A DNA stretch of 45,036 bases, taken from Streptomyces sp. UNOC14_S4 (GTDB taxonomy: Bacteria; Actinomycetota; Actinomycetes; Streptomycetales; Streptomycetaceae). The notes beneath the pieces are model-generated. The model searched no databases. It was given only the letters and a program-made list of their open reading frames with translations, and was not told the origin of the DNA. The stretch covers positions 1-45,036 of the forward strand of contig NZ_JAINFC010000005.1 in assembly GCF_020740835.1 (NCBI RefSeq). Direction: 5' to 3'. Positions 1 to 45,036 of this stretch are shown here, in pieces (positions within the stretch are counted from its first letter, which is position 1; every line of letters starts with the position of its first letter). Position numbers and translations under genes: made by a program.

Positions 1-1377
1 AAGAGACAGGAGCTGAAGCGGTGGCGGACGCACGGGGTCGAGGCGTTCGAGGCGTGGGCCCGTGCGTACGAGGAGTACGCGGCCCACCCGGCCATGGAGG
101 TCGGTGAGGAGTCCTGCGCCGAGGCCTTCGGTGAACTGACCGGACGGCTGCACGGCAGCTACCCCTTCTTCCATCCCTGCTACGCGGGACAGATGCTCAA
201 ACCGCCGCACCCGGTCGCCGTCGCGGGGTACCTCGCCGCGATGCTCGTCAATTCCAACAACCACGCCCTGGACGGCGGCCCCGCCACGTCCGCCATGGAG
301 GAGGAGGCGGTCGGCCAGCTGGCGTCCATGGTGGGCCTGGAAAGATCTCTCGGGCATCTCACCAGCAGTGGCACCATGGCGAATCTGGAGGCCCTGTTCG
401 TCGCCCGGGAGAGCCGTCCGGCGTGCGCCGTCGCGGTCAGCGCCGAGGGCCACTACACGCACGCGCGGATGTGTCATCTGCTGGGCGTGCGGGTGCGCAC
501 CGTGCCGGTCGACGGCCGGGGCCGGATGGACGTGGCCGCGCTGGAGCGGCTGCTGGCCTCGGGGGACGTGGGCACGGTCGTCGCCACCGCCGGGACCACG
601 GCGCTGGGCGCGGTCGATCCCGTGCACCGCATCGTCCCGCTGGCGCGGCGGTACGGTGCCCGCGTCCATGTGGACGCCGCCTACGGCGGGTTCTTCGCGC
701 TGCTCGCCGACGACCCGCTCACGGACGCGGCCACCGCCGAGGCACTGCGGGCCGTGGCACGGTGCGACTCGGTGGTGATCGATCCGCACAAGCACGGCCT
801 CCAGCCCTACGGCTGCGGTGCGGTGCTCTTCGCCGATCCCGCGGTGGAGCGCTTCTACCGGCACGATTCCCCCTACACCTACTTCACCTCCGCCCGGCCG
901 CATCTGGGGGAGATCAGTCTGGAGTGCTCGCGCTCGGGGGCGGCCGCGGCCGCGCTGTGGCTCACCCTGCGGCTGATGCCGCTCACGCGGCAGGGGCTGG
1001 GCGGTGTGCTCGCCGCGGGACGCCGGGCCGCCCTCCGGTGGGCCGGACTGATCGACGATTCGCCCCATCTGGAGCTCTATCAGCGGCCCGAGCTCGACAT
1101 CGTGACGTACTACCCGCGTACGGAGCCCGCCGCGTTGTCCCGGATCGGCACCGCGTCGCAGGGGGTGATGCGGCGCGGGATGGAGGCCAAGGAGAGACCG
1201 GTGTTCCTCAGCGTCGCGCGCGTCGGCGCGGAGGCCTTCGCCCGCCGCCACGCGCACGTCGTGCGCGATCGCGAGGACACCCACATCCTGCGCAGCGTCC
1301 TGATGAAGCCGGAGAGCGAGTCGTACCTGGACCGTCTGCACCACCGCGTCACGGAACTCGCGAGGCCGGCGGAGTGA
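1..1377 (+). CDS. PLP-dependent group II decarboxylase (5-prime end outside window)
   Basis: The frame is open from base 1 to the stop at 1375-1377, so the start lies to the left of the window; the first ATG at 94 is internal to the homologous region. It resembles the fold-type I decarboxylase family (tyrosine/aspartate/DABA-decarboxylase-like), which removes the alpha-carboxylate of an amino acid using pyridoxal phosphate. Visible marks are an N-terminal block with YAGQMLKPPHP and NNHALDGGPATS, the LTSSGTMANLEAL PLP phosphate-binding region, HVDAAYGG with the ring-stacking Asp, and the Schiff-base lysine in VIDPHKHGLQPYG (about residue 264 of the visible part). It overlaps the next gene by four bases (GTGA), so the two are probably translationally coupled. 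The substrate cannot be told from sequence. A second decarboxylase of the same superfamily lies in the fusion protein two genes downstream. Confidence 0.9.
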   Translation, partial: KRQELKRWRTHGVEAFEAWARAYEEYAAHPAMEVGEESCAEAFGELTGRLHGSYPFFHPCYAGQMLKPPHPVAVAGYLAAMLVNSNNHALDGGPATSAMEEEAVGQLASMVGLERSLGHLTSSGTMANLEALFVARESRPACAVAVSAEGHYTHARMCHLLGVRVRTVPVDGRGRMDVAALERLLASGDVGTVVATAGTTALGAVDPVHRIVPLARRYGARVHVDAAYGGFFALLADDPLTDAATAEALRAVARCDSVVIDPHKHGLQPYGCGAVLFADPAVERFYRHDSPYTYFTSARPHLGEISLECSRSGAAAAALWLTLRLMPLTRQGLGGVLAAGRRAALRWAGLIDDSPHLELYQRPELDIVTYYPRTEPAALSRIGTASQGVMRRGMEAKERPVFLSVARVGAEAFARRHAHVVRDREDTHILRSVLMKPESESYLDRLHHRVTELARPAE

Positions 1378-2114
1378 CGGCCGACGAGAGCGACTACGAC
1401 CGGTACTTCGGGATTCTCCGGGAGCCGGAGCGGACCCGCACCGCGCACCTGCGGACGTATCTCCTCGGCGACCTGCCCCATACCGGCCTCGACGAGGGAC
1501 TGCGCACCACGCTCGTCACGGGGCTGCGGCTCGCCTCCCGCACCGTCGAGACGCAGCCCCTGGCGTTGTTCGACACCGCGCCGGTGAGCGGCCTGCCATG
1601 CGCGCTGCGCCGGTGGAAGCTCGGCCACCAGGCGCTCCACTTGCTGCTCACGGCCATGAACCTCGACCTGGACAGTTGTCTGTCCGCCGCGCAGGGCGCC
1701 GTCTGGCACCGGCTGGCCGACAGCATGGCGGAGGTGTGTCTGCTGTACGACGCCGCCACCGCTGCCATGGAGTACGCGGCGGACTTTCCCGTGACCGCCT
1801 ACCGGGACGAGATCCGCCCGACCATGGAACCTCCGCACATGCCCGCGGGGTTCTCGGGGGTGTTCAACCGGGACCACCGTGCCATGGTGCGCCGCTCGCG
1901 CCACCTGGAGCGCGCGGTGCGGGAACTCCCCCGGGACGCCTCGGTTCCCGAGTCGGTCCGCCGGGGAGCGGCCGCGCTCCGCGCGGCCCGGCGCCGCAAC
2001 CGGCGTCACCACGGCAGGATCTGCGAGCGGTGCGTCCCCGGTGGCGCCTCGCTCCTGCGCGCCCACCTCGCCCAGCACCCGGTCCGGGAGGGATCACCGT
2101 GCGACACCGGCTGA
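1374..2114 (+). CDS. unrecognised 246-aa helical protein between the decarboxylase genes
   Basis: I do not recognise this protein. The GTG at 1374 overlaps the TGA of the decarboxylase (GTGA), and the stop at 2114 lies past the start of the fusion gene (2099), so it is coupled on both sides. It looks mostly helical and rich in Arg, His and Leu. A central stretch has WKLGHQALHLLL, a MAEVCLLYDAA helix and an EPPHM segment; the C-terminal part is strongly basic (RRRNRRHHGR) and ends with a CxxC-like ICERC. The spread of His, Glu and Asp on helices could suit a metal-binding helical bundle, for example a heme-oxygenase-like oxidase, but no motif is clear enough to claim it. Its place inside the operon suggests it acts in the same pathway, as an enzyme or partner protein. 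Confidence 0.8.
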   Translation: MTADESDYDRYFGILREPERTRTAHLRTYLLGDLPHTGLDEGLRTTLVTGLRLASRTVETQPLALFDTAPVSGLPCALRRWKLGHQALHLLLTAMNLDLDSCLSAAQGAVWHRLADSMAEVCLLYDAATAAMEYAADFPVTAYRDEIRPTMEPPHMPAGFSGVFNRDHRAMVRRSRHLERAVRELPRDASVPESVRRGAAALRAARRRNRRHHGRICERCVPGGASLLRAHLAQHPVREGSPCDTG

Positions 2115-4987
2115 ACGGCCGTCCGGGCCCGAGCGGTACCGGCCCAGCCGGGAGGATGCCCGGGGGCATCGATGATATTGAGGGTGTTGACGCCGACGCC
2201 GGCAGGAAACTGCTGGACGACCTGCTCGACGAAGCCGTGTGGCTGGACCACTGCCCGTTCGTCAGCGCGTCCTTCGGCCCGGCACCGGCCTGGCTCCGCC
2301 ATGAACCGGTCTCCGCGTTCCAGCCGCTGCCCGTGCCGCCGCCCGCGAGCCTCCGGGGCACGCCGGGGCCGCGTCGTGTGTGCGTCTCGTTCGCGCCCGA
2401 GCACGGCCCCAACGCCCGTACGTGGGCCCGTACCCACGGCTACCGGCTGCTCGCGCCGGACCCCGTGGTGACCGCCTGGGCGGCGGACAAGATCAGTGTG
2501 CTGGAGCTGTTCGAGGAAGCGGGAGTGGCCGCCCCGCCGTACGTGGTCGTCCCCGCGACCGGGCGGGCACCGGCCACGGCGTACTGGAACGACGGCTGGC
2601 CCGGGGCAGTGGCCCAGCGCAGGGAGAACAACCTGATCGGACGGGGCACCGTCCCGGTCGACTGCGCCGCCGAACTGGACCGCTGCCTGGCCTCCTGGCC
2701 GGACGAGCCGGTCCGGCTGAGCCGTCGGGCTCCCGGGATCTCCCTGACCGTCACAGCGTGCGCCGGAGCGGACAGGACCGTGGTCTCGGCCGTCTCCCAC
2801 CAGCTGGTGGGGCTGCCCGAGCTCGCCGCCTCCTGGGGTACGCACTGCGGCAACCAGCTCGTGCACCCCGGTGATCTGCCGGACGGACTGTACGGGCAGG
2901 CCCGCGAGGCGGCGCGGCGTGTGGGCGAGGTGCTGCGCGGCCGCGGCTTCCGGGGCGTCTTCGGCCTCGACCTCGTCGAGGAGGGCGGCCGGCTCCTCGC
3001 CATCGAGGTCAACCCCCGCTTCCAGACAGTGGTCTCCCTCGTCCAGACCGCCGAGCGCGCGGCGGGGCTGCTGCCCTCTCTGGGGCTGCACATCCTCTCC
3101 TTCCTCCTGCCCGCGCTGCCGCCGTCCGTGTCCGGCGCGCTGCCGCCGGGACCGCGCCGCCCGAGCCAGCTCACCGTGCACGCCGCCGTGGACAGCACGG
3201 TGCACGGTCTCGCCCCCACCGGGCGCTACCGGCTCGACGGCGGGACGGTGTCGGGCCCGCTGCCCGCGCCCTGGGATCTCGCCGGGCTCCACGAAGGCGA
3301 GGCGCTGTGCTGGGCCGTCGCCCGTCCGGGCCCGGTCACCGCGGGCCAGGAGCTGGCCCTGCTCCAGTTCGGGCACGCGGTGGGCCCCCTCGAACCCCGG
3401 CCCCGCCTCCGTCCGGAGGCGCTGGACTGGCTGGACTGGACCGCCTCCTTCCACGACCGGCCCCGGACCGGGGAGAACGGCACGGCGAGCGGCACGGCGG
3501 CGGCCGGCACAGGGGACACAACGCCCCTGCTCCGGCTGCCCGAGGGAGCGATGCGCACGGCGGGCCGGCACGCACTCGAGCTCGTCATCGAGCGGTTCGC
3601 CACCTCCCGGGCACGCCCGCCCCTGCGCGTCCCGTCCCCCGACGACCTGCGGGCCGTCCTGGACGAACCCCTGCCCGAGGACGGCACCGACGACCTGCGC
3701 CCGGTACTCGACCGCGTCGCCCGCGACGCCCTCGGCGAGGCGACCCGCCTCGACCACCCCCGGAGCTTCGCCTTCACCCCCTCCACCGGCAACTTCCCCG
3801 CCGTGCTCGCCGACGCCCTCGCCTCCGCCTACCTCTCGGTGCCAGGGGCGTGGCTGGTCGGCGCGGGGCCCACCCGGCTCGAACTCACCACTCTCGGCTG
3901 GCTCACCGCACTCCTCGGCCTCCCCGCGGAGACCGGCGGCCTGTTCGTCAGCGGCGGCTCCGTCGCCAATCTCACCGCCCTGGCCGTCGCACGCGACCAT
4001 CACCTCGGCGACGACTGTTCCCGCGCCCGTCTCTACTGCTCCACCCAGGCCCATCCCTCCGTCGCGCGTGCCGCCCACCTCCTGGGCCTGACCCGTGGCA
4101 GCCTCTCCGCCGTACCGGCCGACCACGCGCTCCGTCTCGACCCGGCGGAGGTCGCCCGGCGCATCACCGCCGACCGCGGCGCCGGTCTGCGCCCCTTCGC
4201 CGTCGTCGCCACCCTCGGCACCACCGGGACCGGCGCCGTCGATCCCCTCGGCGACCTCGCCGACCTCTGCGAACGGGAAGGGCTCTGGCTCCATGTCGAC
4301 GGTGCCCATGGCGCGGCGGCAGCCGCCACCGCGCGCGGTCGTGGGCTGCGCGCACCGCTGGGCCGCGCCGACTCCCTCACCGTCGACCCCCACAAGTGGC
4401 TCTTCCAGCCCTACGAGATCGGGTGCGTCCTGCTGCGCCGCCCGGAACTGCTGCGCACCACCTTCGACCTGGCGCGCCATGCCCTGGACACCGGCTACCT
4501 CGCCCCCACCGGCCCCCGGGGAGCCGAGGTCAACCTCTCCGACCACGGCCCCCAGCAGAGCCGCGGCCTGCGAGCCCTGAAACTGTGGCTGTCGCTCAAG
4601 ACCTTCGGCGCACGAGCGTTCCGGCAGGCGATCGAGCACGGCATGGACCTGGCCGAGCACGCGGCGGCCCTGATCACGGACCGGCCCGAGCTGAGGCTGG
4701 TCACGCCGCCCAGCCTCGCCGTCCTCACCTTCCGCTACCAGCCGGCCGACGCACCGCCCGGCTGGGACGCCGACGCCGCACAGGAGTACATCAGCCGGGC
4801 GGTGTGCACGGAAAGCGAGGCGCTGCTTCTCACCACCCGGGTGCACGGCGCCACGGTGCTGCGGATGTGCACCATCAACCCCACCAGCACTCGGGGCGAT
4901 GTCGCGTACGTCCTCGGGCAGGTGGCCCGTCACGGCCGCCGGTCGCTGAGCGCGGTCAGCGGATCAGCAGCGCCGAGGGACCGGTGA
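2099..4987 (+). CDS. ATP-grasp ligase / PLP decarboxylase fusion protein (962 aa)
   Basis: I chose the GTG at 2099 because GGGAGGGA precedes it at the right spacing; it overlaps the previous gene by 16 bases. Residues about 20-440 resemble an ATP-grasp amino-acid ligase: a pre-ATP-grasp region (SFAPEHGPN), a central region (VAQRRENNLIGRG), and the C-terminal metal/ATP-binding signature LLAIEVNPRFQTVVSL with Glu303, Asn305 and Arg307. A Gly/Thr/Ala-rich linker near 458-478 joins it to a complete group II PLP decarboxylase: FTPSTGNFPAV, GGLFVSGGSVANLTAL, LHVDGAHGAAA and the lysine in TVDPHKWLFQPYE (Lys766). ATP-grasp enzymes make amide or peptide bonds through acyl-phosphates; the second domain removes a carboxylate. 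One chain could therefore couple ligation and decarboxylation, giving an aminoacyl-amine. The two domains together in one ORF are seen; the product is inference. The gene ends convergently, overlapping the secreted-protein gene by 32 bases. Confidence 0.88.
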   Translation: MRHRLNGRPGPSGTGPAGRMPGGIDDIEGVDADAGRKLLDDLLDEAVWLDHCPFVSASFGPAPAWLRHEPVSAFQPLPVPPPASLRGTPGPRRVCVSFAPEHGPNARTWARTHGYRLLAPDPVVTAWAADKISVLELFEEAGVAAPPYVVVPATGRAPATAYWNDGWPGAVAQRRENNLIGRGTVPVDCAAELDRCLASWPDEPVRLSRRAPGISLTVTACAGADRTVVSAVSHQLVGLPELAASWGTHCGNQLVHPGDLPDGLYGQAREAARRVGEVLRGRGFRGVFGLDLVEEGGRLLAIEVNPRFQTVVSLVQTAERAAGLLPSLGLHILSFLLPALPPSVSGALPPGPRRPSQLTVHAAVDSTVHGLAPTGRYRLDGGTVSGPLPAPWDLAGLHEGEALCWAVARPGPVTAGQELALLQFGHAVGPLEPRPRLRPEALDWLDWTASFHDRPRTGENGTASGTAAAGTGDTTPLLRLPEGAMRTAGRHALELVIERFATSRARPPLRVPSPDDLRAVLDEPLPEDGTDDLRPVLDRVARDALGEATRLDHPRSFAFTPSTGNFPAVLADALASAYLSVPGAWLVGAGPTRLELTTLGWLTALLGLPAETGGLFVSGGSVANLTALAVARDHHLGDDCSRARLYCSTQAHPSVARAAHLLGLTRGSLSAVPADHALRLDPAEVARRITADRGAGLRPFAVVATLGTTGTGAVDPLGDLADLCEREGLWLHVDGAHGAAAAATARGRGLRAPLGRADSLTVDPHKWLFQPYEIGCVLLRRPELLRTTFDLARHALDTGYLAPTGPRGAEVNLSDHGPQQSRGLRALKLWLSLKTFGARAFRQAIEHGMDLAEHAAALITDRPELRLVTPPSLAVLTFRYQPADAPPGWDADAAQEYISRAVCTESEALLLTTRVHGATVLRMCTINPTSTRGDVAYVLGQVARHGRRSLSAVSGSAAPRDR

Positions 4988-5489
4988 TCAGCGCCACTCC
5001 CCGGTCCGTGGCACACGACGGGACGTCGAGCGTGAGCTGGAGGCCGGGCGAGGCGACGGTCCGCCCCTGGAGGGCGCCCGACACCACGGTGCCGACCACC
5101 AGCACGACGGCCTGTCCGGCCACTTGCCGGACGTTGCCCATGGGGTAGACCACCACGCTCTTCTCGCCGTTGCTCCAGGTGATCTTCTCCACCGTGGTGG
5201 CGTCGGAGGCGAAGCACCCGTTCACACCGCCACCGCTGATCTCGGACGTCGCGGAGGTGAATCCGGGCTCGGCGAGGGCACAGGTGTAGGCGCCCGTCCC
5301 GGTGATCCGGGTCTTTCTCGCCCGCAGGCCCAGTCCCGGGGAGAACTCGACAGTGTTGGTCCCCACGCAGCTGACGGCCGCTGTCGGTCCGTGCGCCTCC
5401 GCCGGCGCCGCGAACGGCCCCGCCGCCACCATCCCCACGGCCATGGCCGCGCTCCCCCACATCTTTGCCCGCATCCCCACCTGGCGCAT
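4956..5489 (-). CDS. small secreted protein, four cysteines
   Basis: This 177-aa protein starts at an ATG preceded by GGGAGGG. It has a Sec signal peptide: basic MRQVGMRAK, a hydrophobic stretch (AAMAVGMVAAGPFAAP) and a likely AEA-H cleavage site near residue 33. The mature part is about 145 aa, beta-rich, with four Cys (VSCVG, YTCAL, NGCFA, PSCAT) that could form two disulfides. It resembles the large group of uncharacterised small secreted Streptomyces proteins; no enzymatic motif is visible. The same reading frame stays open upstream to 6371, but that is accidental read-through into the glycosyltransferase remnant, not one protein. The 208 bp between it and that remnant hold no gene. Confidence 0.75.
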   Translation of the reverse strand: MRQVGMRAKMWGSAAMAVGMVAAGPFAAPAEAHGPTAAVSCVGTNTVEFSPGLGLRARKTRITGTGAYTCALAEPGFTSATSEISGGGVNGCFASDATTVEKITWSNGEKSVVVYPMGNVRQVAGQAVVLVVGTVVSGALQGRTVASPGLQLTLDVPSCATDRGVALITGPSALLIR

Positions 5490-5697
5490 GACACACCCTC
5501 CCTGCTCGCACCAGCCGCTCCTGGAACCGGAATTGTCCCGATCGCAGAGGCACCTGCGGGCCCGGCCGCGGTGAATTCCACCGGGGAGCGGAAGCTCGTG
5601 CCACGCGAGGGGCGCACGCGGCGGTCCCGGCGACCGACCCGCCTCCGCGGCCGCCTGAGCGAGCCGGTCAGCGCCCCCGGCTGACCGCCTGGATGCT

Positions 5698-6371
5698 TCA
5701 CCCGGCCCGGGGCGGCCTTCCCCGGTCGGCCGCGTCGAGCAGCAGTTTCGCGGCCACCGTCGCCCCGTCGGTGCGGATCGCGCCGGCCATGGCCCTCGCC
5801 CGGTCCCGGGGGTCGGGGCCGTGATGAGCGCGGCCGACAGGGAGTCGAGGGCCGGGGCCGGACCGTCGTGTGCCGCGCCGATGCCCAGCTCGGACACTCG
5901 GGCGAAGAGTGCCTGGTGGTTGACCTCGCCGACGACGAAGCAGTCGTTCCGGTCGTCGGTCAGAGCCAGACCGGCCCAGCCGCGGGCGAACGGATGGAAG
6001 CACGCGAACACGTAGGGGATGCCCAGTTTCCCGGCCACGTCCCGTGCACCGGCCGGCAACAGGCCGGTCGCCAGGAGCGCGCCACATCCCCCGGCCGCCG
6101 CGGTGAGCGTGCCGAACCGTGCGGCGACCAGCTCGGGCGCGAGCCGGAACGCGTCCCTGGCCGTCGGCGGCCTCTCACCGGTCACCACCGAGCGCACCGC
6201 CGGGCCGAGCGGAACCAGTTCCACACCGGCACGGGCCAGCAGCGCCGCGAACTCCTCGTCCGGCGGCGCGCACACCCGTACGTCCGCGCCGAGCTCCCGC
6301 AACCGCACCACGAGCGCCGCCAGCGGTTCGACGTCCCCGCGTGACCCCCACGTCGTCAACAGCACACGCAT
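5698..6371 (-). pseudogene. MGT-type glycosyltransferase remnant with internal deletions
   Basis: The start (MRVLLTTWGSRGDVEPL) is a textbook N-terminus of GT1 glycosyltransferases of the macrolide/erythromycin type, normally about 400 aa. The N-terminal acceptor domain reads well as far as YVFACFHPF, then jumps in frame to ARGWAGLALTDDRNDCF, which belongs to the C-terminal donor domain; about 150 residues are missing. It continues to EVNHQALFARV and then to SELGIGAAHDGPAP, skipping the HHGGAGTT donor-binding block. Near 5805-5815 it changes frame; the last segment (RAMAGAIRTDGATVAA, KLLLDAADRG) is the normal family C-terminus and ends at a TGA at 5698. Two in-frame losses plus a frameshift, with the nucleotide-sugar site gone, make it non-functional. 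The size of the deletions is judged from my knowledge of the family. Confidence 0.82.
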
Positions 6372-6417
6372 GTCGCGAATCCCCCACTCCTAACGCTTCT
6401 GCTATCGGCCGCCATGC

Positions 6418-6443
6418 TGCGGCACAATCGGCGTCTTGCCGCA
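6418..6443. repeat. 7-bp inverted repeat upstream of the glycosyltransferase remnant
   Basis: TGCGGCA (6418-6424) and TGCCGCA (6437-6443) form a perfect 7-bp dyad with a 12-bp spacer, 47 bp upstream of the remnant's start codon. It could be an old operator or just GC-rich coincidence. The rest of the 177-bp gap between the remnant and the DUF7660-like gene shows nothing clear. Confidence 0.3.
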
Positions 6444-6548
6444 AGCCCCCCGGTGCGCTACAGGCTGAAAAGGACAGGGAAAGCGACCGGCTGAGCGGGG
6501 TGCCCCCTTGCCGAAGGGGCGAACGACCAGCAGGGATACGGTGCTGTC

Positions 6549-6800
6549 ATGCTTCTATCGCCTGACGACGAGCTCCGGGACCGTGATGAGCTGGTGGCCT
6601 TCCTTCGTTCCCTGCACCATGACTTCCAACAGCGGGGTCACAAGTGGGAGAACCCGACGCTCGACCGTTTCCTGGAAGCCCTGGCCTCGTGGGCAGAAGC
6701 CTCGGACGGCTGGTACCGGAGCTTCGGCAAGGAGCTGCCGCCCGAAGGAAACTGGACATTCTTCGCGCGGGCTCTCGCTGCGGCAACCGTCTACGAGTAA
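6549..6800 (+). CDS. DUF7660-like small protein
   Basis: This 83-aa protein has the features I associate with the DUF7660 family: an N-terminal DRDELVAFLRSL helix, the WENPTLDRFLEALASW core, an aromatic DGWYRSF segment and a C-terminal ALAAATVYE. Length and end match the family, so it appears complete. Function is unknown; such proteins are cytoplasmic, acidic and usually single. The ATG at 6549 has only a weak upstream purine stretch (AGGGA), so the true start is less certain than the frame. It stands alone: 184 bp of non-coding DNA separates it from the VOC gene, and its 5-prime neighbour is the glycosyltransferase pseudogene on the other strand. Confidence 0.75.
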   Translation: MLLSPDDELRDRDELVAFLRSLHHDFQQRGHKWENPTLDRFLEALASWAEASDGWYRSFGKELPPEGNWTFFARALAAATVYE

Positions 6801-6933
6801 CCAGCTGCACGGTGGTTCGACCGCATGGAGCAGCTGGGCCGTCAAGGGCTCGCGCTCGCTGCCCTGGGCGACTCCGTCCCGTCCATCGGCTCCGCCTGTC
6901 GCGGAAGTGCGTGCAACGGCGGACCCGACGTAG

Positions 6934-6980
6934 TACTCCTGGGAGAACATGAGACCCGCGGTGTGTTCCTACCAGGAGTA
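6934..6980 (+). promoter_or_regulatory. long dyad that contains the Shine-Dalgarno of the VOC gene
   Basis: TACTCCTGG (6934-6942) pairs perfectly with CCAGGAGTA (6972-6980), and the inner GAACA (6945-6949) pairs with TGTTC (6964-6968) across a small asymmetric bulge. The right arm carries AGGAG, the ribosome binding site of the gene starting at 6985. As RNA it would hide the Shine-Dalgarno; as DNA it could be an operator for a dimeric repressor. Confidence 0.6.
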
Positions 6981-6984
6981 GTCG

Positions 6985-7332
6985 ATGGCTGTTCACCGTG
7001 TCGTGCCCAACATCCAGTCGGAGTCCGCGCAGGAGAGCCGGGAGTTCTACGGCCTGCTGGGCTTCGAGGAGGTCATGAACCACGGCTGGATCATGACGCT
7101 CGCCTCCCCGTCCAGCCCGGCGGCGCAGATCAGCGTCATGACCAGCGACAGGACCGCGCCTGTCAACCCCGACATGAGCATCGAGGTGGACGACGTGGAC
7201 GCGGCGTACGCGGTCATGCGGGAGAGCGGTGCGGAGATCGTTCACCCGTTGCAGGACGAGGAGTGGGGCGTACGGCGGTTCTTCGTCCGCGACCCCGGCG
7301 GACGGGTGGTCAACGTACTGGGCCACCGCTGA
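6985..7332 (+). CDS. VOC (glyoxalase/bleomycin-resistance fold) family protein
   Basis: This 115-aa protein has the single-domain vicinal-oxygen-chelate architecture: two beta-alpha-beta-beta-beta halves, the first opening with VHRVVPNIQSES and FYGLLGFEE, the second with DMSIEVDDVDAAYAVM, and the typical end FFVRDPGGRVVNVLGHR. Members bind small hydrophobic ligands or antibiotics, or act as metal-dependent lyases and dioxygenases, usually as cytoplasmic dimers. Metal ligands are not unambiguous here, so a catalytic role cannot be assigned. The start is firm: AGGAG lies six bases upstream, but that site is inside the dyad at 6934-6980, which suggests control at initiation. It ends convergently with the GNAT gene. 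Confidence 0.85.
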   Translation: MAVHRVVPNIQSESAQESREFYGLLGFEEVMNHGWIMTLASPSSPAAQISVMTSDRTAPVNPDMSIEVDDVDAAYAVMRESGAEIVHPLQDEEWGVRRFFVRDPGGRVVNVLGHR

Positions 7333-7363
7333 CGCCTCTCCCGTCACCGCTCGCACCGGCTGT

Positions 7364-7391
7364 GGCCCACCCCGCCGGAGAGGGGGTGGCC
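7364..7391. terminator. stem-loop between convergent VOC and GNAT genes
   Basis: GGCC-C-ACCCC (7364-7373) pairs with GGGGTGGCC (7383-7391): nine base pairs with one bulged C and a 9-nt loop. It lies in the 75-bp gap between two stop codons facing each other, the expected place for a bidirectional terminator. There is no U-tract, which is usual in Streptomyces. Confidence 0.55.
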
Positions 7392-7407
7392 GGGCTCGCG
7401 TCGTCGG

Positions 7408-8223
7408 TCAGCCTGCCAGGGTGTAGAAGCGAATCGGTGAGTTCGGCCGGAACCCGATGCGCGGATACACGGGCGCCCCGGCGACCGTCGCGTGCAGCGT
7501 GGCGCGGGTCAGCCCGGTGGCCCGGGCGCCCTCGTACAGCGCCTTGCGCGTGACTGCCTCGCCGTAGCCCCTGCGCTGCCACTCCGGGTCCGTGGCGACG
7601 AGCACGACGAAGAGACGGCCCTCCGCTTCGACCGTGGCCGCGCACGCCACCGGAACTCCGTCCCGCATGCCCAGGTAGGCGTACACCTCGTTCTTCCAGA
7701 GCGTGGATCCGACGAGTCCGTCGCGGCCCACCTCCAGGGGGAGCCCGTAGCCGCGCGAGTTGAGGTCCGCGTAGGCGCGCAACTGCTCATCGGTGGTCAC
7801 GCGCGCGAACGTGAGGTCGGGATGGACCGGTTCGGGGATGGGGAGCAGATCCCCGGCCATGCCCGTCCCGGGGAAGGCGTACTGAAGTCCTGCCCGCTCG
7901 GCCGCCACCTCCAGCGCGGAGCGGGCCTCGTCGTCGAGGAGGTCCTCGAAGAGCCACAGGAAGCCCATGTGATTCTTCGAGCGCATGATGTCCGCGGCCT
8001 GGCCCAGGCGTTGTCCCATGAGCTCTGCTTCCGCGTCCACATCGGTCAGGGTGAGGCAGTTCCAGAACACGAAGGGGCAGTCGGCCCAGCGGACGGCGAT
8101 GCCCGGAAGGTCACGCACATCCGCATCCGCGTCGCGGTCGACCACCATGGCACGCCAGACCGTAGCGAGTTGCGCCACCGATTCGATGGACTCCGTCAGT
8201 TCAGCCACCATGACCTCGCGCAT
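7408..8223 (-). CDS. GNAT family N-acetyltransferase
   Basis: This 271-aa protein places the GNAT domain in its C-terminal half (about residues 140-265): the beta4/acetyl-CoA region LFVVLVATDPEWQRRGYGEAV carries the RRGYG pyrophosphate-binding loop, followed by an ATLHATVAGAPVYPRIGF helix-strand segment typical of the end of the fold. The first 130 residues, with FWNCLTLTDVD and FLWLFEDLL, are common in longer Streptomyces GNATs and may shape the substrate site. It should transfer an acetyl group from acetyl-CoA to a small molecule; the substrate is unknown. The ATG at 8223 is followed by a second ATG at 8211 and neither has a strong ribosome binding site (GCAGG upstream of the first). It is transcribed away from the ACP gene. 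Confidence 0.85.
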   Translation of the reverse strand: MREVMVAELTESIESVAQLATVWRAMVVDRDADADVRDLPGIAVRWADCPFVFWNCLTLTDVDAEAELMGQRLGQAADIMRSKNHMGFLWLFEDLLDDEARSALEVAAERAGLQYAFPGTGMAGDLLPIPEPVHPDLTFARVTTDEQLRAYADLNSRGYGLPLEVGRDGLVGSTLWKNEVYAYLGMRDGVPVACAATVEAEGRLFVVLVATDPEWQRRGYGEAVTRKALYEGARATGLTRATLHATVAGAPVYPRIGFRPNSPIRFYTLAG

Positions 8224-8453
8224 CGTCGAACCTGCAGAAACCTTTGACCGGACGGTACGCGACGTCGGCGTACCGGGTCAGCAGGAAACCTGTTCACAGC
8301 ACTCATCGTTGAAACCGGCTCTCCCGCAGAGCCGCCCTGCCACGCTTCGGGCAGCACTCCGCTCCGCCTGCGCGCCTCTGCGCTCTTCCCGCGCCGTGGC
8401 CGGTGGAGGATGGTCGAGGAAGGTATTCGCCGGAACCGAGCGAGGACGCCCCT

Positions 8454-8768
8454 GTGATCTCTTTCCCCGTACTGGCCCATCTGCTGTCGGAACACTTCGG
8501 TATCGAGAAGTCGGAGCTGCGTCCAGAGGCCACGTTCGAGGAACTGGAGATGGATTCCCTCGCCCTGGTCGAGCTCGCAGTGATCGTCGAGGACAAGCTC
8601 GGTGTACGGCTGCCCGACAATATCGACGGACTGGGGCTGTCGGCCACGCTGGCCGAGGCCGTGGAGTTCCTGGAGCGGGCCGCGCGTCCCGTCGCCCCGC
8701 CGGAGCCCGCCCCGGCCGTCGGCGAGCGCGGTCCGGTGGGTGAGACCGGCTCGCGGAGCGGGAGTTGA
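8454..8768 (+). CDS. acyl carrier protein
   Basis: This 104-aa protein is a stand-alone carrier protein. Ser35 in the EMDSLALVEL motif is the phosphopantetheine attachment site, followed by VIVEDKLGVRLPD and a helix-IV segment, ATLAEAVEFL. I chose the GTG at 8454 because it gives a normal ACP N-terminus (ISFPVLAHLLSEHFG) and has GAGGA about nine bases upstream; the frame is also open from a GTG at 8403. A 25-residue Pro/Gly-rich tail follows the domain. Its TGA overlaps the TTG start of the ketosynthase (TTGA), so carrier and condensing enzyme are coupled. It probably carries the acyl chain for the neighbouring ketosynthase and perhaps delivers it to the alpha-oxoamine synthase encoded opposite. 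Confidence 0.88.
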   Translation: MISFPVLAHLLSEHFGIEKSELRPEATFEELEMDSLALVELAVIVEDKLGVRLPDNIDGLGLSATLAEAVEFLERAARPVAPPEPAPAVGERGPVGETGSRSGS

Positions 8769-9994
8769 GCCGCCCGAGGGGCGTCGCCGTCACCGGAATC
8801 GGCCTGACCACCCCGGCCGGGGTGGGAACGGAGACGGGATGGCGGGCCCTGTGCGCGGGCGTGTCGACGGCGACAGCCGATCCCCGGCTCGCCGGGATGC
8901 CCGTGACGTTCTCCTGCCGGGTCCCGGACGGGGCCCTGGAGGCCGCAGTCGGGCGTCGGCTGGGCTGGCGCCTCGACCGGTTCATCCAGCTGGCACTGGT
9001 CACGTCGCGGGAGGCCGTGCGCGACGCGGGGCTCGACCCGGCGGCGTGGGAAGGGGAAAGGGTCGGAGTCGTCATCGGTGTCGGCAGCGGCAGTCACGAC
9101 ACCTGCGTGGAGACCTACACGCACCTCGCGCAGGAGCGCTACCGGGCGGTCTCCCCCACCACGATTCCGCGGTCGTCGCCGAACATGGCGGCCGGTGAAG
9201 TCGGCATCGACCTAAAGGCGTTCGGTCCCAACTTCTGCGTGAGCACCGCCTGTGCGTCCGGCGCGACCGCGCTCGGGACGGCCAAGGCACTCGTGGAGTC
9301 CGGGGTCTGCGACATCGTGATCGCCGGGGGAAGCGAATCGGCACCGAGCTCGCCGATGGCCGTGGCGGCGTTCTGGCGTATGGGCGCCCTGTCCGTCCGC
9401 AACGACGATCCCGCGGCGGCCTCGCGTCCTTTCGACGCCGATCGCGACGGGTTCGTACTGGGCGAGGGCGCGGGGATCCTGGTCCTGGAGCGGCTGGAGC
9501 ACGCGCGGGCGCGCGGCGCGCGCGTCCACGCCCTGCTGACCGGCTACGGCGCCTCGGCCGACGCCCACCACCCCACGATGCCGCACCCGGACGGCGAGGG
9601 TGCCACGAGGGCGGCAAGCGCCGCGCTGGCGGACGCGTGCCTGACGCCCCGGGACATCGGGCACGTCAACGCGCATGGGACGGGCACGCGGCTCAACGAC
9701 CTGACCGAGGCTCGTATGCTGCGCCGGGTGTTCGGCACTCCGCCTGCCGTGACCGCGACCAAGGGCGCCCTGGGACACGCCATCGGCGGGGCCGGAGCCA
9801 TCGAGGCCGTGTGCTGTGTCCTGGCGGTGCGGCGGCAGGTGATCCACCCCACCGTCAACCTGGACCGGCTGGACCCGGAGATCGACCTGGACGTGGTCCG
9901 CGGGGAGCCGCGGCCGTGCCGTCTCGAGGCCGCGGCCAGCTTCTCCTTCGGGTTCGGCGGCCAGAACGCCTGCCTGGTGTTCACCCGGCCGTGA
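8765..9994 (+). CDS. beta-ketoacyl-ACP synthase, KAS II (FabF)-like
   Basis: This 409-aa condensing enzyme has the complete thiolase-fold triad: Cys163 in STACASGA, His304 in NAHGTGT and His338 in KGALGHAIGGAGAIEA, with Lys333 just before it. GVGSGSHDT and the C-terminal FSFGFGGQNACLVF are also typical of FabF. It should elongate an acyl-ACP by decarboxylative condensation with malonyl-ACP. Because the Cys is kept, it is an active elongating KS, not a chain-length factor. The TTG start at 8765 overlaps the ACP stop; GGAG lies about six bases upstream. With its own ACP and the convergent SDR and alpha-oxoamine synthase it looks dedicated to a small lipid-type product and not to housekeeping fatty acid synthesis. 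Only 12 bp separate it from the SDR. Confidence 0.9.
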   Translation: MSRPRGVAVTGIGLTTPAGVGTETGWRALCAGVSTATADPRLAGMPVTFSCRVPDGALEAAVGRRLGWRLDRFIQLALVTSREAVRDAGLDPAAWEGERVGVVIGVGSGSHDTCVETYTHLAQERYRAVSPTTIPRSSPNMAAGEVGIDLKAFGPNFCVSTACASGATALGTAKALVESGVCDIVIAGGSESAPSSPMAVAAFWRMGALSVRNDDPAAASRPFDADRDGFVLGEGAGILVLERLEHARARGARVHALLTGYGASADAHHPTMPHPDGEGATRAASAALADACLTPRDIGHVNAHGTGTRLNDLTEARMLRRVFGTPPAVTATKGALGHAIGGAGAIEAVCCVLAVRRQVIHPTVNLDRLDPEIDLDVVRGEPRPCRLEAAASFSFGFGGQNACLVFTRP

Positions 9995-10006
9995 CGGCCC
10001 GCCGGT

Positions 10007-10783
10007 TCACCGGGGCGCCGCCTCCCAGGCGAAGGGCCGGGTGAGGGTACGGGGCAGGTGGCGCAGCCCCCAGGCCGCCGTTTTGTACCGGAGGCTCGGA
10101 ACGCTGAGGACGGCGCCGCGCCGGAGGTGCCGCAGGGCCGTGCGGGCCACGCGGTCGGCGTCCAGCCACAGCCACTGCGGCGGCGAGGCGGTGCTGATGC
10201 CCGCGCGCTGGTGGAACTCGGTGCGGGTGTACCCGGGGAGCAGCGCCATCAGCCGCACCCCCGACTCCCGGACCTGGCGTGAACGTGCCAGCGATTCGGT
10301 GAAGTTGATCACCCATGCCTTGCTGGCGGGGTAGGTGGAGGCGAGCCAGGCGGGGCCCAGTCCGGCCACGCTCGCCACGTTGACGACGGCTCCGGAGCGG
10401 CGCGGGATCATCGCACCGAGGGCGGCGTGCGTCAGGCGCAGCGTCGCCCGTACGTTGACATCGAGGAGGTGCTCCTCGTCCGCGACGGTGTTCGCGGGGA
10501 AGGACGAGGCGTAGCCCATGCCGGCGTTGTTGACCAGCAGGTCGACCGGTGCCTCCGGATCGGTGAGGCATGCCGTGACCGCGTCGCAGCCCGTGTCCGA
10601 GGCGAGGTCGGCGGGAAGGACGGCCACCTGCCCGGCGCCCTCGGCGCGCAGCTGCCGGGCGGTCTCCTCCAGGGCCGTCCGGGTCCGGGCGACGAGGACG
10701 AGGTCGGCTCCCTCGTGTGCCAGGGCCCGGGCGAGCGCTTTGCCGAGGCCGGCGGTCGCGCCGGTGACGAGGGCGGTGGCCAC
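10007..10783 (-). CDS. short-chain dehydrogenase/reductase
   Basis: This 258-aa classical SDR has TGATAGLG (NAD(P)-binding glycine motif, residues 7-14), NNAGMGYASS, the catalytic Ser in NVASVAG and the catalytic pair in YPASK. The C-terminal LMALLPGYTRTEFH and the overall pattern resemble the DltE/17-beta-HSD/3-ketodihydrosphingosine-reductase branch that reduces keto groups on acyl chains. The GTG at 10783 follows GGAGGAACC. It lies 32 bp downstream of the alpha-oxoamine synthase and is co-directional, so it is well placed to reduce the amino ketone that enzyme would make. The role is inferred from context; the fold and active site are seen. Confidence 0.88.
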   Translation of the reverse strand: MATALVTGATAGLGKALARALAHEGADLVLVARTRTALEETARQLRAEGAGQVAVLPADLASDTGCDAVTACLTDPEAPVDLLVNNAGMGYASSFPANTVADEEHLLDVNVRATLRLTHAALGAMIPRRSGAVVNVASVAGLGPAWLASTYPASKAWVINFTESLARSRQVRESGVRLMALLPGYTRTEFHQRAGISTASPPQWLWLDADRVARTALRHLRRGAVLSVPSLRYKTAAWGLRHLPRTLTRPFAWEAAPR

Positions 10784-10815
10784 GGTTCCTCCAGGGCGGT
10801 GCGGGCATGGACGGC

Positions 10816-12096
10816 TCAGGGCAGCAGGCGGCGGATTCCCGCGAGCCGGGTCTCGGCGGACTCCTCGGTGCGGGGAAGCCGGAGGTGGCTCGCGTGCGAG
10901 GCGGCGGGGCCGGTTTCCGGTACGGCGACGGCGGCCAGCGGCTCGCGGATGTCCGCGAACGCCGTCGCGATCGCGTCGAGTTGTTCCGCGGTGTGCGAGG
11001 CGCAGAAGGTCGCGCGCAAGCAGGCGGGCGCCGCCGGAGGCAGCACCGCGTTCACGTGGACGCCGCGGTTCAGCAGCAGCCTCCAGGCGACGGCCGTACG
11101 CAGTTCGTCACCCATGTCGACGGGCACGAGGGGCGTCTCGCCGGGCGGCACCCGGTATCCGAGTGCGGACAGCGCGTGCCGCATGCGACGGGCGTTGTCG
11201 AGGGCGGCCCGGCAGCGCCGGGGCTCGTCGCACAGGATGCGCAGGGCCTGCAGGGCGGCGGCGGTGTCGGCAGGGCTCGCCCCGGCCGAGAAGACCAGGG
11301 GACGGGCGTAGTGGCGCAGGTACTCGATGACGGTCTCGTCGCCGAGGACGGCGCCACCGATGGAGGCGAATGCCTTGGAGAAGGTCAGGATGATGACCGG
11401 TACGTCGTCGGTGAGACCGTACCGGGCACAGGTGCCGCGGCCCTCGGCGAGCACCCCGGCGCCGTGGGCGTCGTCGACGACCAGGGTGGCGCGGTGCTCA
11501 CGGCAGACGCGGACCAGGTCGGGCAGGGGGCACAGGTCGCCGCGCATGCTGTAGACGCCGTCGACGACCACCATGCGGCCGCCGTTGCCGGGCAGGGCCT
11601 CCAGCTCGGTGGCGAGCCGGTCCGTGTCGTTGTGGGGGAACCAGTGGACCTTGGCGCGGCTGAGGCGTGCGGCGTCGACGAGGGAGGCGTGCGCCTCCTG
11701 GTCGACGAACACGTGGTCGCCGACCCGGCACAGGCCGGCGACGGCACCGAGACCGGCCTGATAGCCGGTGGCGAAGACCAGGGCGGCGGGCTTGCCGAAG
11801 AACCGCGCGAGTTCGGCCTCCAGTCGCTCGTGCAGATCGAGGTTGCCGTTGAGCAGCCGGGAGCCCGAGGGGCCCGTCCCGTACCGGCGGGACGCTTCGG
11901 CGGCGGCCTCGGTCACGCGCGGGTCGGCGGCGAGCCCGAGGTAGTCCCCGGACCCGCAGACGACGACCTCCCGGCCGCCCACCGTGCGGACGGCGCCCGG
12001 GCCCCGGCCGGAGAAGGCGGAGTAGAAGGGGTACAGGCCGAGGTCCCTGGCCTGCCGGGAGCGGGTGAAGGACGCGCACCTGCCGACGATGTCCAT
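10816..12096 (-). CDS. alpha-oxoamine synthase (AONS/SPT-like)
   Basis: This 426-aa PLP enzyme of the alpha-oxoamine synthase family has GSGDYLGLAADPRV, GTGPSGSRLLNG, the substrate/PLP-contact block DQEAHASLVDAA, VVDDAHGAG, and the Schiff-base Lys241 in LTFSKAFASIGG followed by PLVFSAGASPAD. Family members condense an amino acid with an acyl thioester and lose CO2, giving an alpha-amino ketone: KAPA in biotin synthesis, 3-ketosphinganine from serine and palmitoyl-CoA, 5-aminolevulinate. The start is sure (AGGAGG upstream of ATG 12096). No other bio genes are near, so biotin synthesis is unlikely; the adjacent SDR, ACP and KS point to a sphingoid-like amino ketone or a specialised metabolite. 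A roughly 40-residue C-terminal extension past the usual end has no recognisable motif. Confidence 0.9.
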   Translation of the reverse strand: MDIVGRCASFTRSRQARDLGLYPFYSAFSGRGPGAVRTVGGREVVVCGSGDYLGLAADPRVTEAAAEASRRYGTGPSGSRLLNGNLDLHERLEAELARFFGKPAALVFATGYQAGLGAVAGLCRVGDHVFVDQEAHASLVDAARLSRAKVHWFPHNDTDRLATELEALPGNGGRMVVVDGVYSMRGDLCPLPDLVRVCREHRATLVVDDAHGAGVLAEGRGTCARYGLTDDVPVIILTFSKAFASIGGAVLGDETVIEYLRHYARPLVFSAGASPADTAAALQALRILCDEPRRCRAALDNARRMRHALSALGYRVPPGETPLVPVDMGDELRTAVAWRLLLNRGVHVNAVLPPAAPACLRATFCASHTAEQLDAIATAFADIREPLAAVAVPETGPAASHASHLRLPRTEESAETRLAGIRRLLP

Positions 12097-12145
12097 GACG
12101 CGCCTCCTGGCGTTCTCTGCGGGCTTCGGCGGCAGCGGAGCGGGC

Positions 12146-12361
12146 TCAGCGGGGCCGGGGGGAGCGGCGCTCGGCCTTCCACGCCCGGACCTGAGCGGCG
12201 TGCATGCCCTTGCCCAGGGGCCCCTTGGGGACGGGCCCGCCGCGGAGGGCCAGATACCAGATGTACGGGTTGAGCCAGTGGATCCATTTGTTGGGGTTGA
12301 CGGCGAAGGCGATGACGGATGCCAGGTGGTCGAGGAGGGAGTCGCGGAGGGTCAGTGCCAA
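12146..12361 (-). CDS. unrecognised 71-aa protein in the alpha-oxoamine synthase operon
   Basis: I do not recognise this protein. A TTG at 12361 is preceded by GAGGACG and gives a 71-aa product; the frame is open to 12418. The sequence has a helical LRDSLLDHLASVIAF start, an aromatic NPNKWIHWLNPYIWYLAL segment with four Trp, then a basic tail (GPVPKGPLGKGMHAA). The Trp/Pro-rich middle is amphipathic or membrane-associated in character but too short for a confident transmembrane call. The gene is the first of the minus-strand operon, 49 bp ahead of the alpha-oxoamine synthase, and is divergent from the P450, so it may be an accessory or scaffold protein. Codon bias agrees with coding. Confidence 0.6.
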   Translation of the reverse strand: MALTLRDSLLDHLASVIAFAVNPNKWIHWLNPYIWYLALRGGPVPKGPLGKGMHAAQVRAWKAERRSPRPR

Positions 12362-12622
12362 CGTGCGTCCTCGCTTCCGGGCCTGGTTTCGAGCATGGCG
12401 GTCGCTGCTCCGGAGCACCTTTCACGGTTCCATCCGGCACCGGGTCGTACCAGGGCGCTCGGGGGCGGGCGACGGGAGCGGACACCCGTGGGCGAACGCC
12501 CCCGAAGCGCTTGCGCGACGCCGCCGGCCCGACCCGTCCTCGCTCGCGTGGTTTCCGGCGGACAAGGCGGGGACATACGCCTGTACAGATGTGTTCCCGC
12601 TGGATTCCAGGAGGACAGGCCG

Positions 12623-13972
12623 GTGAAGAGGAGTCGCTGCCGCCTGCCTCCGGGCCCCGCGGCACCGGCTCTCGTCCAGTCGGTGCGCTTCCTGCGCGCC
12701 CCCTACGCCATGCTCGCCGGGCAGCACGCCCGTTTCGGTGACGTCTTCACCTTGCGTCTGGCCGGCACGGGAGCCCTCGTCATGGTGAGCGACCCTCAAG
12801 GGATCCGGAGCATCGTCGCCGCTCCCCCGGACGTGCTGGCCGCCGGGCGGGCCCGGCGGATACTCGACGTGGTCTACGGGACCCACTCGCTGCTGACCCG
12901 GGACGGCCGCGAGCAGGCGTGGCAACGGCGTTTTCTCACGCCGCTGTTCCACCGTTCTCACATCGCCCGGGGGCAGCGGCTGGCGCTGGAGGCGACGCGC
13001 GAGGCCATGGCGACCTGGCCGGGCGACCGGCCCTTTCCTCTCGTGCCCCGCCTGATGTCGGTCACCACCGATGTGCTCCTGCAGAAGTTCCTCGAGGCCG
13101 GCCGGGACGACTCGCCGCGCATCAAGGAACTCCTGCTCGCGTTCGTCGAAGCCGCGCACCAGCCGCTGGTGTTCCACCTGCCGCGGTTCCCGCCCACGTC
13201 GGCCGTGGGGCCCTGGCGGCGGTACGGCCACGCCCGCGACCGGCTGGACAGGTGCCTGCGGGAGCTCTGCGCCACACGCCGCGTGCTCCCCTGCGCGACG
13301 GACGACGACCTCGTGACCGCTCTGCTCCGGGCGGACAGGCCCGACGGGGCACCGCTGGACGACGAGACCCTGCGCGACATCCTGGTGGTGGTGCTCGGCA
13401 GCGGTGCGGAGACCGTGACCTACAGCCTGGCCTGGACCATGGAGGCCATCCTGGCCCACCAGGAGACGGCCGATCGCATCCGGGCCGAGCTGCGCCGGGT
13501 GACCGGAGGCTCCCCGCTCACCGTGGACCACCTGTCCCGGCTCACCTATCTGACGGCGGCCGTCACCGAAGCCCTGCGCCTCTACCCGATCAACCCGATC
13601 GTGCCCCGTCGTGTCCTCGGACCCGGCTTCACCGTCGCCGGTTTTCCCCTGCCCGCCGGTGTGCATGTCGCTGTCAACGGCTTCGGCGCCCAGCGCCGGG
13701 CAGCCGCCTTTCCCGACCCTTGCCGCTTCCGTCCCGAACGGTGGCTGGACAAGAGGCCGGCCCCTTGCACCTGGGTCCCCTTCGGCGGCGGCGCGCGCAA
13801 GTGCATCGCCGCTCATTTCGCCCTGGCCGAAATCCAGGCCATGGCGGCGAGCCTCCTGCTCGAGGAGAGCCTGCGCCCGGCCACTCCCGTGGTCAGCCCC
13901 GGACGGCTCGTCGGCGACATGATCGTCCCCTCGGAGGGCACGGTCGTGACCATGACGCCCCACACACCCTGA
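12623..13972 (+). CDS. cytochrome P450
   Basis: This 449-aa P450 has the I-helix VVVLGSGAETVT, the K-helix EALR (ExxR), the meander FRPERW and the heme loop FGGGARKCIAAHFALAE, where Cys394 is the thiolate ligand. The residue two after the Cys is Ala instead of the usual Gly. The Ile-Val-Pro-Arg-Arg region before the beta1-4 strand is normal. The GTG at 12623 is preceded by AGGAGGA at about 8 nt; upstream in-frame codons to 12065 are not homologous. No ferredoxin gene lies beside it, so redox partners come from elsewhere. It diverges from the small-protein/alpha-oxoamine synthase/SDR operon (261-bp shared upstream region without obvious operator) and could oxidise its product. Confidence 0.9.
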   Translation: MKRSRCRLPPGPAAPALVQSVRFLRAPYAMLAGQHARFGDVFTLRLAGTGALVMVSDPQGIRSIVAAPPDVLAAGRARRILDVVYGTHSLLTRDGREQAWQRRFLTPLFHRSHIARGQRLALEATREAMATWPGDRPFPLVPRLMSVTTDVLLQKFLEAGRDDSPRIKELLLAFVEAAHQPLVFHLPRFPPTSAVGPWRRYGHARDRLDRCLRELCATRRVLPCATDDDLVTALLRADRPDGAPLDDETLRDILVVVLGSGAETVTYSLAWTMEAILAHQETADRIRAELRRVTGGSPLTVDHLSRLTYLTAAVTEALRLYPINPIVPRRVLGPGFTVAGFPLPAGVHVAVNGFGAQRRAAAFPDPCRFRPERWLDKRPAPCTWVPFGGGARKCIAAHFALAEIQAMAASLLLEESLRPATPVVSPGRLVGDMIVPSEGTVVTMTPHTP

Positions 13973-14000
13973 CCGGCCTCCCCGCGACGCGGAGTCCGGT
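13972..14000 (+). terminator. weak stem-loop after the P450 gene
   Basis: ACCGG (13972-13976) pairs with CCGGT (13996-14000), with CTC/GAG and CGC/GCG pairs inside. The stem is imperfect and begins at the stop codon. It could end the P450 transcript ahead of the peroxidase operon. Confidence 0.3.
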
Positions 14001-14089
14001 ATCGCGACACGGTGAGCGGATTCCCGCCGGTGCTGGCACCCGGAGTGCACCCTATGCACATATTTACAGCAATACAGAGGAGGCCTGCG

Positions 14090-14128
14090 ATGGACGTGAC
14101 CACCCAGCAGTTCGCCCCGCAAGGGTGA
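14090..14128 (+). CDS. 12-codon leader ORF ahead of the DyP peroxidase
   Basis: An ATG at 14090 with a strong AGAGGAGG ribosome binding site opens a 12-residue frame (MDVTTQQFAPQG) whose TGA (14126-14128) overlaps the GTG start of the DyP gene in a GTGA arrangement. An unusually A/T-rich stretch at 14052-14077 just upstream may contain the promoter. Either this is a leader peptide that loads ribosomes for the GTG start, or one base is missing and these residues are the true N-terminus of the peroxidase. The strong ribosome binding site clearly belongs to this ATG and not to the GTG. Confidence 0.4.
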   Translation: MDVTTQQFAPQG

Positions 14129-15510
14129 GCGAGCCCACCGCGACGGCGGTACCGGCCCTGGAGCTGGACGACATCCAGGGCACCGTGCTGCGTCGTCGCC
14201 CGGACGACTACCACGGTGTCTACCTGCTGTACCGGATCGACGACCCGGCCGCGGCGAAGCGGTCGCTGCGCGAGGTCCTGCCGAAGATCACCAGCGCGGC
14301 GGACTGGGAACGGCCCCGCCCGTTCACCCTCAACATCGCCTTCACCTATCAGGGGCTGGCCCGGCTGGGAGTGCCGCAGGACTCGCTCGCCTCCTTCTCC
14401 GAGGAGTTCCGGGCGGGCATGGCCGCCCGGAAGGAGGTGCTCGGCGACCTCGGCGCCAACGACCCCGGCAACTGGGTCCCCCCGCTGGGCGGCCCCGACG
14501 TGCACATCGGCGTGATGATCATCGCGGAGACCGTCGAGGGGCTGCGCGAACCGGTGGAGGCGGCCGGGCGGCTGGCCGGGGTGAGTCCCGTCTACCGGCT
14601 CGACGTCGGCGTCCCGGTCACCGGGCACGAGCACTTCGGGTTCCGGGACGGCATCTCCAGCCCGTACCTGCTCGGCAGCGCCGACCGGCCGCTGCCCGGC
14701 CAGGACCCCGTCCGGCCCGGCGAGTTCCTCTTCGGCTACCCGGACGAGTCCGGGGCGCCGCCGAAGGGACCGGCCCCGGACGTGCTCGGCCGCAACGGCT
14801 GCTACCTGGCCTTCCGGCAGCTGCACGCCGACGTCGCCGGGTTCCGCAGGTACCTGCGCGACAACGCCCGCTCGCCCGAGGACGAGGAACTGCTCGCGGC
14901 CAAGATCGTCGGTCGCTGGCGCAGCGGCGCACCGCTCGCGCTGGCGCCGGAACACGACGATCCGGAGCTGGGCGCCGACCCGGCGCGCAACAACGACTTC
15001 CTCTACCACGACGACCCACGGGGCCTGCGCGTCCCGCGCGGCGCGCACATCCGGCGCGCCAATCCGAGGGACAGCCTCACGGACTCCGTGGTCGTGACCG
15101 GCATCCACCGTGTGCTGCGCCGCGGCGCCGCCTATGGCCCCCTGCTGCCCGACGGGGTCCTCGAGGACGACGGCGCGGAGCGCGGGATCATCTTCGTCTT
15201 CATGGGTGCCAGCCTGTCCCGGCAGTTCGAGTTCGTGCAGCAGGTGTGGCTCAACGACGGCGACTTCGCCGGCCTCGGCGCGGAGCGGGACCCGCTGGTG
15301 GGCAACAACGACGGCACCGGCGTGCACACCGTCCCGGCCCTGCCCGTCCGCCGCCGGCTCACCGGGCTGCCCCGGTTCGTGACCGTACGCGGCGGCGAGT
15401 ACTGCTTCCTGCCCGGCCTCACCGCGATCGAGTGGCTCACCGCACTGCCCGACCCGGACGGGGGCCCGCCCGCCACGCCACGCCCGACGAGACCGGAGAA
15501 CGACACGTGA
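14125..15510 (+). CDS. DyP-type heme peroxidase
   Basis: This 461-aa protein is a dye-decolourising-type peroxidase. The GxxDG motif appears as GFRDGIS with the distal Asp175, and GAHIRRANPR carries the proximal heme ligand His308, with a conserved Arg in the late FEFVQQVWLND region. The two ferredoxin-like halves are recognisable, the first starting LDDIQGTVLRRRPDDYHG. Such enzymes oxidise bulky substrates with hydrogen peroxide. There is no Tat or Sec signal at the GTG start, so it is probably cytoplasmic and not an EfeB-type exported peroxidase. It overlaps the catalase-like gene by four bases (GTGA), making a peroxide-handling pair. The start at 14125 is coupled to the 12-codon leader. 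Confidence 0.88.
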   Translation: MSEPTATAVPALELDDIQGTVLRRRPDDYHGVYLLYRIDDPAAAKRSLREVLPKITSAADWERPRPFTLNIAFTYQGLARLGVPQDSLASFSEEFRAGMAARKEVLGDLGANDPGNWVPPLGGPDVHIGVMIIAETVEGLREPVEAAGRLAGVSPVYRLDVGVPVTGHEHFGFRDGISSPYLLGSADRPLPGQDPVRPGEFLFGYPDESGAPPKGPAPDVLGRNGCYLAFRQLHADVAGFRRYLRDNARSPEDEELLAAKIVGRWRSGAPLALAPEHDDPELGADPARNNDFLYHDDPRGLRVPRGAHIRRANPRDSLTDSVVVTGIHRVLRRGAAYGPLLPDGVLEDDGAERGIIFVFMGASLSRQFEFVQQVWLNDGDFAGLGAERDPLVGNNDGTGVHTVPALPVRRRLTGLPRFVTVRGGEYCFLPGLTAIEWLTALPDPDGGPPATPRPTRPENDT

Positions 15511-16655
15511 CACCCCCCGAGACGGACTTCGCCCCTGTGCGGTACTCACCCGGTGTCGCCCCTCCGGAACCGGACTTCGACCGCCACCTGCGGCAGGTCA
15601 TCGACGTCATCGAGAACTTCGAAAAGGGCTCCGTGGAGGGCGAGGGCGAGAACCGCGCCGTCCGCTTCGCCCACGCGAAGGCGTACGGGCTGGTGCGCGG
15701 CACGTTCGAGATCCTCGACGGCGTCCCGCCCGAGTACGCCCAGGGCGTCTACGCAAAGCCCGGGACGCACGACGCGCTGGTCCGCTACTCCAACGGGCTG
15801 TCCCACCTGGGTGCCGACCGGATGCTCGGCAACGTCGTGGGCATGGCCACCAAGGTGTTCGGGGTGGACTCCACCACCACGCTGCCGGACGAGGCCGCGA
15901 GCCGCACCATGGACTTCAACATGATCAACGGGCCCGTCTTCTTCTGCAACACCGCGGCCCACTACACCTTCCTGGCGAAGCTCTTCATCGACCTGCCGAA
16001 GTACCGGCTCGACGGCCGCCGGGGCAACCATCGGATGTACTACGACTGGGTGACCGGGTACGGCACGCTGCCACCGGAGGAGTGGGCCTGGGACGAGCTC
16101 GGCGCGATGCTGCGGCTGGGCGCGCGGGCCCGCTGGCAGAATCTGCTGCTCAGCTCCTTCTTCTCCATGGGCGCGGTGCGCCACGGCGACTACATCGCCA
16201 AGCTGCGCATCCGCCCCACGGACGCGTCGGCGGCCGGTGTGCGGGCCCGTGACCTCGACCCGACGGGCCGGGACGAGGTCTTCCGGCCCGCCCTGGCCGA
16301 CGAGCTCGCCCGGTCGGAGCACGAGTTCGACTTCCAGGTGCAGCTGTGCGCGTCCCTGGAGACCATGCCCGTCGACGACCTCACCGTCGAATGGGAGGAG
16401 CACGAGTCCCCGTTCGTGACGGTGGCCAGGCTTCGTTTCCCCCGCCAGGACATCGGCGGCGAGGACAACCTCGCCGCCGCCGACGCGCTCTCGTTCACGC
16501 CGTGGCGCTGCCCGCCGGAGCACGTACCCATCGGCGCGATCCAGACCGTCCGCAAAGAGGTGTACCGGCACTCGTCCGTCCTGCGCCACGAGCTGAACGG
16601 CCAGCACCGCGCCGAGCCGGCCTCGGCGGCCGACGTGCTTCCCGACCGGTCCTGA
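15507..16655 (+). CDS. catalase-superfamily heme protein
   Basis: This 382-aa protein belongs to the catalase-like group that is shorter than monofunctional catalases (about 480 aa or more). The N-terminal RHLRQVIDVIENFEKGS and RAVRFAHAKAYGLVRG replace the canonical RIPERVVHARG-type region; VRYSNGLSHLG, MDFNMINGPVFFCNT and the C-terminal QTVRKEVYRHSSVLRHELN follow the catalase core. The Tyr in KEVYRHSS is the likely axial heme ligand by position, but this is inferred. Related proteins include minimal catalases and fatty-acid-hydroperoxide-metabolising allene oxide synthase-like enzymes. The GTG start overlaps the peroxidase stop, so both are probably made together; a lipid hydroperoxide or peroxide-driven oxidation is a fair guess. 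Confidence 0.82.
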   Translation: MTPPETDFAPVRYSPGVAPPEPDFDRHLRQVIDVIENFEKGSVEGEGENRAVRFAHAKAYGLVRGTFEILDGVPPEYAQGVYAKPGTHDALVRYSNGLSHLGADRMLGNVVGMATKVFGVDSTTTLPDEAASRTMDFNMINGPVFFCNTAAHYTFLAKLFIDLPKYRLDGRRGNHRMYYDWVTGYGTLPPEEWAWDELGAMLRLGARARWQNLLLSSFFSMGAVRHGDYIAKLRIRPTDASAAGVRARDLDPTGRDEVFRPALADELARSEHEFDFQVQLCASLETMPVDDLTVEWEEHESPFVTVARLRFPRQDIGGEDNLAAADALSFTPWRCPPEHVPIGAIQTVRKEVYRHSSVLRHELNGQHRAEPASAADVLPDRS

Positions 16656-16700
16656 CGTCTCCTGTCGAACCCTGCCGAACCCTATTGAAAGGGAAACCAG

Positions 16701-17258
16701 ATGTACGACTTCGACCCGTCGACCTATCGGCCGATCTCCCCGGACGTACCGGTCGAGGAGATCGCCAAGCACTTCCAGAGCCCCCGCCCGCAGACCGACG
16801 GTGTCGGTCTGCGGGCGGTGAACCGGTCCGAGTTCACCCTGATCGCACCGGTCATCCAGCCGACCGGGCCTGCCATTTTCCTGGAGCGCGCCGAGAAGGC
16901 GTGCATCGAGGCGCCCTACTGGGAGAGCCGCCTCGGGACGGTCCACGACCTGCGTGTCGCGCTCGTCGACGATGGCCGGCAGATCCTGTTCTGTGCGACC
17001 TACAGCGACGAGTTCAAGCCCTACGTCGTGGACGTCATCCGCTTCGCCACCCCCTGGATCGACTACATGTTCACCGACGTCGCCGTCGGCTACCCGGGCC
17101 TGGCCTCCGACGACGCGATCCCCTACATCGCGAAGTACCAGGTGCAGGCCAACGTCTGGTACGGCGGCCCGAACCCGGAGGCCAGCCCCCGGGACATCGC
17201 CAAGAGCCTGACGGTGGCCGCCGCGTTCGAGAACCTGCTGGACGCCGCCCAGGGCTGA
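16701..17258 (+). CDS. unrecognised 185-aa protein, possible ferredoxin-like alpha/beta barrel
   Basis: I do not recognise a named family. The ATG at 16701 follows GAAAGGG, 45 bp after the catalase-like gene and in the same direction. The segment from LRVALVDDGRQILFCATY to VVDVIRF and WIDYMFTDV alternates strand and helix in the way of ferredoxin-like folds, as found in DyP-type proteins and dimeric alpha+beta barrels; VWYGGPNPEASP precedes the last helix. It has no signal peptide and no obvious heme or metal ligand motif. Being the last gene of the peroxidase/catalase-like operon, it may be a partner protein or a degenerate DyP-like ligand-binding domain. The terminator at 17256-17311 begins at its stop codon. 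Confidence 0.75.
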   Translation: MYDFDPSTYRPISPDVPVEEIAKHFQSPRPQTDGVGLRAVNRSEFTLIAPVIQPTGPAIFLERAEKACIEAPYWESRLGTVHDLRVALVDDGRQILFCATYSDEFKPYVVDVIRFATPWIDYMFTDVAVGYPGLASDDAIPYIAKYQVQANVWYGGPNPEASPRDIAKSLTVAAAFENLLDAAQG

Positions 17259-17311
17259 CCACCCGCGTCACCGGGCCCGCCCCCGGGCTCCGGGCGGGCC
17301 CCGGGTGGTCA
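17256..17311. terminator. bidirectional terminator with both stop codons in its stem
   Basis: TGACCACCCG (17256-17265) pairs perfectly with CGGGTGGTCA (17302-17311), and GGGCCCGCCC (17273-17282) with GGGCGGGCCC (17292-17301): 20 base pairs with one 7-nt bulge and a 9-nt loop. The first three bases are the stop codon of the plus-strand gene; the last three are the stop codon of the convergent gene. Confidence 0.85.
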
Positions 17312-18151
17312 CGTGCCGGGGTAGACCCGTTCCAGGGCCTGCCAGCCGCTGTCGCGCTCGCGTTCGGCCGCCTCGGCCCGGCCGCCGCCGCGCAGCCCGA
17401 ACAGCCGCTTGGCGAGCAGGAGGTAGACCACCACCGCGAGGTTGATCGCAAGGGTGCACACCTTCAACGGGCTGACGCGCTCGGTGAGCTCGTAGATCTC
17501 GGGGATCAGCAGCACGCTCGTCGCGACGAAGGTGAGGTACTCGGCCCAGCGCGCCGCGCGCCACAGCCCGACCGCCTCCACGCCCTCCAGCAGGGCGTAC
17601 GCGGCGATCACCACCCCGATCACCCACAGCGTGCGGTCGTGGGCGGCGAACGCCTTCTGCAGATCGCCGAGCAGGCCGTGACCGCGGAGGCCGCTGGGGC
17701 CGCCGACACCGTTCTGGAGGTCGTCCACGATCCGGTAGAAGGGTCCGCGCAGCCGCTCGCGTTCGTGGGCGAAGAGGAGGACGGCGACGGCCAGCACGCC
17801 GAGCACCACGAAGTGCAGCAGCCGGTCGAGGGCGATCAGGCGCAGCACATAGCGGTCCCTCAGCGGTCGCCCGCGCAGCGGGAGTTCGATCTCCGCACGG
17901 TGCTCGGGGACCTCGCGCCCGGGCAGGTCGGGCGGCGGCAGCGGCAGCCAGGCGTCGCAGCGCAGGCAGCGGTGCCAGCGGTGTCCGTCGGGCGTCTCGC
18001 GCACCACGAGCGCGTCGTCGGGCCGGACGCGCGCGGCGTCGGTGCCGACGAGGCGGTGGCCGTGCAGCGCGCACTCCAGCAGTTCGTAGCCGATCCGGCG
18101 CCGCCGCGGCCGTACGCCCGGCGCGGGCACCAGGCCCGGGGTGTCCGCCAC
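17309..18151 (-). CDS. DUF2127-type integral membrane protein
   Basis: This 280-aa protein has four hydrophobic segments: LLHFVVLGVLAVAVLLFA, LWVIGVVIAAYALLEGVEAV, YLTFVATSVLLIPEIYEL and CTLAINLAVVVYLLLAKRL. The pattern, with EIYEL in segment three and the positively charged loop after it, is that of DUF2127 proteins. A cytoplasmic N-terminal part of about 100 residues has CALHGHRLVG and a CLRC pair in WHRCLRCDAWLP, suggesting a small zinc-binding element. I start it at the GTG at 18151 because AAGGAGG lies directly upstream; the frame is open to 18289 but those codons look non-coding. Function unknown. Its promoter region is shared with the divergent hydrolase and includes the iron box. Confidence 0.83.
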   Translation of the reverse strand: MADTPGLVPAPGVRPRRRRIGYELLECALHGHRLVGTDAARVRPDDALVVRETPDGHRWHRCLRCDAWLPLPPPDLPGREVPEHRAEIELPLRGRPLRDRYVLRLIALDRLLHFVVLGVLAVAVLLFAHERERLRGPFYRIVDDLQNGVGGPSGLRGHGLLGDLQKAFAAHDRTLWVIGVVIAAYALLEGVEAVGLWRAARWAEYLTFVATSVLLIPEIYELTERVSPLKVCTLAINLAVVVYLLLAKRLFGLRGGGRAEAAERERDSGWQALERVYPGT

Positions 18152-18311
18152 CGATGCCCTCCTTGATTCCGTCCGTGCTGGATTATGGCGATCCATACCA
18201 CAGGGGCGCACCGTCTTTGACGGCATCGCTGCGGAAAGCGGGGGTTCCCGTGGATTCCCCTTGGCTTGCCTTTGATCTTTCCGGGGCATCCGGGGTCACC
18301 GAGCCCGAGGA

Positions 18312-18335
18312 GGAAGTTAGGCTAACCTAACTTCC
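18312..18335. promoter_or_regulatory. IdeR/DmdR1-type iron box
   Basis: GGAAGTTAGG (18312-18321) and CCTAACTTCC (18326-18335) form a perfect 10-bp dyad around CTAA. Bases 18312-18330 match the actinobacterial iron-box consensus TTAGGTTAGGCTAACCTAA at 16 of 19 positions. It lies 50 bp upstream of the hydrolase start and about 160 bp from the divergent DUF2127 gene. Binding by the iron-loaded repressor would shut off transcription when iron is plentiful. Confidence 0.85.
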
Positions 18336-18384
18336 GAAGGGTCGATGATCAGCGGCGATCGCACGACGGAGAGGCGAGCAGCGC

Positions 18385-19329
18385 ATGTCCTCAACCAGCA
18401 GCACCGAAGGGCACGTTCAGGGACGTACGGAATGGGTGCCGACGCGCGACGGGCGCAGGCTGCACGCCATGGTGCTGCCGGGGCCGGGTGACGACACCGG
18501 CACCGGCACCGGATCGGACATACCGACCGTCGTCTTCGAAGCGGGCGCCGCGGCCACCCGGTCCTCCTGGGCACTGGTGCAGCCCGCCGTGGGCGCCTGG
18601 GCGCGGGCCGTCGTCTACGACCGCGCGGGGCTCGGACTCAGCCCCGCCGACCCGGCCTCCCGCACGATGCGCCGCATGGCGGACGACCTGCAGGATCTGC
18701 TCGACCACTTCGGGCCCGGTCCGTACGTCCTCGTCGGGCACAGCGCGGGCGGCCCGCTGGTACGCCTCGCCGCGGCCGGACGCCCGGACCGGATCCGCGG
18801 CCTGGTGCTGGTGGACCCGACCGACGAGGGCGCGGACCTCCTGTTCAGCCCCCTGTTCCGCCGGGCGGAGCGCGCGGTCCTCGCGGTCAGCCTCCTGCTG
18901 GCCCGGCTGCGGCTGCTCGGCGTCGTCTACGGGTCGCTGGCCAAGCCGCTGCCGGAGGACGCGCGCCGCGACGTCCTGCGGGACGGGCTGACCGTCGGAG
19001 TGGTCAGGACCCAGCGCGCCCAGGCCCGTACCTACCTCGACGAGCTCTCCGCGTTCCGCGGCACCCCGCCCGAACTGGGCGACGTCCCCGTCACGATCAT
19101 CTCCGGCGCGCTCAAGGGCGGCGGCATGAACGAGGCCACCCGCCGGACCGTCAACGCCGCCCATGCCCGTTCCGCGGCCGGGGCCGCGCACGGCAAGCAC
19201 GTGATCGCCCCCCGGTCCGGCCACTACGTGCCCGTCACCGACCCGGATCTCATAGCCGAGGAGATCCGGCTGCTCGCCTTCGAGTCCCCGGGCGGGAACG
19301 GCCGCCCGGGCGGCCCGCCCACGTCCTAG
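18385..19329 (+). CDS. alpha/beta-hydrolase, probably iron-regulated
   Basis: This 314-aa alpha/beta-hydrolase has the nucleophile elbow VGHSAGG (Ser), an oxyanion-side FEAGAAATRSSW strand, YDRAGLGLSPAD in the usual position, VLVDPTDEG after strand 6, and the catalytic His near the end in RSGHYVPVTDP. The pattern suits esterases, lactonases or thioester hydrolases. The ATG at 18385 has GGAGAGG upstream. The promoter carries a near-perfect iron box, so it is likely to be induced in iron starvation. A role in siderophore ester hydrolysis or iron release is possible but no siderophore gene is in the window. It converges with the FAD monooxygenase, their stops overlapping by four bases. Confidence 0.85.
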   Translation: MSSTSSTEGHVQGRTEWVPTRDGRRLHAMVLPGPGDDTGTGTGSDIPTVVFEAGAAATRSSWALVQPAVGAWARAVVYDRAGLGLSPADPASRTMRRMADDLQDLLDHFGPGPYVLVGHSAGGPLVRLAAAGRPDRIRGLVLVDPTDEGADLLFSPLFRRAERAVLAVSLLLARLRLLGVVYGSLAKPLPEDARRDVLRDGLTVGVVRTQRAQARTYLDELSAFRGTPPELGDVPVTIISGALKGGGMNEATRRTVNAAHARSAAGAAHGKHVIAPRSGHYVPVTDPDLIAEEIRLLAFESPGGNGRPGGPPTS

Positions 19330-20540
19330 CCATCGAGCCGGAAGGCGCCGAGCTTCCGGAAGAACTCCGCGTACGCGCTGTCCTCGTGCCTGGCGGGCAG
19401 CTCGCTCACGTCTGTCGTGGCGGCACGCTGTTCCCGCATACGGGCCCGGGAGACCAGGGCGACTTCCTGGCAGGCGGCCACGAAATCGCGCAACCGCCGC
19501 TCGTACGCGGCGAACGCGGTGCTGTGATCACCGGCCGCGTCCCGGAGCTCGCCCGCCAGGATGTACGCGGCGGCCATGGCCATGGTGGTGCCCATACCGG
19601 AGGAGGGCGAGGCACAGTACCCCGCGTCACCGAGGAGCACGACCCGGCCGCGGGACCAGGTGTCCATGTGGATCTGCGCCACCGAGTCGAGGTGGAAGTC
19701 GGGGGCGTCCCACATCTCGTTCAGCAGCCGCGGCAGTTCCCAGCCGGCATCCCGGTACGCGTGGGCCACCAGGCGCTTCTGCTCCATGGTGTCGCGGGGG
19801 AGGAACCGCGCGGGCGGCTGGTCCGACTCGATGCCGACGAAGACACGGGCCTCGGTGTTGTCCCGGACGCTCATCATCATCGCGCCCCAGACGTCGTCGC
19901 CCGGCATGTGGTGGATCACTTCCCAGTGGTCCAAGCCGAGGTGGTTGGGCACCGACCACACGCCCAGGTAGCTGCCCAGGTGCCGCAGGTGGTGCTCCTC
20001 GGGGCCGAAGACGAGCCGCCGTGTGGTGGAGTGGACGCCGTCGGCCCCGACGACCAGGTCGAAGGCGCGTTCCGTGCCACTGTCGAACACCACCCGTACC
20101 TCGTTGTCGTCCTGCTCGAGTGTGGCGATGGAGTCGTCGAAGAGGTACTCGATCCCGCTGCCGCCCGCGGTGAACAGAATCCGGGCCAGGTCGTCGCGGA
20201 GAATCTCGACGTCGGGGCTGTCGATCATTCCTCCGCTGGCGGTGTGCTCGGTGGTCCTGTACAGCTCCTTGCCGTCGCCGTCGACGAACGACATCCCGCG
20301 CAGGGCGGTGCTCTGACGGCGCAGCTCGTCCAGCACGCCCATGCGCTCGGCCACCTCCAGCGCCGGGCCCCGGACGTCGATCGCCTGCCCGCCCGGCCGC
20401 AGGCCGGCGGCCCGCTCCACCACCGTGACCTTGAATCCGTACCGGTCCAGCCAGTAGGCGAGGGTGGGGCCGCCGATGCTGGCACCGGAGATCAGGACGC
20501 TGATGTCCTTCGGGCTCTTCGCTTGCGTGAATGCGGACAC
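19326..20540 (-). CDS. FAD-dependent monooxygenase (PHBH-fold)
   Basis: This 404-aa flavoprotein has the N-terminal dinucleotide-binding motif VLISGASIGGPTLAYWL, the middle VVGADGVHSTTR (DG motif) and the C-terminal GRVVLLGDAGYCASPSSGMG (GD motif): class A flavoprotein hydroxylases. These use NAD(P)H and oxygen to hydroxylate aromatic or other activated substrates; relatives include TetX-like drug-inactivating enzymes. I start it at the GTG at 20540, with GAGGAG six bases upstream; the frame extends to 20606 without homology. It faces away from the M20 amidohydrolase across a 255-bp region with a strong dyad and repeated CCGACAG sequences, which may control both genes. Confidence 0.88.
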   Translation of the reverse strand: MSAFTQAKSPKDISVLISGASIGGPTLAYWLDRYGFKVTVVERAAGLRPGGQAIDVRGPALEVAERMGVLDELRRQSTALRGMSFVDGDGKELYRTTEHTASGGMIDSPDVEILRDDLARILFTAGGSGIEYLFDDSIATLEQDDNEVRVVFDSGTERAFDLVVGADGVHSTTRRLVFGPEEHHLRHLGSYLGVWSVPNHLGLDHWEVIHHMPGDDVWGAMMMSVRDNTEARVFVGIESDQPPARFLPRDTMEQKRLVAHAYRDAGWELPRLLNEMWDAPDFHLDSVAQIHMDTWSRGRVVLLGDAGYCASPSSGMGTTMAMAAAYILAGELRDAAGDHSTAFAAYERRLRDFVAACQEVALVSRARMREQRAATTDVSELPARHEDSAYAEFFRKLGAFRLDG

Positions 20541-20604
20541 TGCGGGCTCCTCAACGGTCTGAACGGTCTGTAGGACTTCCGTACGTCCAAGACTGTCCGA
20601 CCGC

Positions 20605-20698
20605 ACCGACAGAGCACTGACAAAGCACCAGCAGAACGCCGACAGCGCCCGGCGGGCGACCGACAGCCCCGGGTCCGGCGGCGCGGGGCTGTCGGTCG
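20605..20698. promoter_or_regulatory. 15-bp perfect dyad and repeated CCGACAG motifs in a divergent promoter region
   Basis: CGACCGACAGCCCCG (20657-20671) and CGGGGCTGTCGGTCG (20684-20698) form a perfect 15-bp inverted repeat with a 12-bp spacer. CCGACAG occurs twice more in direct orientation (20606-20612 and 20639-20645). The region lies between two divergent starts, so it is not a terminator; a multi-site operator is the simplest reading. The rest of the 255-bp gap shows no gene. Confidence 0.65.
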
Positions 20699-20795
20699 GA
20701 CCGGAACCGGCCCGGCCGACTTACGCTTTCCTCTGCCCGACGTCGCCGCCCGGACGAGACCATTGCGGCACACGTCAACGGAAAGGGGTCGTCCC

Positions 20796-22073
20796 GTGCG
20801 TACCGTGCGTACCGTCACCGAGCCCCCGGAACCCGAACTGCTGCGAGAGGCCCGGGAACTGCTGCCGGATGTCGTGGCCCTGCGGCGGCGGATCCATCGC
20901 GAGCCGGAAGTGGGCCTCCGCCTTCCCCGTACCCAGCGTGCGGTGCTCGGGGCGATCGACGGCCTGGGCATGACGGTGACCGTCGGCAGAGCGCTGAGCT
21001 CCGTCGCGGCCGTCCTGGAAGGGGCCCGTCCCGGGCGGACCCTGCTGCTGCGCGCCGACATGGACGCGCTGCCCCAGCAGGAGAACAGCGGGCTCCCCTT
21101 CGCTTCCGGCGCTCCCGGCGTCATGCACGCGTGCGGCCACGACATGCACACCGCCATGCTCGTCGGCGCGGCCCGACTGCTCGCGGCCCGCAGGCAGCGG
21201 CTGGCCGGGCGCGTGGTGTTCATGTTCCAGCCCGGGGAGGAACTCGGCGGCGGCGCCTCCCGGATGATCGAGGAAGGCGTCCTGTCGGGACCGGACGGGG
21301 CGCCGCCCGTGGCGGGTGCCTTCGCCCTCCACGTCAACACGCGCCACGAGCTGGGCACGGTCCATCTGCGCGCGGGCACGCAGTACGCCGCCGCCGACAT
21401 GCTGCGGATCACCGTGCGCGGCAGAACCGGCCATGCCGCCGCACCGCACCGGCTGCTCGACCCCGTCCCGGTGGCCTGCGAGATCGTGCAGGCCCTGCAG
21501 ACCATGATCACGCGGACCGTCGATGTCGTCGACCCCGCCGTCCTGACGATCACCACGCTCACGGCGGGGCAGGCGTTCAACGTGATTCCGGAGACCGCCG
21601 AACTGACCGGCACCTACCGCACTTTCTCGGAGACCACCCGGCGCGCCGTGCGCGAGGGCATCGCCCGCGTGGCCCACGGTGTCGCCGCCGCCCACGGTGC
21701 GACGGCGGAGGCCGAACTCCCGGAGGGCTATCCCCCGGCCCGCAACGACCCGGACTTCACCGCCCTCGTGTGCCGCGCCGTCTCCGGCGTCCTCGGCCCG
21801 TCCGCCGTCCACGAGCAGCCCGCCCCCAACATGGGGGGCGAGGACTTCGCGTACGTCCTGCAGCGCGTCCCCGGAGCGATCGCGTCCCTGGGGGCGTGTC
21901 CGGCGGGCCGGACGCCCGGGACGGTTCCCGACAACCACTCCGACCGTGTGATCCACGACGAGGAGGCGATGGCCGCGGGGATCGCGGTGCACTGCGCGGT
22001 GGCCGAGACCTTCCTCGGCGGAGGGGGTCCCGAGCCCACGGCGCCGTCGCCTCAGGACTCCGTGAATCCGTAG
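20796..22073 (+). CDS. M20-family amidohydrolase
   Basis: This 425-aa protein has the metal-binding pattern of M20D amidohydrolases (hippurate/IAA-amino acid/N-acyl-amino acid hydrolases): HREPEVGL at the start, RADMDALP, the metal-binding HACGHDMHTAMLVGAA, FQPGEE with the general-base Glu, and NMGGEDFAYV near the end. The central lid domain begins about residue 200 (LRITVRGRTGHAAAPHR). It should cleave an N-acyl amino acid in the cytoplasm; the substrate is unknown. I chose the GTG at 20796 with GAAAGGGG upstream over a TTG at 20763. The C-terminus overlaps the convergent MMPL remnant by 22 bases. It shares an upstream region with the divergent FAD monooxygenase. Confidence 0.88.
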   Translation: MRTVRTVTEPPEPELLREARELLPDVVALRRRIHREPEVGLRLPRTQRAVLGAIDGLGMTVTVGRALSSVAAVLEGARPGRTLLLRADMDALPQQENSGLPFASGAPGVMHACGHDMHTAMLVGAARLLAARRQRLAGRVVFMFQPGEELGGGASRMIEEGVLSGPDGAPPVAGAFALHVNTRHELGTVHLRAGTQYAAADMLRITVRGRTGHAAAPHRLLDPVPVACEIVQALQTMITRTVDVVDPAVLTITTLTAGQAFNVIPETAELTGTYRTFSETTRRAVREGIARVAHGVAAAHGATAEAELPEGYPPARNDPDFTALVCRAVSGVLGPSAVHEQPAPNMGGEDFAYVLQRVPGAIASLGACPAGRTPGTVPDNHSDRVIHDEEAMAAGIAVHCAVAETFLGGGGPEPTAPSPQDSVNP

Positions 22074-22560
22074 CGGGTGTGCAGGCGCGCCAGCGGTGCG
22101 GGGGCCCACCAGTTGGCGCGGCCGGCCAGGTGCATGAGGGCGGGGGCCAGCAGGATGCGGATCACGGTCACGTCGAGCAGGATGGTGACGACCATGCCGA
22201 CGCCGACGGTCTTCAGCGGGACGATCGGTGAGGACGCCTGGCCGAGGAAGACCACGACGATCAGGGCCGCGGCCGAGGTGATCAGGGGTGCGGTGCGGCG
22301 GACCGCGGCCTCGATGGCGGCGGAGTTGTCGGCCGAGGCGGCGTACTCCTCGCGGAACGCGGACAGCAGGAACACCTCGTAGTCCATGGAGAGCCCGAAG
22401 GCGATGGCGATCACCAGGATCGGCATCATGAGGTCGGTGGTGCCCACCGGGGTGAACGCGCCGACCAGGCCCTGCAGATGCCCGTCCTGGAAGATGAAGA
22501 CCATCGCGCCGAGGACCGCGGTCATGCTCAGCGCGGTCAGCAGGAGCGCCTTGAGCGGCC
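22052..22560 (-). pseudogene. MMPL/RND transporter C-terminal remnant
   Basis: Only the last roughly 170 residues of a normally 700-aa or longer MMPL exporter remain: RPLKALLLTALSMTAVLGAM, the conserved MPILVIAIAFGLSMDYEVFLLSAFREEY, a LITSAAALIVVVFLG segment, and ILLDVTVIRILLAPALM with the usual LGRANWW-like end. In full proteins this is the second membrane domain. The open frame continues upstream to 22741, but beyond about 22560 it is just the antisense of the PKS remnant, with no MMPL similarity and no promoter or start. The protein was therefore cut at about 22560, exactly where the PKS remnant begins on the other strand. Confidence 0.83.
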
Positions 22561-24887
22561 GGGCACTGTGGCCGCGGCTCCTGGACGGTCTCGCCGCGGC
22601 GTACAGGGCCGGGGCCGCCGTCGACTGGGCCGGGGTGCACGACGACGGCCGTCCGTCCCGGCTCGCGCTGCCCACGTACCCCTTCCAACGCACCCGGCAC
22701 GCCCCGCCGGTGCCCCGAGCCGACAGCTTCCGCGCCGCCACGCGGGGACGGGACGGGTCGGCTGTCCGGCCGTCGGCTGTCCGGTCGTCGCCTGCCGGGA
22801 CCGCCCGGCCGACCGCGCTCAGGCCCGTGCCGTCCCCGCTGCCCAGCCGTCAGTTCGAGACCGTCCTCAGCCGGCGGCTGCTGCCCGAGGCGGCCGACAC
22901 GGGTAGTGTCCTGCACCTGGGCCACTACCACGCCATGCTCACGGACGCGGCGCGCGACCTGTTCGGGGCGCCGTCGTACGAGCTGCGTGGTGTGGCGTTC
23001 CCCCAGGCCCTGAGGCTTGCCGAGGCCGGGGAAGAGCCGTACGGTCCAGGTCGTCGTCGGCGACGAGGGCGACGGGGCCGGCGGCTGGCGGCCGTTCTCC
23101 GTGCACAGTCTCGTCGAGGGGCGGAGCCGCTGGCAGCGGCACGTCCACGGGGACATCCAGCCCCGGCCCGCCGGTGCCCGCCCCAAACTGGACGACGACG
23201 CGCGCCGGGCGCTGCGCTCGCTGCTTGCCCGTCCACACCGACAGCACCGGTTTCTACCGCGACCTGTGCGGGCGCGGTGTGGTGCGGGGCGACTCCGTCA
23301 TGTGTGTCGAGGAGGCGTGGTCGGGCGACGGAGAGGTCCTGGCCCGGCTGCGCCCTGTCGGCGAGGGCGGCCCGGGGTGCTGGACGCCTGTGCCCAGTTG
23401 TACGTGCTCGCCGCGGGTGAACGGCTCCCGGCCGACGCGTTGTTCATCACCTCGTCGCTGGGCCGGTTCTCTCTCGACAACTCCGTCGGCGACGGCCCGC
23501 TGTGGGCGCATTTCACCCTGACCGGCCAGGTGGACGAAGGCCATCTCGCCGGTGGTTACCGGCTCTTCGGCGAGGACGGGCGCCTGCTCGCCGAGTGCGA
23601 GGACGCCGTGGTCCGCCTCATCGCCTTCGGACCCGCTCACCCACGTGACGTCTCCCCGGCCGACGGCGGGCACCCTGGCCACGGCCGGGCCTCGCCGTCC
23701 CGACCTGGTGCGCGGAATCCGCGATGCCCGGCCGGAGCTGCGGCCGGGCCTCCTCGCCGCGTTCCTGACGGACGTGCTGACCGGCCTCGTCACCGCGGAG
23801 GCGGAGGCGATCCGCGAGCACTCGATCACCGACCTCGGCCTGAACTCGCTCGCCGCTCTGGAACTGCGCCGGACGCTGTCGGCAGATCTCGGCACGGACG
23901 TACTGCTGGACGTTCTCGTAGGCGGCCCCACCGTGGCCGAACTCTCCGCTGTCCTGGCCGGATCGCCCGCCTTCCGCACGACCGGCGAGGTCGCCCCCGG
24001 GCCCGGGATGCCGACTGCGGAGTCTGCGTCCCCGGAGCCCGCCGACGAACGGCACTCCGCTCCGGTCTCCCGCGACCCGGCCCACTGGCTGCGGCATCAC
24101 CGGCTCACCGCGACCGCGCGCGTGCGGGTGTTCTGCCTGCCGTACGGCGGGCGGAGGCGCCTCCGTCTTCCGCGCCTGGGCGGAGGCACTGCCCGTCGAC
24201 GTCGATGTCTGCCCGGTGCAGTTGCCGGGCCGGGAGAACCGCTGGCGTGAACGGCCGCTGGAGGACTGCGAGGAAGCCGTCGGGCTCCTCGCCGAGGCGC
24301 TGGCCCCGTACACCGACCGGCCCTTCGCGTTCTTCGGGCACAGCATGGGCGCCCTGCTCGCCCACCGGCCCGCCCACGAGTTCGGCACGGTTCGCGGCGC
24401 CCCGTTGCGGCACCTCTTCGTCGCCGCCTGCACCTCGCCCTCGCTCGGCCCCAACCCGCTGGCGGCCGGAGTGGTGGCGACCTACCGTGCCCTCGGCCTT
24501 GCCGGTCTGCCGTCCGCCGCGGAACTGCTCGACGTGTTCGACGGACAGCCGGAGCGCCTGCGGCACGCGATGCGGGAGCACCTCGGCGAGGGGGCCGGCG
24601 AGCAACTGCTCGGTGTCATGGACCCGGTCGGCTGCGCGGACCTGCGCATCGTCCACGGCTACGCCCGGCCGACGGCGGAGGCACCGCTCGCCGTGCCGGT
24701 CACCGCGCTGCACGGCCGCCGGGACCCTCTCGTCACCGAGGAAGGCATGAGCGCCTGGCAGGACCTCACGGCGGGAACCTTCCGCCTGGAGGTGTTCGAC
24801 GGCGACCACTACTTCTGCCACCCCGACCAGGCGCGGGCCGCTCTGCTCGCCCTCCTCCGCACCCGGCTGGCAGGCGGCCTCCGCTAA
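22560..24887 (+). pseudogene. type I PKS remnant: AT tail, DH-like, ACP, thioesterase; multiple frameshifts
   Basis: The remnant begins abruptly near 22560 with the end of an acyltransferase domain (LWPRLLDGLAAAYRAGAAV, LALPTYPFQRTRH). A DH-like double-hotdog region follows: LHLGHYHAMLTDAA and SYELRGVAFPQALRL in one frame; VQVVVGDEG and RPFSVHSLVEG in the next after about 23040; FYRDLCGRGVV after about 23225; VLDACAQLYVLAAGERL after about 23375. From about 23650 another frame reads an ACP domain with DLGLNSLAALELRRTL (phosphopantetheine Ser) and the thioesterase beginning VRVFCLPYGG; a last shift near 24150 leads into the TE body. KS and KR domains are absent. At least five frame changes in 2.3 kb and the missing 5-prime part mean it is dead as a PKS. 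Confidence 0.83.
24216..24887 (+). CDS. thioesterase domain segment of the PKS remnant
   Basis: This is the only long intact frame in the PKS remnant: 223 codons reading a type-II/RifR-like alpha/beta thioesterase: QLPGRENRW, the nucleophile elbow GHSMGALL, the Asp region HGRRDPLVT and the catalytic His in GDHYFCHPDQ. The family's first strand (VRVFCLPYGG, near 24120-24150) lies in another frame just upstream, so the domain lacks about 30 N-terminal residues if translated from the ATG at 24216, which has no clear ribosome binding site. The Ala-His-Arg sequence after the Ser is otherwise normal. It may be expressed by chance, but I consider it part of the pseudogene. Confidence 0.5.
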   Translation: MQLPGRENRWRERPLEDCEEAVGLLAEALAPYTDRPFAFFGHSMGALLAHRPAHEFGTVRGAPLRHLFVAACTSPSLGPNPLAAGVVATYRALGLAGLPSAAELLDVFDGQPERLRHAMREHLGEGAGEQLLGVMDPVGCADLRIVHGYARPTAEAPLAVPVTALHGRRDPLVTEEGMSAWQDLTAGTFRLEVFDGDHYFCHPDQARAALLALLRTRLAGGLR

Positions 24888-25738
24888 GGGCGGCGATCGG
24901 AGGGTTCCAGGATGTCGGCGGCCGTACCCGTGCCCAGGAACCGGCGGATCGCGGCCGCCGACTCCGCCGGCCTCCGCAGATGGACCCAGTGGTCGGAATC
25001 CAGTGTGACCAGGGTGGTGCCGGGACGCCGGGAGGCCATCTCGTGGGCCTGCGCAGTGGGCAGGACGGCACTGGCGGTGCCGTGCAGGAGCAGCGCGGGG
25101 CAGTCGGAGGCCAGCCATCGGTGCCAGTGGTCGCCGAGGAGGCGGGTGTCCGAGTCGACCGTGTCCGCGGGATGGCAGCCGAGCCGCCAGCCGTCGTGGT
25201 ACGGCCGCAGTCCGTTCCGCACCAGGGGTGCCAGGGGGCCGCAGGCGGCGAGGAGTTCCTCGCGGGTGGGGGCGGTGTACGGCAGATCGAGCAGGAAGGA
25301 CAACGGGACGGGGTCCACGACGGGCAGATACGCGGGCCCGTCGACATTGATCAGCGCGCTCACGGCACCGGGCCGGTCCGCGGCCAGGTGGTAGGCGTTG
25401 ACGGCGCCGAGGGAGTGCCCGAGGACCGGCAGGGGGCGGTGGTCGAGGCCCAGGTGGGCGAGGAGGTGGCGGAGGTCGTCGAGATATCCGTCCCGGTCGT
25501 ACCGCTCCGCCCGGTCGGAGTCGCCGTGCCCCCGCTGATCGGGCGCGACCACCCGCCACCCGTCGGCCCTCAAAGCCCCGGACAGTCCCGCGAACTCGGC
25601 GCCTTCCCCGAGGTGCCCGTGCAACGCGAGCAGAGGCCGGCCGTTGTCCGGCCCGAAGTCGAGCCAGGAGAGGCGTCGGCCGTCGGGGGTGGTGAGGTGG
25701 GCGCGTACGGGACGGTCCTGGGCAGGGCTGGTCGGCAT
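24884..25738 (-). CDS. alpha/beta-hydrolase
   Basis: This 284-aa alpha/beta-hydrolase has LALHGHLGEGAEF at the oxyanion position, VAPDQRGHGDSDRAERY, the nucleophile elbow LGHSLGAVNAYHL and the catalytic His in LDSDHWVHLRRP. The oxyanion motif reads HGHLG instead of the usual HGFPG-type sequence. Lipases, epoxide hydrolases and proline iminopeptidase-like enzymes share the layout; the Ser nucleophile argues against dehalogenases and epoxide hydrolases. The ATG at 25738 has only GAGG very close upstream, so the start is probable, not certain. Its stop overlaps that of the PKS remnant on the other strand, meaning it was not disturbed by the deletion that truncated the PKS. Confidence 0.85.
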   Translation of the reverse strand: MPTSPAQDRPVRAHLTTPDGRRLSWLDFGPDNGRPLLALHGHLGEGAEFAGLSGALRADGWRVVAPDQRGHGDSDRAERYDRDGYLDDLRHLLAHLGLDHRPLPVLGHSLGAVNAYHLAADRPGAVSALINVDGPAYLPVVDPVPLSFLLDLPYTAPTREELLAACGPLAPLVRNGLRPYHDGWRLGCHPADTVDSDTRLLGDHWHRWLASDCPALLLHGTASAVLPTAQAHEMASRRPGTTLVTLDSDHWVHLRRPAESAAAIRRFLGTGTAADILEPSDRRP

Positions 25739-25918
25739 GGCCTCATGCTAAGCAATTCCCTTGCCTCGGCCCGTATTCCCTCGTCCCTCTTGCTCGGCGG
25801 TGAAGGCGAACGGGGCCGCGCACAGGGGACCGCTCCCCCTTTCCTTTCCTGGGCCTCCTCCGATTGTTTCGTCTTCGAAAATCCCGCATCCGCCTGTCGT
25901 CCGCTTCCGCGCCCCCGT

Positions 25919-25948
25919 TTGAACACTGCGACGGCTGGAAGTTATACC
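25919..25948 (+). promoter_or_regulatory. candidate vegetative promoter for htpG
   Basis: TTGAAC (25919-25924) and TATACC (25943-25948) are separated by 18 bp and would start transcription near 25955, giving a leader of about 210 nt before the htpG start codon. TTGAAC is close to TTGACA; TATACC fits the loose Streptomyces -10 consensus. Confidence 0.45.
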
Positions 25949-26063
25949 TTCACTGCTGGGGAGCGCGACGACCACGAGGAGAGACCGACGACCGAGCCGA
26001 ACACCCGTGGCCGGTGCGGGCCTGACGCACCGTGTGCGGCCGCGCCCGCCATCGTCCGCCGAC

Positions 26064-26101
26064 CGGTCTGCCCTCGGCACACCGATGCCGAGGGCAGACC
26101 G
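26064..26101 (+). promoter_or_regulatory. 16-bp perfect hairpin in the htpG leader
   Basis: CGGTCTGCCCTCGGCA (26064-26079) pairs with TGCCGAGGGCAGACCG (26086-26101), loop CACCGA. It ends 62 nt before the start codon. No plus-strand gene ends upstream, so it is not a terminator of a preceding gene; it may be an attenuator, a leader-stabilising hairpin or an operator. Confidence 0.65.
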
Positions 26102-26163
26102 CCCGGCCCCGGCGCTTTATCCATGCATCACCTTTCACTTCTGATTCTGAAGGAGACACCTCC

Positions 26164-28092
26164 GTGGCCAGCAGTGTCGAAACGCTGGAATTCCAGGCCG
26201 AGACCCGCCAGTTGCTCCAGCTGGTCATCCACTCGATCTACTCGAACAAGGACATTTTCCTCCGCGAGCTGATATCCAACGCCTCCGACGCTCTGGACAA
26301 GCTCCGCCTGGAGTCGCTGATCGACTCCGATCTCGCGGCGGACGCCTCCGACCCGCACATCACCCTCGAGGCCGACAAGGAGGCCCGCACCCTGACGGTG
26401 CGGGACAACGGCATCGGCATGACCCGGGAGGAGGTGGTGGAGCTGATCGGGACCATCGCCAAGTCCGGGACCGGGCGCCTGCTGGAGAAGATCAAGGAGG
26501 CCAAGGACGCCGCCGCGGCGCAGAACCTGATCGGACAGTTCGGCGTCGGCTTCTACTCGGCGTTCATGGTCGCCGACAAGGTCACCCTGCGCACCCGCCG
26601 GGCCGGCACCGACGAGGGCACGCTGTGGGAGTCCGACGGCGAGGGGACGTACGACATCCAGGCCGTGGACGGCCTGCCGGCCGGCACCTCGGTCACGCTC
26701 CACCTCAGGCCCGCCGACACCGAGGACGGGCTGGCCGACTACCTGGCCGAGTGGAAGATCCGCCAGATCGTGAAGCAGTACTCGGACTTCATCCGCTGGC
26801 CGATCCGGATGGCCACCGAGCGCACCCCCGCCGCCGACGGCACCGACGGCGCGCCCGTCGAGGGCACGGACACCCTCAACTCGATGAAGGCGCTGTGGGC
26901 CCGGCCGCGCAGCGAGGTGTCCGAGGCCGAGTACAGCGAGTTCTACCAGCAGATCAGCCACGACCGGCTCGCCCCGGCCGAGACCATCCACATGCGCGCC
27001 GAGGGCAACTTCGAGTACGAGGCGCTGCTGTTCATCCCCGCGCAGGCGCCGTTCGACCTGTTCTCCCAGGAGACCAGGCGCGGTGTGCAGCTGTACGTCA
27101 AGCGCGTGTTCATCATGGACGACTGCGAAGCGCTGATGCCGAACTACCTGCGCTTCGTCAAGGGCGTCGTGGACGCCCACGACCTGTCGCTGAACATCTC
27201 CCGCGAGATCCTGCAGCACGACCGCCAGATCCGCGGCGTGCGCCGCCATCTGGTGAAGAAGGTCCTCCGCGCGGTCAAGGACATGCAGGCCAAGAACGCC
27301 GAGGGCTACACGAGGCTGTGGGGCCAGTTCGGCACGGTCCTCAAGGAAGGCCTTCTGGAGGATCCCGACAACGCCGAGACGCTGCTGGAGCTGGTGTCGG
27401 CCGCGTCCACGCACGACGCCGAGAAGACGACCACCCTGCGCGAGTACGTCGGGCGCATGAAGGACGGCCAGGACGCGATCTACTACCTGACCGGCGAGAC
27501 CCGTGCGACGGTGGAGAACTCGCCGCACATGGAGGCCTTCGCCGCCAAGGGGTACGAGGTCCTGATCCTCACCGACCCGGTCGACGAGGTCTGGGCCGAG
27601 CGCATCCCGGCCTTCGACGGCCACCGGTTCCAGTCCATCGCCAAGGGCCAGGTCGACCTCGACGAGCCGGCCGACGGCGACGAGCAGGACGAGGCCGGGA
27701 AGGCCAGGCGCGAGCAGGACTTCGGCGCCCTGCTGCCGTGGCTGACGACGGCTCTGTCCGACCGTGTGAAGGAGGTCCGGCTGTCGTCGCGGCTGACGAC
27801 GTCGGCGGCCTGCCTCGTCGGTGACGCCCACGACATGACGCCGACTCTGGAGAAGATGTACCGGGCGATGGGACAGCAGATCCCCTCGGTCAAGCGCATC
27901 CTCGAACTCAACCCCGCGCACCCGCTCGTCACCGCCCTGCGCTCGGCGCACGAGGCGAACGCCGACGACCCGGCGCTCCCGGAGATCGCCGAGCTGGTGT
28001 ACGGCAGCGCGCTGCTCGCCGAGGGCGGCGACCTTCCCGACCCGGCCCGCTTCAGCCGGCTGCTCATGGACCGCCTGAGCTCCACCCTGTAA
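26164..28092 (+). CDS. htpG: chaperone HtpG (Hsp90)
   Basis: This 642-aa protein is the bacterial Hsp90. The N-terminal ATPase (about 1-225) shows ELISNASDALDK with the catalytic Glu and Asn, DNGIGM, IAKSGT and GQFGVGFYSAFMVADKV. The middle domain (about 235-510) includes LNSMKALWARP, FEYEALLFIPAQAPFDLF, RVFIMDDCEALMPNYLRF and LSLNISREILQ; the C-terminal dimerisation domain runs from about 525 to the end, with KRILELNPAHPLV. The length is normal. The GTG at 26164 follows AAGGAGA, and VETLEFQAETRQLLQL is the usual N-terminus. It folds and stabilises client proteins in the cytoplasm, including some large antibiotic synthetases. It sits alone, with its own leader hairpin and a good terminator downstream. 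Confidence 0.97.
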   Translation: MASSVETLEFQAETRQLLQLVIHSIYSNKDIFLRELISNASDALDKLRLESLIDSDLAADASDPHITLEADKEARTLTVRDNGIGMTREEVVELIGTIAKSGTGRLLEKIKEAKDAAAAQNLIGQFGVGFYSAFMVADKVTLRTRRAGTDEGTLWESDGEGTYDIQAVDGLPAGTSVTLHLRPADTEDGLADYLAEWKIRQIVKQYSDFIRWPIRMATERTPAADGTDGAPVEGTDTLNSMKALWARPRSEVSEAEYSEFYQQISHDRLAPAETIHMRAEGNFEYEALLFIPAQAPFDLFSQETRRGVQLYVKRVFIMDDCEALMPNYLRFVKGVVDAHDLSLNISREILQHDRQIRGVRRHLVKKVLRAVKDMQAKNAEGYTRLWGQFGTVLKEGLLEDPDNAETLLELVSAASTHDAEKTTTLREYVGRMKDGQDAIYYLTGETRATVENSPHMEAFAAKGYEVLILTDPVDEVWAERIPAFDGHRFQSIAKGQVDLDEPADGDEQDEAGKARREQDFGALLPWLTTALSDRVKEVRLSSRLTTSAACLVGDAHDMTPTLEKMYRAMGQQIPSVKRILELNPAHPLVTALRSAHEANADDPALPEIAELVYGSALLAEGGDLPDPARFSRLLMDRLSSTL

Positions 28093-28108
28093 CCGGAAAG
28101 GCGCGAGT

Positions 28109-28142
28109 GGCACCGGGATGCGGCCTGCCCCATCCCGGTGCC
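28109..28142 (+). terminator. htpG terminator
   Basis: GGCACCGGGATG (28109-28120) and CATCCCGGTGCC (28131-28142) form a perfect 12-bp stem with a 10-nt loop, 17 bp after the htpG stop codon. No U-tract follows. Confidence 0.8.
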
Positions 28143-28167
28143 GGGGATGCACTGGCCGGAGGCCGTG

Positions 28168-28200
28168 GCCGAGCCGCCGGTGACCGGCCAGCGGCTCGGC
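28168..28200 (-). terminator. terminator of the convergent hydrolase
   Basis: GCCGAGCCGC (28168-28177) pairs with GCGGCTCGGC (28191-28200), a perfect 10-bp stem with a 13-nt loop, 12 bp beyond the stop codon of the minus-strand hydrolase. Together with the htpG terminator it insulates the two genes. Confidence 0.65.
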
Positions 28201-28211
28201 GGCTCGGCCGC

Positions 28212-29093
28212 TCAGCGGCTCAGGAGGTCGCGGAGCTCGGCCGCGACCTGGGCGGGGGCCTCTTCCGCCATGAAGTGGCCGCAGGTCACGGTGGTGTGGC
28301 GGAGGTCAGGTGCCCAGGCGCGCCAGAGGGCGGCGGCGTCGAAGCCGAGGGCGGCGCCCCAGTCCTGCTGGAGGACGGTGACCGGCATCCGCAGCAGGCT
28401 GCCGGCGTCCCGGTCGGCCTGATCGTGTGCCACGTCGACGGTGGCGGAGGCACGGTAGTCGGCCACGATGGAGGGCACCGCGTCACGGCAGGCATCCAGG
28501 TAGGCGGCACGGATACCGGCCGGGATCGCCTCGGGATCCCGGGCCCACGCGTCGAGGAAGTGGCCGAAGAAGGCATCCGCGGTGGCGGCGATCATCTGCT
28601 CGGGCAGACCCGGGGGCTGGGCCATCAGATAGAGGTGGAAGCCGACGGCGGCGCCGGTGCCATGCATCACCTGCCACATGTCCAGAGTCGGCAGGGTGTC
28701 CAGACAGGCCAGGTGGCTGATCGCCCGCGGATGGTCGAGACCGGCGCGGAAGGCGACCAGGGAGCCCCGGTCGTGGCCCGCCAGCGCGAACCGCTCGTGG
28801 CCGAGGGCACGGGCCAGGCCGACGACGTCGGCGGCCATGGTCCGCTTGGCGTACGCGGTACCGTGCGTGCCCTCCGCGGGCTTGTCGCTCGCGCCGTAGC
28901 CGCGCAGGTCGGGGCAGATGACAGTGTGGTCGGCCGCGAGGTCGGCGGCGACGTGCCGCCACATCAGATGGGTCTGCGGGAAGCCGTGCAGCAGCACGAT
29001 CGGGCTGCCCGAGCCGCCGACGGCCACATTGAGGGCGACGCCGTCGGCGACGGGGACGCGCCGGTAGTCGAAGCCGGGAATGGTCGGTGCCAT
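28212..29093 (-). CDS. alpha/beta-hydrolase of the haloacetate dehalogenase/epoxide hydrolase group
   Basis: This 293-aa hydrolase has an Asp nucleophile: LAGHDRGSLVAFR, which marks haloalkanoate dehalogenases and epoxide hydrolases, where the substrate forms an ester with Asp. HGFPQTHLMWRHVA supplies the oxyanion region, CPDLRGYGASDKP follows strand 4, and CGHFMAEEAP carries the catalytic His. The cap-domain segment with MIAATADAFFGHFLDAW is as in fluoroacetate-dehalogenase-like proteins. I chose the ATG at 29093 behind GGAGAG; upstream codons to 29174 are not homologous. A soluble cytoplasmic enzyme of this type could handle halogenated acids or epoxides. It is divergent from the SARP gene, 107 bp away; this gap shows no clear operator. 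Confidence 0.87.
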   Translation of the reverse strand: MAPTIPGFDYRRVPVADGVALNVAVGGSGSPIVLLHGFPQTHLMWRHVAADLAADHTVICPDLRGYGASDKPAEGTHGTAYAKRTMAADVVGLARALGHERFALAGHDRGSLVAFRAGLDHPRAISHLACLDTLPTLDMWQVMHGTGAAVGFHLYLMAQPPGLPEQMIAATADAFFGHFLDAWARDPEAIPAGIRAAYLDACRDAVPSIVADYRASATVDVAHDQADRDAGSLLRMPVTVLQQDWGAALGFDAAALWRAWAPDLRHTTVTCGHFMAEEAPAQVAAELRDLLSR

Positions 29094-29200
29094 GGTGAGC
29101 CGCTCTCCTGCGTTCGGGGTGACGCCCGCCGGCCGGCGGGGACACCGCCAAGGCTGCCGCCCGCCGATCAGCATCCGGTCAGCACGTACCGTGGAGGCCG

Positions 29201-31228
29201 ATGGAGATCCACGCGGGTGAGGGAATGGAACAGGTCACGTTCGGGGTGCTCGGGCCGGTGGTGGCCTGGGGCAGCGGTGGCGGCGCGCTGGCGTTGAAGG
29301 GCCCGCGGCACCGGGCCGTGCTCGCACGGCTGATCGTGGCCCGCCGCCGTGTGGTGCCCCTCCCCCGCCTGATCGAGGACCTGTGGGACGAGCCCCCGCG
29401 CGGCGCGACCGGCGCCGTGCGGACCTTCGTCGCCGACCTGCGCCGCGCCCTGGAACCGGACCGGCCGCCCCGCGCACCGGCGAGGCTGCTGGTCACGGAG
29501 GGGCCGGGGTACGCGCTGCACGCGTCACCGGACGCCGTGGACGCCTGGCGCCTCGAAGCGGCGGTCGGCTCCGCCGCCGCGCTGCCGCCCGCCCGGGCGC
29601 TGGAACGGCTGCGGGAGGCGCTGGAGCTCTGGCGCGGCCCGGCCTACGCCGACTTCGCCGACGAGGACTGGGCCCGCGGTGAGCGTTCCCGGCTGGCCGA
29701 ACTGCGGCTGCAGGCGGTGGAGCAACTGGCGGAGACCCGGCTGGCGCTGGGCGCGGCCGACGCGGCGGTACCCGACCTGGACGCCCACCTGGCCGAGCAC
29801 CCCTGGCGCGAGGACGCCTGGCGGCTGCTGGCGCTGGCCCTGTACCGCACCGGCCGCCAGCAGGAGGCGCTCGCCGTACTGCGCCGGGCCCGCACCATGC
29901 TGGCCGACCGGCTCGGCCTCGATCCGGGCCCGCGGCTGCGTCGGCTGGAGGCGGACATCCTCACCCACGACCCGCGGCTCGACCCGCGGTCCGCCCCCGC
30001 GGCCACGGCGGCCCGGGTGTGGGCGGAGGCGGCCGAGGCCTACGACCGCACCGTCGCCGCCGGTGCCCGGGCCCGGCTGGAGTCGACGGTCGGGCTGCTC
30101 CGGAACCTCGCGGTGACCGGCGGCGGCGGTCTCCAGGCGGCGCGGGAACACCGGACGGCGGCGATCACCGCGGCGGAGGAGTTCGGCGACCCGGGCCTGA
30201 CTGCCCGGGTGATCGGCGCCTACGACGTCCCCGCGATCTGGACCCGCTGCGACGACCCGCGGCAGGCGCAGCGGATCGTGGCCGCCGCCGAGCGCACCCT
30301 GGCCGTCCTGCCGGGCGCGGCGTCGTACGACGCGGCGCGGTGCCGCCTGCTGGCCACCGTCGCGCTGGAAACGCGCGGCACCCGCTCGCCGCGCGGACCG
30401 CAGGCCGCGCGCCACGCCGAGGAGATCGCCCGCCGCCTGGACGATCCGGCGCTGCTCGCGTTCGCCCTCAACGGGACGTTCATGCAGTCGTGCACCCGCG
30501 CGGGCCTGGCGGCGCGCCGCGACGCCATCGGCGAGGAGCTGGTCGCCCTGGCCGCGGGGCACGGACTGGTGACCTTCGAGGTGCTCGGTCACCTGATCCG
30601 GCTCCAGGCCCGCTGCGCTCTCGGCGACTTCCCGGCGGCGGACGAGCACGCGGCCGCGGCGGAGTGCCTGGCCGCGCGCCACGAACTGCCGCTGGTGGGC
30701 GTGTTCACCCAGTGGTACGGCGCCCTGCGGCTGGCCGCCGCGGGGCGGTTCGCGCGGGCCGAGGCCGCCTATCGGGCCGCTGCCACGGGGCTGGAGGGCT
30801 CGGGCATGCCCGGCCTGCGGGACGGTCTGCTGCCCCTGGCACTGCTGTGCCTGCGTCTTACGGAAGGCGGCCTTACGGAAAGGGGTCTCACGAAAGGCGG
30901 ACCGTCCGCGACGGAGCATGTCGATCCGGGTGCGGACTGGGGTCCGTACCGTCCCTGGGCCGAGCCCTTCGTCCTGCTGCGCGGCGGTCGTCGCGCCGAC
31001 GCCCAGGAGGCCCTGCGTGCCCTGCCGGAGCCGCCCGCGGACCTGCTGTACGAGGCACTGTGCTGCCTGCAGGCCGCGGCCGCCCTGGCGCTCGGCGACC
31101 GCCCCGCGCTGCGGCAGGCCCAGGCCCGCCTTCGGCCCGCCGCGGGCCAGCTCGCGGGCGCCGGCAGCGGCCTCGTCACGCTCGGCCCGGTGGACGACTG
31201 GCTGGAGGCGGCCGACGCGATGAGGTGA
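29201..31228 (+). CDS. SARP-type transcriptional activator with TPR-like C-terminal region
   Basis: This 675-aa regulator begins with an OmpR-like winged-helix DNA-binding domain (about 10-100: VTFGVLGPVVAW, RHRAVLARLIVARRRVVPL, AVRTFVADLRRAL, VTEGPGYALH) followed by a bacterial transcriptional activation domain (about 105-255: WRLEAAVGSA, EALELWRGPAYADF, HPWREDAWRLLALALYRTGRQQEAL). This is the AfsR/DnrI/RedD architecture. The remaining 400 residues are Ala-rich helical repeats of TPR type; I see no Walker A/NB-ARC motif, so it is intermediate between small SARPs and AfsR. The ATG at 29201 follows GTGGAGG; a second possible start is 29225. It likely activates a pathway gene set; the haloacid-dehalogenase-like divergent gene is one candidate. 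A 15-bp tandem repeat lies at 30857-30901. Confidence 0.88.
   Translation: MEIHAGEGMEQVTFGVLGPVVAWGSGGGALALKGPRHRAVLARLIVARRRVVPLPRLIEDLWDEPPRGATGAVRTFVADLRRALEPDRPPRAPARLLVTEGPGYALHASPDAVDAWRLEAAVGSAAALPPARALERLREALELWRGPAYADFADEDWARGERSRLAELRLQAVEQLAETRLALGAADAAVPDLDAHLAEHPWREDAWRLLALALYRTGRQQEALAVLRRARTMLADRLGLDPGPRLRRLEADILTHDPRLDPRSAPAATAARVWAEAAEAYDRTVAAGARARLESTVGLLRNLAVTGGGGLQAAREHRTAAITAAEEFGDPGLTARVIGAYDVPAIWTRCDDPRQAQRIVAAAERTLAVLPGAASYDAARCRLLATVALETRGTRSPRGPQAARHAEEIARRLDDPALLAFALNGTFMQSCTRAGLAARRDAIGEELVALAAGHGLVTFEVLGHLIRLQARCALGDFPAADEHAAAAECLAARHELPLVGVFTQWYGALRLAAAGRFARAEAAYRAAATGLEGSGMPGLRDGLLPLALLCLRLTEGGLTERGLTKGGPSATEHVDPGADWGPYRPWAEPFVLLRGGRRADAQEALRALPEPPADLLYEALCCLQAAAALALGDRPALRQAQARLRPAAGQLAGAGSGLVTLGPVDDWLEAADAMR
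30857..30901 (+). repeat. three in-frame 15-bp repeats in the SARP gene
   Basis: Three degenerate copies of CTTACGGAAGGCGGC (30857-30871, 30872-30886, 30887-30901) encode L-T-E-G-G, L-T-E-R-G, L-T-K-G-G. The insertion lies in the C-terminal helical region and would form a flexible Gly-rich loop. Confidence 0.8.
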
Positions 31229-31241
31229 ACGGCGCCCCGGC

Positions 31242-32342
31242 TCAGGAGGACGGCACAGGCCCCTGCATGTGCTCGCTGATCCATTGAATGAGGCCGCCCG
31301 TCTCCATGTTCGGCACGTACGTCTTCGCGTTGTGGCTGCCGCCCTCGATGACGCTGAGCTTGGTGTGGACCGGGCCCTTGGAGTAGCGCTTGACGAAGTC
31401 CTCGACCGGAGGCATCGCCGAGGTCTCCTTGGTGCCGACCTGGAAGGCGAGGTAGACGTCCGGCTGTCCTGCCCGGATCAGCTCGGGGGCGAGCACCTTC
31501 GGGTTGTTGGCCGCCTTCTCCTTGTCGTGGCCGGCCCACAGACGGGAGTCCGGGACGATGTCCGGCCCCGAGGCGATGACGGCCTTGAACCTGTCCGGCT
31601 TCTGCAGCACGGATTTCAGGCCCGCGAAGCCGCCGGTGGAGGAGCCCATGAAGGCCCAGCCGTCGCGGGAGTCGATCGTGCGGAAGTTCTCCTTGACCAG
31701 GTCGGGAACGTCCTCGGTCAGCCAGGTGCCCATCTTCGGCTGGCCTGGGATGTCGCTGCCGTCCCAGTACTGACCCGCCTTGGGGTCCTTGGGGTCCGTG
31801 TCGTGGTTTTCGGGGTTGAGCACCGGCATGACCACGATGAACGGCAGGCTCTTGCCCTCCTGCGACCACTTGGAGATGCTCGCCTCGAGCTTGAGGTCGG
31901 TGCCCATCCAGTAGTTGTTCGGGTACCCGGCGCCACCGGGCAGGGCGATCATCACGGGGAACCCGCTCTTCGCGTACTTCGGGTCCTTGTACTGCGGCGG
32001 GACCCAGACCCACACCTTGCCCTTGAACCCGGACTTCTTGCCTATGTATTCGGTGACCGCGATCTTGCTGCCGTCCTCCGGCACCGTGCCCGCGACGGTG
32101 AACTTCGCCTCCGGCCCCGTCGGCATGGACGTCCTGCCGGTGCCCGTCCCGCCCGGCTTGCCGTCCTGGCCGAAGCTGATGGGATCGCCCTTGTCGGAGA
32201 ACACCCCGGCGTAATCGAGCACCGGCCACGCGGCCAGCCCGAGCACGGCGGTCACGGCCACGACGGGGATCCAGCGCTTCTTGGCACGGGGACGGCGGCC
32301 CTCGCCACGGGGGACGTCGACGTCGGTATGGGGGCGTGTCAT
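31242..32342 (-). CDS. membrane-anchored alpha/beta-hydrolase, esterase D/antigen 85-like
   Basis: This 366-aa protein has a short basic cytoplasmic N-terminus (RRPRAKKRW), one transmembrane or signal-anchor helix (IPVVAVTAVLGLAAWPVL), a Gly/Thr-rich linker and an extracytoplasmic hydrolase domain. The domain shows VWVWVPPQY, FPVMIALPGGAGYPNNY, the nucleophile elbow FMGSSTGGFAGLKSV and the late His in EGGSHNAKTYVPN, as in esterase D, feruloyl esterases and mycolyltransferase-like proteins. It probably hydrolyses or transfers an ester at the cell surface. The ATG at 32342 has GGAG about nine bases upstream; the frame continues to 32543 without homology. An 11-bp-spaced direct repeat lies 112-128 bp upstream. 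It converges with the SARP gene, 13 bp apart. Confidence 0.87.
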   Translation of the reverse strand: MTRPHTDVDVPRGEGRRPRAKKRWIPVVAVTAVLGLAAWPVLDYAGVFSDKGDPISFGQDGKPGGTGTGRTSMPTGPEAKFTVAGTVPEDGSKIAVTEYIGKKSGFKGKVWVWVPPQYKDPKYAKSGFPVMIALPGGAGYPNNYWMGTDLKLEASISKWSQEGKSLPFIVVMPVLNPENHDTDPKDPKAGQYWDGSDIPGQPKMGTWLTEDVPDLVKENFRTIDSRDGWAFMGSSTGGFAGLKSVLQKPDRFKAVIASGPDIVPDSRLWAGHDKEKAANNPKVLAPELIRAGQPDVYLAFQVGTKETSAMPPVEDFVKRYSKGPVHTKLSVIEGGSHNAKTYVPNMETGGLIQWISEHMQGPVPSS

Positions 32343-32452
32343 CTGTGTACTCCGGGTCGTGCTGGTGCCTGGGGGCAGGGCGAGGCATCCTGCGGATGAT
32401 CCCGGCGATGACCGGCCCTGAAGTTCATGGCGACCATGTATCCCAGAGCCCG

Positions 32453-32474
32453 CTAAGAGTTCTTTAAGAGGTCG
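32453..32474. promoter_or_regulatory. 11-bp direct repeat, OmpR/PhoB-type site
   Basis: CTAAGAGTTCT (32453-32463) is followed immediately by TTAAGAGGTCG (32464-32474), 8 of 11 bases identical, so TAAGAG recurs at an 11-bp period on one face of the helix. That spacing is typical of OmpR/PhoB-family response regulator sites. It lies 111 bp upstream of the esterase-like gene and is the most A/T-rich part of the region. Confidence 0.5.
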
Positions 32475-32552
32475 CTCCGCCGGCCCCGGCGGTACGGGAT
32501 CAGGTACTGCCGCTGCTCGGGCACAGCGCGCGGCGTGTGGCACAGATCATGC

Positions 32553-32583
32553 TTGACCTCAAGTCATGTCGAGGTTTCAGACT
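32553..32583 (+). promoter_or_regulatory. SoxR/MerR-type promoter
   Basis: TTGACC (32553-32558) and CAGACT (32578-32583) are separated by 19 bp, the overlong spacer typical of MerR-family promoters. The dyad ACCTC (32556-32560)/GAGGT (32571-32575) lies between them, and CCTCAAG-N4-GTCGAGG matches the SoxR consensus CCTCAAG-N4-CTTGAGG at 12 of 14 fixed positions. It precedes the ABM-domain gene. Confidence 0.7.
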
Positions 32584-32632
32584 CATGATCACGAACCACT
32601 CGTCGTCCTCCACCGACAGCAGGAGAACCGGC

Positions 32633-32992
32633 ATGAACACCGGCATGAACACCGACAACGGCTTCTACTCGATCATCGACTACACCGTCGACGGCCCTGA
32701 GACGCAGGCCGAGCTCGTGAACGCCTTCGCCGAGCTCCAGACCCGATGGGTGAATTTCTACCCCGGCTTCCGCTCGGCCCGATTCCATGTGAGCACGGAC
32801 GGCACCCGCGTGTACAACATCGTGCACTGGGAGAGCGAAGCCGACTACCGCAACTTCGTCGAGACGTCCGACACCGAAGGCCGCATGGCTGCCATTCAGC
32901 AGGCGTTGGAAGGGCTCTCCGGCCGAGCCGAACCCCGCATGAGCGGGATTCCGACCTACAAGGTCGTGCGCGAGATCGGCCCACGAGACTGA
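32633..32992 (+). CDS. antibiotic biosynthesis monooxygenase (ABM) family protein
   Basis: This 119-aa protein has the ferredoxin-like dimeric alpha+beta barrel of the ABM family: FYSIIDYTVD strand, a long helix (TQAELVNAFAELQ), then FYPGFRSARFHVSTDGTRVYNIVHWESEADYRNFVE, the usual PGF...S...S.DG..V.N...W.S...Y pattern. ABM proteins are cofactor-free quinol or anthrone monooxygenases, or structural relatives. The ATG at 32633 follows AGGAG at 7 nt; a second Met four residues on gives a repeated MNTG/MNTD. The upstream promoter looks SoxR-controlled, which would fit a role in handling redox-active quinones. The downstream neighbour on the opposite strand is a polyketide-type FAD hydroxylase. 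Confidence 0.85.
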   Translation: MNTGMNTDNGFYSIIDYTVDGPETQAELVNAFAELQTRWVNFYPGFRSARFHVSTDGTRVYNIVHWESEADYRNFVETSDTEGRMAAIQQALEGLSGRAEPRMSGIPTYKVVREIGPRD

Positions 32993-33033
32993 CAAGCCGC
33001 ACGGCAGGGGGATCCCCGAACCCGAAGCCCGAC

Positions 33034-33063
33034 TCCGCTGCCGGGATATGCCCCGGCAGCGGA
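33034..33063. terminator. bidirectional stem-loop between ABM gene and FAD hydroxylase
   Basis: TCCGCTGCCGGG (33034-33045) and CCCGGCAGCGGA (33052-33063) form a perfect 12-bp stem with a 6-nt loop (ATATGC) in the 97-bp gap between two convergent genes. Confidence 0.8.
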
Positions 33064-33089
33064 AATGCGGAAATACGGAGACGCGACCA

Positions 33090-34706
33090 CTACCTCGCCA
33101 GCACCTCCGTGAGGGCGTCCGACAGGGCCCGCGCCGGATCGTCCGGTGCGTCCGTGGTGCGCCAGGCGACGACCCCGTCCGGCCGGACCAGGCTCGCCCC
33201 GGAGGCGCCGATCCCGTACCGGGCAAGGGCCGTGCCGACGGTGTCGGCCGGCTCCCCGCCGAGCGTGTGCGTCCGCACGGTGACGCCGAGGCGCTCGGCG
33301 GCCTCCTGGGCCGCTTCGGCCCAGAGCCCGCCGTCCGCTCCGGTCAGGAGCACGAAGTCGCGCCCGAAGAACTCCACCGTGGACACGGTGCCGTCGCCTC
33401 GGCGCAGCCACACGTGCGGTGCGCGGAACCCGGGCCGTCCGGTCGGGCGGAACGGGTCCTCCGCGTCGGCGGGGTCGTCGTCCTCGGTGAGCACCGCGGC
33501 CGAGCGGTAGCGGAAGCCGAGCGTGAGTTCGACCGCCTTCTGCTGCTCGGACACCTTCTCCGTCTCTTCCCCGCCCGGCGCGAACCCGCGGCTGGCCTGC
33601 AGCCGTAGCGACTCGGCGACGACCCGGTCGGCGATCGAGCGCCGTTCGGCGTCGTAGCTGTCGAGCAGCCCGGGGCCGGCCGAGGCGTCGAGGACCGCCG
33701 CGAGTTTCCACGCCAGGTCGTAGGCGTCGCCGATCGCGGTGTTGCCGCCGAACCCGCCGATCGGTGGGGTGACCTTGGCCGCGTCACCGGCCAGCAGCAC
33801 ACGCCCCACCCGGAACCGGTCCGCCACCGCGGCCGCCATCTCCCACGGCTGCACGGCCCTGATCCGTACGGCGAGGCCGGGCAGCTCGGTGATCAGCCGG
33901 ATCAGCTCGGTGATCAGCCGGATCAGCTCGGTGCACCGGTCGTCGGTGAAGTCCTCGGAGGAATCACCGTCGCCCGGCTCGTACGCCGTGCTGAACAGGT
34001 ACCGCCCGACGGCGGGATCGACGGTGGCGAACACGCCCGCGACCCGCTCATTGCGGATCAGGTGCAGCGTGGGCCGCTCGTGATCGACCAGGTCGCCGAG
34101 ATCGGCGTCGAAGATCACGCTGATGTTGTGCGAGAGGCGGCCCGGACCGTGCCGTCCGACACCGAGCGCTTCCCGCACCGCGCTGCGCCCGCCGTCCGCC
34201 GCGACGAGGTAGTCGGCGCGTACCCGGGCCGTCGCCTCGCCGCCACGTTCGCGCAGCACAGCGGTCACCCCGGCCCCGTCCTGTGCGAACGACACCAGCT
34301 CGGTGTCGAAACGCAGTTCGGCACCGAGTCCCGCGGCGCGCCGACGCAGCACGGGCTCCACCTTGTCCTGGCCGGCCATGCCCCATGAGGCCGGGGACAG
34401 CACATCCGCGTCGGCGACGATGTCGTCGTAGACGGACTCCTGGAAGGCCGGGCCCCGGATGCCCGCCGCGATCCTGACTCTGAACCCGGTCACCTCCGGC
34501 GCACACGCCCGCACCGCGTCGGCGACCCCGCCGTACCCCAGCAACTCCATCGTGCGCTGGTTCTGCCCCACTGCCCGCGGGAAGGGCGACGTCCCGGAGC
34601 GCCGCTCCACCAGCAGCACGTCCACTCCCCGCTGCGCCAGGAACAACGCGCTGGACAGGCCTGCCAGTCCGGCGCCCACGACCAGTACCGAAACCCGGTC
34701 CCCCAT
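33090..34706 (-). CDS. FAD-dependent aromatic hydroxylase, polyketide-tailoring type
   Basis: This 538-aa flavoprotein has the N-terminal VLVVGAGLAGLSSALFL (GxGxxG), a conserved DG region VAADGGRSAVREALG and VLLAGDAAKVTPPIGGFGGNTAIGDAYDLAWKL with the GD motif, plus a thioredoxin-like C-terminal domain (about 400-538). This is the layout of aromatic polyketide hydroxylases such as RdmE/PgaE and of rifampicin monooxygenase-like proteins. It should hydroxylate an aromatic, quinone-like substrate with NAD(P)H and oxygen. Start ATG at 34706. The 119 bp upstream contain A/T-rich DNA (34748-34780) but no motif I can name. It carries an in-frame 21-bp tandem duplication (33882-33933) between the substrate-binding and GD segments. 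Confidence 0.9.
   Translation of the reverse strand: MGDRVSVLVVGAGLAGLSSALFLAQRGVDVLLVERRSGTSPFPRAVGQNQRTMELLGYGGVADAVRACAPEVTGFRVRIAAGIRGPAFQESVYDDIVADADVLSPASWGMAGQDKVEPVLRRRAAGLGAELRFDTELVSFAQDGAGVTAVLRERGGEATARVRADYLVAADGGRSAVREALGVGRHGPGRLSHNISVIFDADLGDLVDHERPTLHLIRNERVAGVFATVDPAVGRYLFSTAYEPGDGDSSEDFTDDRCTELIRLITELIRLITELPGLAVRIRAVQPWEMAAAVADRFRVGRVLLAGDAAKVTPPIGGFGGNTAIGDAYDLAWKLAAVLDASAGPGLLDSYDAERRSIADRVVAESLRLQASRGFAPGGEETEKVSEQQKAVELTLGFRYRSAAVLTEDDDPADAEDPFRPTGRPGFRAPHVWLRRGDGTVSTVEFFGRDFVLLTGADGGLWAEAAQEAAERLGVTVRTHTLGGEPADTVGTALARYGIGASGASLVRPDGVVAWRTTDAPDDPARALSDALTEVLAR
33882..33933 (-). repeat. 21-bp tandem repeat inside the FAD hydroxylase gene
   Basis: CAGCTCGGTGATCAGCCGGAT is present twice without a mismatch (33882-33902, 33903-33923), followed by ten bases of a third copy. 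On the coding strand it adds the heptad L-I-R-L-I-T-E twice. It looks like a recent slippage or duplication that lengthens one helix. Confidence 0.9.
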
Positions 34707-34825
34707 GGCTGATCCCCCTCGTCACACACTGCCGCGTCCATGTCGTCGACAGAACAAGTATCCGACTATCAAGGGGAATTCGGTGACTGCGCGGGTCCAC
34801 GCGGGCCGCAACGCCCGGGAACGCC

Positions 34826-35734
34826 CTAACCGCGCAGCAGCCCGACGCACCGGCCTCGGCTCGGCGGCAGTCCGCGGTTGCCCGTTTCGGTGATCAGCGC
34901 GCGGAGCGCCACGGCCACGGCGACCGGCTGCTCCTGCATGGCGACGTGGCCGACGCCGGGCAGGGTGAGGAGGCGGGCATCACGGAAGGCCGCGTAGGCG
35001 CGCTGTGCCGTGCGGAAGGGGACGAGGCGGTCGTCACGTCCGTAGACGAGCAGGGTGGGGACGGCGATCCGGCGGGCCTGGCGCCACGCCGACGCCTCGC
35101 CCTGCCGGAGGAACGCGCGGACCACCGCGCGCACTCCCCCGGCCAGCATCTCCTGCGCGTAGGACAGCTCCGCCCTGCGACGGCGCTCGCGTGCCTCGAC
35201 CGCCCGCTGTTCGGCACCGACGAGGGCGGGGTTCGCGTAGATCAGGCGATAGAGATCGTCCAGTTGGCGGTCGGGGCTCTGGGTGCCCAGCAGCCGGGTG
35301 TGGAGGCGGGGGACGCCCGGCAGCCCGAGGAGGGCCACCCGGAGGGCCCGCGCCGACGGGAGGGCCGGGAGCACGGGCGAGATCAGCGTCAACGTGCGTA
35401 CGAGCTCGGGCCGTTGCGCGCCGATATGGAGTGCGATCAGACCGCCCAGGGAGTTGCCGACCAGGTGCACGCGGCGGTGCCCGGTCCGGTCGAGGTGGCC
35501 GGCCACGGCCGCGGCCTGGCGCTCGACGGTGATGTCGCCGTCGGGCGGGGGTGCCGATCTCCCGAAGCCCGGGAGGTCGAGGGCCAGGCAGTGCACCGAG
35601 GTCCGTACGAGGTCGATCAGGCGGGCCCAGTTGTGGGTCCATCCGCCCAGCCCGTGCAGGAACACGGCGGTGTCGGCCGACGGATCGGCGCTGCGGACGT
35701 GTTCGGCCGTGAGAACCGCGGGACTCCACCGCAT
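34826..35734 (-). CDS. alpha/beta-hydrolase
   Basis: This 302-aa alpha/beta-hydrolase has TAVFLHGLGGWTHNW (oxyanion region), LDLPGFGRSAPPP, the nucleophile elbow LVGNSLGGLIALHI with Ser, VPTLLVYGRDDRLVPF with the acidic residue and LPGVGHVAMQEQP with the catalytic His. The GNSLGG elbow and LPGFG pattern resemble 2-hydroxymuconate semialdehyde hydrolases and lipase/esterase-type hydrolases. The ATG at 35734 lies behind AAGGAGC; the frame continues to 35833 without homology. The gene is co-directional with the FAD hydroxylase, 119 bp upstream of it, so they may share transcription. It diverges from the cystathionine gamma-synthase-like gene. Confidence 0.87.
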   Translation of the reverse strand: MRWSPAVLTAEHVRSADPSADTAVFLHGLGGWTHNWARLIDLVRTSVHCLALDLPGFGRSAPPPDGDITVERQAAAVAGHLDRTGHRRVHLVGNSLGGLIALHIGAQRPELVRTLTLISPVLPALPSARALRVALLGLPGVPRLHTRLLGTQSPDRQLDDLYRLIYANPALVGAEQRAVEARERRRRAELSYAQEMLAGGVRAVVRAFLRQGEASAWRQARRIAVPTLLVYGRDDRLVPFRTAQRAYAAFRDARLLTLPGVGHVAMQEQPVAVAVALRALITETGNRGLPPSRGRCVGLLRG

Positions 35735-35887
35735 GAAAGGTCTGCTCCTTCGCTTCGGGAGATGACGGGGGCATCCGAACCGGTCGTCGTCGCCTGCGTC
35801 TTCCGCGTCTTCCGCGCGACGTGCACGACGCAACTACCAGGAATTCTCGGAGACGTGCCCGGGTGTGGGAAGACGGCACCGCGATGC

Positions 35888-35949
35888 GGAGCGCGCCCTC
35901 GGGCCGGGCCGCGCTCCCCCTGTCGCATGCCCGCGCGGCGAACGGGCAT
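35888..35949 (+). promoter_or_regulatory. two hairpins upstream of the cystathionine gamma-synthase-like gene
   Basis: GGAGCGCG (35888-35895) pairs with CGCGCTCC (35910-35917), and ATGCCCG (35927-35933) with CGGGCAT (35943-35949). The second ends about 25 nt before the ribosome binding site. I do not recognise a known methionine-related riboswitch. The remaining part of this 250-bp gap shows no gene. Confidence 0.35.
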
Positions 35950-35984
35950 CACGTTCCCTGGGAAGAGGGAAAGGCAGGAGACGC

Positions 35985-37169
35985 ATGAGCGACCCCACCG
36001 AGCAGGGACTGTCCACCCGTTGCGTGCACGCCGGCGAGCAGCGCGATTCCGAGGGAGCCGTTCACACCCCGCTGTACACGCACTCCACGTTCGCCTTCGG
36101 CTCCACCGCCGACCTTCTCGACGTCGTCGAGGGCCGCGCGCCCGGCAATCTCTACACCCGGTACGGCTTCAACCCGACCATCCGCTCCCTGGAGGCCAAG
36201 CTCGCCGACCTGGAGGGCGGCGAGCAGGCGCTGGCGTTCTCCTCCGGGATGGCCGCCGAGGCCGCGACGTTCCTGGGCCATACGCGGGCCGGGGAGCACA
36301 TCGTGTGCGTCGGTGACGTCTACGGCGGCACCTTCGAGTTGCTGAGCACCAATCTGCCGCAGGTCGGCATCACCACCACCTTCCTGCGTCCCGACGAAAC
36401 CGCCCGGCTGCCCGAGGTGCTGACGGACCGTACGCGGATCGTCTTCTTCGAGACCCCCTCCAACCCCGCTCTGGCCGTCCTCGACATCGCCGCCGTCGCC
36501 GCGCGGGCCCGCGCGGCGGGGGCGCTGTCGGTCGTGGACAACACCTTCGCCACCCCCGTGAACCAGAACCCGCTCCGGCACGGCGCGGACCTGGTCGTCC
36601 ACTCGGCCACCAAGTACCTGGGCGGCCACTCCGACCTGACCGCCGGTGTCCTGACCGGACCCGCCAGCCTGCTCGCCCCCGTCGCCATGTGGCGCAGGAA
36701 CCTCGGCCAGACGATCGCCCCCGAGACCGCCGCCCTGCTCGCCCGTTCCCTCCGTTCCCTGCCCGTGCGCGTACGCGCGCAGAACGCCACCGCCGCCGCC
36801 GTCGCCTCCTTCCTCTCCACCCATCCCCGCGTGGCCCGGGTCAACTACCCGGGCCTGGCCACCGGGGAGGCCAAGCGGATCGTCGACGCGCAGATGCGTG
36901 GGGGCGGCGGTGTGCTGAGCGCCGTCCTCGACGCCACCGCCGAGCAGACCGTCGCGTTCGTCGACCGGTTGCGGCTGTTCACCATCGCCCCCAGCCTCGG
37001 CGGGGTGGAGAGCCTCGTCACCCAGCCGGTCACCACCACCCACCACGGTCTGACCCCGGCCGAGCGCGCCAGGCGGGGCATCACCGACAGCATGATCCGT
37101 CTGTCCGTCGGTCTGGAGGACGCCGACGACCTCGTCGCCGACCTCGCCCAGGCCCTCGACGCCCTCTGA
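35985..37169 (+). CDS. cystathionine gamma-synthase-like PLP enzyme (Cys/Met metabolism)
   Basis: This 394-aa enzyme belongs to the Cys/Met metabolism PLP family. TRCVHAGEQRD, LYTRYGFNPTIRSLEAKLADLEGG, ALAFSSGMAAEA, the CGS-type GDVYGGTFELL, FFETPSNP, VDNTFATPVNQNPL and the lysine in VHSATKYLGGHSDL (Lys210) are all present, and SLGGVESLVTQPVTTTH follows near the C-terminus. It makes cystathionine from O-acyl-homoserine and cysteine, or cleaves gamma-substituted amino acids; cystathionine gamma-synthase, gamma-lyase and methionine gamma-lyase cannot be separated by eye. The ATG at 35985 has AGGAG at the correct distance. The gene is alone, divergent from the hydrolase; 52 bp separate its end from the convergent glycosyltransferase gene. 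Confidence 0.92.
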   Translation: MSDPTEQGLSTRCVHAGEQRDSEGAVHTPLYTHSTFAFGSTADLLDVVEGRAPGNLYTRYGFNPTIRSLEAKLADLEGGEQALAFSSGMAAEAATFLGHTRAGEHIVCVGDVYGGTFELLSTNLPQVGITTTFLRPDETARLPEVLTDRTRIVFFETPSNPALAVLDIAAVAARARAAGALSVVDNTFATPVNQNPLRHGADLVVHSATKYLGGHSDLTAGVLTGPASLLAPVAMWRRNLGQTIAPETAALLARSLRSLPVRVRAQNATAAAVASFLSTHPRVARVNYPGLATGEAKRIVDAQMRGGGGVLSAVLDATAEQTVAFVDRLRLFTIAPSLGGVESLVTQPVTTTHHGLTPAERARRGITDSMIRLSVGLEDADDLVADLAQALDAL

Positions 37170-37221
37170 CCCGCCGACCGGCCCGGCCGCGTCCCCGGGA
37201 CGGTTGTGGAGTGCTCCCGCG

Positions 37222-38340
37222 TCACGGTGTCCGGTCGTCGTCCAGACCGGCCAGCATGCCCGCGACCGCCGTCCGCCAGGGAAAGTGCTCGGCCCTGGCC
37301 CGGGCCGCGGCCCGCCGTTCCGGTTCGGGGGAGGTGAGCACGCCGTCGACCGCCTCGACGTAGGCCGAAGCGCGGTCGGCCACGGTCGCACCGCAACCGG
37401 GCCCCACGATCTCCCGCACGGCCGAGGACGCCGACGCCACCACCGGGGTGCCCGAGGCCAGCGACTCCAAGGCGGCCAGCCCGAAGGTCTCGTGCGGCCC
37501 GGGCGCCAGGGACACGTCCGCCGTCGCGAGCAGGGTGGCCAGCTCGGCCCTGGAGTGCAGGAAGCCGAGGAAGACGACCGGCAGCCCCGCGGCCCGGCGC
37601 TCCAGTGCCTTCCGCCGCGGCCCGTCCCCCGCGATGACGAGCCGGACCCGGTGTCCGGCCGCCTGCAGTCCGGCCACCGCGTCCACGCTGCGTTCGACAT
37701 GCTTCTCCGCCGAGAGCCGTCCGCAGCACACGAGCAGGGCGTCGGCGCCGTCGGCCAGTTCACGGCGCAGCAGCGGGTCACGCCGTACCGGGGTGAACGT
37801 GGTGAGATCGACCCCGAGCGGAACCTGCCGTACGTTCGCGGCGCCGATCCGGTGGAACTCCTCGCAGGCGAATGCCGTCGTGCAGACCACCGTGTCGAAA
37901 CTGGCGGCCGTCCTCCGGTTCGCCCAGTTCGCGACACGGGTCGCCGCCACGGGCGGCGGGAGGAACCGTCCGAGGGACCGGTCCAGCCGCTCGTGGGAGA
38001 CCATCGCGCTCGACACCAGATTGCGCCGGGCCCAACGTCCCATGCCGCGTAATGTCGTCCGGTCGGACACCTCGATGTGGTCCGGGCGCAGCCTTTCCAG
38101 CAGGGCCCGTACCCGCCAGGGAGCGGCCACCCGGTAGCCGCCGCTCCCCGGGATGCCCGGTGCGGGCAAGGTGATCCGGCGCACCCCCGAGGACAGCGTC
38201 TCGTCGGCGTACGAGGGCCCGGGGACCACGAGCACGACCTCGTGCCCCTGCGCGGTGTAGCCGGCCCCGAGGTGGTGCAGGGCGGTACGCAGACCTCCGC
38301 TGCGCGGGCCGTAGAAGTTCGCCAACTGCGCGATGCGCAC
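37222..38340 (-). CDS. GT4 glycosyltransferase, probable mannosyltransferase
   Basis: This 372-aa GT-B enzyme has a family 4 layout: the Gly-rich acceptor-domain start RIAQLANFYGPRSGGLRTAL, HIEVSDRTTL, VPLGVDLTTFTP at the domain boundary, CCGRLSAEKHVERSVDA, VIAGDGPRRKALE and the EX7E-type donor motif GPHETFGLAALESLASGTPVV. It resembles phosphatidylinositol mannosyltransferase/PimB-like proteins. I chose the GTG at 38340 because AAGGAGC is 7-8 bases upstream; the GTG at 38346 is too close to it. It is divergent from a second GT4 gene, across 246 bp with no clear operator, and the two are often paired in actinomycetes for lipoglycan or mannolipid synthesis. Confidence 0.87.
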   Translation of the reverse strand: MRIAQLANFYGPRSGGLRTALHHLGAGYTAQGHEVVLVVPGPSYADETLSSGVRRITLPAPGIPGSGGYRVAAPWRVRALLERLRPDHIEVSDRTTLRGMGRWARRNLVSSAMVSHERLDRSLGRFLPPPVAATRVANWANRRTAASFDTVVCTTAFACEEFHRIGAANVRQVPLGVDLTTFTPVRRDPLLRRELADGADALLVCCGRLSAEKHVERSVDAVAGLQAAGHRVRLVIAGDGPRRKALERRAAGLPVVFLGFLHSRAELATLLATADVSLAPGPHETFGLAALESLASGTPVVASASSAVREIVGPGCGATVADRASAYVEAVDGVLTSPEPERRAAARARAEHFPWRTAVAGMLAGLDDDRTP

Positions 38341-38586
38341 GGTCACGCTCCTTCCGGGCAGGAACGGCGGCCGCCGGAACGGCGGTGCGGCCTGGCCGAC
38401 GGGGGCGGCGCCCACCAGATGAACAGGTCCCTCACGCTCCTCGGGGCGGGAAGAGTGACGAGCGGCGTTCGATTCCGTACACACCTTCGTATGACGCGCC
38501 CGGCATACCTGATGCCATGCGGGCTATGCATCCCCAGCGCCATCCCCTGACAACCGCCCGGGATCGAAGACGGAAACCACGCCGAC

Positions 38587-39810
38587 ATGCGCATCGCGAT
38601 CATCACCGAATCCTTCCCTCCCGAAGTCAACGGCGTCGCCCACAGCGTGCTGCGCACCGCCGAGCACCTGGTCCGCCGCGGCCACCGCCCCCTGGTCATC
38701 ACCCCGGCCCCGGACCGGGGGAACCGCCGTGCCCCGCGTTCCTTCGCCCCGGCCGGGCCACCGCTCTCCGTGGTGCGCATCCCGTCGGTCCCGTTGCCCG
38801 GGTACCCGCAGGTGCGGATCGCCCTGCCCAGCCGGCTGCTGGCCGCGGCGATCACCGGCCACCGCCCCGACATCGTCCACCTGGCCAGCCCGTTCGTCCT
38901 CGGTGCCCGGGGCATGCGGGTGGCCGGCCGGCTCGGGCTGCCCGCGGTCGCGGTCTACCAGACCGACGTCGCCGGGTACACCCGGGTGTACCGGCTGGGC
39001 CGTCGACTGGGCGGAGCGGCCGCCTGGCGCCGGCTCAGAACGGTGCACCGCGCCGCGGTCCGTACGCTCGCCCCGTCCACTCCCGCCGCCCGGGACCTGA
39101 CCGCCCACGGGGTGCCGCGGGTCGCGCTCTGGCCGCGGGGAGTGGACTCCGTACGGTTCCATCCCGGCCACCGTGACGAGGCGCTGCGCCGCGGCCTCGC
39201 GCCGGCGGGTGAGGTACTGGTCGGCTACGTGGGCAGACTCGCCCCCGAGAAGCGGGTCGCCCTGCTCGCCGGGGCGAGCAGGCTGCCGGGTGTGCGGGTG
39301 GTGGTGATCGGTGACGGACCCAGTTCGGCGGCGCTGCGGGCCGCCATGCCGGACGCCGTCTTCCTGGGGCGCCGCGTCGATGTGGAACTGGCCCGTTGTT
39401 ACGCCTCGTTGGACCTGTTCGTGCACACCGGGCCGCTGGAGACCTTCTGCCAGACCGTCCAGGAGGCGATGGCCAGCGGCCTGCCGGTCGTCGCACCGGC
39501 CGTCGGCGGGCCCCTGGACCTGGTCGGCCACCGCCGCACCGGTCTGCTGGTCGCACCCGAGAACGGCGACGCGATCACCCGAGCCGTGGCCGAACTCGCC
39601 ACCGACCCGTCGCGAAGAGCCGCGTACGGCGCGGCCGGGCGCGCGAAAGTGCTGGCCCGCACCTGGGAGGCGGTCGGCGACCTGCTCCTCCGGCACTACG
39701 AAGAGGCACTGGCCGAGCACCGCCGCCGAGTGTTCCCTTGGGCGGCAGTGGACAGCGAGAGGACGAGGCATCATGCCGGACAAGGACCTGATCTTCAGAA
39801 CGGCCCGTGA
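38587..39810 (+). CDS. GT4 glycosyltransferase, MgtA-like mannosyltransferase
   Basis: This 407-aa protein begins RIAIITESFPPEVNGVAHSV, a hallmark of GDP-mannose-dependent alpha-mannosyltransferases of the MgtA group. VYQTDVAGYTRVYRL, PRGVDSVRFHP, YVGRLAPEKRVALLAG, VVIGDGPSSAAL and GPLETFCQTVQEAMASGLPVV (donor-site Glu pair) complete the GT-B fold. It probably transfers mannose to a glycolipid acceptor at the inner membrane face. The ATG at 38587 has only a weak ribosome binding site. The last 13 codons overlap the amidase start by 38 bases, so the amidase is likely co-transcribed and perhaps coupled. The C-terminal tail beyond about residue 385 is not conserved-looking. Confidence 0.88.
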   Translation: MRIAIITESFPPEVNGVAHSVLRTAEHLVRRGHRPLVITPAPDRGNRRAPRSFAPAGPPLSVVRIPSVPLPGYPQVRIALPSRLLAAAITGHRPDIVHLASPFVLGARGMRVAGRLGLPAVAVYQTDVAGYTRVYRLGRRLGGAAAWRRLRTVHRAAVRTLAPSTPAARDLTAHGVPRVALWPRGVDSVRFHPGHRDEALRRGLAPAGEVLVGYVGRLAPEKRVALLAGASRLPGVRVVVIGDGPSSAALRAAMPDAVFLGRRVDVELARCYASLDLFVHTGPLETFCQTVQEAMASGLPVVAPAVGGPLDLVGHRRTGLLVAPENGDAITRAVAELATDPSRRAAYGAAGRAKVLARTWEAVGDLLLRHYEEALAEHRRRVFPWAAVDSERTRHHAGQGPDLQNGP

Positions 39811-41185
39811 GCTCGTGCTCCTGATGGTGACCCGTCAGGTCTCCGCGAGGGAGGTCCTGGAAGCCCACCTCGATCAGATCGAGCGGGTGAATCCGGAGGT
39901 CAACGCCGTGGTGACCCTCGTACCGGAGCACGCGCGGGAATTGGCGGCGCGGGCGGACGCGTCCATCGCCCGCGGGCTGCGGCTGGGACCGCTGCACGGT
40001 CTGCCGGTGCTGCACAAGGACCTCGCCGCGACCAAGGGCATCCGCACCACCCAGGGGTCGCCGATCTTCCGGGACGACGTGCCCGCCACCAACGCCCTGG
40101 TGGTACAGCGCCTGATCGACGCCGGGGCGGTGACCATGGGCAAGACCAACACTCCCGAATTCGGCACGGGTTCGCAGACGTACAACCGGGTGTTCGGGGT
40201 CACCAGGAATCCGTACGACACCACGGTGACGTGCGGTGGTTCCAGTGGTGGAGCGGCCGTGGCGCTGGCCTGTCTCATGGCGCCGATCGCCGACGGCTCC
40301 GACATGGCCGGGTCGCTGCGCAATCCGGCCTCGTTCTGCAATGTCGTCGGGTTCCGGCCGTCTATAGGGCGGGTGCCCGCGTGGCCGTCGCCGCAGACCC
40401 ACTTCACACTCGCGACCAGCGGCGTGATGGCACGGACGGTCGGCGACGTCGCGTTGCAGATGCAGGCCGTCGCCCGCCCGGACCACCGCGCCGCGCTCAA
40501 CGCGCCCGCCGTCGACTTCGCCCAGCCGCTGGAGGACGGTGCGGCCTGGACCCGGGTCGCCTGGTCCACCACGCTCGGCGGGCTGCCCGTCGACCCGCTG
40601 ATCACCGGGACGCTCGCGCCCGCTGTGCGGGTCCTCGAGGACCTGGGCTGCCGGGTCGAGGAGCGCGAGCCGGACTTCAGCGGCGCCGACGAGTCGTTCT
40701 CGGTCCTGCGCGCCGCCTCCTACCGGCAGGCGTTCAAGCAGCTCCACGAGGAGCGGCCCGAGGACCTCGGCGACGAGACGACCTGGGAGATCGAGCAGGG
40801 GCTCGGTCTGACGATCGACGACCTGGGCCGCGCGGAACTGCTGCGCTCGCGGGTGTACGACCGGATGTACGCGTTCCTGACCGAGTACCGGTTCCTGATC
40901 GCCCCGGTCACCCAACTGCCGCCGTTCGACGTGCATCAGCACTGGCCGAAACGCGTGGCCGGAGTGGAACAGACCCACTACCGGGAATGGATGCGCATCT
41001 GCTCGCGCGTCACGCTCGCCGGTCTCCCGGCGGTATCGGTGCCGTTCGGCTTCACGCCCCAGGGACTCCCCACCGGGCTGCAGATCATCGGCCGTCAGGG
41101 CGACGATCTGGGGGTGCTGCGGATGGCGGCCGCCCTGGAGGCCGCGACCGGCACCTGGCGGCGGCATCCGCGGATCGCCCGGTAG
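39773..41185 (+). CDS. amidase (amidase signature family)
   Basis: This 470-aa enzyme has the complete amidase-signature triad: Lys82 in VLHKDLAATKG, the cis-Ser within CGGSSGGAAVAL (157-158) and the nucleophile Ser181 in DGSDMAGSLRNPASF. FRPSIGRVPAWP and the C-terminal LPAVSVPFGFTPQGLPTGLQIIG are typical. It hydrolyses or transfers the acyl group of an amide in the cytoplasm, releasing ammonia or an amine; it is not GatA, as no gatB or gatC gene lies nearby. The ATG at 39773 follows GAGGACGAGG and lies inside the end of the glycosyltransferase gene. The normal DGSDTGG sequence reads DGSDMAG, a mild departure. Downstream is the convergent GNAT gene, 31 bp away. Confidence 0.9.
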   Translation: MPDKDLIFRTARELVLLMVTRQVSAREVLEAHLDQIERVNPEVNAVVTLVPEHARELAARADASIARGLRLGPLHGLPVLHKDLAATKGIRTTQGSPIFRDDVPATNALVVQRLIDAGAVTMGKTNTPEFGTGSQTYNRVFGVTRNPYDTTVTCGGSSGGAAVALACLMAPIADGSDMAGSLRNPASFCNVVGFRPSIGRVPAWPSPQTHFTLATSGVMARTVGDVALQMQAVARPDHRAALNAPAVDFAQPLEDGAAWTRVAWSTTLGGLPVDPLITGTLAPAVRVLEDLGCRVEEREPDFSGADESFSVLRAASYRQAFKQLHEERPEDLGDETTWEIEQGLGLTIDDLGRAELLRSRVYDRMYAFLTEYRFLIAPVTQLPPFDVHQHWPKRVAGVEQTHYREWMRICSRVTLAGLPAVSVPFGFTPQGLPTGLQIIGRQGDDLGVLRMAAALEAATGTWRRHPRIAR

Positions 41186-41216
41186 GAGCCGCCGGCCCGG
41201 GAACGGGAACGGCCGG

Positions 41217-41669
41217 TCAGAGGCGGTGGTACATCACGTGCAGTCCGACCAGGCCGTGCTCGGGGTGGTCGAAGGCCTCCGGCACGGTGCCGATCACCTC
41301 GAAACCCAGCGACTTCCACAGGTGCACCGCCGGGCCGTTGGTCTCCACGACCGCGTTGAACGTGATCCCGTGGAAGCCCTCCGCGCGGCTCCAGTCGATG
41401 ACGTACTCGCCGAGCGCCCGCCCGACGCCCTTGCCCTGACACGCGGGGTCGACCAGGAACGAGGCCGTGCCGATGTGCGCGCCGCGACCGGGCCGGTTCG
41501 GCCCCATCTTCGCCGAACCCACGACCGTGCCGCCCTCCACGGCGACCACGGTGCGACCCGGCGGCCGCTCCATCCACCATGGCCGCGCACCCGGCGTCGG
41601 GTGCCAGGCGGACCTTGGCCAGGCGGTCGAGCAGGTCCCAGGTTCCGTCGCCGGGCCGCACGGCGGCAC
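41217..41669 (-). CDS. GNAT acetyltransferase, apparently missing its N-terminal part
   Basis: From about 41573 downward the sequence reads a small GNAT: MERPPGRTVVAVEGG, VGSAKMGPNRPG, the acetyl-CoA loop DPACQGKGVGRALGEY, NAVVETNGPAVHLWKSLGFEV and the end HPEHGLVGLHVMYHRL. Family members are about 165 aa with another 40-50 residues ahead of this; here the upstream frame (41574-41669) reads Pro/Trp-rich sequence unlike GNAT, while the adjacent frame there (TWDLLDRLAKVRLAPDAG) looks more like protein. The 5-prime part seems to have been replaced or frameshifted, just 13 bp from the methyltransferase stop. The acetyl-CoA site is intact, but activity is doubtful. The start is uncertain; the ATG at 41573 lacks a ribosome binding site. 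Confidence 0.6.
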   Translation of the reverse strand: MPPCGPATEPGTCSTAWPRSAWHPTPGARPWWMERPPGRTVVAVEGGTVVGSAKMGPNRPGRGAHIGTASFLVDPACQGKGVGRALGEYVIDWSRAEGFHGITFNAVVETNGPAVHLWKSLGFEVIGTVPEAFDHPEHGLVGLHVMYHRL

Positions 41670-41682
41670 GCGCCCGTCCCGC

Positions 41683-42726
41683 TCAGTCCGCGGCCGCCTC
41701 GACGATCGAGGCGAAGCCGGACGTGGGCAGGGTGCGGACGCGGCGCAGTCCGGAGCGGGCGAAGAGGGCGTCGAGCTCGGCGGGACCGCGGCTGCTGCCG
41801 CCGAGGGCGGTCAGCATCATGAGGTCGAGGTCCTTGCCCGGGTGCGGGGCGTTGCCCGGCGGCGGAACGGCGTCCACCACCAGGACCCGGCCGCCCGGGG
41901 CGAGGGCCCGGCGGCAGGAACGCAGGATGCGCACGCAGTCCTCGTCGCTCCAGTCGGGCAGGACATGCTTGAGGAGGTGGATGTCACCTTCCGGGACGGC
42001 GGCGAAGAAGTCCCCCGGCTCGGCCCGCCAGCGTCCCGTCAGCTCCCGCGTGGCGAGCAGGGGTTCGCGCACCGCCGCCGCCCGGTCGAAGAGAACGCCC
42101 GACAGGCCGGGGTGGCGCAGCAGGACGGACCGGAGCAGCCCGCCCCGTCCGCCGCCGACGTCCACGACCGTGCCCCGGTCCGGGAACGGGTACGCGGCCG
42201 CGACCACGTCGTCGAGCCGGCCGGAGAAGGCCGCCATTCCGGCGTCGAAGACCTCCCGGGCCGCGCTGTCGGCTTCGAGGTGCTGGAAGAAGGGGGTGCC
42301 GAAGACCCTGGGGAAGGCAGATTCCCCGGTGCGGACGGTCTCGGTGAGGTCGGCCGAGGAACACGTGAACATGTCGTCGGTGAGCAGGAGCACCGCGCTG
42401 TGCAGCGAGCCCGGGACGTCGGTGCGCAAGGCGTACGCGGCGGGCGTCAGCCCGAACGCGTCGGCGTCGCCCTCTTGGACCTCCTGGACCTCCTGGACCT
42501 CCTGGAAGACGCCGCGCGACGCCAGGAGCCGCAGCAGCCGGTGCAGTGCCGCGCCGTCGGTACCGGTGTCCGCGGCGAGGTCGGCGACGGTGCGCGGCCC
42601 GTCGGCGAGCCGGTCGGCGAGCCGGAGCGACGCGGCGGTCCGCAGCGCGGCGGAATGGAAGAACCCGAAGGCCTCCTCCATCAGCCTCAGGGACCCCGCC
42701 ATGTCGGGCATGTCGGGGGCGGCCAT
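41683..42726 (-). CDS. SAM-dependent O-methyltransferase (PF00891 type)
   Basis: This 347-aa methyltransferase has the two-domain layout of small-molecule O-methyltransferases: an N-terminal winged-helix dimerisation domain (SAALRTAASLRLADRLADG, LHRLLRLLASRGVF) and a C-terminal Rossmann domain with VVDVGGGRGGLLRSVL for SAM, HLLKHVLPDWSDEDCVRIL with the catalytic His, and RVLVVDAVPPPG. It methylates a hydroxyl on an aromatic or polyketide intermediate. The start is uncertain: the ATG at 42726 gives a typical N-terminus but has no strong ribosome binding site, and the frame is open to 42825. It follows the SDR and P450 genes in the same direction, so the three probably form a tailoring operon. 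A 9-bp repeat adds VQE units. Confidence 0.88.
   Translation of the reverse strand: MAAPDMPDMAGSLRLMEEAFGFFHSAALRTAASLRLADRLADGPRTVADLAADTGTDGAALHRLLRLLASRGVFQEVQEVQEVQEGDADAFGLTPAAYALRTDVPGSLHSAVLLLTDDMFTCSSADLTETVRTGESAFPRVFGTPFFQHLEADSAAREVFDAGMAAFSGRLDDVVAAAYPFPDRGTVVDVGGGRGGLLRSVLLRHPGLSGVLFDRAAAVREPLLATRELTGRWRAEPGDFFAAVPEGDIHLLKHVLPDWSDEDCVRILRSCRRALAPGGRVLVVDAVPPPGNAPHPGKDLDLMMLTALGGSSRGPAELDALFARSGLRRVRTLPTSGFASIVEAAAD
42472..42507 (-). repeat. 9-bp tandem repeat in the methyltransferase gene
   Basis: Four copies of CTCCTGGAC (first and last with one change) at 42472-42507 encode V-Q-E units after LASRGVFQE. They lengthen the loop or wing between the dimerisation helices and suggest replication slippage. 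Confidence 0.85.
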
Positions 42727-42918
42727 GTGACGACTGGACGAGGGCTCCAAGGCGGTCTCCCGAGGTCGGTTCCGGCGGATATCGGAGGATCGCCACCCTC
42801 CCAGCCGCCGGCCGGTGCCCGGCACCGCCGCTGTACGGATCTTCGCCTGGGACTTTCGCCCTACGGCCCGCCGCCCGGAGGCCCCTTCCCCGGTTCCCCG
42901 GCCCGCGGGCAGGATCCG

Positions 42919-43713
42919 TCACTTGGCCAGGTACCCGCCGTCGATCACATGGTCACTGCCCGTCAGATACGAGGCGTCGTCGGACACCAGGAACGCCACG
43001 AGCGCGGCGACCTCGGCCGGCCCGGCGGGGCGCCGCAGGGGGACGGAGGCGAGGAGGCCGTCGGCCGCGCCGGGCGGGAGAGCGGCGGCCATGGGGGTGT
43101 CGACGAGGCCCGGTGACACCGACAGGACCCGTACGCCCTGTCCGGCGTACTCGCGGGCCACAGTGCGGGTCAGGGCGAGGACGCCCTGCTTGGCGGCGGC
43201 GTAGGCGGCATGGCCGCGGAAGCCCGAATGCGCCGCTATGGAGGCGATGTTGACGATGACACCGCCACTGACCGCCATCGCGGGAAGCTGGCAGCGCATC
43301 GCGTGGAAGACGCCGTGGAGGTTCACTCTCGTCACGGCGTCGAAGTCGGCGGGCGCGAGTTCGGCGAGCGGGGCGAGGCGGCCGTTGATCCCGGCGCTGT
43401 TGACCGCGATCCGCAGGCCGCCGGGCAGAGCGGCCGCCTCCGGGACGACGCGGGCGACGCTGTCCGGGTCGGTCACGTCGATCCGGCGGGGCAGGGCGGC
43501 GCCGCCCGCTTTGGTGATCTCTTCGGCCACCCCGGCCGCGCCGTTCTCGTCGAGATCGGCGACCACCACCACGGCGCCCTCCTCCGCCAGCCGTCCCGCG
43601 CACGCCGCGCCGATCCCGGAGGCACCGCCGGTCACCAGGGCGACCCGGCCGCTCAGCCGACCGGGCCGGGCTCCGCTGCCCGACGGCTGTTCAGGCACTG
43701 ACATGTGTGGCAT
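42919..43713 (-). CDS. short-chain dehydrogenase/reductase
   Basis: This 264-aa classical SDR has VALVTGGASGIGAACAG (cofactor glycines), VVADLDENG (Asp favouring NAD), NSAGINGRLAPL, the catalytic Ser in NIASIAAHSG and YAAAKQG (Tyr-Lys pair), and the C-terminal YLTGSDHVIDGGY of FabG-like enzymes. It probably oxidises or reduces a hydroxyl or keto group. The ATG at 43713 follows AGGAG at 6 nt. It lies 31 bp after the P450 and 192 bp before the methyltransferase, all on the minus strand. A FabG-like sequence alone cannot name the substrate; context suggests a tailoring step. Confidence 0.88.
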   Translation of the reverse strand: MPHMSVPEQPSGSGARPGRLSGRVALVTGGASGIGAACAGRLAEEGAVVVVADLDENGAAGVAEEITKAGGAALPRRIDVTDPDSVARVVPEAAALPGGLRIAVNSAGINGRLAPLAELAPADFDAVTRVNLHGVFHAMRCQLPAMAVSGGVIVNIASIAAHSGFRGHAAYAAAKQGVLALTRTVAREYAGQGVRVLSVSPGLVDTPMAAALPPGAADGLLASVPLRRPAGPAEVAALVAFLVSDDASYLTGSDHVIDGGYLAK

Positions 43714-43744
43714 GTATGGCTCCTGGCGAGGCGGAGGGAGGGGG

Positions 43745-45036
43745 TCAGGACGGGCTGCGGGGGTGGCCGGTGAGCGGGAGGCGTTCCGGGCGGAGGACGG
43801 TGCCGACCAGCGGCCGCACGGGCGCGTCATCGGCCGGTGCGATGCGGCGATGGGCGGTGAACACGGCGAGTGCCAGGGTCAGTTCGGTCCAGGCGAAGTC
43901 CTCCCCGATGCACAGGCGGCTGCCCGCGCCGAAGGGGAGGTAGGCGTGCCGCGGTGTCCTCGCGGCGCCGTCGCGCGGCGGCCAGCGCCCGGGGTCGAAG
44001 CGCTCGGGGTCCTCGTACAGGTGCGGATCACGGTGCAGGGCATACGGGCTGAAGAAGACCTCCTCCCCCGGCTCGAGCCGTACGCCGCCCAGCCGGACCG
44101 GCCGTACCGCGCGGCGCATCAGCAGCCACGACGGCGGGTGCAGCCGCAGCGTCTCGGTCAGGATCTGCCGGGTGTGGAGCAGGGCGGGCAGGTCCTCGAA
44201 GCGGGGAGGCCGTCCGGCGAGGACGGTGTCGAGTTCGTCGTGGAGGCGCCGCTGGACCGCGGGGCGGCGGGAGATCTCGTACAGGGCCCAGGCCAGGGCA
44301 GCGCTGACCGTGCCGGTGCCCGCGAGGAAGAGGGTGATCAGCTCGTCGGTCACCTCGGCGTCCGTGAGGGCGCCGTCCGGTCCGTCGGCGAGCAGCAGCA
44401 TCGAGAGCAGATCACCGCGGTCCCGGCCGTCGGCGCGGTAGGTCTCGACGATCCGCCGCTGGACGGCCACCAGGCGGCGCAGCGGTCCGGGGTCCGGGGG
44501 CCGCCAGCCCCGTAGCAGCGGGACGTGTTCCGCCCAGGCGTGCAGCGGGGAGAGCGCGAGGCGCATCGAGTGGTATTTGACGGCCAGCCAGTCCTTGACG
44601 GCGGGCCGCAGGCCGGGGTCCTGGGGGTGCGCGAAAAGGGTGCCGAGCAGGATGTCGAGGGTCAGGCGGTGGATGTCCGGCATCAGATCGCGTGTGGTGC
44701 CCGGCTCCCAGGCGGCGGAGCGGGCCCGGGAGCGTTCGGTCATGACGCGGGCGTAGCGGGCGATCCGGTCGTGGTGGAAGGCGGGCTGCATCATGCGGCG
44801 GTGGCGGAGGTGGCGCTCGCCCGCGGCGGTGATCAGCCCGTCGCCGAGCGGCACCCGCAGGGCGTCGAACATCGCGCCCTTGTCGAAGGACCGGGCCCGT
44901 ACGGTCAGCAGCTCGCGGATCAGTTCGCCGGAGTTGAGGACGTGGACGGGGCGGGGGCCGATGTAGATCTTCGTCACCGGGCCGTGCCGGCGCAGTCCAC
45001 GGACGAAGCGCAGCGCGTCGCGGTGGAGCCATGGGG
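43745..45036 (-). CDS. cytochrome P450 (5-prime end outside window)
   Basis: The frame is open to the right edge; the GTG at 44977 is internal, since LRFVRGLRRHGPV before it matches the start of P450s of this kind. Present are ERHLRHRRMMQPAFH (C-helix), the I-helix LFLAGTGTVSAALAW, the K-helix ETLR, FDPGRWPP and the heme loop FGAGSRLCIGEDFAWTEL with the Cys ligand. The I-helix has AGTGT where most have AGxDT or AGxET, so the acidic residue before the conserved Thr is replaced by Gly. It resembles bacterial P450s that oxidise terpenes or fatty-acid-like substrates. It is the first visible gene of the P450/SDR/O-methyltransferase set. At least 430 residues are within the window. Confidence 0.9.
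   Translation of the reverse strand, partial: PWLHRDALRFVRGLRRHGPVTKIYIGPRPVHVLNSGELIRELLTVRARSFDKGAMFDALRVPLGDGLITAAGERHLRHRRMMQPAFHHDRIARYARVMTERSRARSAAWEPGTTRDLMPDIHRLTLDILLGTLFAHPQDPGLRPAVKDWLAVKYHSMRLALSPLHAWAEHVPLLRGWRPPDPGPLRRLVAVQRRIVETYRADGRDRGDLLSMLLLADGPDGALTDAEVTDELITLFLAGTGTVSAALAWALYEISRRPAVQRRLHDELDTVLAGRPPRFEDLPALLHTRQILTETLRLHPPSWLLMRRAVRPVRLGGVRLEPGEEVFFSPYALHRDPHLYEDPERFDPGRWPPRDGAARTPRHAYLPFGAGSRLCIGEDFAWTELTLALAVFTAHRRIAPADDAPVRPLVGTVLRPERLPLTGHPRSPS

Follow-up and report, generated by a model that had tools for sequence, protein, structure and literature searches.

A divergent gene cluster consisting of an RND-type MMPL transporter gene on one side and a fatty-acyl-AMP ligase (FAAL) gene followed by two polyketide synthase genes (PKS1 and PKS2) on the other has very probably been removed by a single interstitial deletion in the genomic segment described here, leaving a scar whose PKS tail has decayed by frameshifts. 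The window, meaning the whole 45,036-nucleotide stretch that was analysed, corresponds to contig C522 of a draft genome of Streptomyces sp. UNOC14_S4 (8.23 Mb, 1076 contigs, 99.92% complete). The remnant extends from the MMPL stop codon to the end of a thioesterase and is bordered by an M20 peptidase gene identified with Pfam on the left (20763-22073, plus strand), which lies outside the cluster, and by an alpha/beta hydrolase gene on the right (24884-25738, minus strand). The GC content per kilobase varies between 66 and 78% across the window, and three Pfam scans of its further open reading frames returned matches in 9 of 10, 9 of 10 and 7 of 8 frames.

The two gene tails and their junction

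The left part of the remnant (22052-22559, minus strand) is the tail of an MMPL transporter gene, recognized by Pfam and by relatives' proteins and comprising the last ~167 codons and the stop. A sequence-only reading of the same DNA had placed MMPL C-terminal sequence leftward from about 22560, and this is borne out by a Pfam MMPL match (E 2.8e-18, profile positions 193-310 of 333) and by 87-89% amino acid identity to two relatives: 89% to the end of the MMPL of genome G403, where the open frame has 803 aa, and 87% to that of Streptomyces sp. ISL-87, aligning to residues 622-788 of 789. The mechanical open reading frame (22052-22741) continues past the junction into a stretch antisense to the PKS gene (22560-22741, minus strand). 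A simple hydropathy scan gives 4 peaks for the truncated MMPL versus 11 for the intact protein, so transport by the truncated form is not expected.

To the right lies a headless PKS2 tail (22560-24887, plus strand) that contains a linker, a dehydratase (DH) match (PS-DH, PF14765, 23365-23616, plus strand, E 3.5e-6), an acyl carrier protein (ACP) match (PP-binding, PF00550, 23798-23953, plus strand, E 2.5e-7) and a thioesterase (TE) open reading frame (24216-24887, plus strand; PF00975, E 1.3e-17, profile positions 34-212 of 226). The rightward PKS sequence of the earlier reading is thus present; the end of an acyltransferase (AT) domain that it placed at the junction is, by comparison with relatives, the linker behind an AT that was already degenerate in them. 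Pfam detects no AT in ISL-87 PKS2 at E <= 0.001, and the AT-sized stretch of this protein gives a weak match to PKS structures such as CurL. The GHSVG-type AT motif holds the catalytic serine; the GHSVG site of CurL reads GGGVG in ISL-87 PKS2 and GRGPG in G403. The N-terminal AT of PKS1 keeps GHSLG.

Alignment of the PKS tail to ISL-87 and G403 reveals five frame-changing differences between ~23.02 and ~24.15 kb, and the tail falls into six frame pieces with 48-75% amino acid identity to ISL-87 PKS2. Searches with tblastn return six frame segments with the ISL-87 PKS2 query and four with that of G403, because the program runs across the region that separates two opposing shifts. Besides the PKS tail, the frame comparison with relatives covered the M20 peptidase gene (two relatives) and an Hsp90 gene at 26032-28092 on the plus strand (one relative), each of which aligns in a single frame. 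Judged against intact orthologues, whose frame it no longer follows, the PKS remnant is a pseudogene. Window-specific changes in the tail number 87/89/143 at codon positions 1, 2 and 3 (third-position share 45%), next to 45/58/91 for ISL-87 (47%) and 39/45/73 for G403 (46%), in a three-sequence, unrooted comparison that gives no clear age. In the MMPL tail, where counts are few, the corresponding values are 10/6/16 (50%), 6/4/18 (64%) and 3/2/13 (72%). By this measure, changes in the PKS tail are still distributed as in a coding sequence.

The two arms meet at a junction with inferred microhomology at 22553-22559, delimited by ungapped comparison of both arms with ISL-87 and G403. In blastn alignments, the last position with MMPL homology is 22558 (ISL-87) or 22559 (G403) and the first with PKS homology is 22547 (ISL-87) or 22555 (G403), in keeping with the earlier description of two headless genes lying back to back. 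For each gene, homology thus stops no more than a few bases from 22559. On the PKS side, ungapped comparison shows ISL-87 matching from 22553 (GAGCGGCCG) and G403 from 22555 (GCGG, a short mismatch, then further matches). The arms overlap by GAGCGG within ISL-87 and by GCGG when the right arm is taken from G403, i.e. about 4-6 bp as read from relatives with a DNA divergence of 12-13% (MMPL) and 27-30% (PKS). Among 200,000 random breakpoint pairs in the ISL-87 MMPL and PKS2 genes, 2.8% share at least 4 bp, 0.33% at least 6 bp and 0.12% at least 7 bp. Base-by-base comparison of the arms revealed no long repeat common to both at the break. The small number of shared bases at the breakpoints suggests end joining as the likely joining route. 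In a study of induced breaks in S. ambofaciens, half of the end-joining scars are reported to carry microhomologies of 1-6 nt (PMC5869714), a range into which the window deletion fits. Those scars came from induced breaks and were read in sequenced clones, with added nucleotides in 40% (PMC5869714), whereas the window scar is natural and is reconstructed from relatives. No second strain with the arms joined in this way appeared among the matches listed for 199 relatives, with up to two candidates scored per genome.

The intact cluster in ISL-87 and G403

Close relatives of the two tails are rare. In a scan of relatives' contigs with the MMPL tail (best 80 of 591), ISL-87 ranked top at 87% and the other 79 reached at most 58%. 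Across 392 genus genomes, the tail was found at E <= 1e-60 in three, namely the window's own, G403 (89%) and G014 (77%), and the thioesterase at E <= 1e-45 in eight including the window's own, with G403 as the best other (71%); thioesterase identity in ISL-87 is 75%.

The sequence-only reading had proposed looking for relatives in which intact MMPL and PKS genes flank a longer cluster, and ISL-87 provides one on a single gap-free stretch. The cluster is whole on a 43,819-bp contig (NZ_JAGGOY010000093.1, 16638-33063; no N in the cluster) and consists of an MMPL gene (16638-19007, minus strand, 789 aa), a FAAL-like AMP-ligase gene (within 18839-20872, plus strand), PKS1 (20972-28318, plus strand, 2448 aa) and PKS2 (28315-33063, plus strand, 1582 aa). 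The window aligns to 16654-17144 of this contig and then, in two pieces, from 30696 to 33056. Both arms have the order and orientation of the window tails, from MMPL stop to thioesterase end. From one copy of GAGCGG to the other, 13,563 bp of ISL-87 are missing from the window. Relative to the ISL-87 cluster, the window thus lacks ~13.56 kb, has a frameshifted PKS tail and differs in its outer flanks. With two tails in place of the MMPL-FAAL-PKS1-PKS2 set, it is a relic of such a cluster, and the collinear intact counterpart in ISL-87 agrees with the earlier suggestion that a PKS cluster with an exporter was once present.

The full gene order comes from one genome, ISL-87; G403, in which the locus is split by gaps, supports the gene set only. 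Its contig C57 carries MMPL, FAAL and residues 1-1620 of PKS1, with a scaffold gap where PKS1 stops, and contig C11 (5.9 kb) carries residues 501-1581 of PKS2. For the cluster proteins that are missing from the window, ISL-87 and G403 share 73-75% identity. The 20-kb stretch of C57 that was analysed contains 101 N, one of them in the MMPL region and the rest marking the scaffold gap. An apparent break of G403 PKS1 by fusion to a helix-turn-helix domain (C57 4865-10231) was rejected, as the run of X in the translation corresponds to this gap. A phage-type integrase gene adjoins PKS1 on C57.

More distant loci share parts of this arrangement. In G047, G105, G262 and G432, a thioesterase 46-49% identical to that of the window lies within a long PKS frame, and a FAAL-like gene is found ~12 kb from it, divergent from the PKS and not in line with it as in ISL-87. 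PKS2 of G047 has the order KS-DH-ACP-TE (KS, ketosynthase). Among the matches listed for G050, which has short contigs, and G353, none showed a FAAL-like gene near the thioesterase. Neither the 39-kb stretch of G047 nor that of G105 matches the MMPL tail, and the G047 stretch gives no match to the full-length MMPL either; the exporter may therefore be confined to the branch of ISL-87, G403 and the window. The PKS1-PKS2 pair may have relatives in SCO6826-SCO6827 of S. coelicolor. These genes are named in passing in published work.

Origin of the scar and competing explanations

Under the deletion model, a compact cluster with a divergent MMPL exporter gene and a FAAL-PKS1-PKS2 series would have existed at this site or at the place of origin of the segment. 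One deletion of ~13.56 kb in ISL-87 coordinates would have brought MMPL codon ~622 and PKS2 codon ~799 together, with the loss of FAAL and PKS1 in full, roughly four fifths of MMPL and half of PKS2, together with the stretch between the divergent starts, which presumably held the promoters. The likely route would be end joining after a double-strand break. The leftover PKS tail would then have collected the frameshifts observed in it, and nothing from the cluster would be expected to work today. A single deletion between two divergent genes had been the core of the sequence-only reading; it gains support from the collinearity with ISL-87, the sharp break and the missing interior.

A short-read misjoin of two real but separate loci, in a strain that keeps the full cluster, is a very unlikely alternative. 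The draft assembly does have 1076 contigs, and a PKS motif ~100 bp to the right of the junction (window 22658-22700) has a copy in the genome at 86% over 43 bp. The few bases shared by the arms would nonetheless be a short overlap for a misjoin caused by k-mers, frameshifts interrupt the PKS tail, and the arms are collinear parts of one ISL-87 cluster. A misjoin would also have left orthologues of the missing genes on other contigs. When ISL-87 DNA from 20001-30800 was compared with the window's own genome (40 of 789 candidates scored), PKS-type matches longer than 300 bp had 64-69% identity and those of higher identity were short, e.g. 35-44 bp at 91-97%. With MMPL DNA (40 of 368 candidates scored), the remnant itself was recovered at 87%, the lost 5′ part gave 65% over 389 bp and 78% over 54 bp, and further pieces straddled the break or lay beyond it. 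Protein queries gave paralogues of 27-45% identity for FAAL (88 of 88 scored), PKS paralogues of at most 49% for PKS1 among the matches listed (150 of 234 scored) and, for the full-length MMPL, the remnant at 86% and paralogues of at most 41% (21 of 21 scored). No orthologue-level match to the deleted interior was thus found by these DNA and protein searches, with partly scored candidate lists, in an assembly rated nearly complete. Misassembly is therefore considered unlikely on this comparison, the remaining escape being that all missing genes fell into assembly gaps.

Separate arrival or trimming of the two tails, e.g. through mosaic transfer of cluster ends, followed by a secondary joining, is extremely improbable. 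The neighbourhood does appear rearranged, as the outer flanks of the remnant resemble neither ISL-87 nor G403; yet the order, orientation and outer limits of the tails equal those of the intact cluster, and a single event suffices. Retention of the thioesterase frame (24216-24887) as a free-standing, type II-like enzyme, which would be compatible with the deletion, is likewise improbable to a high degree. The thioesterase segment is uninterrupted, keeps GHSMG and shows high GC at third positions; against a retained function, the last frameshift removes the N-terminal strands (profile positions 1-33), other frameshifts lie upstream, and the promoter side of the cluster has been deleted.

When 28 window genes were compared with the stretches from ISL-87, G403 and G014 (E <= 1e-25), a KS was the only one to match in the cluster regions, its target being ISL-87 PKS2, and the window Hsp90 was matched on another G403 contig. 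Downstream of PKS2, ISL-87 and G403 have an amidohydrolase and an FAD enzyme, versus the alpha/beta hydrolase in the window. Given these unlike outer flanks, the cluster or its neighbourhood has apparently moved, and the deletion may have taken place elsewhere. Among six genomes compared, G060 has relatives of the M20 and Hsp90 genes side by side in reversed order, and the other five have only one of the two. No empty site was present in the stretches with M20 or Hsp90 relatives from these six genomes, or among the matches listed for the 392 genus genomes (mostly Hsp90, with one or two candidates scored per genome). The Hsp90 copies of the genus, among the matches listed, form a group at 82-89% and a larger one at 72-75%, which suggests two lineages.

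Several other parts of the window merit mention. A DyP_N match (14170-14529, plus strand) lies in one frame of the region 12919-16655 with no other part of a DyP peroxidase, and the long open frame at 14100-16655 has no Pfam family at E <= 0.1; region 12919-16655 on the plus strand could hold a broken gene or an unusual protein. This partial match in one frame with none in another means that a frame error may occur elsewhere in the window, outside the PKS tail, e.g. at ~14.1-16.7 kb. A single 1129-aa frame at 1598-4987 (plus strand) combines ATP-grasp and PLP-dependent decarboxylase matches and adjoins a decarboxylase-type PLP gene at 94-1377. To the right of the scar, 28212-44977 contains genes for a SARP-type regulator, an FAD monooxygenase, two glycosyltransferases, an O-methyltransferase, an SDR and a P450, possibly a separate biosynthetic cluster.

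The lost pathway and its significance

In ISL-87, PKS1 comprises an N-terminal AT, two KS, three PP-binding matches and a ketoreductase (KR), and PKS2 comprises KS, DH, ACP and TE. With its altered PKS2 motif, the system departs from a canonical modular PKS with an in-line AT in each module. These domains suggest a lipopolyketide pathway that is primed by FAAL and has a dedicated exporter. FAAL would activate a fatty acid, PKS1 and PKS2 would extend it with the only AT whose motif is intact, the N-terminal one of PKS1, the thioesterase would release the product and the MMPL pump would export it. Production and export of a compound derived from a fatty acid is the probable role of the lost genes. 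The ISL-87 cluster (16638-33063) is a candidate single-AT, FAAL-primed lipopolyketide line with a dedicated exporter.

In mycobacteria, FadD32, Pks13 and MmpL3 serve mycolic acids as acyl-AMP ligase, PKS and RND-type lipid exporter, respectively, and the ISL-87 cluster has the same division of labour. Pks13 and the ISL-87 PKSs have different module contents. Among NCBIfam models, FadD32 ranks fourth for FAAL, Pks13 second for PKS1 and MmpL3 first for MMPL, with scores of 411 of 975, 984 of 2100 and 322 of 1400 bits, so all three ISL-87 proteins fall far below the equivalog cut-offs of the mycolate families. It is a tentative idea that the lost pathway represents an apparently undescribed Streptomyces type, in which a FAAL-primed PKS with one N-terminal AT would serve modules whose own AT is missing or degenerate and a dedicated MMPL would export the product, as a counterpart of the FadD32-Pks13-MmpL3 logic for an unknown lipid.

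The open-access literature, with subscription papers mostly outside its scope, yielded no description of the product or the MMPL export partner of an ISL-87-type cluster. Open-access reports combining FAAL, MMPL and Streptomyces concern mycobacteria or mycolic acids, as far as their titles and the beginnings of their abstracts indicate. Those retrieved for cluster remnants concern other subjects, and none was found there on single-AT lines or ISL-87.

As an event, the scar is of an ordinary kind, that of gene loss, and the parent cluster, which is rare and apparently unstudied, is the more interesting object. The scar offers a clean example of how a secondary-metabolite cluster is lost, with at least half of both border genes and everything between them removed in one event and the leftover decaying. 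By itself it leaves general understanding unchanged; it points to a rare cluster that is intact in ISL-87 and present in pieces in G403.
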